A stretch of 64,000 nucleotides of DNA from positions 5,022,001 to 5,086,000 of the forward strand of contig NC_079875.1 of assembly GCF_029227915.1 (NCBI RefSeq), given 5' to 3'. The stretch comes from Hydractinia symbiolongicarpus (Eukaryota; Cnidaria; Hydrozoa; Anthoathecata; Hydractiniidae). A program made the position numbers and the translations under genes. Below are positions 1-64,000 of the stretch, piece by piece. The notes below the pieces were generated by a model. That model did not search any database. It was not told the DNA's origin and worked only from the letters and a program-made list of their open reading frames with translations. Numbering within the stretch: the stretch's first letter is position 1; each line of letters starts with the position of its first letter.

Positions 1-2544
1 ATTTAATGAGATTTGTCTCAATGTACCAAAGTTTTAATATAACCTTGCAGAGCTAAGCGAGATCGGCCTTTTACGTCACAGATGCGTGCGGCGAGTTTGT
101 TTTGATTCCTCTCATCGCAACACACAAACTTCTCGCATATTGCCCTTGATTGTTTTGTGTAAATGTATAAATATACAATAATGTTATTTAGGCTGCTGTT
201 TACTTGAAGAAATTCAAGCAATTTAGTTATGTGTATTTCACTGAATTGGTTGACTAGCAAGCACTGGGTTGCAAAACTTGTAGCTAGGGGAAACTTGGAA
301 ATTAGTAAATGATTTGCCCATCTGAACATAGCACTTCGTTGGTTCTCTAAGGTGCAGATATGGCTACATAATTTTCAAATGTTCGTATCATTCTAGGTGC
401 CCGACTGAAAGTAGCTAGGCAGAAATTTAACCTCATATTAACATTTACATTTTTTATTCATTTTGGCTGAACTTTAGAATTCTCATTTACCGTGAGTTCA
501 TATCTGTGTCTGCATTACTGCTTTTATATGATGACAAAGATTTTGCTGTATTTAAACAATACTTAGCTGAAACTGAATTCAACTATGGTGGACTCACTGC
601 TTGCAGTTATATTGGGTGAAAAAGGCTTCAGAAAAGTATTTACTTTAGAAGTATTTTTTTCTTTTACATTTGTGGCCTTAACATTTCCAAAAAGCCACCC
701 ATTACTGATAAATTCTGCTTTTTCTTTTCTTAATGACATGTTTTAAAACGCCTTGCAACTTTTTTATTTTTTACTCAGCAAGCTCACATTTATTTTGTAT
801 ATACACTTAATTTGCATCTAATTTATACAAAAACAAGGTTTTTTTCTGTTTAAAACATAAATAATTCAAAAATTTTATCAAAAGCATTATGCTGGTTTGA
901 AAATCGAGAACGACAAGTCTGCGTGTGATCTGTTTTCTCGATTTAATGTATCACTGCCTTAATAGTTTAGAAAGAATTGATATACGACTTTACGAACAGC
1001 AAAGCATTGCTACCTTGAGAAAAAAATGTTTCGGGAATAATTTTTTGAGGAAATTATTTTGGGGATTTTGGACCAAAATTAGTTTCATAAATTCGCACTT
1101 TTTAGAGCTCATCAAAATTCTGCTGCTGTTCAAAAATCGATTTTTATTGATATATACATCTATTTATTGTTATCATTCTGCTTGGAAAATATTTAAAATG
1201 CCAAACTAGCTAACCGTGAAGATTAATTCAGTATTCTCATAAGAGCATCCTATCACAAAAAGATGTCAGCAAAGAGACATTCCTTGCAACTAAATTTTTT
1301 GTTTACTAGCATAATTTTAGGTTGAATCTTATCTGACATTTCTGAGGTTAGAATAGCTTTTAAAATTTTCTGAATCTGTATCTTGGTCAAAATTGATATG
1401 CTGTCAAAACGGCTTATCGGCGTCTTTGAAAAGGGCTAAATTCTGAAACTCAGAATGTATGATGATAATAGAACTATTTTTTGGCTCAATTTCATCAAAC
1501 CAATCTAAAACCATATCATACCAAATCTCAAGTCAATATTTTAATTTTTACTGAAGTTATGGGACGCTTTATAAACTATATACTCGGTTTAGACTTTTTT
1601 TGTGATTTTTTATGTTCACTGCTTTGTAATTTGTATTAAAACTCTTGAGATAATATATCACAGTGGTGAGCTGTTAAATATCTACCACCATCTTCAATAC
1701 ATCCTGGATTTACCATATGCCTAATTGAGCGCTCAATAAAATTTGATTGAGTTTGATTTTCTGAAATTTCTTCATAGCGTGTTAAAAAAGGCCTAGCAAG
1801 AATCAGTTTAAGAAAATCTTCCTACCTTTTTCTCTTCCTCAAAATGGCTTTTTAAATTTTTCATGCCTGGTGTAATTTTATATTTTATCAGATAGGTTTA
1901 AAGGTACTCCTTAACAAGTTTCAAGTCAATAACTTTATTTTTTTACTGAAGCTTTTGCAATTTGAATTTTCTTGAATTAGGCCGGATAAATGTGCATTCA
2001 ATGATAAAATGGCTCCGACGGTTAACCTATTGGCTTTTTATATCTTTTATAGTAACCAAAGCATATAAGGTAATAAAACATGCCCACTAATAGCAACCTG
2101 ATATAATTTAAAACGTAATGTATATATATTTTGTAAAAAAAAAACATTTTCGATACTTTGTGCAAAATTATTTTGTCTATAAAGGACATGGGCGGCAATT
2201 TTATGCAACGTCAGTCTTTGCAAAAAGCTGCAAATCAAACCTGGCCACTTGGAAACAAATTGAGTTTCTTTCTTTTGTTCTTACCTTGATAGTGTGTTAG
2301 GTATAGTGTGCTAGCTAACAACTTTTCTAGCTTTATTAAACATTCCCAGCTATTGAAATATTGTCATGTAAGCAGTATTACTTTATGATGTCTTATTTTA
2401 TACTCTCATTGCTTAGTAATGCTTTTTATTAAATTTTTCACTTTAAAAAAAACTTGATACTGCTGATACACCTCCGCCATTTTAAAAGGAACAGCTTCCT
2501 CCTGTTGGTCACAGACTCGCCGCCTCGCCAAAATGTTTTGTATG
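1..2544. other. No gene seen
   Basis: AT-rich. The open stretches are short and show no domain or splice pattern. The text around 1380-2000 resembles a dispersed repeat (phrases such as AAGTCAATA and TTTTTACTGAAG recur at 1531 and 1922). Confidence 0.6.
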
Positions 2545-2730
2545 ACGCAATAATTATTTGACATATCCGCGCCAATCAGGTTTCATATCGGACCAGCCTC
2601 CTCCAGGGCCATGTTCGTATCGCCGTCCCGGGGTCAGAAAAGATACAAGATGCCCTGGGGACGAGGTTGTGTTTCACTGTGTCCCCACATCAAATATCCT
2701 CATTCTGCAACATTTTTCGCTCAAACTCTT

Positions 2731-2790
2731 TGTTGCTGCAACAAAAAAAAAATTCAAATCAATTTGAATTTTTTTTTTGTTGCTGCAACA
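2731..2790. repeat. Perfect 29-bp hairpin
   Basis: Arms 2731-2759 and 2762-2790 are exact inverted copies (TGTTGCTGCAACA, ten A, TTCAAAT) with a two-base loop. The outer part TGTTGCTGCAACA is itself a palindrome. Confidence 0.9.
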
Positions 2791-2969
2791 AAATTTTCAT
2801 GTTGCAAATGAGGATCAGGAACAATTCCTCGTATCCCCGCACTTTGAGGAAAATTTTTGCAACATTATTTTATTTTAACCATCAAATTCGTTGAAAAACT
2901 CAAGACAAATTAAAACAAAAGTTTTTCAATCACAACAAATTAGACAAAAACTGATCCGGGATTGATACT

Positions 2970-3278
2970 CTAAAGTTCTGAATGATTCACTGCTTCAAGA
3001 TATCTTAATGTGATACAACACGTTTCCTCTGGTTTTATGCATTCTTCCATAGTGGTATCTTGCGTATGCAAAATTGGAGCAAGTAGATGGACCAGTTTAT
3101 CAAAATGAACAACGTCCATCCTTACATATCCTTTGAATCCTTCTAGATCTTCTTCCCTTAATTCTTTGAACAAGGTGTGGAAGGCTCCATAAACCTTCCT
3201 ACGTTGTAACCATGGCCTTGTCCAAATAGATCGTTTGGTTGTTTTTCTTTGTTTCTTCTTCATCGAGAAGAAGTGCAA
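2970..3278 (-). pseudogene. PIF/Harbinger transposase N-terminal fragment
   Basis: About 100 residues with RSIWTRPWLQRRKVYGAFHT, then FKGYVRMDVVHFDKLVHLL and PEETCCITLRYL, the conserved N-terminal region of Harbinger-type (HARBI1-like) transposases. The DDE part is absent. It lies inside a 0.9-kb remnant with hairpins on both sides (2731-2790 and 3402-3443). Confidence 0.75.
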
Positions 3279-3382
3279 TAGAAGCTATTATTATACTTCG
3301 ATCAACTGCGACGGCATTAATCACTGTCACACATGTTTCGGTTTCATTTTCATAAATTTTGTTTCATGTGCTGGAACTCATG

Positions 3383-3460
3383 CGACACGGAAACAACTTT
3401 GCATGCGATTGCAACAAAACAATTTTTTTGTTGCAATCGCATGAAAATTGTTGCCGTGTC
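3383..3460. repeat. Extended hairpin
   Basis: Perfect inner arms CATGCGATTGCAACAAAA at 3402-3419 and 3426-3443. Pairing continues imperfectly outward to GACACGG and CCGTGTC. It probably marks the right end of the Harbinger remnant. Confidence 0.85.
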
Positions 3461-3545
3461 CCCGTAGCTTTACGCTCTGCGGGGAATATAAAAATTTGTC
3501 CTCACAAGCGCTTCGCTAGTGCCCAGACCTGCACGGTATGAAACT

Positions 3546-6500
3546 CCGTAATGGTTTCATTAATTTAATATCGGATATTGACGTTAAGTGTTATTGACGT
3601 CGCACCGTAACGTCAGAAGATTTAACATTTGAGACATACTTTTTCCGTCACATACACTCCGTATTATTATATAAGAAAAAAATCTTTTTTATTTGCGTGG
3701 TAATAAAACTCATGCCAAAATAGATGATTACATACCGTATTAAATAACTTGTGTGTCTGGAAAATTTGTTATGACGTTTTGTGACAGATTGTTCGGTTCC
3801 AATGCGGAAAGCCTTGTGTTCAATCCCTGGCCAAATTGAAACGCACGGTATAAAAATCTGAATCCATCACTGATTAGTGTCATATAAAAAATGGGTTAAT
3901 GTCTCAGGTGATTGTTCGGCTACTCTAGGTACTACTCAAACTAGCTTATAAAACTTGTTCGTTCTACTATTTTGCCTCAGAGAGTCATTTCACAAATATC
4001 ATTGATCACTTCTTACATTGGTCAGCTTTACGGTTTCAGAGCTGTACATACAGGAGATTAAGAGAACAGTTAAGTGATGAAAAAATCCGACAAAATTTAA
4101 TACAGATATTCTTCTACTATTTTGCTTAGTTATTTTGCCAAAATTCCGTCCCTGATGTCAAAGGAACGGTAAAACGGCACACCCTCTTCTTTCAATGCAA
4201 AACTAAAAATAAGTCCCAAAAATAGGTTTTGGGCCATAGTTGTGTAATATCAACATAACGCTAAAAAAAATTTTCTTAGAGGAATCTTTTTCCCAAGACG
4301 TTTTTTGACTTTCTTTTTCTAGCTAATAAGAAAGAAGCTCCTATTAATGCTGTTGTGTGACTAAGGGTCCGGCGAAGGAATGCCAGTACATGAATTTTAA
4401 GCGATTAAATTGTTATCTGAAGACCTTTGTAAGGGTTCATTTATTTCGCATGTTGCTCTTAGCTATGCAAAAATAAATCTGTTAAAGTTTAAAGGAACCT
4501 TAAGTACTTGAAGGTTTTTTGCTATCTTTTCAGAGAGCTTACTATTTTCATATGCGTATAACGGCTAGAAAAAGTATCCTCATTACAAACACTCCGTTTT
4601 AAAAATATGATAATAGAATTTGGGTTTTTTTAGGAATAATTTCATTTAATTTCCAACTTTTGTTTCCAGCTGTTAAAATTGTTCATCATATAGAAAATGA
4701 AAGACGCACTATAAGCACATTTTTTTAAGTGCGTTGTGTTTTTAAGACAAATGTTTTTTTAAAAGAAGTAACGATCCTCTAGGAAAAGTGAAATAATTTC
4801 CATTTTAACCCTATTACACAAACATTGGTTATATGAATAATTTGAAAATGACGTCATCAGTAAACACATGACCTTTAAAATAAAAAATCTGGTACTGGAA
4901 ATACAAAATCTATTGTCTGCATTTTAATAACACAGCAACAATATTAGCATAAGAACAATAGACACATAACACTGTGACGGTATGTCTTTCTGGAAAAAGA
5001 ATTTTAGAAAAGTCACAAAATTTTAACATCCAATCCCATGCATAGTGTTCAGCTAATTCCTACCATTTCTTTTAAATTCCTTGTATATACCTCGGAGGAA
5101 GACTTTTCCCCAAGTATATACCAATGACACTCGCCACTTGGTTGAGAAAAACCACACAGACAAGCCATGATAAACCTCACATCTCTAAACTTTCAAATCT
5201 TCAATTATATCCCCTCTGAAGTTCCTTAAAATTCCCGTTAAAAGTTTTTACTGCTAAGCTGGTTCAGTATCTGCAAAAACATGCGCTGTGTATCTTGGTT
5301 TAATGGCTATCAACATTCTCAACAAAATATTGAAAGAAATAAAACAAATCTGCCATGATTAAAAGTCACGAAATTTTTGATAACCTATCGAAACTGGTTT
5401 AATCCTGTTTAAATATAGAAAGCTAATTTTAAGTGAAAGTTACAGATCAACAACAAGCTGAGGATTGTTGACATTCAAAACTTCAATTGACATTCAAATC
5501 TTTTACCGAAACTAAAGTGGGAGTGGTTGATCTCACCGTAATCTCACTAATCTGTTTAGTTGATGATGGCTGTGTTAAAACGTTCCCCGCTGAAATGTAA
5601 ACTAATTGTGACGCTGGTATAAACACAACTGTAGCAATAAATTTCGATGTTCATCAGCCATTACGTAAGCTTGCCTCAATTGGACTCGCTATGGGTCAAA
5701 GAAATTACGAATTTTTCCAAAATAAGAGATGAATTTTTAATTTTTAAAACCTTTATCATTTCATTGAGATTTTCAACACATTTGGCTTATTTATTAGCCA
5801 TTTACCATAATATATAAAATAACGCAAAAATGTTATTTTAAAATACAACTGAATTTATATGTTAAAATAATGTGGCAATTGTTCATAAATGGACGGATGG
5901 CCGAGTCGTTCAGATGTCAGCCTCAGAAAGGTTGTAATTGAAACCGGAAAGTTTGAGGTATACAAGTTTGAATCCGACTTTGTCTGAAAAGTTAGTTAAT
6001 GTTCTGAAGCAGTCTATGCTATGCTAAGAAACTATGCACCTATAAGTAAGTCAGACACCAACATTGAAATTATCATTTAAATGAATCCGGGGGTTAAAAA
6101 TACGACATAAACTTTTGTCGCTGTTCTTATTTCGAATTTTGTTATTGTTACACTTCTTTGACGGTGCTGACGTCACTTCCAAAACATTCACTTACTTTGA
6201 CGTGCACACTGAACTAAGTTCCAGTGACTAATAAAAAAAATCACACACCGACACCATCGCAGAGTCAAAAATGTTTGATTCGAAGTACTAGTCACCCATT
6301 CCAGAGTCCTTGATTGACAACACATTTTTAACATGCCAAGAAATACCGAGATAAAAATAATTCGGGAGTCTTCCTTACACAGGTCAAACGGACTATAAAC
6401 TTTATAAAAACGTTCTTCTGCTTTCAACTAAACACTGAAAGAGCGTATATTTAGGTAAATTACCCTAACAACGGATGAGAAAATGTTTTCACGGTTTAAT

Positions 6501-6709
6501 GAAGACCAAAATAGTTTCTCACAACAGAAAACTGATGTCCGAATTTTGTCGAAAAGTGTCAAAGGTAGAGAGCTCGAAATTGAAGAGTAACTTATAAAAC
6601 GTCTACGTGGAGGGTTGATATGATGACATTAGAATGATAATATTGACTTTTGGAGAAATATATACATACGAAGTTGAGGTGAAACCACATATTTTATTGC
6701 AACTTCAAA
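3546..6709. other. Upstream region of the A2M gene, no gene seen
   Basis: Contains tRNA-like SINE traces at about 3785-3840 (TTGTGTTCAATCCC, box B-like) and 5890-5980. No open frame with recognisable content. The A2M promoter should lie near 6600, but I see no decisive TATA or initiator. Confidence 0.5.
5890..5985 (+). repeat. tRNA-derived SINE-like copy
   Basis: GGACGGATGGCCGAGTCG (box A-like, as in Ser/Leu tRNAs) and, later, AGTTTGAATCC (box B-like). The expected 3' acceptor strand does not pair with the 5' end, so it is not a working tRNA gene. Confidence 0.5.
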
Positions 6710-6762
6710 ATGGAAACATTGAAGCTGTTAATTTTGTTTGTGATTATAAATTACATTGCAAC
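6710..6762 (+). CDS. A2M exon 1: start codon and signal peptide
   Basis: ATG at 6710 opens a strongly hydrophobic leader, METLKLLILFVIINYIAT, followed directly by a GTAAGT donor. It ends in phase 2, and the next exon (13931) starts with the single base needed to complete the codon. The predicted mature protein would start near EVVVRNATLC. It is separated from exon 2 by a 7.2-kb intron that holds a complete DNA transposon. The assignment rests on the leader, donor and phase, not on homology, so a different first exon is possible. Confidence 0.72.
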
Positions 6763-9700
6763 GTAAGTTTTACTTTGAATTTTATATTTTTAGGATGTAT
6801 TTTCATTTATTGTTGTTTCTTATTTGGCATGGTACCTTCTTATTAGCTTTGTACAGCAAAATCAGTAAAGCTCATCATGTTAGAATCACTAGCTACATTC
6901 CTATTTATATCTTAAGGGAGGATTTTTAATAAGGGCATATCATTTTTACCGTCATGGAGGTTGTTGTTTCATGATATATATATATCAGATATTGTGGCGT
7001 GTGTTATTCGTCAACACACCTTTTTTGTTTATGTTATTGACAATATTTTTTTTGACTGTAATACTCTTCATAGAGAAACGCGGAAAGTAATTCGTTTTTA
7101 ACTCTCATTTGGTAGTCGGCTAAAAAGACCATTTAAATCTATTTTGATTTTCACTACAAATGATGGTACCGGCTGAAATGCTTCAATGTTGACAAAATAA
7201 AAGCAGGTAAGATTAAACACCATCTTTTGGCACTGGTTACAACTTTGCCTCTAACATATTGATTGCTCGAGCCAGACCACATTACCAACTATTTTTACAC
7301 TCATTTACCTTACTAAGACGTTTTATTATAATTATTTATTTAACAGCTAAAAACTGTTTTTATTTTATTTTACTAATAAATTAGTTAATAAAAAACTATC
7401 CAAATATATTTTTAAAATACAAACACAGTTAATAAATAAGTCACAATTTGTCAAATTTATCTTCAGCGAGGTATTGTCTGGATCAACGACGTTTGCCTGG
7501 ACGAATATGTTTTACACGCGGTTGAAAAATTATCGTTCGCTCAAGTTTAAATAAAATAAACAAAGCAAGCAATAAAAAAATCAACACTCAAACAAACATA
7601 AATATCATATTTTAGGATTTTAGGTTAACGTGATATACCAAACGGAAAGTTTGTTGTTACATTCTTTCAGCTTGTTTTCAATCGTGTAGTCCGAAACGGA
7701 AACAGTGATGGTTACAGTTACGTTCGTGCAGACAATTGAGTTTTATTTTCATAGTTTAAAACGTCAGCATTTTTGATGTGGTATAGAGAACTTATTTTCA
7801 ATCAAATTGGAAAGAAGCCTTTAGTATATAATTATATCAAGTGCTAATTCAAATTCCAATTATATAGCCAGCTGATACAATTTGCAAATTGTATTCGCTG
7901 TAAATAATATTTTAAGCTTATTGGCCAAGTATTATTATTCCGAATATTTATACAGGATATACCCACTTCTGTGCTGGAAACACTGTTTTCAATGTGGCTC
8001 CTGTGTTAGGAATGTATACATTAACTATACACCGGCATTACCTACCCAATTTCCCTCACATGACATGGGTTGAACAATAGCTGTGCTAAAGACACCTGCT
8101 AAACATGTCCGCACTGTGGACCGAACCACGGACCTTGTGATTACGAAGCGAACTCCATAACCACCAGGCCACGCGCCTTTTTATTAACAACTTATGTTTT
8201 TAAATAGAAGCTCAGTATTGCTGTACTTATTACTTGCTGCTTATATCTACACGATAAAACTAAACTCACGTATTTTCTCTTTCTTCGGAGTTTTGAACTT
8301 TTGTTAAGTCATGATGCAGAACAAAACCCTGAAAACAAGGATGAAGGTTGCTTGCTCCGTCAGAGTCCTAATCAATACTAAAGTTTAGGTGTATTATTTT
8401 ACATAACTTAAATAATTCTTTAAACAATATAAATCCTAGACTTAATAATTCATGATATTTTCTTCAGGATGTTTGTTGCATAGCGTTGTTGTTTGCGTGT
8501 TTTGCTTAAAAAAAGGGGCTTCGGGAAAAACATACCACAACATTTTTACCAACCTTGTCACCAAGGCTCTTTTACAGCTTTGTCCCATTATAATATCATA
8601 GGTGTAGTAATACCGGGGGGAAAAAGTTGCATCGAAAAGAATCCTGGAGGTGAAATTGTTTTATACGTTGACAGTTTCAACACTTTGGTCGGTTAAAAAT
8701 ATAACATGACGTAAAACAATGAAATGTAGCACGATTTATTCTCGACGTCATTTGTTTATGTTTTAAATAAGAAAGAAAGAAGTAAATAAATACAGTTATT
8801 GACACAACGAATATTTTTGTTTGAATGTGCGTTAAAAGATTATGTTTGTTAAGCTATATACTCAGTATGAAGATTATTTAAAAAATTATAAAATTTTATT
8901 CTTTCCTCAATAATCATACGATATGTTAAAATAATTAAATAATTATAAAAAAAGTATTTGTGCGTGCATTTCCAACGAATTAACAAAATCCTGCATATCG
9001 ACAAGAGGTTATTGTTTAAACCTCAGGTTAAACTTTTTGGGCGACTTGGCAACTAGGGTGGCTTGAAATCCCCTCTTTTCTTCGACCTCTAATTCCTCAT
9101 AGACACCGTATTTCCATAAATATCGCGCAAATGGTGGATGATAAGCACAGAAGTAAATATACCTTCCCCTAATTTCATAAATTATAATCATTATGACGTC
9201 ATTCAAAATTTTATAATGGTTCTTTTACGAAATTAGGTAATTTGTTCTACCTTTTGCTAAGGAACTTAGGGATAATAATTATTTTCAGTATCGACCTCTT
9301 TAATTGAGTTTGACGTAATTATGAAATTCGGGAACGGTCTTAATAGACCTTTATAATGATAAAAAAATAATAATAATAAAAAAATTTGGACGGAATTTTT
9401 TCCTGATTTTCCCCCTGGAAACTTGATAACCATAATTCACAATGACAACAGGTGGCTTCTACTAAATTTACTTCTCTAGAAGTTACCTAAAAATTGTAAA
9501 AAAAAAATAGATCCTTCTCTCAAGATAAGTATGCTTAAGTTAAGTACTCATCTCTGAAACCTCCCCTCTGACCAAAAGGGGTTACCAGACAACGAAACAG
9601 CCTTGTTACTAGGTCTCTGCTTCTTTCTCATCAGCAAACAGCACACCATGCACTTTTGTTGGTCCCCTGGGTTTTTAGGCTTTTTGGTTTAGGGTAAGAC

Positions 9701-12700
9701 TTTGAAAATCTTTTTTTTTACACGGACATTTCCGCACCTACATTGATACTCTTTATGCGGGTCTGAAATATTTTCTTGAGGGAGCAGCACATGTTGAACA
9801 CATGGCAGAAACAAAACATGAAGTCTACAGTAAATTTATTGTGCTGTATGCTGTATCTATGAAATTACCATTTCTTTACAAGAGAAACATAGTATAGTTG
9901 GCACTACCTATCCAAATTTGTAAGTGTAAAACAGTTGATCTGGCCTGTAATATCTATCTATAGTAGCCCCTCCCCTCTATGTGTAATCCATATTTCAAAT
10001 CAAAGATGTGCTGCATCCTGATGAATTTTGCTCATTGAAATAGAATTTTAAGGTTTAACTAGCTTTTATGTGACAAAATTGTTGTTATTTTGTATTGAGT
10101 AAGGAAAGAATCACAGTGGCTATGTTCATGTTTCTTTCACGTACAACAAATACCTTAAGGGAACTTATTTTGGCGGGAACTAATTTTGGCGGACGAAGGA
10201 AATCTAAAAAAAATTTAATTTTGGCGGGAACTAATTTTGGCGGATCAACGAAATTTTTAATTTTGGCGGGAACTTATTTTGGCGGGTGGCGGTTTTTTTT
10301 AATTTTGGCGGGAACTTATTTTGGCGGGTCAGCGGATTTTTTAATTTTGGCGGGAACTAATTTTGGCGAGTGAAGGATTTTTTCAAATTTCAACGAAAAT
10401 TTTCTTTGGTAAAGATGTAGAAATAAGCATTACAAAGCAAAGAATTTTAAAACAAATACTAAAAATCTACTCTTCTTCATCGTCTATGATAATGTCAAAT
10501 GCATTCCGACTAAAGTCTATGTCATCCTCGTCACGCGTGTACTCCTCTTCTTTGTCATCGTCATTTTCGACTCGCACGTTGATGAAGCTATCCTTTAATA
10601 AATCTGGCGCATTGATTATGTCGGTTATGGGCTGAGTAATTACACTATTGCTTTCTGGCAGCGGTGATAGATCTTGAAAAGGGTCAAGGGATTCAAGTGA
10701 AGTGGATCCCATGCGAACTGCGTCGTAAATTCCAGATGCTTTCCACCCATTCAAAACGACTTCACGGCCATCTGCCGAAGTGATATGGTTATAAAACTGG
10801 AGGAGCCAACTTGCATGAAGAGGCTTGATGGTGGTCAGCTTTAATTGAATATTTATATCTTCGATCTTTTTGTTAAGGGATAGCTCTTTCTCGATCTGTT
10901 TTGAATACCATTCAGTGAACAAATTTCTCATGAATTGCTTGCAATGATTATTCACAGTAAGATCCAAGGGCTGGAATATATGTGTCATGTTACTTGGAAC
11001 CAAAACCAGGAAGATGTTGTTCTTCTTCAGCAATTCGGTAACTTCCTCAGTAATTTGTCCTCGAAAGACATCGAATATTAGAAGAGCAGCTTGCTTTGGG
11101 TTATTTAACTTCTTCCTCTGGTCTTCAACGTGCTTTAGAACGATCTCTTTGATGACTTTGATGGATTCTTGTGTATTGCTGTAGTGTTTGGGATTAACGC
11201 TTAGTGAGAACGATTCGGGGAATTCAAACTTTGGGAGGCTTTGATTTGTTTTCCCCCCATATATCAGTTGCATTGGCAGAAAAGAACCATCAAGCGTAAT
11301 AATAAAGGTACCAGTAAGGCATCTTTTGTCGGAAGATCCAACGATAGGGACGGACGATGAACCCTTTTTCGCCATGGTGTGATTCATTCTTGGAACAAAC
11401 TTAAGAGGTGTCTGGTCCAGATTCATAACAAGTTGGTGAGGGATGCTGTGTTGTTCGATGGTCGAAACAATATCGTGAAGAAATAGTAATTCGCACTCCT
11501 TTTTGGCTCCTTCAGTGATTTCAACTTTGGAGGTCGTTTTCATTCTTTTCTTGAAACCCATTCTCTTGAAGAGGCTTTTTGCCCAACTGTTATCAATTTT
11601 AATATGCCCCAACTCAAATTGAGGGTTTCGTGATATTAGAGCTTTCGCTGCAGCGGTTGCAACTGTTCTTGAAACAACACCTCCTCGATTTCTCAGTGCA
11701 ATTAAAAATCTTTGTACCATCTCATCTAGACTGCCAAGGAACAGAGGTCTACCGCGTTTCAAAGGAACAAATTTGGTTACCACGCTACGTTTTTCTCGGG
11801 TTGAATCTTTCAGCTCTTTTTTGTAAAGATTGCCAAATCTTCGAGCTGTACTCTCACTTAACGGCCTGTCTTTGGTTTGAAACTTTGTGATTGCAGCCGC
11901 ACCACCATGAATCGCAACATATTTTCCGATATCAAATCTTTCTTTTTCTGACCAACGGTTGTATGATTTTTTGCCACTGGATTTAACATTTTCAGTCGCG
12001 TCTGTAACAGCTTCGTAGTCTAACGAACCAAGGGATGATTCTTGCTGGAAGTCAGTTGGTTGTGGGCCTAAAATGAATAAAACGAACCACTATGTAATTG
12101 CGAATTTTGACCAAAAATTAAAAATTTTCAAACAAAGAAAGAAACTTCTTCGCAGGTAGGTATAACAAAAAAAAACATCAAAGAGAAATACTTACTTTGT
12201 TCCCTAGAACTGTTTGAAGGTGTTTCGTCTGAAGTTTTTTCCTTTTCAGCGGCCCTTTGTTGAGCTTCTTTCTCTTGTAATTTAGCTAACTTCCTGATGT
12301 AAGACATTTTGAAAGCCGGGAGATAAAAAAGGAAACGTAAGTTATCTGTATCCTGTATATTTACTCGAACATAAACATTCCATTCACTTGGCCTATATTT
12401 ACACTAAAAATCGAACAAAAACATTCTTTTTTTCTTGGCTAAGGCCCGTTTAGACTACCCAATCGAACAAAAACATTCTTTTTTTCTTCGCTAAGGCCCG
12501 TTTAGACTAACCAATCGAACAAAAACATTCTATTTAATTGGGAAAGTTCGGTCTACACTGACAAATAGAACAAAAACGTTCTATTTTCATGCTAGGCAAT
12601 TAAAAAATCGATCGATTGACATTTTTGTTTTTCATCAGAGCTAGAAAAGAAAAGACGTCCATATGGCTTACAACAAGACGTTCGAGTTTACAGCTGCTGT

Positions 12701-15700
12701 CAGAGGATTCCATTATTATAAAACTTATTGGAAACCTGAGGAAAATCAATCACTGGACTGCTTTCATGAGAACAACAATGTTTTCGATAGATTTGCAATC
12801 AAAGTTTGTGAATTCGGAAATGACAAACCAGTTGGCCATTTACCCAAAGAAATCTCAAGGGTTACAAAATTTCTTCTGGACAGAGGAGCGTCTATGAAAT
12901 CCACGTTGACAAGTGTACACTATCGAAGATCACCTCTCGTTCAAGGAGGCTTGGAGATCCCCTGTAAAATAACTGTTACTTTACCAGGGACAGTAAACAA
13001 TCTTTTGGTTCTTGCAAGATACCAACAACTTGTAGAAGCCTTGTATACAGAGCCGAAAGAGGAATTGATTCTTGGTTCGTTCTTACATATTGCAGTTATT
13101 TTAGATGTCGTGGTTCCAACCGAAGAGAGACCAAAGCGTAAAAAAAATACAGCCAAAAGCCAAAGCAAAGAGACGAAAAAGCAAAAAGATATTCGAAACT
13201 TTTTTGGAAACACCTCAGCTGCACCAGCCCCAAAAAGGCAAAAAGTTAACAACAAACCTAAAAAGTCGTCACCATCGTCAAGCAAGGACTTAGAAATCAT
13301 AAATATTGATTAAAAATTATCTTGTATTAGAGGTTTATTATGACATAATATTTCTAGCGCAAAGGTATATTTCTAAAAGATATAAAAAATTGAAAAAAAA
13401 TTGATTTTTGTCGATTTTTTAAGGGGAACTTATTTTGGCGGATCAACGAAATTTTTAATTTTGGCGGGAACTTATTTTGGCGGGTGGCGATTTTTTTTAA
13501 TTTTGGCGGGAACTAATTTTGGCGGGTGAGTAAAATATTTAATTTTGGCGGGAACTAATTTTGGCGGATTTTGCCCCAATCCGCCAAATCCGCCAAAATT
13601 AGTTCCCGCCAAAATAAGTTCCCTTAAGGTATTTCTTTCTATTTGTGAGATCTTTTGGTTTTGTTAGAATAAATTTTTATACAGCAACAAGCCTTTTGAA
13701 TTCAACAACATTTCAACTTGCCTATAAGATGCTGCTATATAAATGATAGTGTATAAGTTACTTCGAAAACCTCTTTATATCTGCAATTTACTTTTTAAAT
13801 TCTGCAACATATATCAAAACAACATATCCTTTGGATCATCAATAACCTACCTCATTTTAGCTCGCTTAAACTCGACTTTTTTAAGTATCCTACTGTACAC
13901 TCCATCAATAATATGTTTTACTCATTTTAGCGAGGTGGTGGTTCGAAATGCTACGCTTTGTGGTCAAAATAGCCAGGAAGTTGGGTGTAACTGGTAAGTT
14001 TTTAATACATTCTTGTGCATATTTCTATGAAATAATGTATTTTATCTACAAAATATTACTGTGTAAAACATGTACAACTGGCTAATTTCTCTATTCTTTC
14101 TTATGTTTTTTTTTTTTAAAAAAAATTATTGTTACTATTTACATGAAATCCCAAAGAAAAAGTTTTGTATTTGCATTTATATTTAAAAATACATGCACTA
14201 AAATAGTATTTACGTATTATACAAGTTCAAATTTCTTTAAAATAACTATATTTTATGTACATATATACAAAATATTGCTGTGTAAAACATAACATAACAT
14301 AAGTTCTCTAATTTTTAAAACTAATTTTTTTCTTGGGTTGTTATGACTAGTATATATACTTAATAGTATATATATATACTAGTTGGTGACCCGTGGAAAA
14401 ATCCATGAGTTCGCCCGTCCTTTCTACACCGCATTGACTGTTTCGCTACTTGCGGTACCAATTTTCGTGACAGACAGACGCATATGAGTATTATAATATA
14501 TAGATACTAAAAACTATTATCACATGAAGTCCCAAAGAAAACATATGGTCCTATTGTAGAAGAACTACTTTGTTCATCACTAACATACTGCCTGGAAGTG
14601 AGCGGGACTTGATCTACATTATACTCGCCCGTCATGATCAGAGGTCTGATCAGGGTGAAGCATTCTCTATTGAGAATGAAATACAGATGTGTTATGATAA
14701 ATATTCACCTATATAAAACATATGGTATATATTTGTATTTATGTTTAAAAACACATTATTGTTAAATTAGTATTTACATATTATACAAGTTCATGTGTAC
14801 CAGTTAGGGTACCTTCATAATTTTCTTTTTTAATATAGGCATTATATGGCATATTTTCCAAGAATCTTCCGAACTGGTTTTACTGAAAATATAATGTTGT
14901 CAACACATGGATACCCGAAGCCAGTAAAAGTTACTGTAAACTTATTGGATACCAATCGTAACACTGTTTTTTCCTCCAATAATTTTACAGTTCAGCCAGG
15001 TCTGAAAATTTATTTTTATTCTTTAACACGTTCATCTATTTAAACAATAATAATTTGTATATGTGGTGATACTTTGATTTTGGGATCTTTGTTGCAGATG
15101 TTATTGATTTTACATTTTTTAACTGTATTTTTGTACCTGCATTACTTATAAAAGAAAAGTTGGACTTTGTTCATATTTTTTGTATTTTTGTATTATTTGT
15201 GTATATTGTAATATTGTTAAAATAATAATTTTAACCTTTTTCTCAACAGAAAAATTGTCCACATTGCCTATATTTATGAACCATAATTCTCCTGGGGGTA
15301 TAAAGGTAGAAGTTAGTGGTATAGGTGAGAGTGTTGATGGGAAAGAATGGTCATTCAAAAATACAAGTGAACGTATTCAAATCGAAAAACTTGGACTCAA
15401 TATTTTTATTCAAACAGACCGACCCATTTATAAGCCAGGGCAAAAAAGTAAGTATTTTTGTTAGAACATGCTTTATAATCACAACAAAGGTATCAGCTTT
15501 GTCTCAAAATCACTGTTTTGCATCTTCACCACTTTTTATGAATACATTATGGATCAGGCTCAATTGACAATTTGTGTCGAACATTTTTATGGTTGAATCA
15601 GTATAACAGAATAAGATTCATTAGGTATTAGAAATTTTTTAAAAAAATTGAGAGCTTAATGGTTTGGAGTTTAGAACTTGATCTGTTATCTTGAAAGATA

Positions 15701-18700
15701 CATTTATGTGTTAATTACCTACATAACCACCAAAACATCAGAGTTCTACAAAGTGCATCGTTGCTTAAACTATGGCCATAATAAAGGATGTTTGTATTAT
15801 TATTATTTAGTCCAGTTTCGAGTGATTGTGGTAACTCATACTTTAAAACCGTATGAGGGGAAATTAGAAAAAGTCGTAATTGAAAATCCATCAGGTTCGA
15901 GAATGAGGCAATGGAAAGATGTTGATCTGGAGGAAGGTGTGTTTTTTACTGTGTTCCCACATAGTAGTAGTTGAGCAATGTTTGCATTATATCTTTGTGA
16001 TAAAACATTCACATTGCTGCTCTCAATTACATCCCATAAAACAATGTAAATACAAAATTAAAACATAGTACTGTAGTCACAGGCAGTGTGATTTTAAATA
16101 TAAAACAATCTCTCAAAATGACATAACACTTATATATGTCGAATTTTTAAAATGAGTACCAAGTAAAATCTACTGGAAGGATAATCATTTTAATTTGTTT
16201 CTTTAATTCATATGCAATTTACATTTTAATATACATTTATTTAACAACCCTCCATTAGTCCTGTTATCTTTATATGGAAGAGCTTGAAAAGTTGTCTAAG
16301 AGTTTGCATATTTTGTTCAAAATTCTTGATTTATACTTAGCAGTTCTGCTAATTATGCATGACATCATGAACTATAGCTTTAAGTGCTATTATAACAGTT
16401 TTGACAAGGCATATGGGTTAAAAATGTTTTTCAGTTTGACATTTGAATATTTACCATAAATTTCAATATTTTACTATAATTATGCTCAATGAAAGCAACT
16501 GCGTATTTTAGAGCTAGCTCACAATGTCATAATTTTGCATATTTAACTTAGAATTTATTAATTTAGAACCAATAAAAAAACCCAGATTACTAGAAAGCTT
16601 TTAAAGATTTTTAGTATGATTCCGACTTTTTCCTTCATGGGAAGTCTGCTTTAAGTATCTCTGCAACCTAAAGTAAATTTTTTCTAGTGGCTTTACAGCT
16701 ATAGTTTTTTTAAAAAAATGTTATTTAATACTTTAAAAAAAATGTACACAAGCAGTTAAGATTATTAAGTTAAACCATTAATGTGTCTTTCTTGTGCTGC
16801 AGATGAATATAATAAGTTGTAATTTAATTAGGTTTCGCTTCGTTGGAGTTGAAGACATCAGAAAAACCAGTCATGGGTACATGGAAAATTAAAGTTGAGC
16901 TTAAAACATATAAGAAAGAACTCAAGGTGGATGTCAAAAAATATGTTCTACCGAAGTTTCAAGTCACTGTTAACCCACCATCATTTGCATCAGAGCTTCA
17001 AAAAACTCTGGAATTTGAAGTTTGCGCTAAGTACGTTTTTCCTAAATAAGTTTTGTATGCAATGCATTAAAATGTTGATCATATTTCGGAAGTAAGTAAA
17101 TCACTTCAAAGTTGTAGCTTTTCAGTAAATATTATTCAATGTTATTCATCAGTTAATGCTTCTCTAAGTAATATTTTAAAACCAAACAGTTTTAGTAATT
17201 ACTTAGGATGCTTTTTCAGGATCAGAAAGATTTTGGCATATGTGCAACAATAGACTCACATGCTATGTTAGAACTTTTTAAATTTGGCATTTTGCATATG
17301 CCATCATTTGCACATGTTTGTGGACTTGCTGTAGGTTTAATGGGAACCCTACACTAATTGTTAAGGTATTATACAAAAATTAAATTGAAATAAAAAATTA
17401 TTGAATGTTATTGAATGACATTACATAACCTATATACATTGAGAAAAAAATTATTTTTATATGTAAATGTAGCTAGAAATAGTCAGTCACTGAAAGTTTG
17501 AATTAGTGTAGTTTTAATCTTAAAATCTGTAACGGTTTTGGGGTAATGTGTTGATCATTGTATTCTATTGCTGCCATTAACAAACGCTTTGTTATTGCTG
17601 TATTTTAGGTATTCGTATGGGAAAAACGTTTATGGAAAGATGACCACAATAGTTTGCAAAAGAAGGAGATATTATTATTATTATAGAACTCGTCAAGATG
17701 ATTCTGAGTGTGTTACTGTAGCAAAAATAGTATGTTTAGTATCATACGTTTTATGAGTTATTGCTGTAGGAGTATTCAAATAATTTAAAGGACAGCCTGG
17801 CTAGAAAAAAAACCTTACTTCAGTTAACATATACTTAACTCCTTCAAAGTTGAGTCACAATTGGTGACTAAGGGCAAGACCTGGGCAAGTGCATGTTTGG
17901 TACAATTGAGTTGCCCAATTTGAGCACTTTTTTCCAAAATTTATATAGGACCTGTCTGTCAAGGGTTAAACGAAATAACTGTTTTGCCAGGAAGTGTAAC
18001 TCCTATGTAGTGTTTTAGTATGGTTAAGAATTAAGTGTGGCTTAACAAAGTCAATAAAGAAAGATGTTATTTCACTATGTTTTCATAGGTAATAATAATT
18101 GGGTCTTACGGTGTGATTAGTTTAAGAAAAGATTATGTTATTATGCCACCCGGTATTTATTTGCCATTAAAAGTAAAGCTATTAATAAAAGTCTTTCCAA
18201 GTTTTTTTTAAATCAAAGTCAGAGTTGAGGGATATTAAACTGGGGTTACTTATAGAGTAGCCACATAAAGTTGGTGCAGAAAATAGTGAATTGACCCCTT
18301 TGGGTGTTGTTCTGTGTAGGTTTATTATATTACCAAATTTGCCCTCAATTTTAAAACAACTGTGCGTACACACGGTAAAGAAACAAAGTCAATTTTTACA
18401 TTTAATACTTTTGTTTCATGCTTTCGCAATCCTCAGTTGAATAAATTGGCTTTTATACCATAAAAACAGTATAAAGTTATCAAGGGACAATATAATGGTA
18501 TCTATAAAAAAGTGACGTCGATCCTCCTTCTAGTCCTTGATATTATTTTAAAAGAGTTTGTTGACGTGCCTGCATTTGGATATTAATTCTGATCGCGTGT
18601 TTAATAAGTTGTTATTATCGTACATTGCGATTTCTAGTTTCTCGGCTAAACAAAATTGCATTTAATCAGTTTAAAGTTAGGGACAAGTTCATTACATTGT

Positions 18701-21700
18701 CTGATTGTTTTCCATGTATTTAATGGTGCGTTTGAAAGTTCCGTGTCTTTGTATTTAGCTGTGTTGAAGGATTCTTTGTGGTTGGCATATCTTATTTTAA
18801 ACGTTGGTGCTGTTAGACCTATGTAAACCTTGAGTTCATAGTTAGGGATGTTTGAATTTATGCTTGCTTTATAAATAATGTTTTTTGTTAAACAATTATT
18901 TTCAACTGGGGATTGTTCCTTTTTAATACAATTACAATTTCTATCCATTACTGTATCGTTGTTGTTGATGATTTTGTTGTTGTTTCATGTTTTTTGTGCA
19001 GCTGCAAGAAACTTTTACGTTGTTACGATTAAATATTTTGTGGAGCTTGTTTTGTTTCGGGAAATGTTTGTCTATGAGAAGCAAGAACAACTTTTCGATT
19101 TTTGTAGATACGTTTACATTATAAGGAGGATTAAACCATAATATATTTCTTTTTCTTTTCTCATTTTCTGCAAAATTTGAAACAGCTTTCTGTCGTTCTT
19201 GGTATTGCAGTTTAACATCGTGCCTTCTTATAAATTGGGGTGACTGCGTTAAATATTTGTTCATTTGAAGAATGTTCGGATAACCGCTGCTCAATAGTGA
19301 TTGGGATTTGTTTGATGACATAAGGTGGGTGGTTGGATTGAGTACGGATGTACTGAATGATTTTGTCAGGTTTGCTCTATGGTTTAAAGGTTCCATTCTC
19401 GAGATTTAGCGTGATGTCTAAGAAATTCACAATTTTCTTATTCCATTCAATAACGATTTTTAAACCGCATTTTTGGAATAATGCTTGTATTTTCTTTTTG
19501 ATGCATTCCATTGCGGGTCCGCTGGTGTCTTTAAATGCAGCAAGACCATCATCACTGCATATGTTATTTTTATATTATTGTATTTTTAGGAATGACATCA
19601 TAAGTGTATGATGTTATTCGTGGAGATAGTAATAATATGTATAAAAAAGACACAAAAAAAACATGGGGACTTGAAGTTTTAAAATTACCAGGTTATAATG
19701 AAAGAGAAATCCAAAACACATTTTTAAAATTTACCACATTCAGCTAATGGTGGCCTTAGTAAAAAACGGTTGGTTTATAAGCGCATAGAAAAGCGCGTTT
19801 TAGCAATTTTTAGTACTTGAAATGCAATAAATGCCATTTTTCTGCATCCCAAAACTTTTTCAACATGATAAACCCAAACACCTAAAAAACCAACGCTGCA
19901 ATGGCAATGACATTATTTTCTACACAAACTTTATGGGCTTTATGCAAAGTACTATGATATGCTAACTATGTAAATGTCTAGTAATTTAAGAATTAAAACT
20001 TAAAAAGGTTTATTCCTGAAAATAAAAATTATTTTGAAAAAAATACAACTCTGCAAAGTTTTTTTATTAGTAAAATAACAGTCATGTTAGATATTCCTTT
20101 CTACTTTTCGACTACTGAATGCTTTCACAATTAGAAAAAATTAGTTTTCTTTTGTCCTCTCCTTGTTTTTATGATATTGTGGTTGGCTTAGTTGTATACT
20201 GGTCTTATTGTTTTTTTTGTTAATGCTTTAGATTGATGGATGTGTTACAGTTTTAATCGATACTAAAGAATTCCCTCCACCATCTATGAGCTATTACAAC
20301 TATCAATATGTATTTGATGCAAAGGTTAAGGAAAAAGCAACAGAAGTCACGTTGAATAGTACACAGATCACAAAACAAGTTCACACTAAAGAAGTTGAAT
20401 TGTCTTTTCAAGCAACCAAAGTGTTTAAACCGGGTTTTCCTTTCACTGTCAAGGTCAGTGCAATTTTTAAAATTATGTTAAAACTTTAACATGAGTGCCC
20501 TGCACATTTAAATGTTCAAAATATGCCAAAATGAGTTGACCAAAATAATACAGTCTAAATGTCAAAAAGTTCTATCTGTATAGTCGAAAAGTTCCTAAGT
20601 TAAAGTTCTTTTTATTATTTTAAACCCAATGAGGTTTTGTATAATTAATATTTAGCAAAATTTTTAATAAAATTTTTAATAAAAGTTAATCACTCATGAC
20701 TTTTGCGAAATAGAATTTTTAAATTACCTAAAGGTTTTCGCTAGACCAGAAAAAAGACCACTGCAACTATTTTGTAAGGAAAAACAACACATATACTTTC
20801 CCTGTTTTGACAGTTATGTGATAAATATCTTTGTTCTTTATTACTTGTTGTTATTTATTCAATACTTGTAATAATTTTTAGCTATTTGCAAAATATCCAG
20901 ATGGCAAGCCAATTGAGAAAGATCTGAAGGTTAAAGTATTAGCAGGAACGTCAGGTTATTATTCCGGTAATCTCTATGCTGAAAACATAACAATTTCCAA
21001 TGGAATGACTATAATAAAGTTACCTCCGATTCCATTTAATGCACAGGAAGTGTCAGTCAGGGTATGGAAATAGTCAGTTTTTATTTTATTTTTGCTGTTG
21101 AAAAAATGGTATTTTCAATGTGTAACAAACTTGAAATATTATAAAAGAGATACTTAATTTGCATAATTCTATATTGTCAGAAATTTATTAAGGAAACACA
21201 TTAAGAAAAATTGGGAAATTTAACAAAAATAAATCCCAATTTGTAAAATTTTGAGTTTTGTGACTTAAAAATGAATTGTTTTTAAAGACCCTTCTATTCT
21301 TCATTAATGTCAAACTAGAATAAAAAAAGCAGTTAAATTATGTTAGAAAATTTTAGTTTTAGTAAAAAAACATACCTCTTGTATAGCTTGAAATGCTCAT
21401 GTGCTCTTGTCAAACAGTTTATGGTTAGATATTCCACCAGCTTCCTAGATCTTCGGCCTCAATGCAATGTATGTAACAGCAAAATAGCATTTAATTATTC
21501 TGATGTCTGACTTTACTATGAGCAATTAAAGATTATATTGACTCCTCAAAGTAAAAATTAACACATCGGCGTATTATTATAAAGGTTATGTTTTTAGGCC
21601 ACATATGAACGGGAGAAAATTTATCCAACAGAAAGAAAATATCGCAGACAATCGTATGGTTCCATATACATTAAACCTTGGTATTCACCAACTCACAGCT

Positions 21701-24700
21701 ATTTACATATTGAAAAACAGAAGCAGGCTATGCAGGTTAGTCATAAATATTTTATATGAAATACACGTGAGATGAGATACTTAGTGAGTTTTATTTTATT
21801 AATTGTAACAGGTTTCAATATGAACAAAAATTAGTTGATCCTTATGCTGTTAGTGAAGAAAAAAACACACAGTGCATCCAGTTTCCTTCGAAATAATTTT
21901 TAGTTAAAATGTGTTGTTAATGTTGTTTTTTATTCAGAATGGAACCACTGCAAATGTGACAGTTAAATACACATCTGTTGACGGCAAAGAAGTTGAGAGA
22001 AACATTTACTATTCCGTAAGTAACTTCTCAGCAAGATAAATAACAACAAAAATTGTGGTTTAATTTTAAAGAAAAGTCTATAATATTTTTGCCTGTTATA
22101 TTTAAAAAACCTTTTCTAGCTAATGTGTGCTGGCAATGTTGCTTTGTCTGGTAGCGTAAAACGCACTTTTAAAGCTGCCATAGCAGAAAACCCAACGGAC
22201 CCACCAACAACAACGACAACCACAACAACAACAACACTGAAACCCATTTTGGATAAAAATGGCACTAGAATTTTCCAAATCACACCTCGACCAATTTATT
22301 GGTGGGAAAGACCACCCGTTACCAGACCACCACTTCCATACCAATTCTCAGTTGGTAGCTTTAAGTTTTCTTTTAATGTGACAAAAAACATGTTTCCTTC
22401 CTGTCGCATGATTGTATATTACATTCGTGGTGAAGAAGTGGTTGCTGATGATACTGAAATTGATGTTGTGGATGAATTTGAAAATAAAGTAAGTAAAAGC
22501 ATATCGAAGATAAAAGTACTTGTCTAGAGAAAACTTTTATCGCCAGAAAAAAAGATTTTTACTGCATTGTGGAATTACATTATTTCAGGAAATTAATTTT
22601 GAAATTCTGTATTAACTACATGTTATTAAAAATGATATTATTTTTAATAAATACTTGAGGTCTCATATTTTGCAACAATTTTACTGGCTCACAGGGACAA
22701 TTTTACTCCTGTATTCGTTCCCTGATATGGTTTAATTGATAGATTTGCATGTGACTTTTATTTATTGAAAGTTTTGTTTTAAAACCAGAAAATTTTATGT
22801 GTTAGAAAAATAAATATTAATTTTGATATTTATATTTACAGGTTTCAATAAAGTTTGATAAATCAGAAGTGAAACCAGGAAATAAAGTCAAGCTAACTGT
22901 AAAAGGTTTTCCTAAATCACGAATTGCTATTGCTGCTGTTGACAAAAGTATACATTTCTTAGCTAAGGGGAACGACATAAAACCAAAAGACGTATGTAGT
23001 TGTATTCTTAGTATTAAGAAGTTTTTATTTAATTATGAAAAACTCTATTGTTAAGTTTGGGACTGGTTGGATCCATATCCAATGTTTAGAGCTTTCCTGA
23101 AGTATGTCAATTTTTTTTTTGTAATTGTGCTAGTGAGATAGTGATTGCAAAGGATTGTCAAACATTTTATGCTTTAAAAAGAAGAAATGGGAAGACCTAA
23201 CAATATGGTTTTGATTTTCTCTGGTGTACATAATATTTTAATGTTTTAAGAGTAATTTAATTGTATTGATTTGTTAAAAAGTCATACTCTTTACTGTGTG
23301 TTGACCACACATATATATAGTGTGAGTGAATTTGTTTTTGTTTTTACAGCTTTTTAATATTCGAAACACTTTGGATATAACACCAGGATGGGTTAATAAC
23401 TATGGTCGTTGTCCAAGACGTTGGGGTAGAAGAAAAAGAAGTATTGCTCCTGGCTGGTTCTGGCAAGACTATGTTGATTCTGAGAAGGCATTTTCTGTAA
23501 GTAATCTTCTTAAGTATATTATTTTTCTGTTTTTATTGGTAAAATGATCTTCATATGATTCTTTTTTCATGATAATGAGTCGATTTTGAAGTAGTTAAAG
23601 ATATTTTTCATAGGTCAGGGTCATAATATTTTAAACTGAGTTGTCAGCTAAGTAGAAATGTATTATTTGTTTTTTTCTATATTTGTATCGGTAAGTCAAG
23701 AAAATTTGCATTTTAGTTATAAAAAAGTCGACTAAGTGTAAATGGAAATTGGCTGGCCGGCCTGATCATCACCCTTTATTTTATGATTGTGTAGTAAAAT
23801 TTTAAACAATGTCGCTGATTTAAGGTACACTACAATTTCTATCAATGTGATGATTTACCATGAAAAAAGAATCACATGTCACAGTGCATGACAATCTCAT
23901 GGTACCTTTTTCTCACTCGTAATTTACACACCAGAGAATATTTTTGCCACTGCAAATTTCAAATTTTGATATTACATTTATATTTCACTCTATCATGGGT
24001 TACGTATTTTTTTTAACACCTATCAAGCACAAACACGTATAAACATTTGTAAGATTAGTAAAACCTATCTTTTCTTGAAAGTATCTTCTGCTAACTTAAC
24101 TGATTTTTTGTTCTACCATGGTGGTACTGTTAAGTTGATTTTGTGTTAAGCATAGTTACCTGTATTAAAATAAGCTTGCACATTGTCTTTTTTGTTCCAT
24201 AATTAGCAGGTTTTTTATTTTCTTGTATTGTCCTTTTAAAAAAATTCTTTCTGTATTTTTCCAATATTGAAAAAACATTTTTTTTTAATAATGATAAGAA
24301 ATAACTAATTCAAAATTTTGTATGAATTTTATATAAGTTTTCCTTGCACAGAACTTTCCAGCAAAGTCAAGAATATGATTGAATGCATTTATTTCGAACC
24401 ACTGCCCCAGAAAATTACTTCGCAAAATGAGCTACAAATCATTAAAATTTTGCGGGTGAATAAAATGTTATTGTTTTGTTGTTTGCGTTACAAACAAAAT
24501 CAACTTAACGGAGCCTTACACGAGTAGTTTAAATTCTAAAAACTTTATAGGAATAATTTAGGTTTAAAAACAAAAAACGATAAGTTTGATCATATTTTTA
24601 TTTATCTTATAATGCTGTTTCACCTTCATTGTTAACTTACTGTCTGAGGAACTCTATTAGTAGGTTTAATCGAAGTGACCAATGTTATAGCCAATTTCTG

Positions 24701-27700
24701 TATAATGTGTCTGCCATGTTATTGTACCAGCTGGACATAACTATGCAATATATGACTAACTCATCCACATCTTTAAGATTTTTATAATAGAATGAAGAAA
24801 AAGAGATAACAGTGATAGTCGATTGCATTGATTTTCTGGATTGTTTGTCATAATAAACTAAACGTTTCTTTAACTGAGACAAGAGGAAGCGTACCAAGAA
24901 ATGCTGCCTTAACCTTTCCTCAGTTGAATAAGAACCTTTGAGATAATAGAGCTTATTAAAAAAAAATTTATTGAATTATTGGTTCGTATTTCTGGGTACA
25001 CTACTTCCAGGAAAGATGGATTATATTAAAAGTGTCAAATCTCTAAAATGCTCTATAAGCAAGTAGACATTTGAATAAGAACGAGATAAGTCACAAGATG
25101 GTAGAATTAATAAAATACAAGCGCTTTTTAAAAAATTTTGCAAACACATAGACTTGAATCATTTTTAAAAACTAAACATTTCTAGGCACAGCAGCACTGT
25201 ATGTAAATATTTGTAAGCAAAAGAATGCAAGCAATCTCCGTCACATGCTTTCATTCTGGTTTTTGTTAGGCTGCTAGAGGTGAATGATTTTTAACGTAGA
25301 TATTCTAGAAAGATGGTGGCTGTTATGGTCATGTTTTATATATTTTTGGTAATTCTTTTTGTATAATAAAGGTGGAAATTATTTAAAAGTTTAAAAATGT
25401 GTTTCGGTAAAACAATAGCAAGTTTTTGTTTACCTGTCTCTCTTCTATGTAGAACCTGGGAGCCATTGTCTTGTCAAGTTTACGTATTGACTCAAGACCA
25501 TGTCCTCACACTGGCTTTCCAGTTCAAACAAGGCTCTTTGGTGGTACTAGAAAACGTGCTAAAGGGGGTAATTTGATTCCTTTTAAGCTAATGTTTTATA
25601 AGCTAATGTTTTAAGAGTGACTCAGCATGATTTACTTTAACAATGACAGGCATAACCAGGCATAGTACAGGTGCGATAAAAATCCCAAAAATCATCGGAC
25701 AGTAAAATGAAGACTTGTTGGAAGAAGTCAAATTACGGTTAAAAACTTTTCTACTGTGGCTTTTCACTGATATATGTTCTAAATCCTGACTAATGTACAC
25801 CATATTTTAAAATCAAAAGCCGCCTTCACTTGAAAATATAGTTTGGTATGGGCTTGTCCAAAGCGTACCACCTGCAATATTTAACCCCTGATTACAGAAT
25901 TTAATGAAAGTGGAAACTTCATAATTGTTAAAACAAAAAAAATAAAAAAAAATAAAAAAAATGGATATTTCGCTTTTAAAGATTATATAAGTTTAAATTT
26001 CTCTCTCGAAGAGCAATTTTCCAAAGTAAGGTGAGTAGGAAATTCTACTCATATATATGGAGCATCTACCTCTAAATTTGTCTTATGCCCCCTAACTCTA
26101 GAAAGCTCCACCACCTTACTGGCTCACTAAAAAAGTACTAAGAAGATGTAAAGTGAAAAGCAATGTTGATTTATATGGTCAATGTTACTAAACTATAGAA
26201 CCTGTATCAAGGGGCTTAAAATGTTCAAAAGTCACAACAGACCTATTGTTGAACACTAAAATATTTTTTGTTAAACTTTGTTTAATATGACAGTTACGTT
26301 TATATGAAAATGGATAGTTTTGCATACAGATGATAGTGTGTTTCGGAAGATGAATGTTTTTTATTTCGCCCTTTTTTAAATTTTAATTCTATTTTCGCAA
26401 ACTGAACTAGTGCTCTGCAGAATGCTACTGTTAATAAAGATAAAGCTGCTTGGAAATATAATGCTTTTACAGAGGACAAAGAAAGATAACATGGGGATTG
26501 AAATTCTTTTATTTTAAGGCATTACATTTTAATTAAAGTCTTTTTCCGTAAGCGTTGGAAAGTTCTGGCAGAGGCTCAGAATTGCCTATTTCCTAACAAA
26601 CTGGAATATAACCTGTATTTTAATGGTTGCTGTCTGTCTGTAAGTAAAATATGGTATCTACGAATTCAGATAAGGGAATTTCTGACGGGTAAATTTGGAT
26701 AAGTATAAAAACTCGTATCATAGTTGTGCAATATAGCAGGAAAGAGTTAGAAAACAAAACAAAAGTTGGTATATGTTTTAATCCAGCTGGCACACCAACT
26801 TTATGTGACCTTTAATATTTAATATACTAATCTGTTTAACTAATAGAATGTTGGTGTTCTAACTCTAACCAGTTTGAGAACTGATGTACGACCCTGTGGA
26901 GGAATGATAATACTGAGGAAATATTACTCTCTTGCCAAAACAGTTATTACCATAAATTCTAATTGTATCCTATGTTAGCATACTAAAAACCTGTTTTCAT
27001 CAGCAAATGATTATAATGTAAATGCTCAAACTACAACCTCTCTGGAAAATAAGTGTTCCGGCTATATCGTCAAGTCTAGACAGGTTTTTGACACCAATTA
27101 GACTAGTAGTATATCGTTGCAATGTTGTAGTCAGAGTGTTCACAACGTTAAAAGTTTCATAAAAATAGCAAAAATTAAAATACAAATTAAAGTTAGAGGT
27201 TATAGTTTGTGGTTGTATTTTGTACTTATGGATGGCCATGCTTTCACTAATAACCCATATCAAGACAAGAATTTATTCTTTGGTAGATTACTGTTGGATT
27301 ATTTCAGCGGAATAAGGTGTAGCTAAGCACAATCATAAATGTTCTGTTAAGTGCGGTGACCGCACTTAACAGAACGTCATGAATTGGAGATAGACCTGGT
27401 CTATCTCCAATTTATTTACACCGTGCTAATGTTTTAGACTTTTAAGTCAATAACGTTGATGGCAACAACTATGATGGCAGTAAACTATGTGATTTGGCAA
27501 CAGGTCGTAATACACCAGGAGTAATTCTTTCCATTTTTTCTGCGATATTTTACAAAGATGACTGATATTTAGTACACTACTGCTAAGGTTTCTTGAATTA
27601 TTTTCATGGCTTTGTAGTATGTCTTTTATATGCGATTGTTGGAACATGCAGTGCTTCTTGGTTTTTTTGACCAGAAGAGAATTCAAAATTGGATTTGTGC

Positions 27701-30700
27701 TCTAAGAGTTAATAAATTTTCAAATCATTGACAAATGTCTTAGTAATCAGTTTCTGTTGACAGGAACAAAGCTAGCCTCTTCATTATTTTTATATAAGAA
27801 AATATAGCCCTTCATTTTGTCAAATATGCATTCTAATTCAAATGAAATTTCTGTTCTTGTTAACCTTCTTCTACATTAATATCAAAATTAATTTTCTGGA
27901 ATTTTTTTTTGTGTTCAGCCATGAATTCTCAGAGCAATCTCAAATAATTTGTAATACATGTAAACTGTGAAATTTTCTTCCTCTAAAAGTTACCACAATA
28001 AAGTACTTTCTAAATAGTTTATGTATGTTCAGTGCTTGATTGATGTTATTAGTGTTTTGACTTCTCAAAGTTAGTGTCTTCTTTTGCAATTACCATAAAA
28101 AAAAAACAGCGTCTGATATCAGCTAGTGTCGAACCAACATGAACCATCTGTTGGGTACCACAAAAAGAGATACAATGTCTGCTATTGCCAGTAATGTTTT
28201 TTCTGAAACTCAACTAGAACTGTAGTTGTGGTCTTTTTTGTAAGACAATGTATGTGGGTTGCTTCTGTTGTCATTGACACCTTGATTTTTGCATGTTAGA
28301 ATGTTGGTGTTACTTTCTTGTCAAGTTTAAACATTGATGTTAGACCGTGCAAAGACACGCCACGTGTTGGGTACCTGTTAGAAGAAAATGCAGGTAATGT
28401 ATGAAAGGTACATATTTAAAAGAGGCAATTTTGTTAAACCCCGACAAAGGTTCAGTGAATGAGTGAAAATTTAAAAATATTTTTAGTCAATTATACATAA
28501 ATTCTTATAAATAATTGAAAGAAAGAGATGACTGAACATCATATTTTGAAAGTTTCTTTTAAATATGGTCTGATAGTGACGAGTCTTTTTAGTATTTTGG
28601 TGAACCGTTTACGTACTTTTAAGTGTGTTTTAAACTAAAAACAAGGTCTATACTAGTCTATTGTTCATGGTATTTGCAGTTTCACATTTTTATTGTGCCG
28701 TAATGGCCACAATTCCTTCAAATTTTGTGGATAACTCAGACGACAAACTTCTAGTATGTTTACCCATATGAACCAGTAAATCTGGCCACCATTATCATCA
28801 AAACGTAGAAAGTGGTACAACAATTAGATATAGTGTGTGTCAGATAAAAACTGATCTGTTGCATTTAGTCAAATATGCCTAGGTAGCAATATACTATTAA
28901 CAATGTGGGGGAAGGCTATGATTTTCAATTAAAATTGTCAGTCGAATACGATTTACTAAAACTATAGGCTTGAGTTAAATTTTAAAGAAATAAAGAAAGA
29001 TCTGATCCCCAAGTCCTTAGAGAAAAGCATTAGCTTACATGTAAGTATATACAGAGATATAGAAAGTCCTAATCCTCTTCAGCTTAAAGAGAATCGACCG
29101 TAGATAAAGGTATATTAATTCGAAATTTACTACCTTATTAATTGAGATTGTAATGAACCCCAGAAATCTCAAAATACTATTTCGGAATAGGACGTTTAAA
29201 GGAGCAGACAGTACACAGTATTTCCGAAAGAATTGATCAATAATATTGTGGATACAATAAGTGCAATCTTGATCGGGGTCTTCAGAGGTATCTAATTATT
29301 CAATTTTTTATGGACAACGCATTCGCTTGAGTTGACGGAGAAGCTTTTTAGTAACAAAATAGTAGAAAGACAGCTTGTACAAAGTGATTAAATTTTTGCT
29401 AAATATATTTTTTTCAAGGAAATGGAATAAAGTTAAATTATTTTCTGTAAACCTATAAAATAATTTAGAAATTACTTTCAGTATTTTTATCTATGTTAGA
29501 TCAATTTTTTTTTGTTTGGGGGGGGGGGGGGGGGGGGGTTATTTGTGTCCAACACATTTGATCTACTTTACATGTTGGTTTGCTAGCATTCTTTGTTTTG
29601 CATTCTCCTTTTCCTTCTTCTCCCTCATTTTTGTCTCCATTTTCCACTTGTATTTTTCATTGCCCTTTTATTTACTTAGAACTTCAGTTATTCTTGTTCC
29701 TTAAGATTAGATTACAAGAAAATGTTTCTTTTATAGGGATGTAAAGTAACCATTAACACGCCTTATCATTCTTAATTTTTGACTCTGAAGAAGTACGCCT
29801 ACTGGCGTTGGGGTAAGGCCAAAACATCAACACACCACGTATTGGTTTTAGCTTAACTTTGAGATATCAAAATATAAAAGGGTATTAAGTAACTGGCACT
29901 TCTTAAGTTCAACATGTCGAGGTAGCAGGTGCCAGAAATATTGTCTACGTAAAACAATGGTTATTTTAGGATTAAATGTTTCGGTTTAATTCTTGTGTTT
30001 TCTTTGAATGGGCTACCTAACGCTGTTGTTTTTTACTTTAGTGACTTTCACAAAAGTCGAGCCCATGGCGGTGAAAACAAAAAATGGTTATTTTTTTGGC
30101 ATGTATGTAATTTACATACTCGAACATATGTTATGTTTTCATCCAGAATGAGTCTTGATGAAATATTTCTTTGTAATATACTTTTCGAAAAAAATATTGA
30201 ACCAGCGAGCAAAGTGCGCTGGTCTGTTCATTGCGCAAAACGCGTTTGCCGGATTTAATATGTGCGCGGGATATACGCAATGTGAGGATTTTAACCGGTT
30301 CGTAGCCCCTTCAACAAAGCTACAAAAAAATAATAAATATAAAATTTTAAAAAAAATATAGCATACTTTTTGTTTGTGTTGTGTTTATTGTTAAACTTTT
30401 TTATATAAAAATTAGCTTAGTGCTATCATCAACACGATTTCAATCAGTCAACAATCCAATTATGAAATCAGGCAAACTGATCTTTGCTGTCCAAGTCAAT
30501 ATAATTGTTATGAAAATAAATTGATGAATAGATATGTAAAAACTGGTTTGTTTAACATAAGAAAGTGTTAAAAAATTGTGCTTTTGCAACGATAAATGTT
30601 CCTGCGGAAGTAAATAACAAATGGTTTATGTATGTTTGTCGCTTGATGTGTTGTGTTAACTTTACTTCATGTATATCTGAATATTGAATTGTCAGTTACT

Positions 30701-33700
30701 TTTTTGCGATAAAAAAAACCCAACTTAACGAATGTGGAACCAACATAAGCCATCTTTGATGACCACAAAGCTTAATGAAAGTGTCTGTTATTACCAACGA
30801 AACTTTTCTCGGCACCTTAGTGGTCATCTCGGCACCTTAGTGGTCGTTTTGTTTATGTACAGTAATGTGCTTGGGTTATTATTGTCTTAGACGTTGACAC
30901 CTTCATTTTCATGTTAGAATGTTGGTGTTACATTTTTGTCAAGTTTAAACATTGATGTCAGGCCATGCAAAGAATTACCACTTATTGAATATTCACGTGC
31001 AGTAGACGATCTGAGTCCAGATGGTGGAACGGAAGGTATATTTTTGACAAAGTCAATTGAAATCTCTATAAAGCATATCCACTACAAAGCAATTTGCTAT
31101 TGTTTTCCATTTTAAGTGCATTTTTCATCATGAAAATCTGTGTATTTGTTGTAGTAGCATAGCATTAAATAAAGTTTTATGTTTTTTCATAATATAACTT
31201 ATAGCTTATCTAACGATGTTAATGAGTGAAAATAAAGTGAAATCTTACTGCTTTGAAAAATAGATCTAAGTTACGCATGAGCTAATGATCCTCCAGTATT
31301 GCATAATAATCGATTTGTAGTAATGTACTCTTCGTGTGAAATTCGGTGACAGTTTTCAAATTTCAAGTAGAAGATCTCGGAAGTCAGCATTTTGGTATGT
31401 TCATCCAAACAGTTTATTTGACTAAAGTCTGAAGAAGTTAATCCAGTGTGTATGTCAACGTAAAGTGGAGGCGTGTTTTATTCTGTTGTGGGTGGTTAAA
31501 CGTAAGAAATTTTACATCATAGATTGTATTACTTCAACAAAGGAGAATTACTGCTTTATTAAATCCTTTTGAATAATGAAGATTCGGCCGTTGAGTTTTT
31601 ATTCACCTAAACACAATAGACTTAGATTTCGAAGAGATTGCTATTGATCTTTATTCTTTCTTTATTACCGTTGCAGTGCTTAGCTAGCTAGTGTGCAGGG
31701 TTGCTTGTACTTTAAATGTGTGTTCTTCTTTTCTTTCAAGTGTCAATCATAGCTAAAAACTTATCTTAAAAACTTTAATAAGAAATACGACACTGTTGTT
31801 CTTAAGCTCCCTTGTTTATAATTCAAGAAGAATTTACAGCCAGTATTCTTATATGATTTCAATTCAATTTTCAATTCGCATATGGAGTGTTATTGCAAGC
31901 ATACCATGAATTACTTGTCAGGATGGATGTTGTGTTAGATCTTGTTCACTATTCCGATCAACTGCATTGTTTAATGTCAGAAACATCGCATAAATGAAAT
32001 TTTGCGATGAAGTGTTTTTTTATAAGATCGGAAAATTTGAATCACGATTTTTTCTGAAGGTTCAATTTTTGAGATTTTAATTTCAAAGTTTGCTTGGTTT
32101 GCTTAAACCAATTTTCTATTTTTGTCAGGGGGCCAAAAATCAATTTACATTGTCTGCGAAATAATTGCTGAATAAATGCCCTGGTTTATCTATCTCTTGG
32201 CCTTTTAATAATTATTGATTATCAAAATTATTGATTATAAAATTATTAAATAAATATAACATACTTTTCGTTTTAAAAAGTGTGTTTATTTTTAAACCGT
32301 TTCATTTAAAAATAGCTTAATGTCATCAAATAAGACAAATCTGGTCTTCGTTGTCATGATCAACTACGTTGTTATAAAGATAGAGATGGTTTACTTAACA
32401 TTAAAAAGTTTTAAAAACTTTATATTAAATTATTTTATTTAACCACAATTTATATAAAAGTTTATTCATACAAAAGTAAATACAAATGGTTTATGCATGT
32501 TTGTTGCTTGATGTGTTCTTGTTATCTTGACTTGAACTTTCCCTAAAACTTGAATTGTTAGTGACATTGTTTGTGTCTATGGTATCAAGGAATGTCAAAA
32601 CCAACATAAAACCAACACTGGTTATGCAAAACCTGATATAATAAACGCAACTTTTTGTTCTTGCCAGTGATACTACTGGCACTTGACATAGTCATAGCGA
32701 GAATAGGCTGGATTATTGTCACTGTTGTTGTTGTTGTTATTGTCGTTGTCATTGTCATTGACACCTTGATTTTCGCTGTTAGAATGTTGGTGTTACTTTC
32801 TTGTCAAGTTTCAACGTTGATGTTAGACCGTGCAAAGACACACCATATGTTGCATTTTCGTTAAAAAGAATAAATGATGGAATAGAAGGTATATTTTTAA
32901 CCCTATTCGGTCCGGGTTTTTTCGAACATATTATGACTGGGGCCGGAATAACTTTTCATAGGCTTGTCCAAATTGAATCAAACTTAGCACACTTATAGTA
33001 CTTCACAAAAGGAACAAAATGACAGCAATAAATTTTTGCTTGCGTCAGCACATTTTCTGTGATGTCATCAGAAGCCTAAAATTTCTCCAAAATGCCCCTA
33101 TCTGCTTAAAATTCAATTACTTTAGTTCTAGAGCGATTTTTTACATTCTGTTTAAAGTTTCAGAAAGCTAAATAAAAGTTATTTAACATAGCTAAATAAA
33201 AGTTATTTAACATATTTTCCGGTTTTTACACAGATCGCATAATACACTTCTCAAAAATTGCCCGGAAATCCGGTTTTCCGATTTTAAGGTAAAATCCAAC
33301 ACTTAAAATGATTCTTCTTGATGAAACAAAGTTGTGTTGTAAGTTTCAAGTTCTAATGATAATCCTAACAAAAGTTATTGTATTTTCCTGATTATAAGTG
33401 TTTCATAGAGGTTTTTTAGGGGTAGTTTCAATTAATAGTCAATATCAAAGCCTCTGAACGGTAAGGAACCTAAAAATTTGGCATGCAGGAGTCTAATTGA
33501 TAAATATTGAAACTCAGTAAGTATCGTAGCCATAGTTAATAAAAAACATTAGGGGTGGATAGACGGTAATAGAACAGCAGTATAACTTTGTTTCATAGTT
33601 ATTTTCAGTTTATTGTTTAGCTAGTTCTCTCATTTATAATCTTGTGGCAAAGTTGCTACTTGTTGTGCATTAGTTGACTGTGACATACCATTGCAAATTT

Positions 33701-36700
33701 GTGAATCCGTTCCCAATAAGTTATTCGGGTAATGCTAATTGTTGCTGACGTCAGTAAGACTGTTTCCACTAAATTTTGGGACCTTCGTGCCCTCTCCTCT
33801 TGGATTTTTTCGTTGCGCAGGATTGCTACAGAATGCCTTCAGCAAATTTTAAACGTTGTCCACCTATATGTACAGCCTGTGAAGTATTGACCATTTAACC
33901 CCAATACTTTAAAATTAAAGAAAAAACTGCATTTGTTCAATATTTTGACACGATTGTTGTGTATATTTTTCTAACATAGAAAGGAGCGATACTATTTTAT
34001 AGCTTTTGCACACGAACCTTTAAACTGGTGATTTATCTGAAATTCTTTTTTCTTTTTTTTCTTCTCGTGTATTTGGCTTTGATTTAATTGACTTATAGTT
34101 GCTACTTTAGGAATTCCTGGACCTGTAGGTGCAACACGTAAAAATAAGAAGTTAAATAGCTCCAACAATCAGAAGAAAAACGCACGACCAAGGACAGAAT
34201 TTCCTGAGACATGGCTTTGGACCGAAGAGAAACTGTACGTAAGAAACTAAGGATATAGCAAAAATTGCTTCAAAATAGTTGCTTGAATAAATTAAAAAGT
34301 CAGTATTTTGACGATTTTTTCACTTTAGATCGAAAGACGGTGTTCATGTTTTTGACGTCAAAGTTCCCGACACTATAACCAGTTGGTATGCTAGCGGATT
34401 TGCTGTGTCGAAACAAGCAGGTTTGGGTGTAGCTAGCCCAACAGAACTTCGCGCGTTTCAGCCATTTTTTATTTCGTTGGTGCTACCTTACTCTGTTGTA
34501 CGCGGTGAAGATGTCACTGTCCCGGCGGCTGTGTTCAGTTACCTGGAAAATGCATGCATAACGGTAAGGAATTTAATGGGGTAATTTTATTCATAGGAAG
34601 TTGTCTGGTAGAACAGCCATTTCACTGGATTATTGTTGAATTTGACGACCATTGGTGCTTTTTTACGCAAACACTGTTATTCTATCTATAAATGCCACTA
34701 AAATTTGTGTAAACTTGGCAAGGGTATACTTTTCAAATTTAAATCTGTTGACGTGGTTTTATTTTTAAAAACTTATTCTTTGATAAAAAGTTTCTTTGTT
34801 TACTGTTAAATTAATAGAAACTATTAATTATAAAAACCCTTTTTTTTCAATGCAATTCTCTCAAAATTTTCACTTTTATACTACTTCCAAAAGGTTCTGG
34901 TAACAGGTTTTCGATAAACCCCTATCTTTTAATAAAAACTCTCTAATTGTAGTCAGTTTTTTCCCACTTATTTCTAGATCTAAAATGACCACAAAAATTT
35001 GAATTTTCCAGCTTTTTTTCAAATGGGCAATGGAAATTTTATAAACTAGTCAACCAACTTCTTTTAATTTCTGCGCCTATTTTTTCTTCTTATTTTTCTA
35101 TTTGAGCATTTTCTCTGCTTTTGAAGTTAAACATTATTTAAAATTACCGTTATAATCTCATAAATATTGAATTAAAAAATAAGCAAAAAATGAAAATGGC
35201 CAAAAAAAATAAATGTCACTTAGCAAACAATTTCGTCAATTTTTGCCTTTCTGTTATACTAATCACTGATGAGAATTTTTTCACTCTATATAATGAAATA
35301 GAAAGTTATGTTACATCGGTTTGGTTTTTTGATGCTTCTTTTATATTTCGTTGTTTTTTTCAAGGTGAGAGTATCTCTGTCATATTCTCCAGAGAACTAT
35401 CGAATAATCGCTGGACCGTCAGCCAAAACTTGTATTTGTGGTGGGCGCACCGCCACTGTGTTGTTCCGCGTTCAACCACGGAAACTTGGTCGCATTCCAA
35501 TTCGAGTCTCTGCCGAGACATTAGACGAGAACGCATGCGCGGTTAACAAACCTTTCAACTCAAAAATCACGGCAGCCGATAGCTTAATTAAAAAGTTATT
35601 AGTTGAACCTGAAGGTGTCAAGGAGGATCATACGCAGTCGAGTTTCTTTTGCCCAAAAGACACGTCGGGAACGTATAACGCAGACTTTACACTTCAAGTG
35701 CCAAGTAACGTCGTACCGGGATCTGTGTTCGCAAAGGTTACAGCCATGGGTGATTTAATGGGTTCGAGTTTGTCGAATATAGACGAGTTGTTGGCGATGC
35801 CGTACGGATGTGGCGAGCAAAACATGTTGAAATTCGCACCGAATATTTTCATTATGAATTATTTGAATAATACAAACCAAGTATCTGGCGAGATAAAAAC
35901 TAAAGCACTCGACTACATGAGATCAGGTATGCTCTCACCTAGGGGTGGATTATGTCTAGTTGTAGCATTACAGTATTGCTACGACGCCTTTGTGGTAGGG
36001 TTTTTTGTTTTCTTAAAAGAGTTTTCTGTGGTTTTTCCTAAACTTTGAGTAAAAATATTTGCTGAAAATTGCCTCTTTTTTCAACCTCTAAGTTACATAA
36101 ATTAAATTATGTGTATTATTAGTAGCGAAATTTAATACACCATGATGTAAAGCTACATTGCCTCGTCGATAAATAAGTCAATAACACATTATTTTTAAGG
36201 CTATCAAAGAGAATTGACATATAAACATGGTGAAAAGTTCGATAGCAACTTTGGTTCATATAGTGCGTTTGGTCATCGAGACAAAAATGGTAGCACGTGG
36301 TAAGTTAACCTTAGTACTTTTCGATGTCGTAAATTAAATCGGTATATTTTTTTGCGCCGATTTCGCGTTAATTTCGCGCGTTTTTCGCGCATTTTCAGAT
36401 GTCTATGTTGATATGATATGTTGATATGCCCTCTCATTCTTAATATCTTCATTTTGGACTTAGTGAACATAAAATGAAGTTAAACAAACGAGCCTGGAAA
36501 CAAAGTTAGATTAATTTGTGAAATTCGGTGCGAAGAAACAGAATTTGAGAATTATCTGATCATAATTTTTGTCTTTTCTACAACAGGTTGACGGCTTTCG
36601 TTCTAAAATCATATGCCCAAGCCCGTCCTTGGATTGACGTTGATCCAACTGAAATTGATGATCCGAAGAATTGGTTGCTTAATATCCAATCAAAAGACGG

Positions 36701-39700
36701 TTGTTTCCCCACAGTTGGCTCATTGCACAATAAGGCTATGAAAGGTGGCGTCAAGACGCCTGCTACGTTAACAGCATATGTTTTGATTTCCTTGTTGGAA
36801 GCTGATCTTGGTGCGAACGATCAGCGCGCAGTGAAAGCAGCATCATGTGTTTCCAACACTCTGGATGAAATCAAAGATTCTTACTCGCTTTCTATCATCG
36901 CGTATATGTTTGCAAAGATGAAAGATACAGCGAGTTATAATAAAGTCATGAAGAGATTAGATGCTATGGCAATAAAGGAAGGTTCGAGTTCTTTTTATTC
37001 TGAAATTTAGCAGACGTATAAATTTTCTCCTAACATCAACAGAAATTACTTATTGATTTTTGAGGAGCAATGATATTGTGCACAATGACTGTATCAAATT
37101 CATCGTCCGCGAAATTAAATTCGCGCGAAAGTTAACCATTTAAGATAAGTTTTTAACTCGAAAACACCTTCCTCTAAGATGATAGTTAATCATGATCATT
37201 TGAAAAAAACTATTTCAGCATGACCTGTAATGGGTTAATAATATACATTATGCTCTAATTTTGTAAATTAAGTCAAATTTCCCTAATTAGTCGGTTTTAA
37301 TTTTTGTGTTTGAAAATTGCTTTTTTATCGGAAAATTATTTGGCTTATCTTGTTATAATTTATTCTGTTAAAACACCAAAAAAAACCTCACATCATTATT
37401 TTTTCATAGATGGTATGATTCGTTGGGAGGAACCGAAAGAAAAAGAGGATAGTAAAAAACAAACATTTTGGTATTATGCTGCTCGTTCCACCGACATCGA
37501 ACAAACTGCGTATGCTTTGATTGCTAAGCTTACCTTAACTGGCAAGAAAACAACTTCCGATAATATTCCGATTGTAAAGTGGCTTTCCAAACAAAGAAAC
37601 GGACTCGGAGGATGGTCATCAACTCAGGTAAACTTTTTGCGGTTTTTAGATTTTCTGTTGTTTGGGCCGGTGCTACATGTTCTGATATTACGAATGAAAC
37701 TCCATTTACAGTCATTGGGATAACACTTAGATTTCGCCTTCGTTGTGTGTTGGCTGTAGTAGTAACATGATTAAAATTAGATTAGCTTAATTAATTGTTG
37801 TAGAGGTTGGTTGCTGTAGAAGAAGCATGCAAAATTAATGTTTGCGAATTTGCCTTTTGAAATTTAAATCGCAAATTTTTTTTTAGGCAGAGAAGGACAT
37901 TTACAATGTTTATTACGCATTTTGCCTTGTCTATGGCCCGTTTGTTTGTAATTGTACTGTGAATTCAATATAAAATTTAATTTAGATATGAATATAAATA
38001 AAACTAGCTATTCGAGGTTACTTTGTCGCATTCCTAATTTTCTCAATTTTCAAGACTTTTTCTCAATTGTCAAGACTGGGAATATATATGTGTTTAATTT
38101 AAAGTTACGTAACTTCCGGCAACTTCGCTTTAAAAAACAGCCAATTTTTCTGAGCATTTTTGTTTTTGTAAACATTTTTATGTTTTATGTTGTATGTGAT
38201 TTTCGTTTTAAATATTATAAAAACATTTTAGGACACGGTTCTCGCCATGCAAGCGTTAGCAGAGTTCGCAGAAATCACATACGGAACAGCTGCAGATATG
38301 TCCGTTTTGATTCGGGCTGGTCCTGATTTTGAACACACATTTAAAGTTAACAAAGAGAATGCTTTAGTCTTGCAAAGAGTTGAGGTAGGTCAAAGGTTGC
38401 TAGACTAAAGTTTTGTCTCTTTTGTACAACAAATGAATTTTAGAACTGAAAAGCACACTGTCGGATGCAAAATTTATTTCTTAAAATTTTCTTTTCACAA
38501 AGGATGTTCCTGTTCCAAACACTGTAAAACTGACTGCTACAGGAGAGGGGTGTGCGCTTGTACAGGTAATATTTTACATACATTTAATTTTTTTTTCTAA
38601 ATCCGAGTCAAAATGCCTTCCATAAAAATCAATCAGAATTCTGATTATAATCAGCTTATCCAATTAAAATGCTTTTAGGTCAATATCAGATATAACGTAA
38701 AAGAAGTGAAAGCAAAGCCATCTTTCGAAGTCACTCATTCCATCAAAACAATTCAGCACAAGCTAACCAAGCGACAGTCATGTCGTTCACAAATGTTGAA
38801 AGTTTGCGCACGATGGCTCAGAAAAGGTGAATCCAACATGGCGCTGGTGGATGTGCAGATGATTTCGGGATTCGAAGCGAATTCTAAATCATTCGAGAAG
38901 GTAGACAAATATATTAAACGGTTCTTTGAGCAAGATTACCCACCTAACTTTCTCATTTTAATCCTGCCGTTAATAGTTTTTTAACATACCAGTTCGTTTT
39001 TTCTGTTGTATAAGCTGTGCACTATCCATCCGAGCCGAAGTTGTGTGACCATTGCTATGATTTCTGCTCAGCGCAGCGTTTGAAATAAAGCTTTCTTAGC
39101 TGGCCGATCCTGTTTGACCTAATTAGTCTATTCTTGGGACATGTTTTAGCAACCGAAATTACGTGAAAAACATTATGCGTAAAAGTTAAGCTGCAAGAAA
39201 TATACTTCTACATTTCTCTCTGTTTGAAAATTAGTACGAATGAATATCTCGCTGTGTGGTACACAGTAATGTACATAATTCGAACGAGGAAGCCATATTC
39301 TGACTGCAATATTAGCTAATGCATTATTTCTAATTTTGTTCTATATTTTCTTTACCTGTTCTAGGCGCTTCAAAATACGAAGGGATTGAAAGACATCGAA
39401 ATAAAAGGAAAAGGCGTCATGTTCTACTTTAACAGGGTATGTCTTTACTGTGTAATAATAATTTTTAGCACAAATTTTGGTGTCTTTTAAAACGAATGCA
39501 TATGCAGCTAACACTGGACAAAAAAACATATGGCAGTTTCACTTAAAAGCGACATTTTGTTTTACCAGGAGAACGCATATTTCTTCAGAGACATAACATT
39601 TACTTACAAGCAACAACATTATCTCTCTACATACCGTATACACACTTTCTGCTTCCCATTGAGCGAATGTTGTGTAATTGTACGTTTTTTAAAAAAATAA

Positions 39701-41260
39701 CTAATTAGACGCTTAATCCTTTTTTACAAAAAGACAAAAGTAGTTTCGTTATTTCGTGGGTCTGTAACACGAAATTGGTCCAAGTGATAATTAAACGACA
39801 GTGGAGCTGTATTAGTAACGATGACTAGTCGTTATTCCACTTCACAAAAAATTGCCTGTCGTGCATATTTCCCGAATTAATATTTTCGTGCGTCTTTGTT
39901 CGTCTGCAGAAGTAATTCAATTAGTCTGCGGACAGTCTGCGCAGGCACAGCCAATAGCCCTTCATAGAAGATATTTTCTATTCGTCTAGCTGAACAACAA
40001 GTTCCGTTGTTTCGAAATTCGAGTGGATCAAACATCGAACGTTCGAAAAGCAAAGCCTGTACCAATCACAGTGTACGATTACTATGACACAGGTGAGTGA
40101 CATTGTCAACCATTTCAACCATTCTTATATGCCTGTAATTTGACTAAGTTTTAGGCGAAGTTTCGATAGTGTCGAATGTTTTGAAAAGTTTGCAATCACT
40201 TTGTAATAGTCAACTTTTATGAACCCAATTATCATATCACGATGTAATAATTTATAAAAACTTTCTGAATCAATCCATAATCATGTGAAACTATAAGAAA
40301 AAGCTTTTAACAAAGATAGCTAGTTAAAGCCTGCATTAACCCCTGAGTTTTTTTTTTGTAAAATATGTTTAAAAGTGTATGCTATGTGCAAAAGTTAAAT
40401 TTTCGCAACAAGAATTAAGAAAAATCCTTTTTATATCTTTTCTCCTTATTGCTTACTGCTTCGTGTAAGAATCGTTAACCATGTGAATTCACGTGTTATT
40501 TTCAAATACTAGCACGTAAGCCTGCGAATGTTAATTATCACAAAAAATAATCATTTGCTAAAGTAATTTTGATTTGTTTCTTTCGCAAAAGTTGGTTACT
40601 TTTTAAACTTTTTTTTGTTACCCTAGAGCATGCAAGAAATTGGGGGATAAGTAAACTAACAACTCTAAAATTAACGTAGGCGTTTATCTTACACTGTTCA
40701 TCAAAAATTTGCAAATTACGATTTTCCAACAAAAATACATTGCGGGGACATGGAATTAACGCAGTTTTGGGTAAAACATAGTGAAAAACAATTTTTCCCA
40801 CGATTCATCACAAATTTTGAAAGACGCTCTGGACAAGCGAAGACGAGAAGAGTGATGAAGAAATAGATTGTTATAAAATTCTTAAATCCCCTATTTAACG
40901 TTAAAATTTCTTACTTCTTTTACAAAATCACAAAATCAACGTTCACGAAATTAACACGGTCACCAACTTAATGTATCACATAATAGGTTTAGAGATGTAC
41001 TATACTATATGTACTATAGCAACCAGCATAGTATATTGTATATAAAATGCAGGAATTTCTATGTTTAAAATGAGCTTCTTTTCCTGGCAACGTTTTGCAG
41101 CAACTGCAGTGAAATCTTGCCACAAAAATTTCTTTGACGAAACTTTTAAAAGAAACAAATATTGGGACGTGTTGCAAGATTTTTATTTTTTAAATTTGCG
41201 TTTATAGAAAAATCAGCTACAGTGATGTACGAATTCACCAACAAACAATGTAGAGGATAA
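6710..41260 (+). CDS. Alpha-2-macroglobulin-like thioester protease trap (27 exons, alternative bait exons)
   Basis: Secreted A2M-family protein, about 1539 residues with exon 15a. Exons: 6710-6762, 13931-13993, 14839-14999, 15250-15447, 15811-15936, 16832-17030, 17609-17729, 20232-20453, 20882-21061, 21598-21735, 21938-22015, 22120-22488, 22842-22991, 23350-23496, one of the exon 15 versions, 34111-34234, 34329-34563, 35365-35926, 36200-36299, 36587-36981, 37410-37627, 38232-38384, 38503-38565, 38679-38900, 39365-39436, 39990-40092, 41208-41260. Every junction keeps phase. Seen: signal peptide, MG-domain signature QTDRPIYKPGQ, bait exons, thioester GCGEQN, receptor-binding domain ending in YDYYDT and a short Cys tail. 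There is no anaphylatoxin, C345C or GPI tail, so it is A2M-type rather than C3 or CD109. By family knowledge, cleavage of the bait triggers the thioester and cages the protease. The weakest donors are 15000 (GTCTGA) and 36982 (GTTCGA); phase supports both. No splice form was tested by RNA. Confidence 0.93.
6763..10152 (+). other. A2M intron 1, part before the transposon
   Basis: No gene seen. AT-rich, with the SINE-like copy at 8085-8180 and short A/T repeats (for example AATAATAATAATAA near 9365). The intron totals 7.2 kb, 3.5 kb of which is the transposon. Confidence 0.6.
8085..8180 (-). repeat. tRNA-derived SINE-like copy
   Basis: Read on -: GGCGCGTGGCCTGGTGGTTA (box A) and GGTCCGTGGTTCGGTCCAC (box B) at normal spacing. 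The acceptor stem is not restored, so it is a SINE head or tRNA pseudogene. It lies in A2M intron 1. Confidence 0.6.
10153..10376 (+). repeat. Left terminal and subterminal repeat array of the transposon
   Basis: Five doublets of TTTTGGCGGGAACTNATTTT followed by GGCGG, at about 10159, 10216, 10257, 10301 and 10341, separated by variable A/T-rich spacers. The first overlaps the 40-bp TIR. These are probable transposase-binding sites. TTTGGCGGGAA also fits the E2F/DP consensus. Confidence 0.9.
10467..12307 (-). CDS. Pogo-like transposase (DDE_1), two exons, intact
   Basis: Exons 12307-12196 and 12067-10467 (phase 1 junction, GTAAGT donor, TTTTAG acceptor), 570 residues. The N-terminal region has a coiled basic start, then a helix-turn-helix region (YNRWSEKERFDIGKY near residues 65-80, and RPLSESTARRFGNLYKKEL) of the pogo/CENP-B type. 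The catalytic domain has LDQTPL (Asp about 255), IFDVFRGQ (Asp about 370) and QPLDLTVN (Asp about 406). The last two are separated by 35 residues, an intact DDD triad. The conserved GSFLPMQLIYGGKT is present. The C-terminus is acidic and ends FDIIIDDEEE, which fits a SUMO-interaction motif. No PIP box is seen, unlike Drosophila pogo transposase. It cuts and pastes the element by binding the terminal repeats. Confidence 0.92.
12411..12580. promoter_or_regulatory. 52-bp tandem repeat in the divergent transposon promoter
   Basis: Four units of about 52 bp, each containing TCGAACAAAAACATTC and (in the first three) CTAAGGCCCGTTTAGACT, start near 12411, 12463, 12515 and 12566. They lie between the transposase start (12307) and the HIRAN start (12663), the only space for both promoters. 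A degenerate fifth copy may begin near 12364. It could bind a regulator, perhaps one of the two encoded proteins. Confidence 0.75.
12663..13313 (+). CDS. HIRAN-domain accessory protein with PIP box
   Basis: 216 residues, one exon. Residues about 7-108 match the HIRAN domain found in HLTF/Rad5: AAVRGFHYYK, FHENNNVFDRFAIKV and PVGHLPKEISR. The HIRAN fold binds 3' DNA ends at replication forks. The tail is basic (RPKRKKNTAK, KRQKVNNKPKK; likely NLS). Residues 174-181, QKDIRNFF, are an exact PIP box (Q-x-x-I-x-x-F-F), the motif that binds the PCNA clamp. The last residues, DLEIINID, fit a SUMO-interaction motif. It is divergent from the transposase across a 355-bp promoter region. A second, decayed transposon copy at 61.4-63.6 kb has the same gene in the same place, so it belongs to the element. 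Confidence 0.85.
   Translation: MAYNKTFEFTAAVRGFHYYKTYWKPEENQSLDCFHENNNVFDRFAIKVCEFGNDKPVGHLPKEISRVTKFLLDRGASMKSTLTSVHYRRSPLVQGGLEIPCKITVTLPGTVNNLLVLARYQQLVEALYTEPKEELILGSFLHIAVILDVVVPTEERPKRKKNTAKSQSKETKKQKDIRNFFGNTSAAPAPKRQKVNNKPKKSSPSSSKDLEIINID
13421..13629 (+). repeat. Right subterminal array and terminal repeat of the transposon
   Basis: Four TTTTGGCGG-containing units in the same orientation as the left array, from about 13427 to 13569. The inverted 40-bp TIR then follows (13590-13629). The array units are therefore direct copies at both ends, while only the outermost repeat is inverted. Confidence 0.9.
13931..17729 (+). CDS. A2M exons 2-7: macroglobulin domains MG1 to MG3
   Basis: Exons 13931-13993, 14839-14999, 15250-15447, 15811-15936, 16832-17030 and 17609-17729. 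Recognisable A2M N-terminal landmarks appear in order: YMAYFPRIFRTG, then IFIQTDRPIYKPGQK, then QFRVIVVTHTLKP with ENPSGSRMRQW, then MGTWKIKVEL and KKYVLPKFQVTVNPP, then AKYSYGKNVYGK. These are the classic conserved strands of the first macroglobulin domains. Phases 2/1/1/1/2/0 chain without conflict. Exon 7 carries an unusual basic and tyrosine-rich stretch, KRRRYYYYYRTR, in a loop after the conserved YGK strand. Introns here are 0.25-0.95 kb, with no feature except the dispersed repeat at 14340-14500. Confidence 0.93.
14340..14500 (-). repeat. Dispersed repeat (CCCGTGGA family)
   Basis: TAGTTGGTGACCCGTGGAAA, TCCATGAGTTCGCCCGTCC, then CGCATTGACTG and GACAGACAGACG. The same modules recur inverted at 61805-62050. 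It is a short interspersed repeat in A2M intron 2. Confidence 0.7.
18400..19570 (-). mobile_element. Penelope-like retroelement, decayed, in A2M intron 7
   Basis: Read on -, the order is: DDGLAAFKDTSGP and KIVNFLDITLNL (reverse transcriptase, near 19560-19400), then MEPLNHRANLTKSFST…PPYNVNVSTKIEK and LHKIFNRNNVKVSCSCTKNM (18941-19396), then CLTKNIIYKASI with KVYIGLTAPTFKIRYANHKE (18646-18948), a GIY-YIG endonuclease. This is the RT plus GIY-YIG layout of Penelope-like elements. It is broken by frameshifts and 5'-truncated. The 3' end near 18400-18440 reads CTGAGGATTGCGAAAGCATG AAAC on -, resembling a decayed hammerhead motif. Confidence 0.85.
20232..22991 (+). CDS. A2M exons 8-13: MG4 to MG6 with a threonine-rich insert
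   Basis: Exons 20232-20453, 20882-21061, 21598-21735, 21938-22015, 22120-22488 and 22842-22991, all phase 0 at both ends. Conserved landmarks include VFKPGFPFTVK, LFAKYPDGKPIEKDL, SYLHIEKQ and, in exon 13, VKPGNKVKLTVKGFP with IAIAAVDKSIHFL, the strand just ahead of the bait region. Exon 12 (123 codons) has a low-complexity insert near residues 536-552, a PTDPP turn followed by ten threonines. This could be an O-glycosylated mucin-like linker. It is followed by a Pro/Trp-rich segment (YWWERPPVTRPPLPY) before the MG fold resumes at FSVGSFKFSFNVTK. Confidence 0.92.
23350..23496 (+). CDS. A2M exon 14: pre-bait linker with dibasic cluster
   Basis: 49 codons, phase 0 at both ends, GTAAGT donor. 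It encodes the segment between MG6 and the bait, ending KAFS, which lines up with LKAFTN just before the bait in vertebrate A2M. It contains a basic cluster, WGRRKRSIAPG, near residues 711-718. That fits a furin-type R-X-K-R site followed by serine. If it is cut in the secretory pathway, the protein would be a two-chain molecule joined by disulfides. This is the last constant exon before the alternative set. Confidence 0.9.
25453..25567 (+). CDS. A2M alternative bait exon 15a
   Basis: 115 nt: 38 codons plus one base, starting in phase 0 after a TAG acceptor and ending G|GTAATT in phase 1. It begins NLGAIVLSSLRIDSRPC, matching the framework of the other versions. The variable part after the Cys includes RLFGGTRKRAKGG, so it offers a cluster of Arg/Lys sites for trypsin-like or furin-like proteases. 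It is the most divergent intact version and lacks the shared upstream intron block of 15c-15e. Confidence 0.85.
26847..26942 (+). pseudogene. A2M bait exon 15b, decayed copy
   Basis: After a TAG acceptor the sequence reads NVGVLTLTSLRTDVRPC, the same framework as the other bait exons, then continues open for 24 codons to a TAG at 26971. No GT donor gives a good in-frame join. The available phase-1 candidates (GTGGAG, GTATCC, GTTAGC) end in T, which makes TGA with the first bases of exon 16. The phase-0 candidate GTTATT also reads into a stop. I call it a relic, though a non-canonical donor cannot be excluded. Confidence 0.65.
27341..27412. repeat. Two adjacent perfect palindromes in the bait-exon intron
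   Basis: 27341-27375 has 17-bp perfect arms (GTTCTGTTAAGTGCGGT) around one base. Six bases later, 27382-27412 has 15-bp perfect arms (AATTGGAGATAGACC) around one base. Both would fold into stable RNA or DNA hairpins. They lie between bait exons 15b and 15c. Confidence 0.9.
28010..28299 (+). repeat. Duplicated intron block ahead of bait exon 15c
   Basis: Intron sequence upstream of 15c (for example GTTTATGTATGTT and CGAACCAACATGAACCATCT) aligns with blocks ahead of 15d (30362-30917) and 15e (32255-32782). It ends in the shared TTGACACCTTGATTTT element 26 nt before the exon. The unit of duplication was therefore exon plus upstream intron. Confidence 0.75.
28300..28393 (+). CDS. A2M alternative bait exon 15c
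   Basis: 94 nt: 31 codons plus one base, from a GTTAG acceptor to a GTAATG donor, phases 0 and 1. The framework is NVGVTFLSSLNIDVRPC. The variable tail is KDTPRVGYLLEENA, short and mostly hydrophobic/acidic with a single Arg. The first 62 nt differ from 15e at about three positions only. Inclusion joins in frame to exon 16 at 34111. Confidence 0.87.
29518..29538 (+). repeat. Run of 21 guanines
   Basis: Uninterrupted poly-G inside the intron between bait exons 15c and 15d, transcribed as poly-G on the gene strand. It could form a G-quadruplex in the pre-mRNA. Exact length may be an assembly artefact. Confidence 0.85.
30362..30917 (+). repeat. Duplicated intron block ahead of bait exon 15d
   Basis: This aligns over about 550 bp with 32255-32782: a GCATACTTTTTGTTT-like start, then TGTGTTTATT, AAATTAGCTTA, CAAATGGTTTATG and GTTTGTCGCTTGATGTGTT. 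It contains a local tandem duplication, TCTCGGCACCTTAGTGGTC, at about 30809-30846. It is the better preserved of the upstream blocks. Confidence 0.75.
30918..31035 (+). CDS. A2M alternative bait exon 15d
   Basis: 118 nt: 39 codons plus one base, from a GTTAG acceptor to a GTATAT donor, phases 0 and 1. The framework is identical in protein to 15c (NVGVTFLSSLNIDVRPC). The variable part is the longest of the close copies and is acidic: KELPLIEYSRAVDD, then LSPDGGTE. Codon-level changes in the framework are mostly silent (ACT/ACA, GTT/GTC, AGA/AGG, CCG/CCA), which suggests selection to keep the framework. Confidence 0.87.
32255..32782 (+). repeat. Duplicated intron block ahead of bait exon 15e
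   Basis: Homologous to 30362-30917: ACATACTTTTCGTTTT, AAATAGCTTAATG, CAAATGGTTTATGCATG, TTTGTTGCTTGATGTGTT. It ends with a GTT/GTCATT microsatellite and the shared TTGACACCTTGATTTT element 25 nt before the exon. Confidence 0.75.
32783..32888 (+). CDS. A2M alternative bait exon 15e
   Basis: 106 nt: 35 codons plus one base, from a GTTAG acceptor to a GTATAT donor, phases 0 and 1. The framework NVGVTFLSSFNVDVRPC has two conservative changes. The variable part, KDTPYVAFSLKRINDGIE, offers aromatic and a Lys-Arg site. It is preceded by a CATTGACACCTTGATTTT block shared with 15c and, less exactly, 15d, and by (GTTGTT)n/(GTCATT)n repeats at 32722-32760. Confidence 0.87.
34111..34563 (+). CDS. A2M exons 16-17: common bait end and MG7
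   Basis: Exons 34111-34234 and 34329-34563. Exon 16 needs a preceding G in phase 1, which all four intact bait exons supply, giving GIPGPVGATRKNKK. Its first half is a basic, Asn-rich, probably disordered stretch forming the shared end of the bait. It then enters TEFPETWLWTEEKL, the conserved EFPETWLW strand that follows the bait in A2M proteins. Exon 17 carries VKVPDTITSWYASGFAVS and LRAFQPFFISLVLPYSVVRGE, textbook MG7 strands. Confidence 0.94.
35365..35926 (+). CDS. A2M exon 18: thioester-containing exon
   Basis: 187 codons plus one base. It encodes the end of MG7, the CUB portion (VRVSLSYSPENYR, then FRVQPRKLGRIPIRV) and the start of the thioester domain. The thioester motif GCGEQN lies at 35806-35823 (about residues 1041-1046 with exon 15a) in the context PYGCGEQNMLKFAPN, so Cys and Gln are both intact. 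The donor GTATGC is at 35927. The next exon gives the conserved GYQRELTYKH. Confidence 0.95.
36200..38384 (+). CDS. A2M exons 19-22: thioester alpha/alpha domain
   Basis: Exons 36200-36299, 36587-36981, 37410-37627 and 38232-38384. Landmarks: GSYSAFGHRDKNGSTW, WLTAFVLKSYAQA, WLLNIQSKDGCF, WYYAARSTDIEQTAYALIA and GGWSSTQ joined to DTVLAMQALAEFA. In the segment SLHNKAMKGG, the position equivalent to the C3 catalytic His (five before GG) is Asn, as in A2M. By family knowledge, thioesters of this kind react with amines rather than hydroxyls. The last part leads out through the second half of the CUB domain. Confidence 0.94.
38503..41260 (+). CDS. A2M exons 23-27: receptor-binding domain and C-terminus
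   Basis: Exons 38503-38565, 38679-38900, 39365-39436, 39990-40092 and 41208-41260. Landmarks: TATGEGCALVQ, VNIRYNVKE, SNMALVDVQMISGFEANSKS, GVMFYFNR, CFEIRVDQTSNVRKAKPVPI, and YDYYDTEKSATVMYEF, ending NKQCRG and TAA at 41258-41260. These are the expected strands of the A2M receptor-binding domain. The protein stops right after the terminal Cys, with no membrane anchor. The last exon is small and separated by a 1.1-kb intron, but phase and sequence both fit. Confidence 0.9.
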
Positions 41261-43695
41261 AAGAAAAAACCCTTTTTTGTTCATGTTTTTTTAATAATTT
41301 TTGTAATATTTTTTTACTATGACAAACAGGTTCTTGTTGAGTTAAAGTTTTGTTTTGTTTTTTGTGCTCACTTGGTTTGATCACTATCTCGTTGACAAAA
41401 TGTGATTATATCTGAAGAAAAAGTTGGCTTAGGCTTATTAACTAACGATACTAATGGTTGGTGTCTGAGCCAAATACATACAAGGAAAACTTTTTCACAT
41501 CGATATACAATTGCTAAACTTTTGAAAACGTCAGACCATTTTCACCATAAAACTTTTTGACATTTTACCAGTGATAAAAATCCACCATGGTCGGGTCGTT
41601 TGATACACTTTATTGGTATAAAGTTTGGCGCGTATAATTTTTAATGCTTTTTCGCGCAAAATTCTAAAATTGCACCAAAATTTCTACCATTATTACGCGA
41701 AAATAGTATGTGCGCCAAAAATAGTACGCGCGAAATCGCGATTTTCTTCTTCTAATTCTTATCTAGTGAAAATCGTTCATATTTTAATATCAAGAGTTGG
41801 TATAGTGCGGTATGTGCAAACGTGCGCGTAGGGAAAGTAGGGTGTGCCGAAATTAGTACACGCCAAATTTTCTAACAATGAGATAGCTATTTTATGTAAG
41901 ACCTTGTATCTGACAAGATCAACTTAAATCTGCTATAATTCAAAAGTCTGGTGCTTTTTTGTGTAAGTTGCAGGAGTAGAGTACTGATGCCATGTTGACA
42001 AGAATCAGTTACAATCGTAGTGGACTTCTGTGGTGCAATAAGTTATCAAATTCATCATTCCTTGGAAAGGTTCCATTTCGGTGGGACTGGGGTCAGTGGT
42101 GCTACAATCCCGGACTTAATTTATTGGAAAAGTCGAATTTCATAGTTCGACCCACAAGCAGTTAACACACTGTTTCTACAAAAGACAAAGGCATTACGAA
42201 CACACCCCGTTACCCCGAATCTTAGCACCTTAGCGGGCCGTCGTGTAGATTGTTTCGAAATGCGGACATGGCAGAAACTGCCAGTAGTGCATTTTCGACG
42301 CTATCTACCTGGCCTACACATCTCCCAAAGCGAAGCTTTTGCAGCCCGCTGGCTGCAGAGTTTTGAAAAGACGATTCCCTTCGGCCAGTTCGAGAAATAG
42401 CCGAAAATCGGCCTTTTCCAATAATATTATGTCCAGGATTGTGGTAGCTGTATCGTTCTTTCTTTATACTTGTATTTATTCCCGCAGCAGAAAAGATGAA
42501 ACTAAAAAGTTCTACTGGTGCCCAACTCGCATTTTTTAAGATTCAGTTATCCGTATGTCACGAAAGATATATGTATGGTATAGTCAGCTATATTCAAGCA
42601 ACCTAGGATGTCTCTCAAAACTGTATTAAAAAATAGAGAATCGAATCTATCTCAATTCACTATTGTTCTTTTAAATTCATTTACACAGTTATGATTGTCA
42701 TATTTTCACCATGTCCACATTGTTTTACATCATCATAACCAGAGACTTAATTCTTCTACAGAGTTTGTTGAAATTGACTTTGTGGAGACACAAGGTATGA
42801 TGATTTTCTACTTGTGTCTGGGTGTAGACCCTTCAGTAAGCTACTACTGCCTCCTGGCACATTATTGGCATATTTTGTCAAAACTCATGCTACTAAAATC
42901 ACGTATTTCAACATTTTACAATAGTAAAACAAAAACGTATGAGTGTTACAATTGTATTCTCAATTTAAATAATTACACTTACACCAATAAATTTACAATA
43001 TTTATGCAACAAATATAGACACCATGATGGAGTTCAACTTTAAGATTTTTTAATACTAAACCCCTGAATAAAACAGAGGAGACTAAATATCTGCAAGATG
43101 TACACAAGACTTTTGTTAATATATTGACACTTTTCTAGAATTTTCTTTCAAAAATGCCTAAAAAGAGGCTTTAATGCACCTGCGTAGAAGAATAATCCGA
43201 AATATATGATACGGTTCATTCTAAGTTCTTATAGTATTGATGTCGACCTTATCCTTACCTAAAAATATCAAATCAGATTTTCTGAAAGCCAGACGGTTAC
43301 GCGACTATTTGGGTGGTATATAACAACATACGGACTTTTCAGGAAAAAACTGAACTTATGTTAAAACTATCCCTGCAATAAACGTTGGTATGTCACGGAG
43401 ACTTAATATTTTTTAATGCATTTACAAGTTATGACTATAAATAACTCAAGGTAATTAATTTTTGCAAGAATTTTAGCAAGTCCTGATATTACGCCAATTT
43501 CGCAAAAAAAGAATTTGCTACAATTTTGTTCCTCAATCTATACCATTTTTATGTGGCAGACATTAAATAAGGACTTTTAAAGTCGAAATTCACATGTGAA
43601 TTATATGCAGTTTAGGTAAACCAGAAGAAAAAAAATAGCGTAAATTGTGTTTAAAAAGAAAAAAAATCATACTTTTGGTATACTTGACAGAAAAA

Positions 43696-43925
43696 AATTC
43701 ATGATGGTGATGTCGCTGATGATGGTGATGTCACTGATGATGGTGATGTCACTGATGATGGTGACGTCACTGATGGTGGTGATGTCATTGATGATGGTGA
43801 TGTCAGTGATGATGGAGATGTCACTGATGATAGAGACGTCACTGATGATGGAGATGTCACTGATGATGGAGATGTCACTGATAATAGAGACGTCACTGAT
43901 GATGGTGATGTTAGTGATGGTGATG
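43696..43925 (+). repeat. 18-bp minisatellite with CRE-like sites
   Basis: About 12 copies of GATGATGGTGATGTCACT. Some copies read TGACGTCA, the exact CREB/ATF palindrome; others read TGATGTCA. Both strands stay open in several frames only because of the repeat. Confidence 0.9.
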
Positions 43926-43984
43926 ACGGTGATCATGGTGATCATGTTAGGGATGATAGAGATGTTGGAAATCATGTTGTTGCA

Positions 43985-44170
43985 GATGATAGTGATGTTA
44001 GTGAACATGGCATTTGAAGATGATAGTGATTTTAGTGAACATGGCATTTGAAGATGATGGTGATGTTAGTGAACATGGCATTTGAAGATGATAGTGATTT
44101 TAGTGAACATGGCATTTGAAGATGATGGTGATGTTAGTGAACATGGTATTTGAAGACGATGGTGATGTTA
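43985..44170 (+). repeat. 34-bp tandem repeat
   Basis: Five copies: GTGAACATGG at 44001, 44035, 44069, 44103 and 44137, period exactly 34, with alternating GATGGTGATGTT / GATAGTGATTTT versions. It directly follows the 18-bp array and shares GATGATGGTGATG, so it probably arose from it. Confidence 0.9.
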
Positions 44171-44752
44171 TCTAATAGGGAATAAGTGTTTAGCAATTAC
44201 CGAAGGTTTTTCGTGTGTGTTTAAAAAAATTCGCAAAAATTAATTCTAGCATAGACCTATGGATCTTTCTGAATATTTTCCGCAGGCAAATTAGTTTATT
44301 CAGCTAAAGGCACCCTTTCCATATTCTAATACATAAAATAGACCGTTATTATTAAATGTTAAAAATCATTCTTAACAGAAATTTTGTAAAATGGATTAGC
44401 TTGAGTCCCCTACAAAAATTATGAAGTATTTTTTTATCATTTTCTTTTTTCTAGCACAAACTCTTTCTGACATTATCATACATTAAGATTGATAGCGATT
44501 TCACCGCTTCCTGTCATTTAAATATCCCTGCAACAAAAAATATTTTTGACATATCAGACTAATTGAATTTAACTAGCTTTTGAAAACGAGACATTTTTAT
44601 CGAGTTACCAGAATTAGTGTCCTTGTTTATAAAAATACAGAATTAAGTACAAAAATAAAAGAAACTTAGGATTAAATCTATAGGCGGTATCATCCATGAC
44701 AAGTGTGATATGTAGTTCGAAATATACATGGTAATTTTTAACGCCTACTGTA

Positions 44753-45796
44753 TTACTTAAATGTTTTTTCGGTACGCAAATAAAAAGAACCACCACAATA
44801 GACTTGCGAAGGTAAACATCCCAGGGATGGAAACTCAGCGATAACATTATGAAGTATACCCCCGTTCATCTTCTTTCTTTCCTTCTCCATGTACTTAACG
44901 CATTTTGGCATATAGACCATCGGTTCCTTCTGGTTTAAAAGTTGAAAGGTAGCTTTTGCGTACGGAGATGAAGACCAAAACCTATATTTGATTTCCAATG
45001 AAGATTCTTGTTTGGTCACCAGCAAACAATCCTCCTCATTCTGACTGTTTTTCTTAACGAAGCGTTCAGCATGACCAACCGTACTCAATGTTTTCTTGTC
45101 GACTCTCCATAAAGTGACGTCATTATGTATATCTGCAGTCAAAATCTTTCCAGTTATTTCCTTAAATACTTTTTCGTATTCAATTCCCCAGTCTTTCTTT
45201 TTGAAAGTATCTTTAAACTTTTTGAGCTCATTTCCACATTTTTCATTTAGGTCGTCAAAATACGATTTAGCATAACTTTTAAGTGCGTGCAGATCTTTTT
45301 CCTGCAAAATACTAACATCTGCAAGCTTGTCAGAAGACCAGAAATCTTCAAAACTTTCTTGATACGATTTTATTTCTTTTAAAAAACACTCAAAACTTTC
45401 CTTTGATTTTTTTTTCATCTCTCGAAAGTGAATAAAGGAAACATCTCTTTCAGCAATCTCTTGGAATTCATTTCGAGACGTTTTCATGTCCGAATTAAAT
45501 TCCTCAATTAATTCTGTCAATGGAGCATCGCAATCAAGGTAAGCAAAACATTTTCCCAACAAAGTATTTACCATAGCTTCATTGAGATCTTTAGAGGGTG
45601 GTTGCGAAGCTGTTAATTCCGTGCTTATTTCATCAATTTTATGTTCTAATACTTGAAACCTTTTCTGCATGGTGTGTTTAAATTCTTTAAGTTCAGTCTG
45701 CATATGGTTTTTGTTTTGCAGCATAGAAGTAGTTGCCAAGCTGAGATGGTAATGCACAGAATCTGCTAGGTGTGATTCCATATCTTTGCCACTCAC
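44753..45796 (-). CDS. TRAF-like last exon: coiled coil and divergent C-terminal domain
   Basis: The acceptor TTTTAG at 45797-45798 joins in phase 0 to the last zinc-finger exon (CEHK then VSGKDMESHLADS). About 230 residues are helical and rich in Lys/Glu/Phe. The rest (VTLWRVDKKTLSTVGHAERF onward, ending GGSFYLRTEKTFK) is probably beta-rich. It occupies the place of the MATH domain but lacks its usual hallmarks, so it may be a very divergent MATH domain or something new. Stop TAA at 44753-44755. Confidence 0.85.
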   Translation of the reverse strand: MSGKDMESHLADSVHYHLSLATTSMLQNKNHMQTELKEFKHTMQKRFQVLEHKIDEISTELTASQPPSKDLNEAMVNTLLGKCFAYLDCDAPLTELIEEFNSDMKTSRNEFQEIAERDVSFIHFREMKKKSKESFECFLKEIKSYQESFEDFWSSDKLADVSILQEKDLHALKSYAKSYFDDLNEKCGNELKKFKDTFKKKDWGIEYEKVFKEITGKILTADIHNDVTLWRVDKKTLSTVGHAERFVKKNSQNEEDCLLVTKQESSLEIKYRFWSSSPYAKATFQLLNQKEPMVYMPKCVKYMEKERKKMNGGILHNVIAEFPSLGCLPSQVYCGGSFYLRTEKTFK

Positions 45797-48700
45797 CTAA
45801 AATTACGTTTTAATAATTATAAAATAACGCGTAGCCACTGACACAAACATAAACATGCAACAAGTGGCGACTAAACAAATACAATTACTGACGTCCATCC
45901 ACCATCCATTTAAACTACAAAAAAATCTGTTACCATCCCTTTTATGGTCAAAATCAACGTTTTTTAATAAAGTTATAAGAAAATGCTTCAAACCCTTAAA
46001 CCGCAAATAAAAGAATTTTCCAGCTCCTTGTTTATCCCAACTTCTCGGCGTATTACGTTTAAGGGGATTTTACGTTTTTACACGCAATACTTTAATATTG
46101 TTAGTGGTGTTGACAATGGTAGGTCAAACAATGTTGAACAACAAGAGTTAAATTTAATTTCGGGAATTATCTTGGAATTCGCGAAATTTTGATTTTCTGT
46201 CAAAAGCGAAAAAAATTAAATTGCTTCAAAAAAACAATTTTCTTGTGTTAAATTTCATTCGCAAAAGTCCTCCCTTCCCTTTACTGTTATTCACACTTTA
46301 TTATATTTAGAAATTCTTAAAATTATTTCACTCACAAATTTAATTTCTCACAGATCGCAAAAATAAACCCTCGCGGAAAAATTATTTAAAGCAATTCGCG
46401 CAATTAGAATTTTCTAATTTTGCGATAATAAATTCTTGGGTTAAATTCGCAAAATTGGATTGTCGCAAAAACTTCTTCCTCTAAGGTACGTTTGTATTTT
46501 CGTGTTATTGAGGGTAACAAAGTCAAGTCTTTTGTGTCCATAAAATGAATAATTACAAAGACATCATAAAAACAAGAGCATGAAAGTCTAGAAGTAGCAT
46601 TCATGTAATACAGGACTCACATACCAAATCTTACAAGAGTACCTGTCGCATAAGTCCAGCGGTAGGTCAGAGCCAACCTGAAATTAAATTGGCAGCACCC
46701 AGGGGCATAAAGCCACTTCATCAACTCCGGTTACCCTTTCAATGCTTCTTGTCCAGGTACAGCAGGATTGTTAACCCTTTAAGCTAAGTAGGCCACCCCT
46801 CCCACAAGACCTAGGTGTAAAAGTTGGGTCACCCAAAGACAATTGTTAAGCCTCTAAGCTGGTTCTATGAGTAGTGTTCCTTTCTCTCCTAATGTTTTAA
46901 TATTTAAATGGCTCTTGAATGCCAGGACAGGCTTTATGATTTTACAAAGAAAAGAGATTAGTAAATTACTTTGAGCAGATGACTTAACATATATCATTGT
47001 GCAGAGAAGAACATTAAATACAATAACTACAATATGCATTGTTATTACCCGGGTAAGAGGGTGCCAACGATATTTTTGAAAATCGCGCAATGTGATTCGT
47101 TAGAACTTACGTCATAGCGGGCAATATTCCACGGTATTGCCTGCTACCATGGCAACCGTGTTTAAAGTTTTAATATGGCAGCATTAAATGTAAATAAACA
47201 CTTAAAAACTAAATAAAACGCGAAACAGAAGTGAAACTTACTTTTAACTTTTAAAGAATTCAATGTTGTAGCTACAATAAATGTTATGTTTACACGATAT
47301 TTGATTTTAAAAAAGAATATTTTTTGTTCCAATGTACGTTTCATATCGGAATAGTTTCTATAAAGACATGGTTTATATATCCTGCTTATAATTTTATATT
47401 TTTTTGTCGTAAAATGCAGTACCCGGATAATAATCCATATAATAACTGTTTATTTCGGGCAATACTTTCGAATATTGACCTCTGTCGCGTCAATATTCTC
47501 CGGTATTGTCCTCATAAACATTTATTATAGGGGTGAAAATCACTGGAAACTGTGCATTTCTAGGTTAAACATTTATGTATAAAATATGGTACATGACCAT
47601 GATATGACATGCTTATTTTACAAACCTTATGTTCACAACCACAAATTTTGTAAGGACACAACATCTCCTTGTGTTTGCAATTTTCCAAGTGAAGTCGTAA
47701 CTAAAGGTAAAAGATTAGATGCCACCTAGTACATGCCAAACAAACTGAATAATGTTAGCCTGTTTGAAATTGATATATAACACACTGATCACTTAAAAAA
47801 GACTTGGGTCTGGACCACATGATAAACCAGAAAGCTTCATAAAGCTATTTTAAAGCAGGATGTCATTGATGAATTAATAAAATGTACCTCGTGTTTTCCA
47901 ATGTTTTCTCCACATTTGTTAGGACAACTAACAGGCTTTTCTGTGCAGTCATTAAAGTGATTCTGAGAAAAAATAACACATCAACAGACATTAGAAAAAC
48001 TATAAAAAAACGCAACAATTGCAAAAAACTCAACGCAGAGGACACGTGAAAAGCTTTCGTCTATTCCCAATGAAAAAGTTTTGAAAAATCTAGCCTTCTG
48101 GCATGGAAAGATCGACCATAAAAAAAATTAATTTCCAAAATTATTGATGTTGGTAGTATCATTTTCTCGGTTGTTTAATACAAGAGTACTGCTAATAACA
48201 GGGGAGGGGAGTCAGATCAGTCATTAGTTGAGAATTTGTTTCTCGTTAATCATGGAGTATGTATCTTGTATGTGTTTTAAATAATTTATATAGAAGTCAC
48301 AAATACCAATAAACAATTCAGACATTGTTCTCCAAACAACGTGTAGTTTATTTCTGCTACCTTTCACTTTTGAGCTGAAGATGTAGTAACTGTTTTAAGA
48401 AGAATTTTATAGAACATAAAGGCCCTCAAAAGTTCTTGAAATTGTGGCCATTTGTTACATTGGTGGATCACATCCTGAAAATTTTACGTAAAACAGAACA
48501 GTCGATTTTCATTGTGATTTTGTTGAAATTTGTATGCATACAGATATAAATAACATTTATCTCCTGAAATTTAAAAAATAATCGTAATCTTTTAAAAATG
48601 TAAACAAAGTTGAAAAAACAATTTTGAATACATTTTTAGGTAAAGGTCAATGTAAGTCATCAAGTGGAAAGCTAGCCCACATTTGCAATGATGAAGAAGA

Positions 48701-51700
48701 AATTCGAAGACAAAAACTATCTTGCATCATCAATCACACATCAATAACAGAACAAGTTTCAATTTGTACCTCACCGCGATGATTCAGAAGATGAAATTGA
48801 CTAAAAAACATACTATTAAAAATAAAAATGAAGTTAAAGCAAAAGAAAATGCTGCCACAGTAATTTAAAAACTCATCACTAATGGACCAAATCTTTTACC
48901 GATGATTTGGTACCAGTTGTCTTCTCTAGGGCTTGATATCCTGGTCAATTCATCTGTCATGGCGAGGAAGAAAAGGAACCTTGGTGAACCTTATAGTCAG
49001 AACTTCATTCAGTGAAAAGGCATTCATATGGTAAATATTGAATTTCAAAGAAGGGGACAAAGTTGGGTTAATAAAGGTAATTTTATATACGTTCAAGCCT
49101 ATCAATGGGGAAAACGAACGACAAACCTGGAGTAAGAGTGTGTAAGAGTATTGAATGAATGGATGAAAAAATAAGAGAATGTAGGCCAATATTCATGAAA
49201 TGCATAATGCAACTTTAATCATTAGCTGATTTTATCCACAGTTGCGAGTGAGAAACAGTATATAAAATGACTCTGCACAACACAAGAATAAACAATAAAA
49301 CAGGACTGCATCACACTATCTAAAACGACGGCCACTTTAGACAAGAAAAATTATCTAGATAAATGTTATGACCACATTAACAACGGTCCATACGCAGGCC
49401 TCAAACGAGACAGAAACTTTCATGCGGAGCCCTAAGAACATCATGATACGTTTGAATAAAACGACAATCGCATCGATGATAGATTGTATTACAAAGTTCG
49501 ACCTTCAGACACTCCACCGCCTCGATTCTATGGTCTTCTTACAATACACAAACAGGGAATTTCAACATGCGTAATTGTGTCATGTACAGAATCTCCTTTG
49601 TATAATCTGTAAGAAGCTTTCAATTACACACAGAGTGATTACTGTAATAACTCAAATGTTTTCGAAATTTATCTCAAACATACGGATTCAAGACGACAAG
49701 TGGTATGTTTTTTTGTTATTTCAATGTACTCAAAAATACCGATAAAGGAAACATCATACATCATCATGGAAGTACTGCTAAATAGTGATAAGTATGAGAA
49801 CAAATACATACTAATGTTCTTGATAGAAGTAGTGCTTACAACAACATGGTATAGACGAGATCCTAACGCAAACTGATAGTGTGGATATGGGTGGCTGAAA
49901 TATGCAGGCTCATGACACTACAGTTTTCATCAATTTCAGATCATGCTCCCAGGGTTTGGAAAAGATTTGTGGATGACGTCTTCTTAATAATTAAAATATC
50001 AAATTAAAAGATTGCGATTCTGTTTATGTCGGTGAATCGAAGCGAATATTCAAGCAACGTATGTTCCAGGGCAGCTGTATACAACAAAGATAAACAAAAA
50101 TGAGATTGCAGACTATAGCTGGAAAACAGATATTAATATAAACTGGGATAATAAAACGATCATAGACTGAGAGTTCGGCTTGGTTGGAAAGAAAGAAAGG
50201 TAAAAGAAATATAGTGTGACAAAAATAATCATATCAATAGTATTTCCTATCAATAGTTAACTTCAAAAATTAATTAATTAGTTTGATCTCGATCGATAAA
50301 CGTCGATGATAGCCATGTCTGTCGAAACGTAGTCTAAAATAAACTTGCTTGTTCATGACATGGTAACCATATTTCTGTTTACATTTATTGTGACAGACAA
50401 ATAGCTCTGTTCTGCCCAATCTTGGAACGCGCCCCGTCTTAAGACTGGCCAGGCCAATCTTCCGACAGTGACAAATGGGTGGCCAGTCTTAAGACTGGAC
50501 TGCCCAATCTATGGACGTACATGCCCAATCTTAGAACAATTGTGGAAGACAAACAGAACAATAAAATTTTTAGAATTTACCTCTTAATAGGAACTTTAAA
50601 TTGAAACTTTTCTTGGAAAATCAAAAGCCAAAAATTTATATATACCATGTATTTTATGTATATAAAATTGAAACTACTCAACCATTTTAGCATAGTCTAT
50701 AAAGTTTTTCTTCTATAGACTATGATATTAGCTAGCTGGCTACAGCTCGCTAGCTGGCTAAACATCTCATCCAATGAAATTAACGTCTAGCTAACTAATA
50801 ATATGGTTGAATACGACTTTTCTGATACTTCATAAATATAAACATTTTATTTTTAAAATTTAGCCACTATTACAAGCTGTATATAAATGCTAAATGTATA
50901 ACACATGCTCTACCAGCTACCTAGCTACGATTTTCACTCTACTGTGTCCAAAAACAGGCGGGGTCAATTCAACAGTACCCAAAATAAGATGTTTTATTGG
51001 GCCTGAGAATGTTTGTTGGGAGTCGCAAAAAACACAGCTCGTGTGGTGCATCCCTTCCTTAAAATTTAAACAGCGCCAAAGATGGGCCTAACATGGTCTT
51101 TTGCCCAATCTTGTGACGCCCTGCCCAGTCTTAAGACTGGCCGGCCAGTCTTAAGACTGGGCAATTTTATGTCCAAAGATTGGGCAGCGTCCTAAGATTG
51201 GGCAGAACAGCTCCACTTTTTAGTGGTGTATGACACCTAATAAAAAAAAATTTGTCTGTAAATTCTGAAAAGTTTGTCTGGACACAACTAAAAAATTAAA
51301 AGACAGTGAACACTATGGCTGTATTCTTTTTGAATTTTAAAAAATATACTTGATATTTGTATGCGTACCAATTTCATTAAAATCACATACACGTTCGCTG
51401 AGTTATAAAAATTTACATTTTTGGTTTGTAAATCACTGGTCTGTATTTAAACATTTTTAGAAAATTGTACATAACTTTTTAATGAAAAGAGCTATTGCGC
51501 TCAGATATTCAGTATTTGAACCCAGAGTCACAATTGTAACAATTGGTCAACTGGTCCAAATATACCCTTGTTCGTTCAAAATATTCAAACACATAATATT
51601 TAATGTTTGTGCTATAAAAAATTTAAAAAACTGTAAACCATACCTCTTCATCCTTTAAAAAATAGTTCACGTTACAATAACTACACACTACCAATCGAAA

Positions 51701-54700
51701 CTTGCATGTCTCTTGATGATTCAGTAAATTTGCCCGCACCACCTTAAAATCGCAATTCTTGCAAGGACATTGAACAATAGTGAACATGCACGATGCATTG
51801 CAATGCTCCTATGAAGTAAACAAAGTTTATGCAAATTGGAATCATCTACAGATTCATTCTACACACCGTTCTACTACTCTTTCTAGCATATATCATCTCC
51901 TTTATTAAAAGCAAGATTCTGAACGTACTTTTATTCATTTTTCAATGGGCTAACAACTAGTCTACTATATGATGGGAACTTGCCGTCTGTAAGCCAAAGA
52001 TGGTAACTGCAAATAGTGGCGAATAAAATTCTATGGATTTTTCCATTGACATGTAATGTTTAAATAAAACTACTGTACCTGTAAATTCCCCAGAGTACCA
52101 ATCCATTCACATCCACTCCTTGTGTTGACACATTTTACGTTCACACCAAGTATCATACGATGGACCATCTCATTAGGAAATACCTGAAATTAGAATTTTT
52201 TTTCTAATAAATTAATACATGTATTTTGTTTGTTGGTCCGCATACCAATTTAGTGTTAAAAATGCATGACGTATTTCTGGCCGAATTAGCAAATGCAACA
52301 TATTTTAACTGACTTACGCGGAGTTTTTACGAGCTAATGCATTTTTAACACTAAATTGGTATTTGGATCAACAAACAAAATACAAGGTCATATTTCCAGA
52401 CATCTGCCACAACTACTTTCTTACAAAGTACCTTTTTCAATTTTTTACACTTTTTTATAGTTTGCACTTATTGTTTGGTATAGATGCAAAGTCCAATAGA
52501 AAAAAAGTACAGAAAATCAAAATCTGAGCAAACATAGATTGAAAATCAATTATACGTAGATCATATATCTATATGCTCATATGATCATATATGCATGAAA
52601 TTAAAGATCAATTGATCCTTTCTAGCTGCAAACAGTAACGTGTTGCTTTATTTTAAACTCAAAATTAACTGTAGAGAAATCATTGCAGAGAGTAGTAGTT
52701 AGAGATATTTTTTTTAAACAAAATTTACAGCATGTTTATAAAAACAGAATATTCATGCAGAAAAGCAGGCTACGCCAAGTGTTGCAAGCCTGGGGTATCT
52801 ATAAAAATGTGTGCAGTGTTCTTAACAAATGTTTGTCTTCAAACTTGGTGTGCAATTATTTGCAATGTTAAAATTGCACATGTGGTGTCTGTCAAACTTG
52901 TGCGGTCACATGTGTGAAAAAAAGCAGAAAATATAACAACGAAAAAAAGAAATTGTTTTTTCCAGATCATAGTTCAGTTGTTTTTTACAGCAATACATAA
53001 ACATTTAAACCTCCCAGTGAAAAATAAACTAACATAATTTTGTGCTTAGACTATACATCATTAAAAACAGTTTAACCCCTTGCGGTTAAATTAAATCATC
53101 ACAGAAAACGCTAAAATTTTATGTAATTAAATCCTATCTTTTCTTTCGCGTTGAACTTTAATAACTTTCATAATAACTTTCAAGCTTAAGAATTTATACT
53201 GATGTTATTTTGCATACTATTTATTAACTTAGTTTCTATTTATTATAAATTTAATAATTTTTTGCAATATTTTCTTTAATTTCCAGAGTATATAAAGACC
53301 AAATTATATGGCCAGTACGGCCATATAATTTGGTCTTGATATGTAACTAATATTTTTTTATGTTTTTAATGTAGTTTTACATAATATAAATCTTTCCTCT
53401 CACCCTTCAATATTTTTTTCATTATGTTTCAATATTTTTTTTAACTTTGAAATCGAACAAAAAAATCCCGCAAAATACCAGTGTAGAAAATCTGATCTAA
53501 TGAGAGAATTAAAGATGGAATGAATCTGAAATTTGTTGAAGGGTTTCAGTATTGCATAATTTCCTTACCACAAAAATATTTTTGAGTTAGGTTAAATTTA
53601 GATACCCAGATGCACTACAAAATACCTGTGGTAGGTAGCGCAAAATAACAAATATTCTAAACAACTTTTTAGAAAGTATAGATTTGTTGAATCATTCCTG
53701 TGTTTAGTTAGAGTGATTATATGATAGTTTTGCTATTTTATTGTAGCAAAATATAGTCTTCTTGAGGTTGGATATTGCAAGTAATTAGATTAGTTAATAA
53801 AAAATAAAATCCTACTGACATAATTTAGTGATTTTTTGTAAAATAAGTTTTATCCTTTTATATTATAACATAAGGAAAGGTTTACATCCTGAAGTGATTT
53901 TTTTATTTAGTAAGCATCCTTAGAGAGTTCATGTTAGTAAAAGTTCAAATCTCCAGGGATTCACCTAAGTCAATCCAAAGACTATTGATGTATAATTTTT
54001 AGTCCCCAAAGCAAATGATACAAAGTTTTGCTCCAACAAAACCACTATCGAACCACCAAAATTTAGACGTGATTGTCGAGATAATTATAAAAAAAAAGTG
54101 AATCTCTTATAAAAAATCTCCCAACTATATGTATAAGCTACTATCCTAATTTGCAGTTATCCCTGACTCTTGTATGATAGCTGGACATAAATAAGCTCAC
54201 ATGAGATTTCTGTAATGCCCACTACACTATACATAAATACCCTTTTTATATTTTTAAAGAAAACAAAGTTGTTAAAAAGATGCGAAAAATGTAGTTCAAA
54301 ATTTATACCTTGGAACATGCAATCTCTGACCGACATGTTGGACACAAAACTGGCTTCTCCCTGAAAAAAGAGAAAGATATAATAATAGTCCAGATAAAAT
54401 TTTATTTTACTAAAGACATATATAAATTAAACTACTGAACAGGTCTTTAGGACCCTCCCCTTGTTGACAGTCCTCTAGATATTCACTAATTTTTTTAACA
54501 TATATTTTCTTGTATTTGCTACAAGGAACATGATCGAAGTATTCCACCTATGAATTATTATGTGCCTACATAATTCTTTTAAAAATTGAAACTGATTGAT
54601 CTCCAAAGAAGCCTTTATGCAATATTTTATTTGTAATAATAAAATATTGATTGCAACATCAAATACAAAAGTCAAAAATATTTCCATTCATTTTTATTTT

Positions 54701-55545
54701 CTTCAATTTAAAGTATGTGAGCAATGAAATGCATGGGAAGTGCTACATATGACTTTAATAGTGTGAAATTTATTAAAAGGACTGGTATAAGTAAACTGTT
54801 ATCCATTTAGTTAGTCATTTTGCTTGAGAAAAATTCCATTAAGAGAATTAATTCAGGGAAGAATTAAATTTTGCAAAATTGGAAAGTCCTCATATTTTGT
54901 AGGAATTAAAGTTCCAAATTTCACAATAAAAGAATTTGATGACATTTCCTTAATCAACTTATACCTTTCTGATGGACTTTTATGTAGGAAACAATAAATA
55001 AAGATTGTCAAAGTCTCAATTCAATTTATTATACGTATATATATAGATCTCAGAAAAAAAAAAAAAATGGTGTATATAAAATTGTTTCTTTAAAAACAGA
55101 AAAAAAGTCAATCTTTAGCTAATTACCCAAACCATGAAATGAGAATTAATATACCTATATTGTATCTATTTCAAATTATCTATAGATTTTCAGCCCTTTG
55201 GGCCAACCGTGATGGTAGCCACTCCTATCCCCATATCCCCCATCCATCACCCCCAAAAAATTTTCTATGGGGCCTTTGTAAACATTCAAAAGTGTTGATA
55301 GTTAGTTACCTATCTAGTTTTTTACACATTACACAACTTTTTCATATAAAAAAAATCATATTTAAAAAAATATCATACAATGTAGATGATCTGATAATAT
55401 TTTCGTAACATGATTGGCATGACCCATGAGTACAAAAAAACTGCACAGGTTTTCGCATCAACTTCAAACAAACCATGCAATACATATCTGGGTTGTCATT
55501 TGATACAACTTCAACATCATAACCTTCAGTAAAACCTTTCTCCAT
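44753..55545 (-). CDS. TRAF-type RING / zinc-finger / coiled-coil protein (7 exons)
   Basis: About 560 residues, a typical TRAF length. Exons on -: 55545-55379, 54360-54309, 52183-52079, 51808-51644, 47962-47888, 47700-47626, 45796-44753. All phases fit. RING: C23-x2-C26, C38-x-H40, C43-x2-C46, C62-x2-C65 (CMVC, CTHGSCQSC, CPTC), complete across the first intron. TRAF-type zinc fingers follow: VKCVNTRSGCEWIGTLGNLQ, EHCNASCMFTIVQCPC, LLNHQETCKF, HFNDCTEKPVSCPNKCG, LRLHLENCKHKEMLCPY. The last exon (347 codons) is mostly coiled coil (KEFKHTMQKRFQVLEHKIDE and later). Expected role: an E3 ligase/adaptor in innate or TNF/IL-1-type signalling. Odd: the C-terminal 110 residues do not show a clear TRAF-C/MATH signature. 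It is convergent with the A2M gene. Confidence 0.9.
49330..50345 (+). mobile_element. Second Penelope-like retroelement, decayed, in a TRAF intron
   Basis: Short open pieces on +: PSDTPPPRFYGLLTIHKQG (about 49500), then VWKRFVDDVFLIIK with the RT catalytic VDD at 49969-49977, then CDSVYVGESKRIFKQR (GIY-YIG, about 50010-50060). Frames change between pieces. The 3' part (about 50290-50335) has CGATGATAGCCATGTCTGTC GAAACGTAGTC, similar to the hammerhead ribozyme seen in such elements. It lies antisense to the TRAF-like gene. Confidence 0.8.
50408..51209. mobile_element. Non-autonomous inverted-repeat element (MITE)
   Basis: 802 bp with terminal inverted repeats TGTTCTGCCCAATCTTGGAA at 50408 and its near complement ending at 51209. 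Inside both ends are several copies of the 16-bp palindrome CCAGTCTTAAGACTGG (about 50484, 51126, 51146; a worn one near 50434). No coding capacity. It lies in the TRAF-like gene intron. Confidence 0.85.
52220..52384. mobile_element. Small foldback MITE
   Basis: 165 bp. The left arm TGTATTTTGTTTGTTG…ATACCAATTTAGTGTTAAAA is repeated inverted at 52337-52384, with about 48-bp arms and few mismatches. It lies just upstream of a TRAF zinc-finger exon, on the intron side. Confidence 0.85.
53295..53337. repeat. Perfect 19-bp hairpin
   Basis: Arms AAGACCAAATTATATGGCC and its exact complement around AGTAC, in the intron between the RING and first zinc-finger exons. It could be a minimal foldback element. 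Confidence 0.9.
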
Positions 55546-56054
55546 GAGTATATACCTAAATAATTTTAGAAACAATCGCAAAATCAGTCGACAGTTAGTT
55601 CCTTTTCTCTATTTTCTCCCTCCCTTTTTAATTTTCGTCTGTTTTTGTCAATCAATGTAAATTCTCGGAAATTATGTCTCAATATGGAGCGCCATTTGTT
55701 TCTATTTTTATGGCATTATATTCAACAAACCAAAATTAATTTCGGCTTTTTTTGACCCCGCGAGCTCTTTGAATCCTCCAAAATACTTTAGTGATTCTTG
55801 GGTATCTAAATTTCGTCTTAATATTGGTTTAAAATTAAAAAAAATATTTAGATTAAAATGAAGAGGACGGCAGTGATAAAAGACATTTAAAACAAGAGTA
55901 CGTAATTCTAGCGACATATAAATTTTAGAACATGTACTTAAAAACTTTTTATGTAAGGAAAAGATTTTCTTGTTATCTTTCCAAAAACAGCGTAAAAGTT
56001 GAACTTTAGTCTTTGTTTACAATTTCCGCAAATCAAACCATATATAGGGAGAGC

Positions 56055-56252
56055 TTCGGAGAACCAACCTCGTCCCCAGGGGCTTTGCCTTTTTAACATT
56101 GGGGCCAGCGCCAACAAGTAAGCGCTAGCGGGTTTGACATTGGTAACAAACCTTAATATGGCACCACCAAAAACGTCTACTCAGGGCCCTTTTTTTAATA
56201 ATGGTCCTGGTATTAACAAAAAAGAGAAAAGCTCTGGGCTCGAGGTTGGTGG
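56055..56252. mobile_element. Probable MITE in the divergent promoter region
   Basis: It begins AACCAACCTCGTCCCCAGGG and ends GCTCTGGGCTCGAGGTTGGT, which are imperfect inverted repeats. The sequence between is relatively GC-rich and non-coding. The CTGGGGACGAGGTT core is shared with about 2653. Confidence 0.65.
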
Positions 56253-56801
56253 AAAGTTGGAAATGTGTGCAACACGCTCTTCGAAAGAAATAGAAGTTAT
56301 GTAGGATTAGCTGTGTTTATGATATAAATTGCACTGTAAATTGTCGCAAGTGGCTTTCTGAGAAGCGACTGCTCCTACTCTGCTAGCTGTCCAGAACACC
56401 TAGTGTTAGGAGGGACGCGGATGAGTCTCATTGGCAGCGGATAATCATAAACGACAAAAAAGTCAAAAATAGCGCCTCATAAATACTTCTTTACCTGCAT
56501 TTTTATACCCTGCATTATACTCTCTAAACACAGGACTAGTTATTAATACATGTGCTGCAGTTTTTCTATTATCATATTTCAAGATAATAGAAAAATAATG
56601 TTCTTTTATAGTTTAATTGCATATTCATTTGTATAAATTTGTTATTTCACTGCATTATTTGCATTGAAAACTTAATAATAGCAGGTCCGCAAAATATTTG
56701 TTTATAAATCATTTTTTTGTACACAAATCTTTCTGCTGGACATAATTCATATTGCGAAAGCTGGCTGCTCCACATAAAACCTCTGTCATTATTTGGCCAG
56801 T

Positions 56802-59236
56802 ATGTTGACTGTAAAAGGAAAGATAGTATTCTCTGGAGGGGCACCAGAGTCGATTCCAAACAATTCTACGTTGACTGTGAAGTTTCAAGACACGAACAGA
56901 ATGGATGCTCCTGCAATTAATTTAGGAACATGTGTTAAAAGTATTCAAGGTTATAAAAAGGGCACAGATCTCTCCTTTGAAATTGTAAATGCTAAAAAGC
57001 CAGACTTCGGAATGGATGGATCAGTATGTAATTAGCCAGTTTTATTTATTAATATTATTTTCTACTTAGCCGTTGCTATACCTTTATTTTATTTCTTTGG
57101 TTTAGTCATTGCTTGATTTTTGTTTTTTCTTAAAATCAACAATGGCTAAAAATATCCATAGTTTTTAGATCCTGAAAATGCAAATGCATTCACGATACAT
57201 CTCTAAATTGTCGCTGGTCAGAGTTGTATTAAACAGTCAGGGATAACTGAAATAATTAGGCTATGATTATCTACTTAGTCTACAATGTAGCCTATTTGGA
57301 GGCAATTTATCTCTCCTAATTAGGTTATCAACATGCTTTTTGCCGTATCGTTGTTCTTTTGCATAGTCATAACGATTTTATTAGCTAAAAACATTCTACA
57401 GAACCTCCTATTGATAACCCAAATGTATTTTTCTTTATTATTTGCGCTGTCAGAAGATATAACGTTTAGTTTGTCTTGATTAAGAATGCATGCACTGTGT
57501 TACAGCTTCTTTGTTTTATGGCCACAGTTGCTTCTGGAAAAGGGTTATATAAATTTCCTGTACACATATTTTCAACATGTACATAGCCTAAATAAACTAT
57601 TTCTAGTCTAATTAGGTGATCCAAGGACTTTTGACGTATAATCTTTGGTCCTGTAAAGCAAACTATAAATCATTTTGCTCGAACGAAGATGACAATGATT
57701 GGCGATCTACCTGATCATTTAATTCCAGTTTGCACCCTCTAACTTCCACAAAAGACAAATTTTCGAGGCTTTCTTTATTACTCTATGCAAATTAGAATTA
57801 AATGATCAAGTAGATGACCAATTTTGTCACTTTTTTGCAATGGGATTTCTTAATTTTAAGTATTTTATCGTGCTTTTAAGTACTCCCAAGTCAAATATTT
57901 ACGGATGATTCAAAGTTTAAAAGAAGTTTGATTTTTTGTAAGAATTTAGTTGTACATAGAGACTGATGATGTAAATAAAAAAAGCTTCTCTTATATTTTA
58001 TTTTTTTATTTTTTTATCGTCTATGCTTGGTATTTTCTATTTAAATTGTGATTATATTTTTTTCCTCACTAATAAAGTAGTCTTGTTAATCCTGTTCATT
58101 AAATAAATAATTACTTACTTGATGTATGGTGGTCAACAGACTCTGAAGAAATGCACCAAAGGTATTTTGGAAAATTCCGATTTTACGCTAAGAAAACATA
58201 TAAACATGGTGAAATCACCTATGAAATCCAGAAATTTGCTACCTAACGATGAACTTTTAAGCATGATGTCCTAATACTAAACCATTACTAGGTAACACAG
58301 TTGTCGAGGAGTTCCTAACCAGTGAGAAGTTGCAAATGTTCGAGTTTTGTATAAATAAAAAAAAGTTAAGTTAAAAAGTTGAAGTTATTTCCTTGGTGCC
58401 AGGCAACAAGAAATACCAACAGAAGAATTCTAACAACTTCTTGAACAGGCCTTAAAAAGGCTGTAATATATAAGCATTCCCAAATCTGTGTAAAACTGTT
58501 TCTTGTTTCAATTTTTTATATAGCATATCATGCTTTCTATCTTAGGTCAGGTTGATATTGCAGGACAAAACTTGTGTTTGCATGTGTTTACAAACAAAAA
58601 AGTTAGAAATTCTGTTGATGCTGTTTTGATGATTGACATGTGATTGAATTGAATGACCAATTGCATGCACTATATTTTATATGTAATAATGGATGAAAGC
58701 AAACCTAGCTTGTGTAGGGGAGATAATGCTAAAATAAGAAAATGGGATGATAAAGGTTATGAATAATAAAAAATCTCAGCCATCTATAAAAAATAGGTTT
58801 CTGTATAGTCACCCATGCTGAATGCATTTTTCTATAATGTGTTTGGTCACTAGCGTGTAAACAGTTTATGAAAAAATCCCCGCTATAGCTGTTACGTTTA
58901 TCTTGTTGATTTGCGTTTTTTCTCATCCGCCTGTCTAGCCTGTAAAGTAGTATATGTATTGCACAATTGCCTAAAATACATATCCTTTATTGTAGGTTTT
59001 CCTTTTTTCTTGTAATTATTGTTAAAAGTCAAATTTCGACAAAAGAAACTTTAAACTTTCAAATTTACAATGATTTTTTCTTGTAGATAAGTGCTGTCTT
59101 AAATATTGGATGGGTTCCTTCTGGCGATGAATGGGTTCGACAAGGTGATTACTTGAATGACACTCATCATACTGTACGAATGGAGGATTATAAAACAGTA
59201 TACAATTGTCAGGTAGAAGTCATTCATTACAATTGA
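56802..59236 (+). CDS. YbaY/YscW-like small beta-domain protein (2 exons)
   Basis: Exons 56802-57023 and 59087-59236, phase 0 junction (TCA|GTATGT, TTGTAG|ATA), 123 residues. The first exon reads LTVKGKIVFSGGAPESIPNN, STLTVKFQDTNRMDAPAINL; the second ISAVLNIGWVPSGDEWVRQG and DYLNDTHHTV. The pattern (small G, then strand, P-x-N/S-T-L-x-V-x-x-D, then DAPA) matches the YbaY/YscW lipoprotein-type domain best known from bacteria. Here it has no signal peptide or lipobox, so it is probably cytosolic. Function unknown. Start chosen at the first ATG before the domain; an earlier exon is possible. It is divergent from the TRAF-like gene, 1.26 kb apart. Confidence 0.8.
57024..59086 (+). other. Intron of the YbaY-like gene
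   Basis: 2.06 kb, AT-rich, GTATGT donor and TTGTAG acceptor. No coding content seen. The segments at 57640-57780 and near 53940-54050 share phrases (CCAAGGACTTTTGA / CCAAAGACTATTGA, GCAAATTATAAA-like), suggesting a repeat. Confidence 0.5.
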
Positions 59237-61423
59237 GGTAATGCTGGATACAAAATAAGAAAAAGAAACGTCAAAAATAGTTTTATTAATGTTAATTTTT
59301 GGTAATAATATTTTTTTAGATCTTACTTTATTCACTTAGTCTTGCATGTGTGTTTACAAACTTTGAAATATAAAAAAAACTGGAAATATTAAAGAATTTG
59401 ACTGCCACCCAGTTATGAGTAAAATAATTAATCTTGAAGGAGATCTTGACAATAGCAAATATTACTTTCTCGAAAAAATTGAAAAGAACAATGATGATTT
59501 TTTTGCTATTTATATTTATACATTATCTCTATATTTTTATGTATGAAATGTATTTTTGTATTATATATCACGCATATACTTGACAAATAATGTAATAATT
59601 TGTTAATATAATATTTGGTGTTTATTATATATACAGTTGACCCTAGAAAACTCTGTCTTTGGACCCTTATTTCTAGTGTTGTGGTAAGTCTTTGAAAAAC
59701 TACACTGCGCTAATTTCTCCTTTCCCTTAACTTTTTTCAAAAGATACTAAAAAGCATTCACACCTTTGATAATTTATATTCTAGCTGAAAAAAAATGAGA
59801 AAACTCGAGGTCTCTGAGAGCAAAATCAAAGGGTCCGACAGAGTTGTTCAACTGAGCTATTTGTGTTTTTGGCAAACTTTTTTTCTGTAATGAAGTTCCT
59901 AAAAGACCAAGGGTTCAAGCTGAGAATTTGAGCTACAAATAATAAGAATTATGATTATTAAAGTTTTCAAGAATCAACTGTATTTTGTATTTTTAATCTT
60001 GCATGCAATGATTGTCTTTTTTGTAATCACATGTTGCTGTTCACTGAAATTAATTATAAACATTACAAACGAGAATTAAAATTTTAATGCATCCACACAT
60101 TACTTTTTGGCGGCATTTGCTTGAGTAAAGACATATTCATTATTAATCTTTTTATAGATCCTGTGTAAGTACCCTTCATCCTGCTAGTAAACAAAAGATC
60201 GGGAGCAGATCATCTAACAGCTACTCACTTTTTATAAGAAGCTGTAATGTGGACGTAGACAAAAAAAAAACGCTGCGTTGGGGCTGCTAAACTGTTTCGT
60301 AAGAGCTTTTCAGTTTCTGCGAATGCTTAAAAAATCCCTGAATCTCCTTTGAGCGGAGAAATTTCTGTGCTTAGAATTTATTTTTAACATATATTTGACT
60401 TTTCGCGAAATTAAATCCACGCTAAATTTAGCAAAAATCGAATTTTAGCTAAACGCTATATTAGATATCACCATATTTATAAAAGTTTTCAAAAACACCC
60501 CCGATAATTTATAATCTTTATAGTAATTTTTTATGAGTGGCATTTTTTTAACGAAGCAACTGAACAACATTTTCGTACATCATAGGAATACCTACACGTG
60601 CACATGATTCGAATGTTAGAACTTTACACGTGCACATGATTCGAATGTTAGAACCTTACATGTGCACATGATTCGAATGTTAGAACTTTGCAAGTGCACA
60701 TGATTCGAATGTTAGAACTTTGCAAGTGCACATGATTCGAATGTTAGAACTTTACACGTGCACATGATTCGAATGTTAGAACTTTACATGTGCACATGAT
60801 TCGAATGTTAGAACTTTGCAAGTGCACATGATTTGAATGTTAGAACTTTACACGTGCACATGATTCGAATGTTAGAACTTTACATGTGCACATGATTCGA
60901 ATGTTAGAACTTTACGAAACAGTGCAATAGGATCCTTATTAAACTTGTAATGATAATAGAATAATTACCTAACGAAAATAAAGCTTAGCAACAATTAAAA
61001 CGCGATTGCTAAATATTTTGCAAATGTATGAATTTATATACGATTATGTGTAGAAAAAAAACAACTAAAGCTCCTATTATTTCTGTTAATTTACCATAAC
61101 AAACTTGCTGATATTATAAATAGCATTCCATCAAGATGGTTTCAGAACGTGACCTAACGTACAATAGCTTTTTTCTGCGTACAGTCCTTGAACAGAAAGA
61201 TCTCTTGCCGTGTCATATCAATTCATCAGTTCTAAATATGGCGATATATATTTTATAAGCAACTTGAATTATGACTTGACATTGCTCAAAAGTTGCCTTT
61301 AAATTGACAGAAAAGTTGTTTGCGTCAATCTTTGCATGATACGCACACATTATTAGGAAAGAAAATAAGGGGAAAGAAATAAATGTGGTACTTAAGGTCA
61401 TACTTTTTGTCTTTCAAAGAGTA
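59237..61423. other. Downstream flank, no gene
   Basis: Only the 32-bp minisatellite at 60598-60914 stands out. The rest is AT-rich without recognisable coding content. Confidence 0.55.
60598..60914 (+). repeat. 32-bp minisatellite, ten copies
   Basis: The unit is GTGCACATGATTCGAATGTT then AGAACTTTACAC, starting every 32 bp from 60598 to 60886. The joint varies among CACGTGCAC, CATGTGCAC and CAAGTGCAC. Each unit contains the palindromes GTGCAC and TTCGAA, and some contain an E-box CACGTG. Confidence 0.95.
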
Positions 61424-61804
61424 CCTTATAGGTGAAAAATCCGTCGGTAAAAAGTGACGAATTTTTGCCTTGGTGACGAACATATTTAATCGACAAAATT
61501 TTTCAACGACGAAATTTTTTACCGACGAATATTTTTAACCGAGGAATTACTTGGGTTTTTTTTGACAGTAATTTCTAACTTTAGTTTAAAGACACCTTAC
61601 GGCTTCCATTCTTGATAATAATTACAGTAACGGACACCTCTAATTAACGGACAAATCTTTTTCACGAGAGACAGAAATTTTTGCACCATAGTTGTCTGCT
61701 ATTTAGAGAGACTACTGCATTGGAAAATAAGTAGAATGCGTTTGAAAGTATTTATAGTTTACTGCTATACACTGTATCAATATACAATGTACATGTCAAT
61801 CATC

Positions 61805-62050
61805 TCTTTAATAATAGCCGTATTCCGTCTGTCTGTCCGCGAAAACCGCATCCTGTTACAGAAACACGAAATGCGATATATAAAGGACGGGCGACTCCGT
61901 GAATTTTTTCACGGGTTAACGACTAGTCTATATTATAATACCCGTCGTCTGTCTGTGTGTCACGCAAAATGGTAGCCGCAGGAGCGAGACACATGAAATG
62001 CGGTAAATAAAGGACAGGCAAAACCGTGGATTTATCACAGACTAGTTTCT
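61805..62050 (+). repeat. Dispersed repeat (CCCGTGGA family), two modules
   Basis: Two copies in tandem: GTCTGTCTGTCCGCG…AAATGCGATATATAAAGGACG, then GTCGTCTGTCTGTGTGTCACG…AAATGCGGTAAATAAAGGAC. Both are followed by CCGTG and CTAGT. It is nested inside the decayed transposon at 61424-63648 and is an inverted relative of 14340-14500. Confidence 0.7.
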
Positions 62051-62372
62051 GATTATTACTGCTACATACTGTATCAATATACAATATACATGTCAATCAT
62101 TTTTACTCGTTTCTGAGAGAATGGGTTTTCACTTTTTGATTTAACAGCCTCTGTGATTCCTCCTTTGTCAAATCTTAATAGATTAACCCTACCCTTTAAA
62201 AATATCCATCACAATTGATAAATACTGCTCACTTGGGTATCCAAGCTCTTCTTTTTTGGAATTGAGATAAGGTTAAAATTATCGTCTTGAATAAGCTAAC
62301 GCATTTCTCATAATTGGGCCAATGATTTGGCGTAAAGGTAACATGGAAGCATTTAGGAAAAACGAACTTAGG

Positions 62373-62627
62373 TTAACTACGTTTGGTTTTACCACTATAG
62401 ATAAGTTGGATAGGCAAAAACGAACCTGATGCAGTAACCGTAAAATTTGCAGTTATTTGTCTTTTATCATCGACCCCTTTGATTGGAACTGTCAATGGGT
62501 TGATTAATTTTCTTTTTCTGCTTGTAAGTTTTTTTCCATCCATTGACTGTTGTTCTCTTGAGCGAATATTTTGTACACATTTTTGCAAAACGATCGATGG
62601 CTGATTTAAAGCATATCTGCCAACCAT
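62373..62627 (-). pseudogene. Pogo-like transposase fragment
   Basis: About 84 codons. VDDKRQITANFTVTASGSFL followed by PIQLIYSGKTKRS aligns with the catalytic core of the intact transposase at 10467 (DKRCLTGTFIITLDGSFLP, MQLIYGGKT). The upstream and downstream parts, including the second and third catalytic Asp, are missing or not readable. Confidence 0.8.
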
Positions 62628-63023
62628 GGATTAAAGCTATCTGCCAAGCACTTCCTTTTTTTCGATGGAACGTAACTTTATTTTACAGTTGACTTTGTAG
62701 CATGTTTCTTTACTTCCCTTTCAACGCACTGGATCTCAATTACATCTTTGATGTTTCAAGCAGATTGAAAAAAGACGTAGATCTTTTTGGCTAGTTAAAG
62801 TTTTATTATTGGAATCTTTATTTTTAAGGTAGCATCGTAAATTTGTTTTTGAAGCCATGACTGCCTTACAAATTTGCAATAAATTTTTTTTAAAACATTC
62901 GAATTTGTCAATGAATCATTTTTCAAAAACATTTGAATTTGTCAATGAAGACATTCCAATTTTCAAAACAAACATACGACATTTCACAACGTCTGCAAGG
63001 AACTCAATTGGTTTAATTTAAAT

Positions 63024-63465
63024 TTGATTTACTTCAAAGCTATTATCGCTTTACGTGGATATTATGTTTATAAAGAAACATCATGGTCAAACGCGAAAAT
63101 TAAAGAAGAAGTCAAAGTAGGATTGGAAACAAATATAACATCATTATCAACAGACGCGTGCGCCATAAAGACAAGGTATCCTTATTTTAACGACTGGAAA
63201 ACAGTCGGGCACATTCCGCGACAAAAATTTCTTGTTACGTGCATTTTTACAACTCTAAAGTCCTTAAAGTACAAACGTTGAGAATTATGATAATAAGGAT
63301 AAGGACGATAATTAAGTCATTATGATCGATGAGTCAGAAAAGACTGACAGTCAAAGTATGGAAAGTCAAGAACCAAAAAGTCGAGAAAAGGAAACAGAAC
63401 TGCAGTCGAGCGAAATTGATTTGCAAATAAATGAGGACACAGCAGTTAAAATTATTATAGACTGA
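63024..63465 (+). pseudogene. HIRAN accessory gene, broken copy
   Basis: The first open part (63024-63281) reads FKAIIALRGYYVYKETSW, then ETNI…DACAIKT and TVGHIPR, matching the HIRAN pattern of the intact copy at 12663. It then hits a stop. A second open part (63322-63465) is acidic/polar and ends VKIIID, paralleling the LEIINID tail of the intact protein. No PIP box is visible in the surviving tail. Confidence 0.7.
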
Positions 63466-64000
63466 TGTATTTTATGGTATTTTATGTTCATTAAAAGCAT
63501 CAATTAAGCCAACTACAACAAAATAGGGATATAAAAAACGTTTTCTAAATTTATTCTGAGAAACTGCCATGGCAAAAACATCCTCAGTGAAAAGTGACGA
63601 ATTTTTTACCGACGAATTTTCTTACAGACGGATTATACACCGATAAGGTATTGCCGAGAGTACCGCAGAGCAGAGGGTTTGTTAATTACCTCAAGCTTAT
63701 AAAGCGCCATCTTTATTTTTAAGATATCTTAAACGTAACTTCTTCGAAGTTTTTGTGTTTTCAAATTGGCAGAAATTTATGCTTCCATACCATCTTCAGT
63801 CCACAAAGATTCAGTATCAACACAGCCAATGTAAACATAAATGTTCTCACAATAATCATCCGTGTAAAATTTTTTACAGACTGTGTGTGTATTCAAAATT
63901 GCTTACTGTCGCCTTGGCTTAAACATCCCAGAAAAAGAACCTTATATGATACTATCGGTATATGTAATATACATATATATACGTATATGTTTGACCTATA

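Follow-up and report, generated by a model that had tools for sequence, protein, structure and literature searches.

In the colonial hydroid Hydractinia symbiolongicarpus, a cnidarian, a protease-trapping immune gene modeled with 27 exons (6710..41261 of the 64,000-nt window, the whole stretch of DNA analyzed here) appears to vary the first half of the bait of its alpha-2-macroglobulin (A2M) trap by splicing in one of four tandem alternatives for exon 15, a reading given a probability of roughly 80%. Protease cutting of the bait of an A2M triggers thioester activation and entrapment. Exon 15 is present as four intact versions in tandem (15a, 15c, 15d and 15e) plus a dead copy (15b), and in the proposed mechanism the spliceosome would select a single intact version through regulated choice in RNA. 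The secreted traps would then differ in the stretch that is cut before thioester activation and entrapment, and from what is generally known of bait function, these differences may alter which proteases trigger the trap or how fast they do so.

Gene model and family assignment

With 15d in place, the translation of the model is identical across 1540 residues to the H. symbiolongicarpus database entry "alpha-2-macroglobulin-like protein 1 isoform X4" (P0001), an NCBI gene model, and this one model is the evidence for the use of 15d. The label X4, together with the cluster of P0001, whose 12 member sequences all come from one contig, suggests several annotated isoforms, at least four of them numbered. 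No record with 15a, 15c or 15e was present among the best 120 of 3694 matches, in which the next after P0001 had 62% identity and in which clustering at 90% identity would hide such a record; among the 84 proteins with an E value of at most 1e-40, no shorter record with another bait was close (top identity 51%). P0001 matches eight Pfam families, each over its cut-off, in the order MG1, MG2, MG3, MG4, A2M_BRD, A2M, TED_complement and A2M_recep, and neither a C345C/NTR nor an anaphylatoxin domain, a mark of C3-like proteins, is among them. The thioester motif GCGEQN is intact and unchanged in all 7 aligned proteins. Judged by its domains, motif and bait, the protein is a member of the A2M subfamily of thioester proteins, and the domain order and motif agree with the preliminary description, which had recognized an invertebrate A2M gene.

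Table 1. Positions in the window of the exons, motifs and candidate elements discussed in the text.
Feature	Position	Strand	Remark
Exon 1	6710..6762	+	protein start METLKLLILFVIINYIA; spliced model identical to P0001
Exon 2	13931..13993	+	spliced model
Exon 13	22842..22991	+	constitutive in model
Exon 14	23350..23496	+	constitutive in model; ends in phase 0
RRKR site in exon 14	23428..23439	+	sequence; 5' of bait exon
Bait exon 15a	25453..25567	+	115 nt; tail PHTGFPVQTRLFGGTRKRAKG
Relic bait exon 15b (nominal end)	26847..26964	+	framework NVGVLTLTSLRTDVRPC retained
Bait exon 15c	28300..28393	+	94 nt; tail KDTPRVGYLLEENA
Bait exon 15d	30918..31035	+	118 nt; tail KELPLIEYSRAVDDLSPDGGTE; version in NCBI isoform X4
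Bait exon 15e	32783..32888	+	106 nt; tail KDTPYVAFSLKRINDGIE
Candidate RNA docking site	33545..33574	+	predicted pairing with 50 nt 5' of 15a, 15c, 15d and 15e
Exon 16	34111..34234	+	shared second bait half GIPGPVGATRKNKKLNSSNNQKKNARPRTE, then FPETWLW
Exon 18	35365..35926	+	carries thioester motif
Thioester motif GCGEQN	35806..35823	+	sequence
Exon 27	41208..41261	+	C-terminal end and stop

Organization of the exon-15 array

The four intact exons are each preceded by AG, end in G before a GT, have lengths of 1 modulo 3 and share one phase 0/1 slot between exon 14 and exon 16; on recheck, the coordinates and phases first assigned to them were all correct. In each version a 17-residue framework of the same kind, closed by a conserved Cys, leads into an individual first half of the bait (the tail) of 21, 14, 22 and 18 residues in 15a, 15c, 15d and 15e, respectively. 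The range of 14-22 residues originally given for the tails stands, but their characterization as unrelated was overstated: 15c and 15e have KDTP.V in common, with K..P recurring in 15d. The array shows the anatomy of a cluster of mutually exclusive exons, namely tandem homologous exons with the same phases lying between constitutive exons. A framework pattern written from these exons matched five times in the six frames of the window, at the four exons and at the relic 15b, while tblastn of the framework with composition correction off gave E values of 1e-8 to 1e-3 within the array, self-matches included, and 0.49 for the next best. Given how often stops occur in the local introns, a stop-free run would arise by chance with a probability of approximately 0.0045 over the 75 tail codons and 3e-5 over the 143 framework and tail codons; the exon copies, being homologous, are not independent. 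Identity between 15c and 15e reaches 93% across 102 nt around the exon start, implying at least one recent duplication. An assembly duplication as the origin of the copies was judged unlikely, since the flanks of 15c, 15d and 15e (1200 bases before and 900 after) match only as short diverged blocks of 76-93% identity.

Inclusion of zero, two, three or four bait exons leads to an early stop in 12/12 combinations, 5-51 residues past the end of exon 14, and a full-length product contains exactly one of 15a, 15c, 15d and 15e. As a single exon alone restores the frame, one exon per protein is enforced by the frame itself, which bears out the earlier proposal of mutual exclusivity at the level of the reading frame. 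Choosing 15a, 15c or 15e gives proteins of 1539, 1532 or 1536 residues with the same end, the first 735 and last 760 residues being common, and the gene can probably make four traps. The relic 15b was rejected as a usable fifth exon because its first 170 nt contain five phase-1 GTs, of which three create TGA with exon 16 (one in the last framework codon, two beyond) and the other two lie inside the framework and would truncate it, and the nominal donor score of -1.45 is under those of all 23 constitutive donors. The donors of the four intact exons are ordinary (4.8-7.3 versus a constitutive median of 6.6). Their acceptors outscore merely 0-21% of the 24 constitutive acceptors, and that of 15a scores below all 24, a point against regulated one-of-four splicing; low-scoring acceptors are common in regulated exons.

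Framework constraint and tail divergence

Comparison of the copies shows constraint on the 17-residue framework and none on the tails. Within the framework, 15c and 15d differ by five synonymous and no replacement changes, and 15d and 15e by five synonymous and two replacement changes, while 15a differs from the other versions with S of 0.72-1.01 and N of 0.21-0.27. The pair 15c-15e, with no synonymous and two replacement changes, is without sign of constraint and counts against the preferred reading. In the tails, N (0.29-0.42) and S (0.27-0.46) are similar, with no constraint evident; positive selection is not claimed, because N approximates S and the tails span just 14-22 codons. A similar contrast emerges between P0001 and its seven nearest relatives (P0002-P0008), with identities of 0-26% in the tail, 41-71% in the framework and 63-70% over the 150 residues from FPETW onward. 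The exon-16 bait half (16-33%) and the linker ahead of the framework (28-58%) are variable too, a further point against the preferred reading.

Bait position and protease specificity

The variable stretch before FPETW lies approximately opposite the corresponding stretch of the solved A2M 6tav, with the Cys there offset by about 2 residues and the bait limits as generally placed in A2M. The original placement of the alternative exons at the bait is supported. The second bait half encoded by exon 16, common to all isoforms, has 8 K/R in 30 residues, which are most of the basic residues of the bait, so all four isoforms would be expected to remain accessible to trypsin-like proteases. The suggestion of four specificities made in the preliminary description consequently needs tempering, given that this basic half is identical in every isoform, and the tails, whose net charge ranges from +5 to -4, would more likely add or remove cleavage sites than switch the trap.

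Alternative explanations

The most serious competitor, possible but doubtful, holds that the tails are unselected for protease choice, the bait needing merely to be exposed and cuttable, and that the array serves dose or tissue control or represents neutral variety. The similarity of N and S in the tails is compatible with relaxed constraint and diversifying selection alike, and the K/R supply from exon 16 fits this explanation, whereas the breadth of tail charge and a 15d-15e tail N of 0.40, compared with 20 and 24% differences in two alignable intron blocks of that pair (themselves found by similarity), speak against it. It is unlikely that usage is confined to 15d, perhaps together with 15a, the rest being recent duplicates drifting like 15b. 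Such drift would accord with the dead copy in the same array, with the near identity and replacement-only framework changes of 15c and 15e, and with 15d being the sole version met in a protein record; it sits poorly with the ordinary donors, fitting phases and stop-free frames of all four exons, with the exclusively synonymous 15c-15d framework changes, and with the numbered isoforms that the X4 label seems to imply.

Two further proposals concern how exon inclusion would be controlled or used. Somewhat less probable still is a Dscam-like competition in which the docking site at about 33545-33574 would pair with the upstream selector of one exon at a time. Predicted pairing energies are -16.9 to -17.8 kcal/mol with the four intact exons and only -10.9 with 15b, none of 24 constitutive upstream regions matches the -16.9 level, shuffled intron pairs equaled it in 0/60 and 9/600 cases, and a shared window of the strength seen for 15a and 15c arises in 2% of constitutive upstream-region pairs. 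However, 15c-15e alone was equaled by 7/60 shuffles, 7% of 400 random local 50-mers were equally strong, the bases paired in 15a differ from those in 15c and 15e, and the result comes from two flanks and two subsets in a scan covering the first and last array introns only. Pairing of a docking site with the stretch 3' of the exons did not stand out from shuffles (24/60 and 50/60 equally good), Rfam returned 0 matches at the gathering score, and the docking site is a candidate and a weak lead. An improbable variant is that the gene also exploits double or zero inclusion, switching to frameshifted, decay-prone transcripts. The early stops in all non-single combinations would suit such a switch, and 15b could be a poison exon because joining to exon 16 at three of its five phase-1 GTs creates TGA, but its nominal donor falls below every constitutive one and no transcript of this sort was seen.

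Relation to known systems

Bait-exon arrays are already published for snail and scallop TEPs, as are bait splice forms in Drosophila Tep2 and ticks; the cnidarian occurrence is the new part. PMC7016707 describes 12 mutually exclusive exons across 30 kb in Biomphalaria glabrata BgTEP2, which resembles the present array in having tandem exons at a highly variable bait-like region, one per transcript, each partly conserved and partly variable; it differs in being a snail TEP with observed transcripts. In Chlamys farreri, according to the same paper, six mutually exclusive exons at the bait-like region of CfTEP give seven isoforms that respond to challenge; this gene belongs to a bivalve, has more exons and comes with expression data. 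The paper also lists five isoforms from exon 5 of Drosophila Tep2, an insect TEP with an alternative exon for the bait region, and A2Ms with bait-region splice forms, namely Biomphalaria BgA2M (three forms) and Fenneropenaeus A2M-2 (six variants), BgA2M being not strictly exclusive, since its forms draw on either one or two exons. The tick alpha-macroglobulins IrAM and TAM have seven and four bait variants, respectively, according to PMC5438962; these arthropod A2Ms are comparable in having bait variants made by splicing.

The Hydra vulgaris proteins P0002, P0004 and P0005 show 61-62% identity in the searched region and have a framework of the same type (..VLSSL.IDVRPC), the tails that follow its Cys being different, but there the variety is spread across separate proteins. 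No cnidarian bait-exon array was found among the open-access titles and abstract openings listed, while body text or subscription journals could hold one. The reading of one-of-four splicing, if true, would extend bait-exon switching beyond Bilateria, to a laboratory cnidarian, provide four naturally occurring baits within one trap that is otherwise unchanged for a direct test of the role of bait sequence, and allow ancestral and convergent origins among cnidarians, molluscs and arthropods to be tested. The full proposition, that the switching works in a cnidarian and either predates Bilateria or evolved separately, that splicing widened the traps of an animal without adaptive immunity, and that one docking RNA element chooses the exon, is as a whole unlikely.

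The RRKR sequence in exon 14 is a furin-like site, and R-x-[KR]-R occurs at this position in 3/8 other aligned proteins.

Gene, protein and exon-15 array

With 15d, one of four intact alternative versions of exon 15, spliced in, the alpha-2-macroglobulin (A2M) gene yields a 1540-residue translation identical at every position to P0001 (cluster of 12 member sequences, one contig), a database protein from Hydractinia symbiolongicarpus that carries the name alpha-2-macroglobulin-like protein 1 isoform X4; the number X4 suggests at least four named isoforms. The window therefore comes from this species or from another with the same sequence in this gene. MG1, MG2, MG3, MG4, bait region, A2M, thioester and receptor-binding domains were identified in the gene's protein by Pfam search, with no C345C or anaphylatoxin domain, and its top solved-structure matches are A2ML1 (7q1y) and A2M (6tav). 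The next protein after P0001 reached 62% identity among the best 120 of 3694 matches, and a further query of 464 residues returned 84 proteins (top identity 51%). Three further A2M-type proteins of this species (P0017, P0019, P0029) were observed; in alignment, the 17-residue framework that opens each exon-15 version is diverged in them and lacks RPC.

Positions of the gene, its alternative exons and other elements
Feature	Position	Length	Strand	Details
A2M gene	6710-41261		+	27 exons
GGGAACTAATTTTGGCGG repeat, left	10214-10390			~42 bp tandem units
DDE_1 (PF03184) open frame	10467-12089	540 residues	-	intron 1
HIRAN (PF08797) frame	12645-13313	222 residues	+	intron 1
GGGAACTAATTTTGGCGG repeat, right	13424-13623			~42 bp tandem units
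RRKR|S site	23428-23439			exon 14
Exon 14 end	23496			phase 0
15a		115 nt	+	1 mod 3; AG to GT
15b	26847			relic
GTATCCTATG	26965-26974			directly past nominal 15b end
15c		94 nt	+	1 mod 3; AG to GT
15d		118 nt	+	1 mod 3; AG to GT
15e		106 nt	+	1 mod 3; AG to GT
Candidate docking window	33545	30 nt
Exon 16 start	34111
Two adjoining minisatellites	43701-44170			18-bp and 34-bp units; several frames open
Tandem repeat	60593-60915			32 bp, ten copies, 94% match

The preliminary description placed four intact exons in one slot between exons 14 and 16, which is borne out by the phase of exon 14 and by the lengths and borders of the four. A pattern derived from these exons themselves yielded five matches in the six frames of the window, namely the four and 15b. 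Since each single version spliced in silico gave a full protein (4/4), and 0, 2, 3 or 4 versions put the earliest stop codon 5-51 residues past the end of exon 14 (12/12 combinations), the predicted full protein has room for just one, a matter of frame logic at the protein level and not of RNA behaviour.

Among five phase-1 GTs in the first 170 nt of 15b, two lie inside the framework, which their use would truncate, and the other three, one of them in the framework's final codon and two past it, give TGA with exon 16; its nominal donor scores below all 23 constitutive donors. Splicing at GTATCCTATG, which lies near the U12-type donor consensus, would put a stop codon at the junction.

Bait position, composition and divergence

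The framework of each bait exon ends in Cys (C752 of P0001), invariant among seven aligned A2M-type proteins, and the tail that follows falls at the bait. Between P0001 and its seven nearest relatives (P0002-P0008; P0009 was aligned but left out of the count), identity is 28-58% in the linker preceding the framework, 41-71% in the framework, 0-26% in the tail, 16-33% in the exon-16 half of the bait, common to all isoforms and also variable, and 63-70% over the 150-residue stretch that starts at FPETW. The earlier tail labels (Arg/Lys-rich 15a, hydrophobic 15c, acidic 15d, aromatic/dibasic 15e) are fair on composition, with K/R and D/E counts of 5 and 0, 2 and 3, 2 and 6, and 3 and 3, respectively. 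However, the 30-residue exon-16 half carries eight K/R and one D/E, and every isoform should, judging by these residues, offer cut sites to a trypsin-like protease.

Framework comparisons gave five synonymous and no replacement changes for 15c-15d, five and two for 15d-15e, and none and two for 15c-15e; pairs involving 15a or 15b have synonymous (S) values of 0.68-1.01 and replacement (N) values of 0.21-0.27. In the tails, N and S are 0.42 and 0.46 (15c-15d), 0.29 and 0.38 (15c-15e), and 0.40 and 0.27 (15d-15e); KDTP.V is still common to 15c and 15e, and two alignable 15d-15e intron blocks differ by 20 and 24%. On these figures the framework is mostly conserved, and the tails are either free or driven, the rates fitting both alike.

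The furin-like RRKR|S precedes the bait exon; alignment places similar sites at the same position in Clytia P0006 (RRKRS), P0008 (RRRRS) and P0003 (RKKRD), with KKKS in Hydra proteins and no furin-like site there in aligned P0007 and P0009. The trap may be cleaved into two chains ahead of protease encounter.

Splice signals and candidate docking site

By small matrices built from this single gene, acceptors of 15a, 15c, 15d and 15e exceed 0%, 21%, 17% and 12% of 24 constitutive acceptors, and their donors 22%, 39%, 57% and 57% of 23 donors. A search for docking sites that covered the array's first and last introns found a window with predicted pairing of -16.9 to -17.8 kcal/mol to the 50-nt stretch preceding each of the four exons, versus -10.9 kcal/mol for 15b. 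A value of -16.9 was reached by none of 24 constitutive upstream regions and by 7% of 400 random local 50-mers. Shuffles matched the four-exon value in 0/60 cases in one run and 9/600 in another, and that of 15c-15e alone in 7/60; in 2% of pairs of constitutive upstream regions, one window binds both members as strongly as in the 15a-15c pair. Because two flanks and two exon subsets were tried, this candidate stays a lead only.

Known systems and other elements

PMC7016707 describes mutually exclusive bait exons in BgTEP2 (12) and CfTEP (6), an alternative bait exon with five isoforms in Drosophila Tep2, and alternative bait exons in BgA2M and shrimp A2M-2; PMC5438962 gives seven bait variants for IrAM and four for TAM. 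Among the titles and abstracts listed from an open-access library, none showed a cnidarian, Hydractinia or Nematostella case. The arrangement is of a kind already known, its fresh part being the phylogenetic position.

In intron 1, the tandem repeats whose unit contains GGGAACTAATTTTGGCGG flank the DDE_1 and HIRAN frames and are perhaps the ends of one mobile element; inverted-looking copies come after the right-hand repeat.
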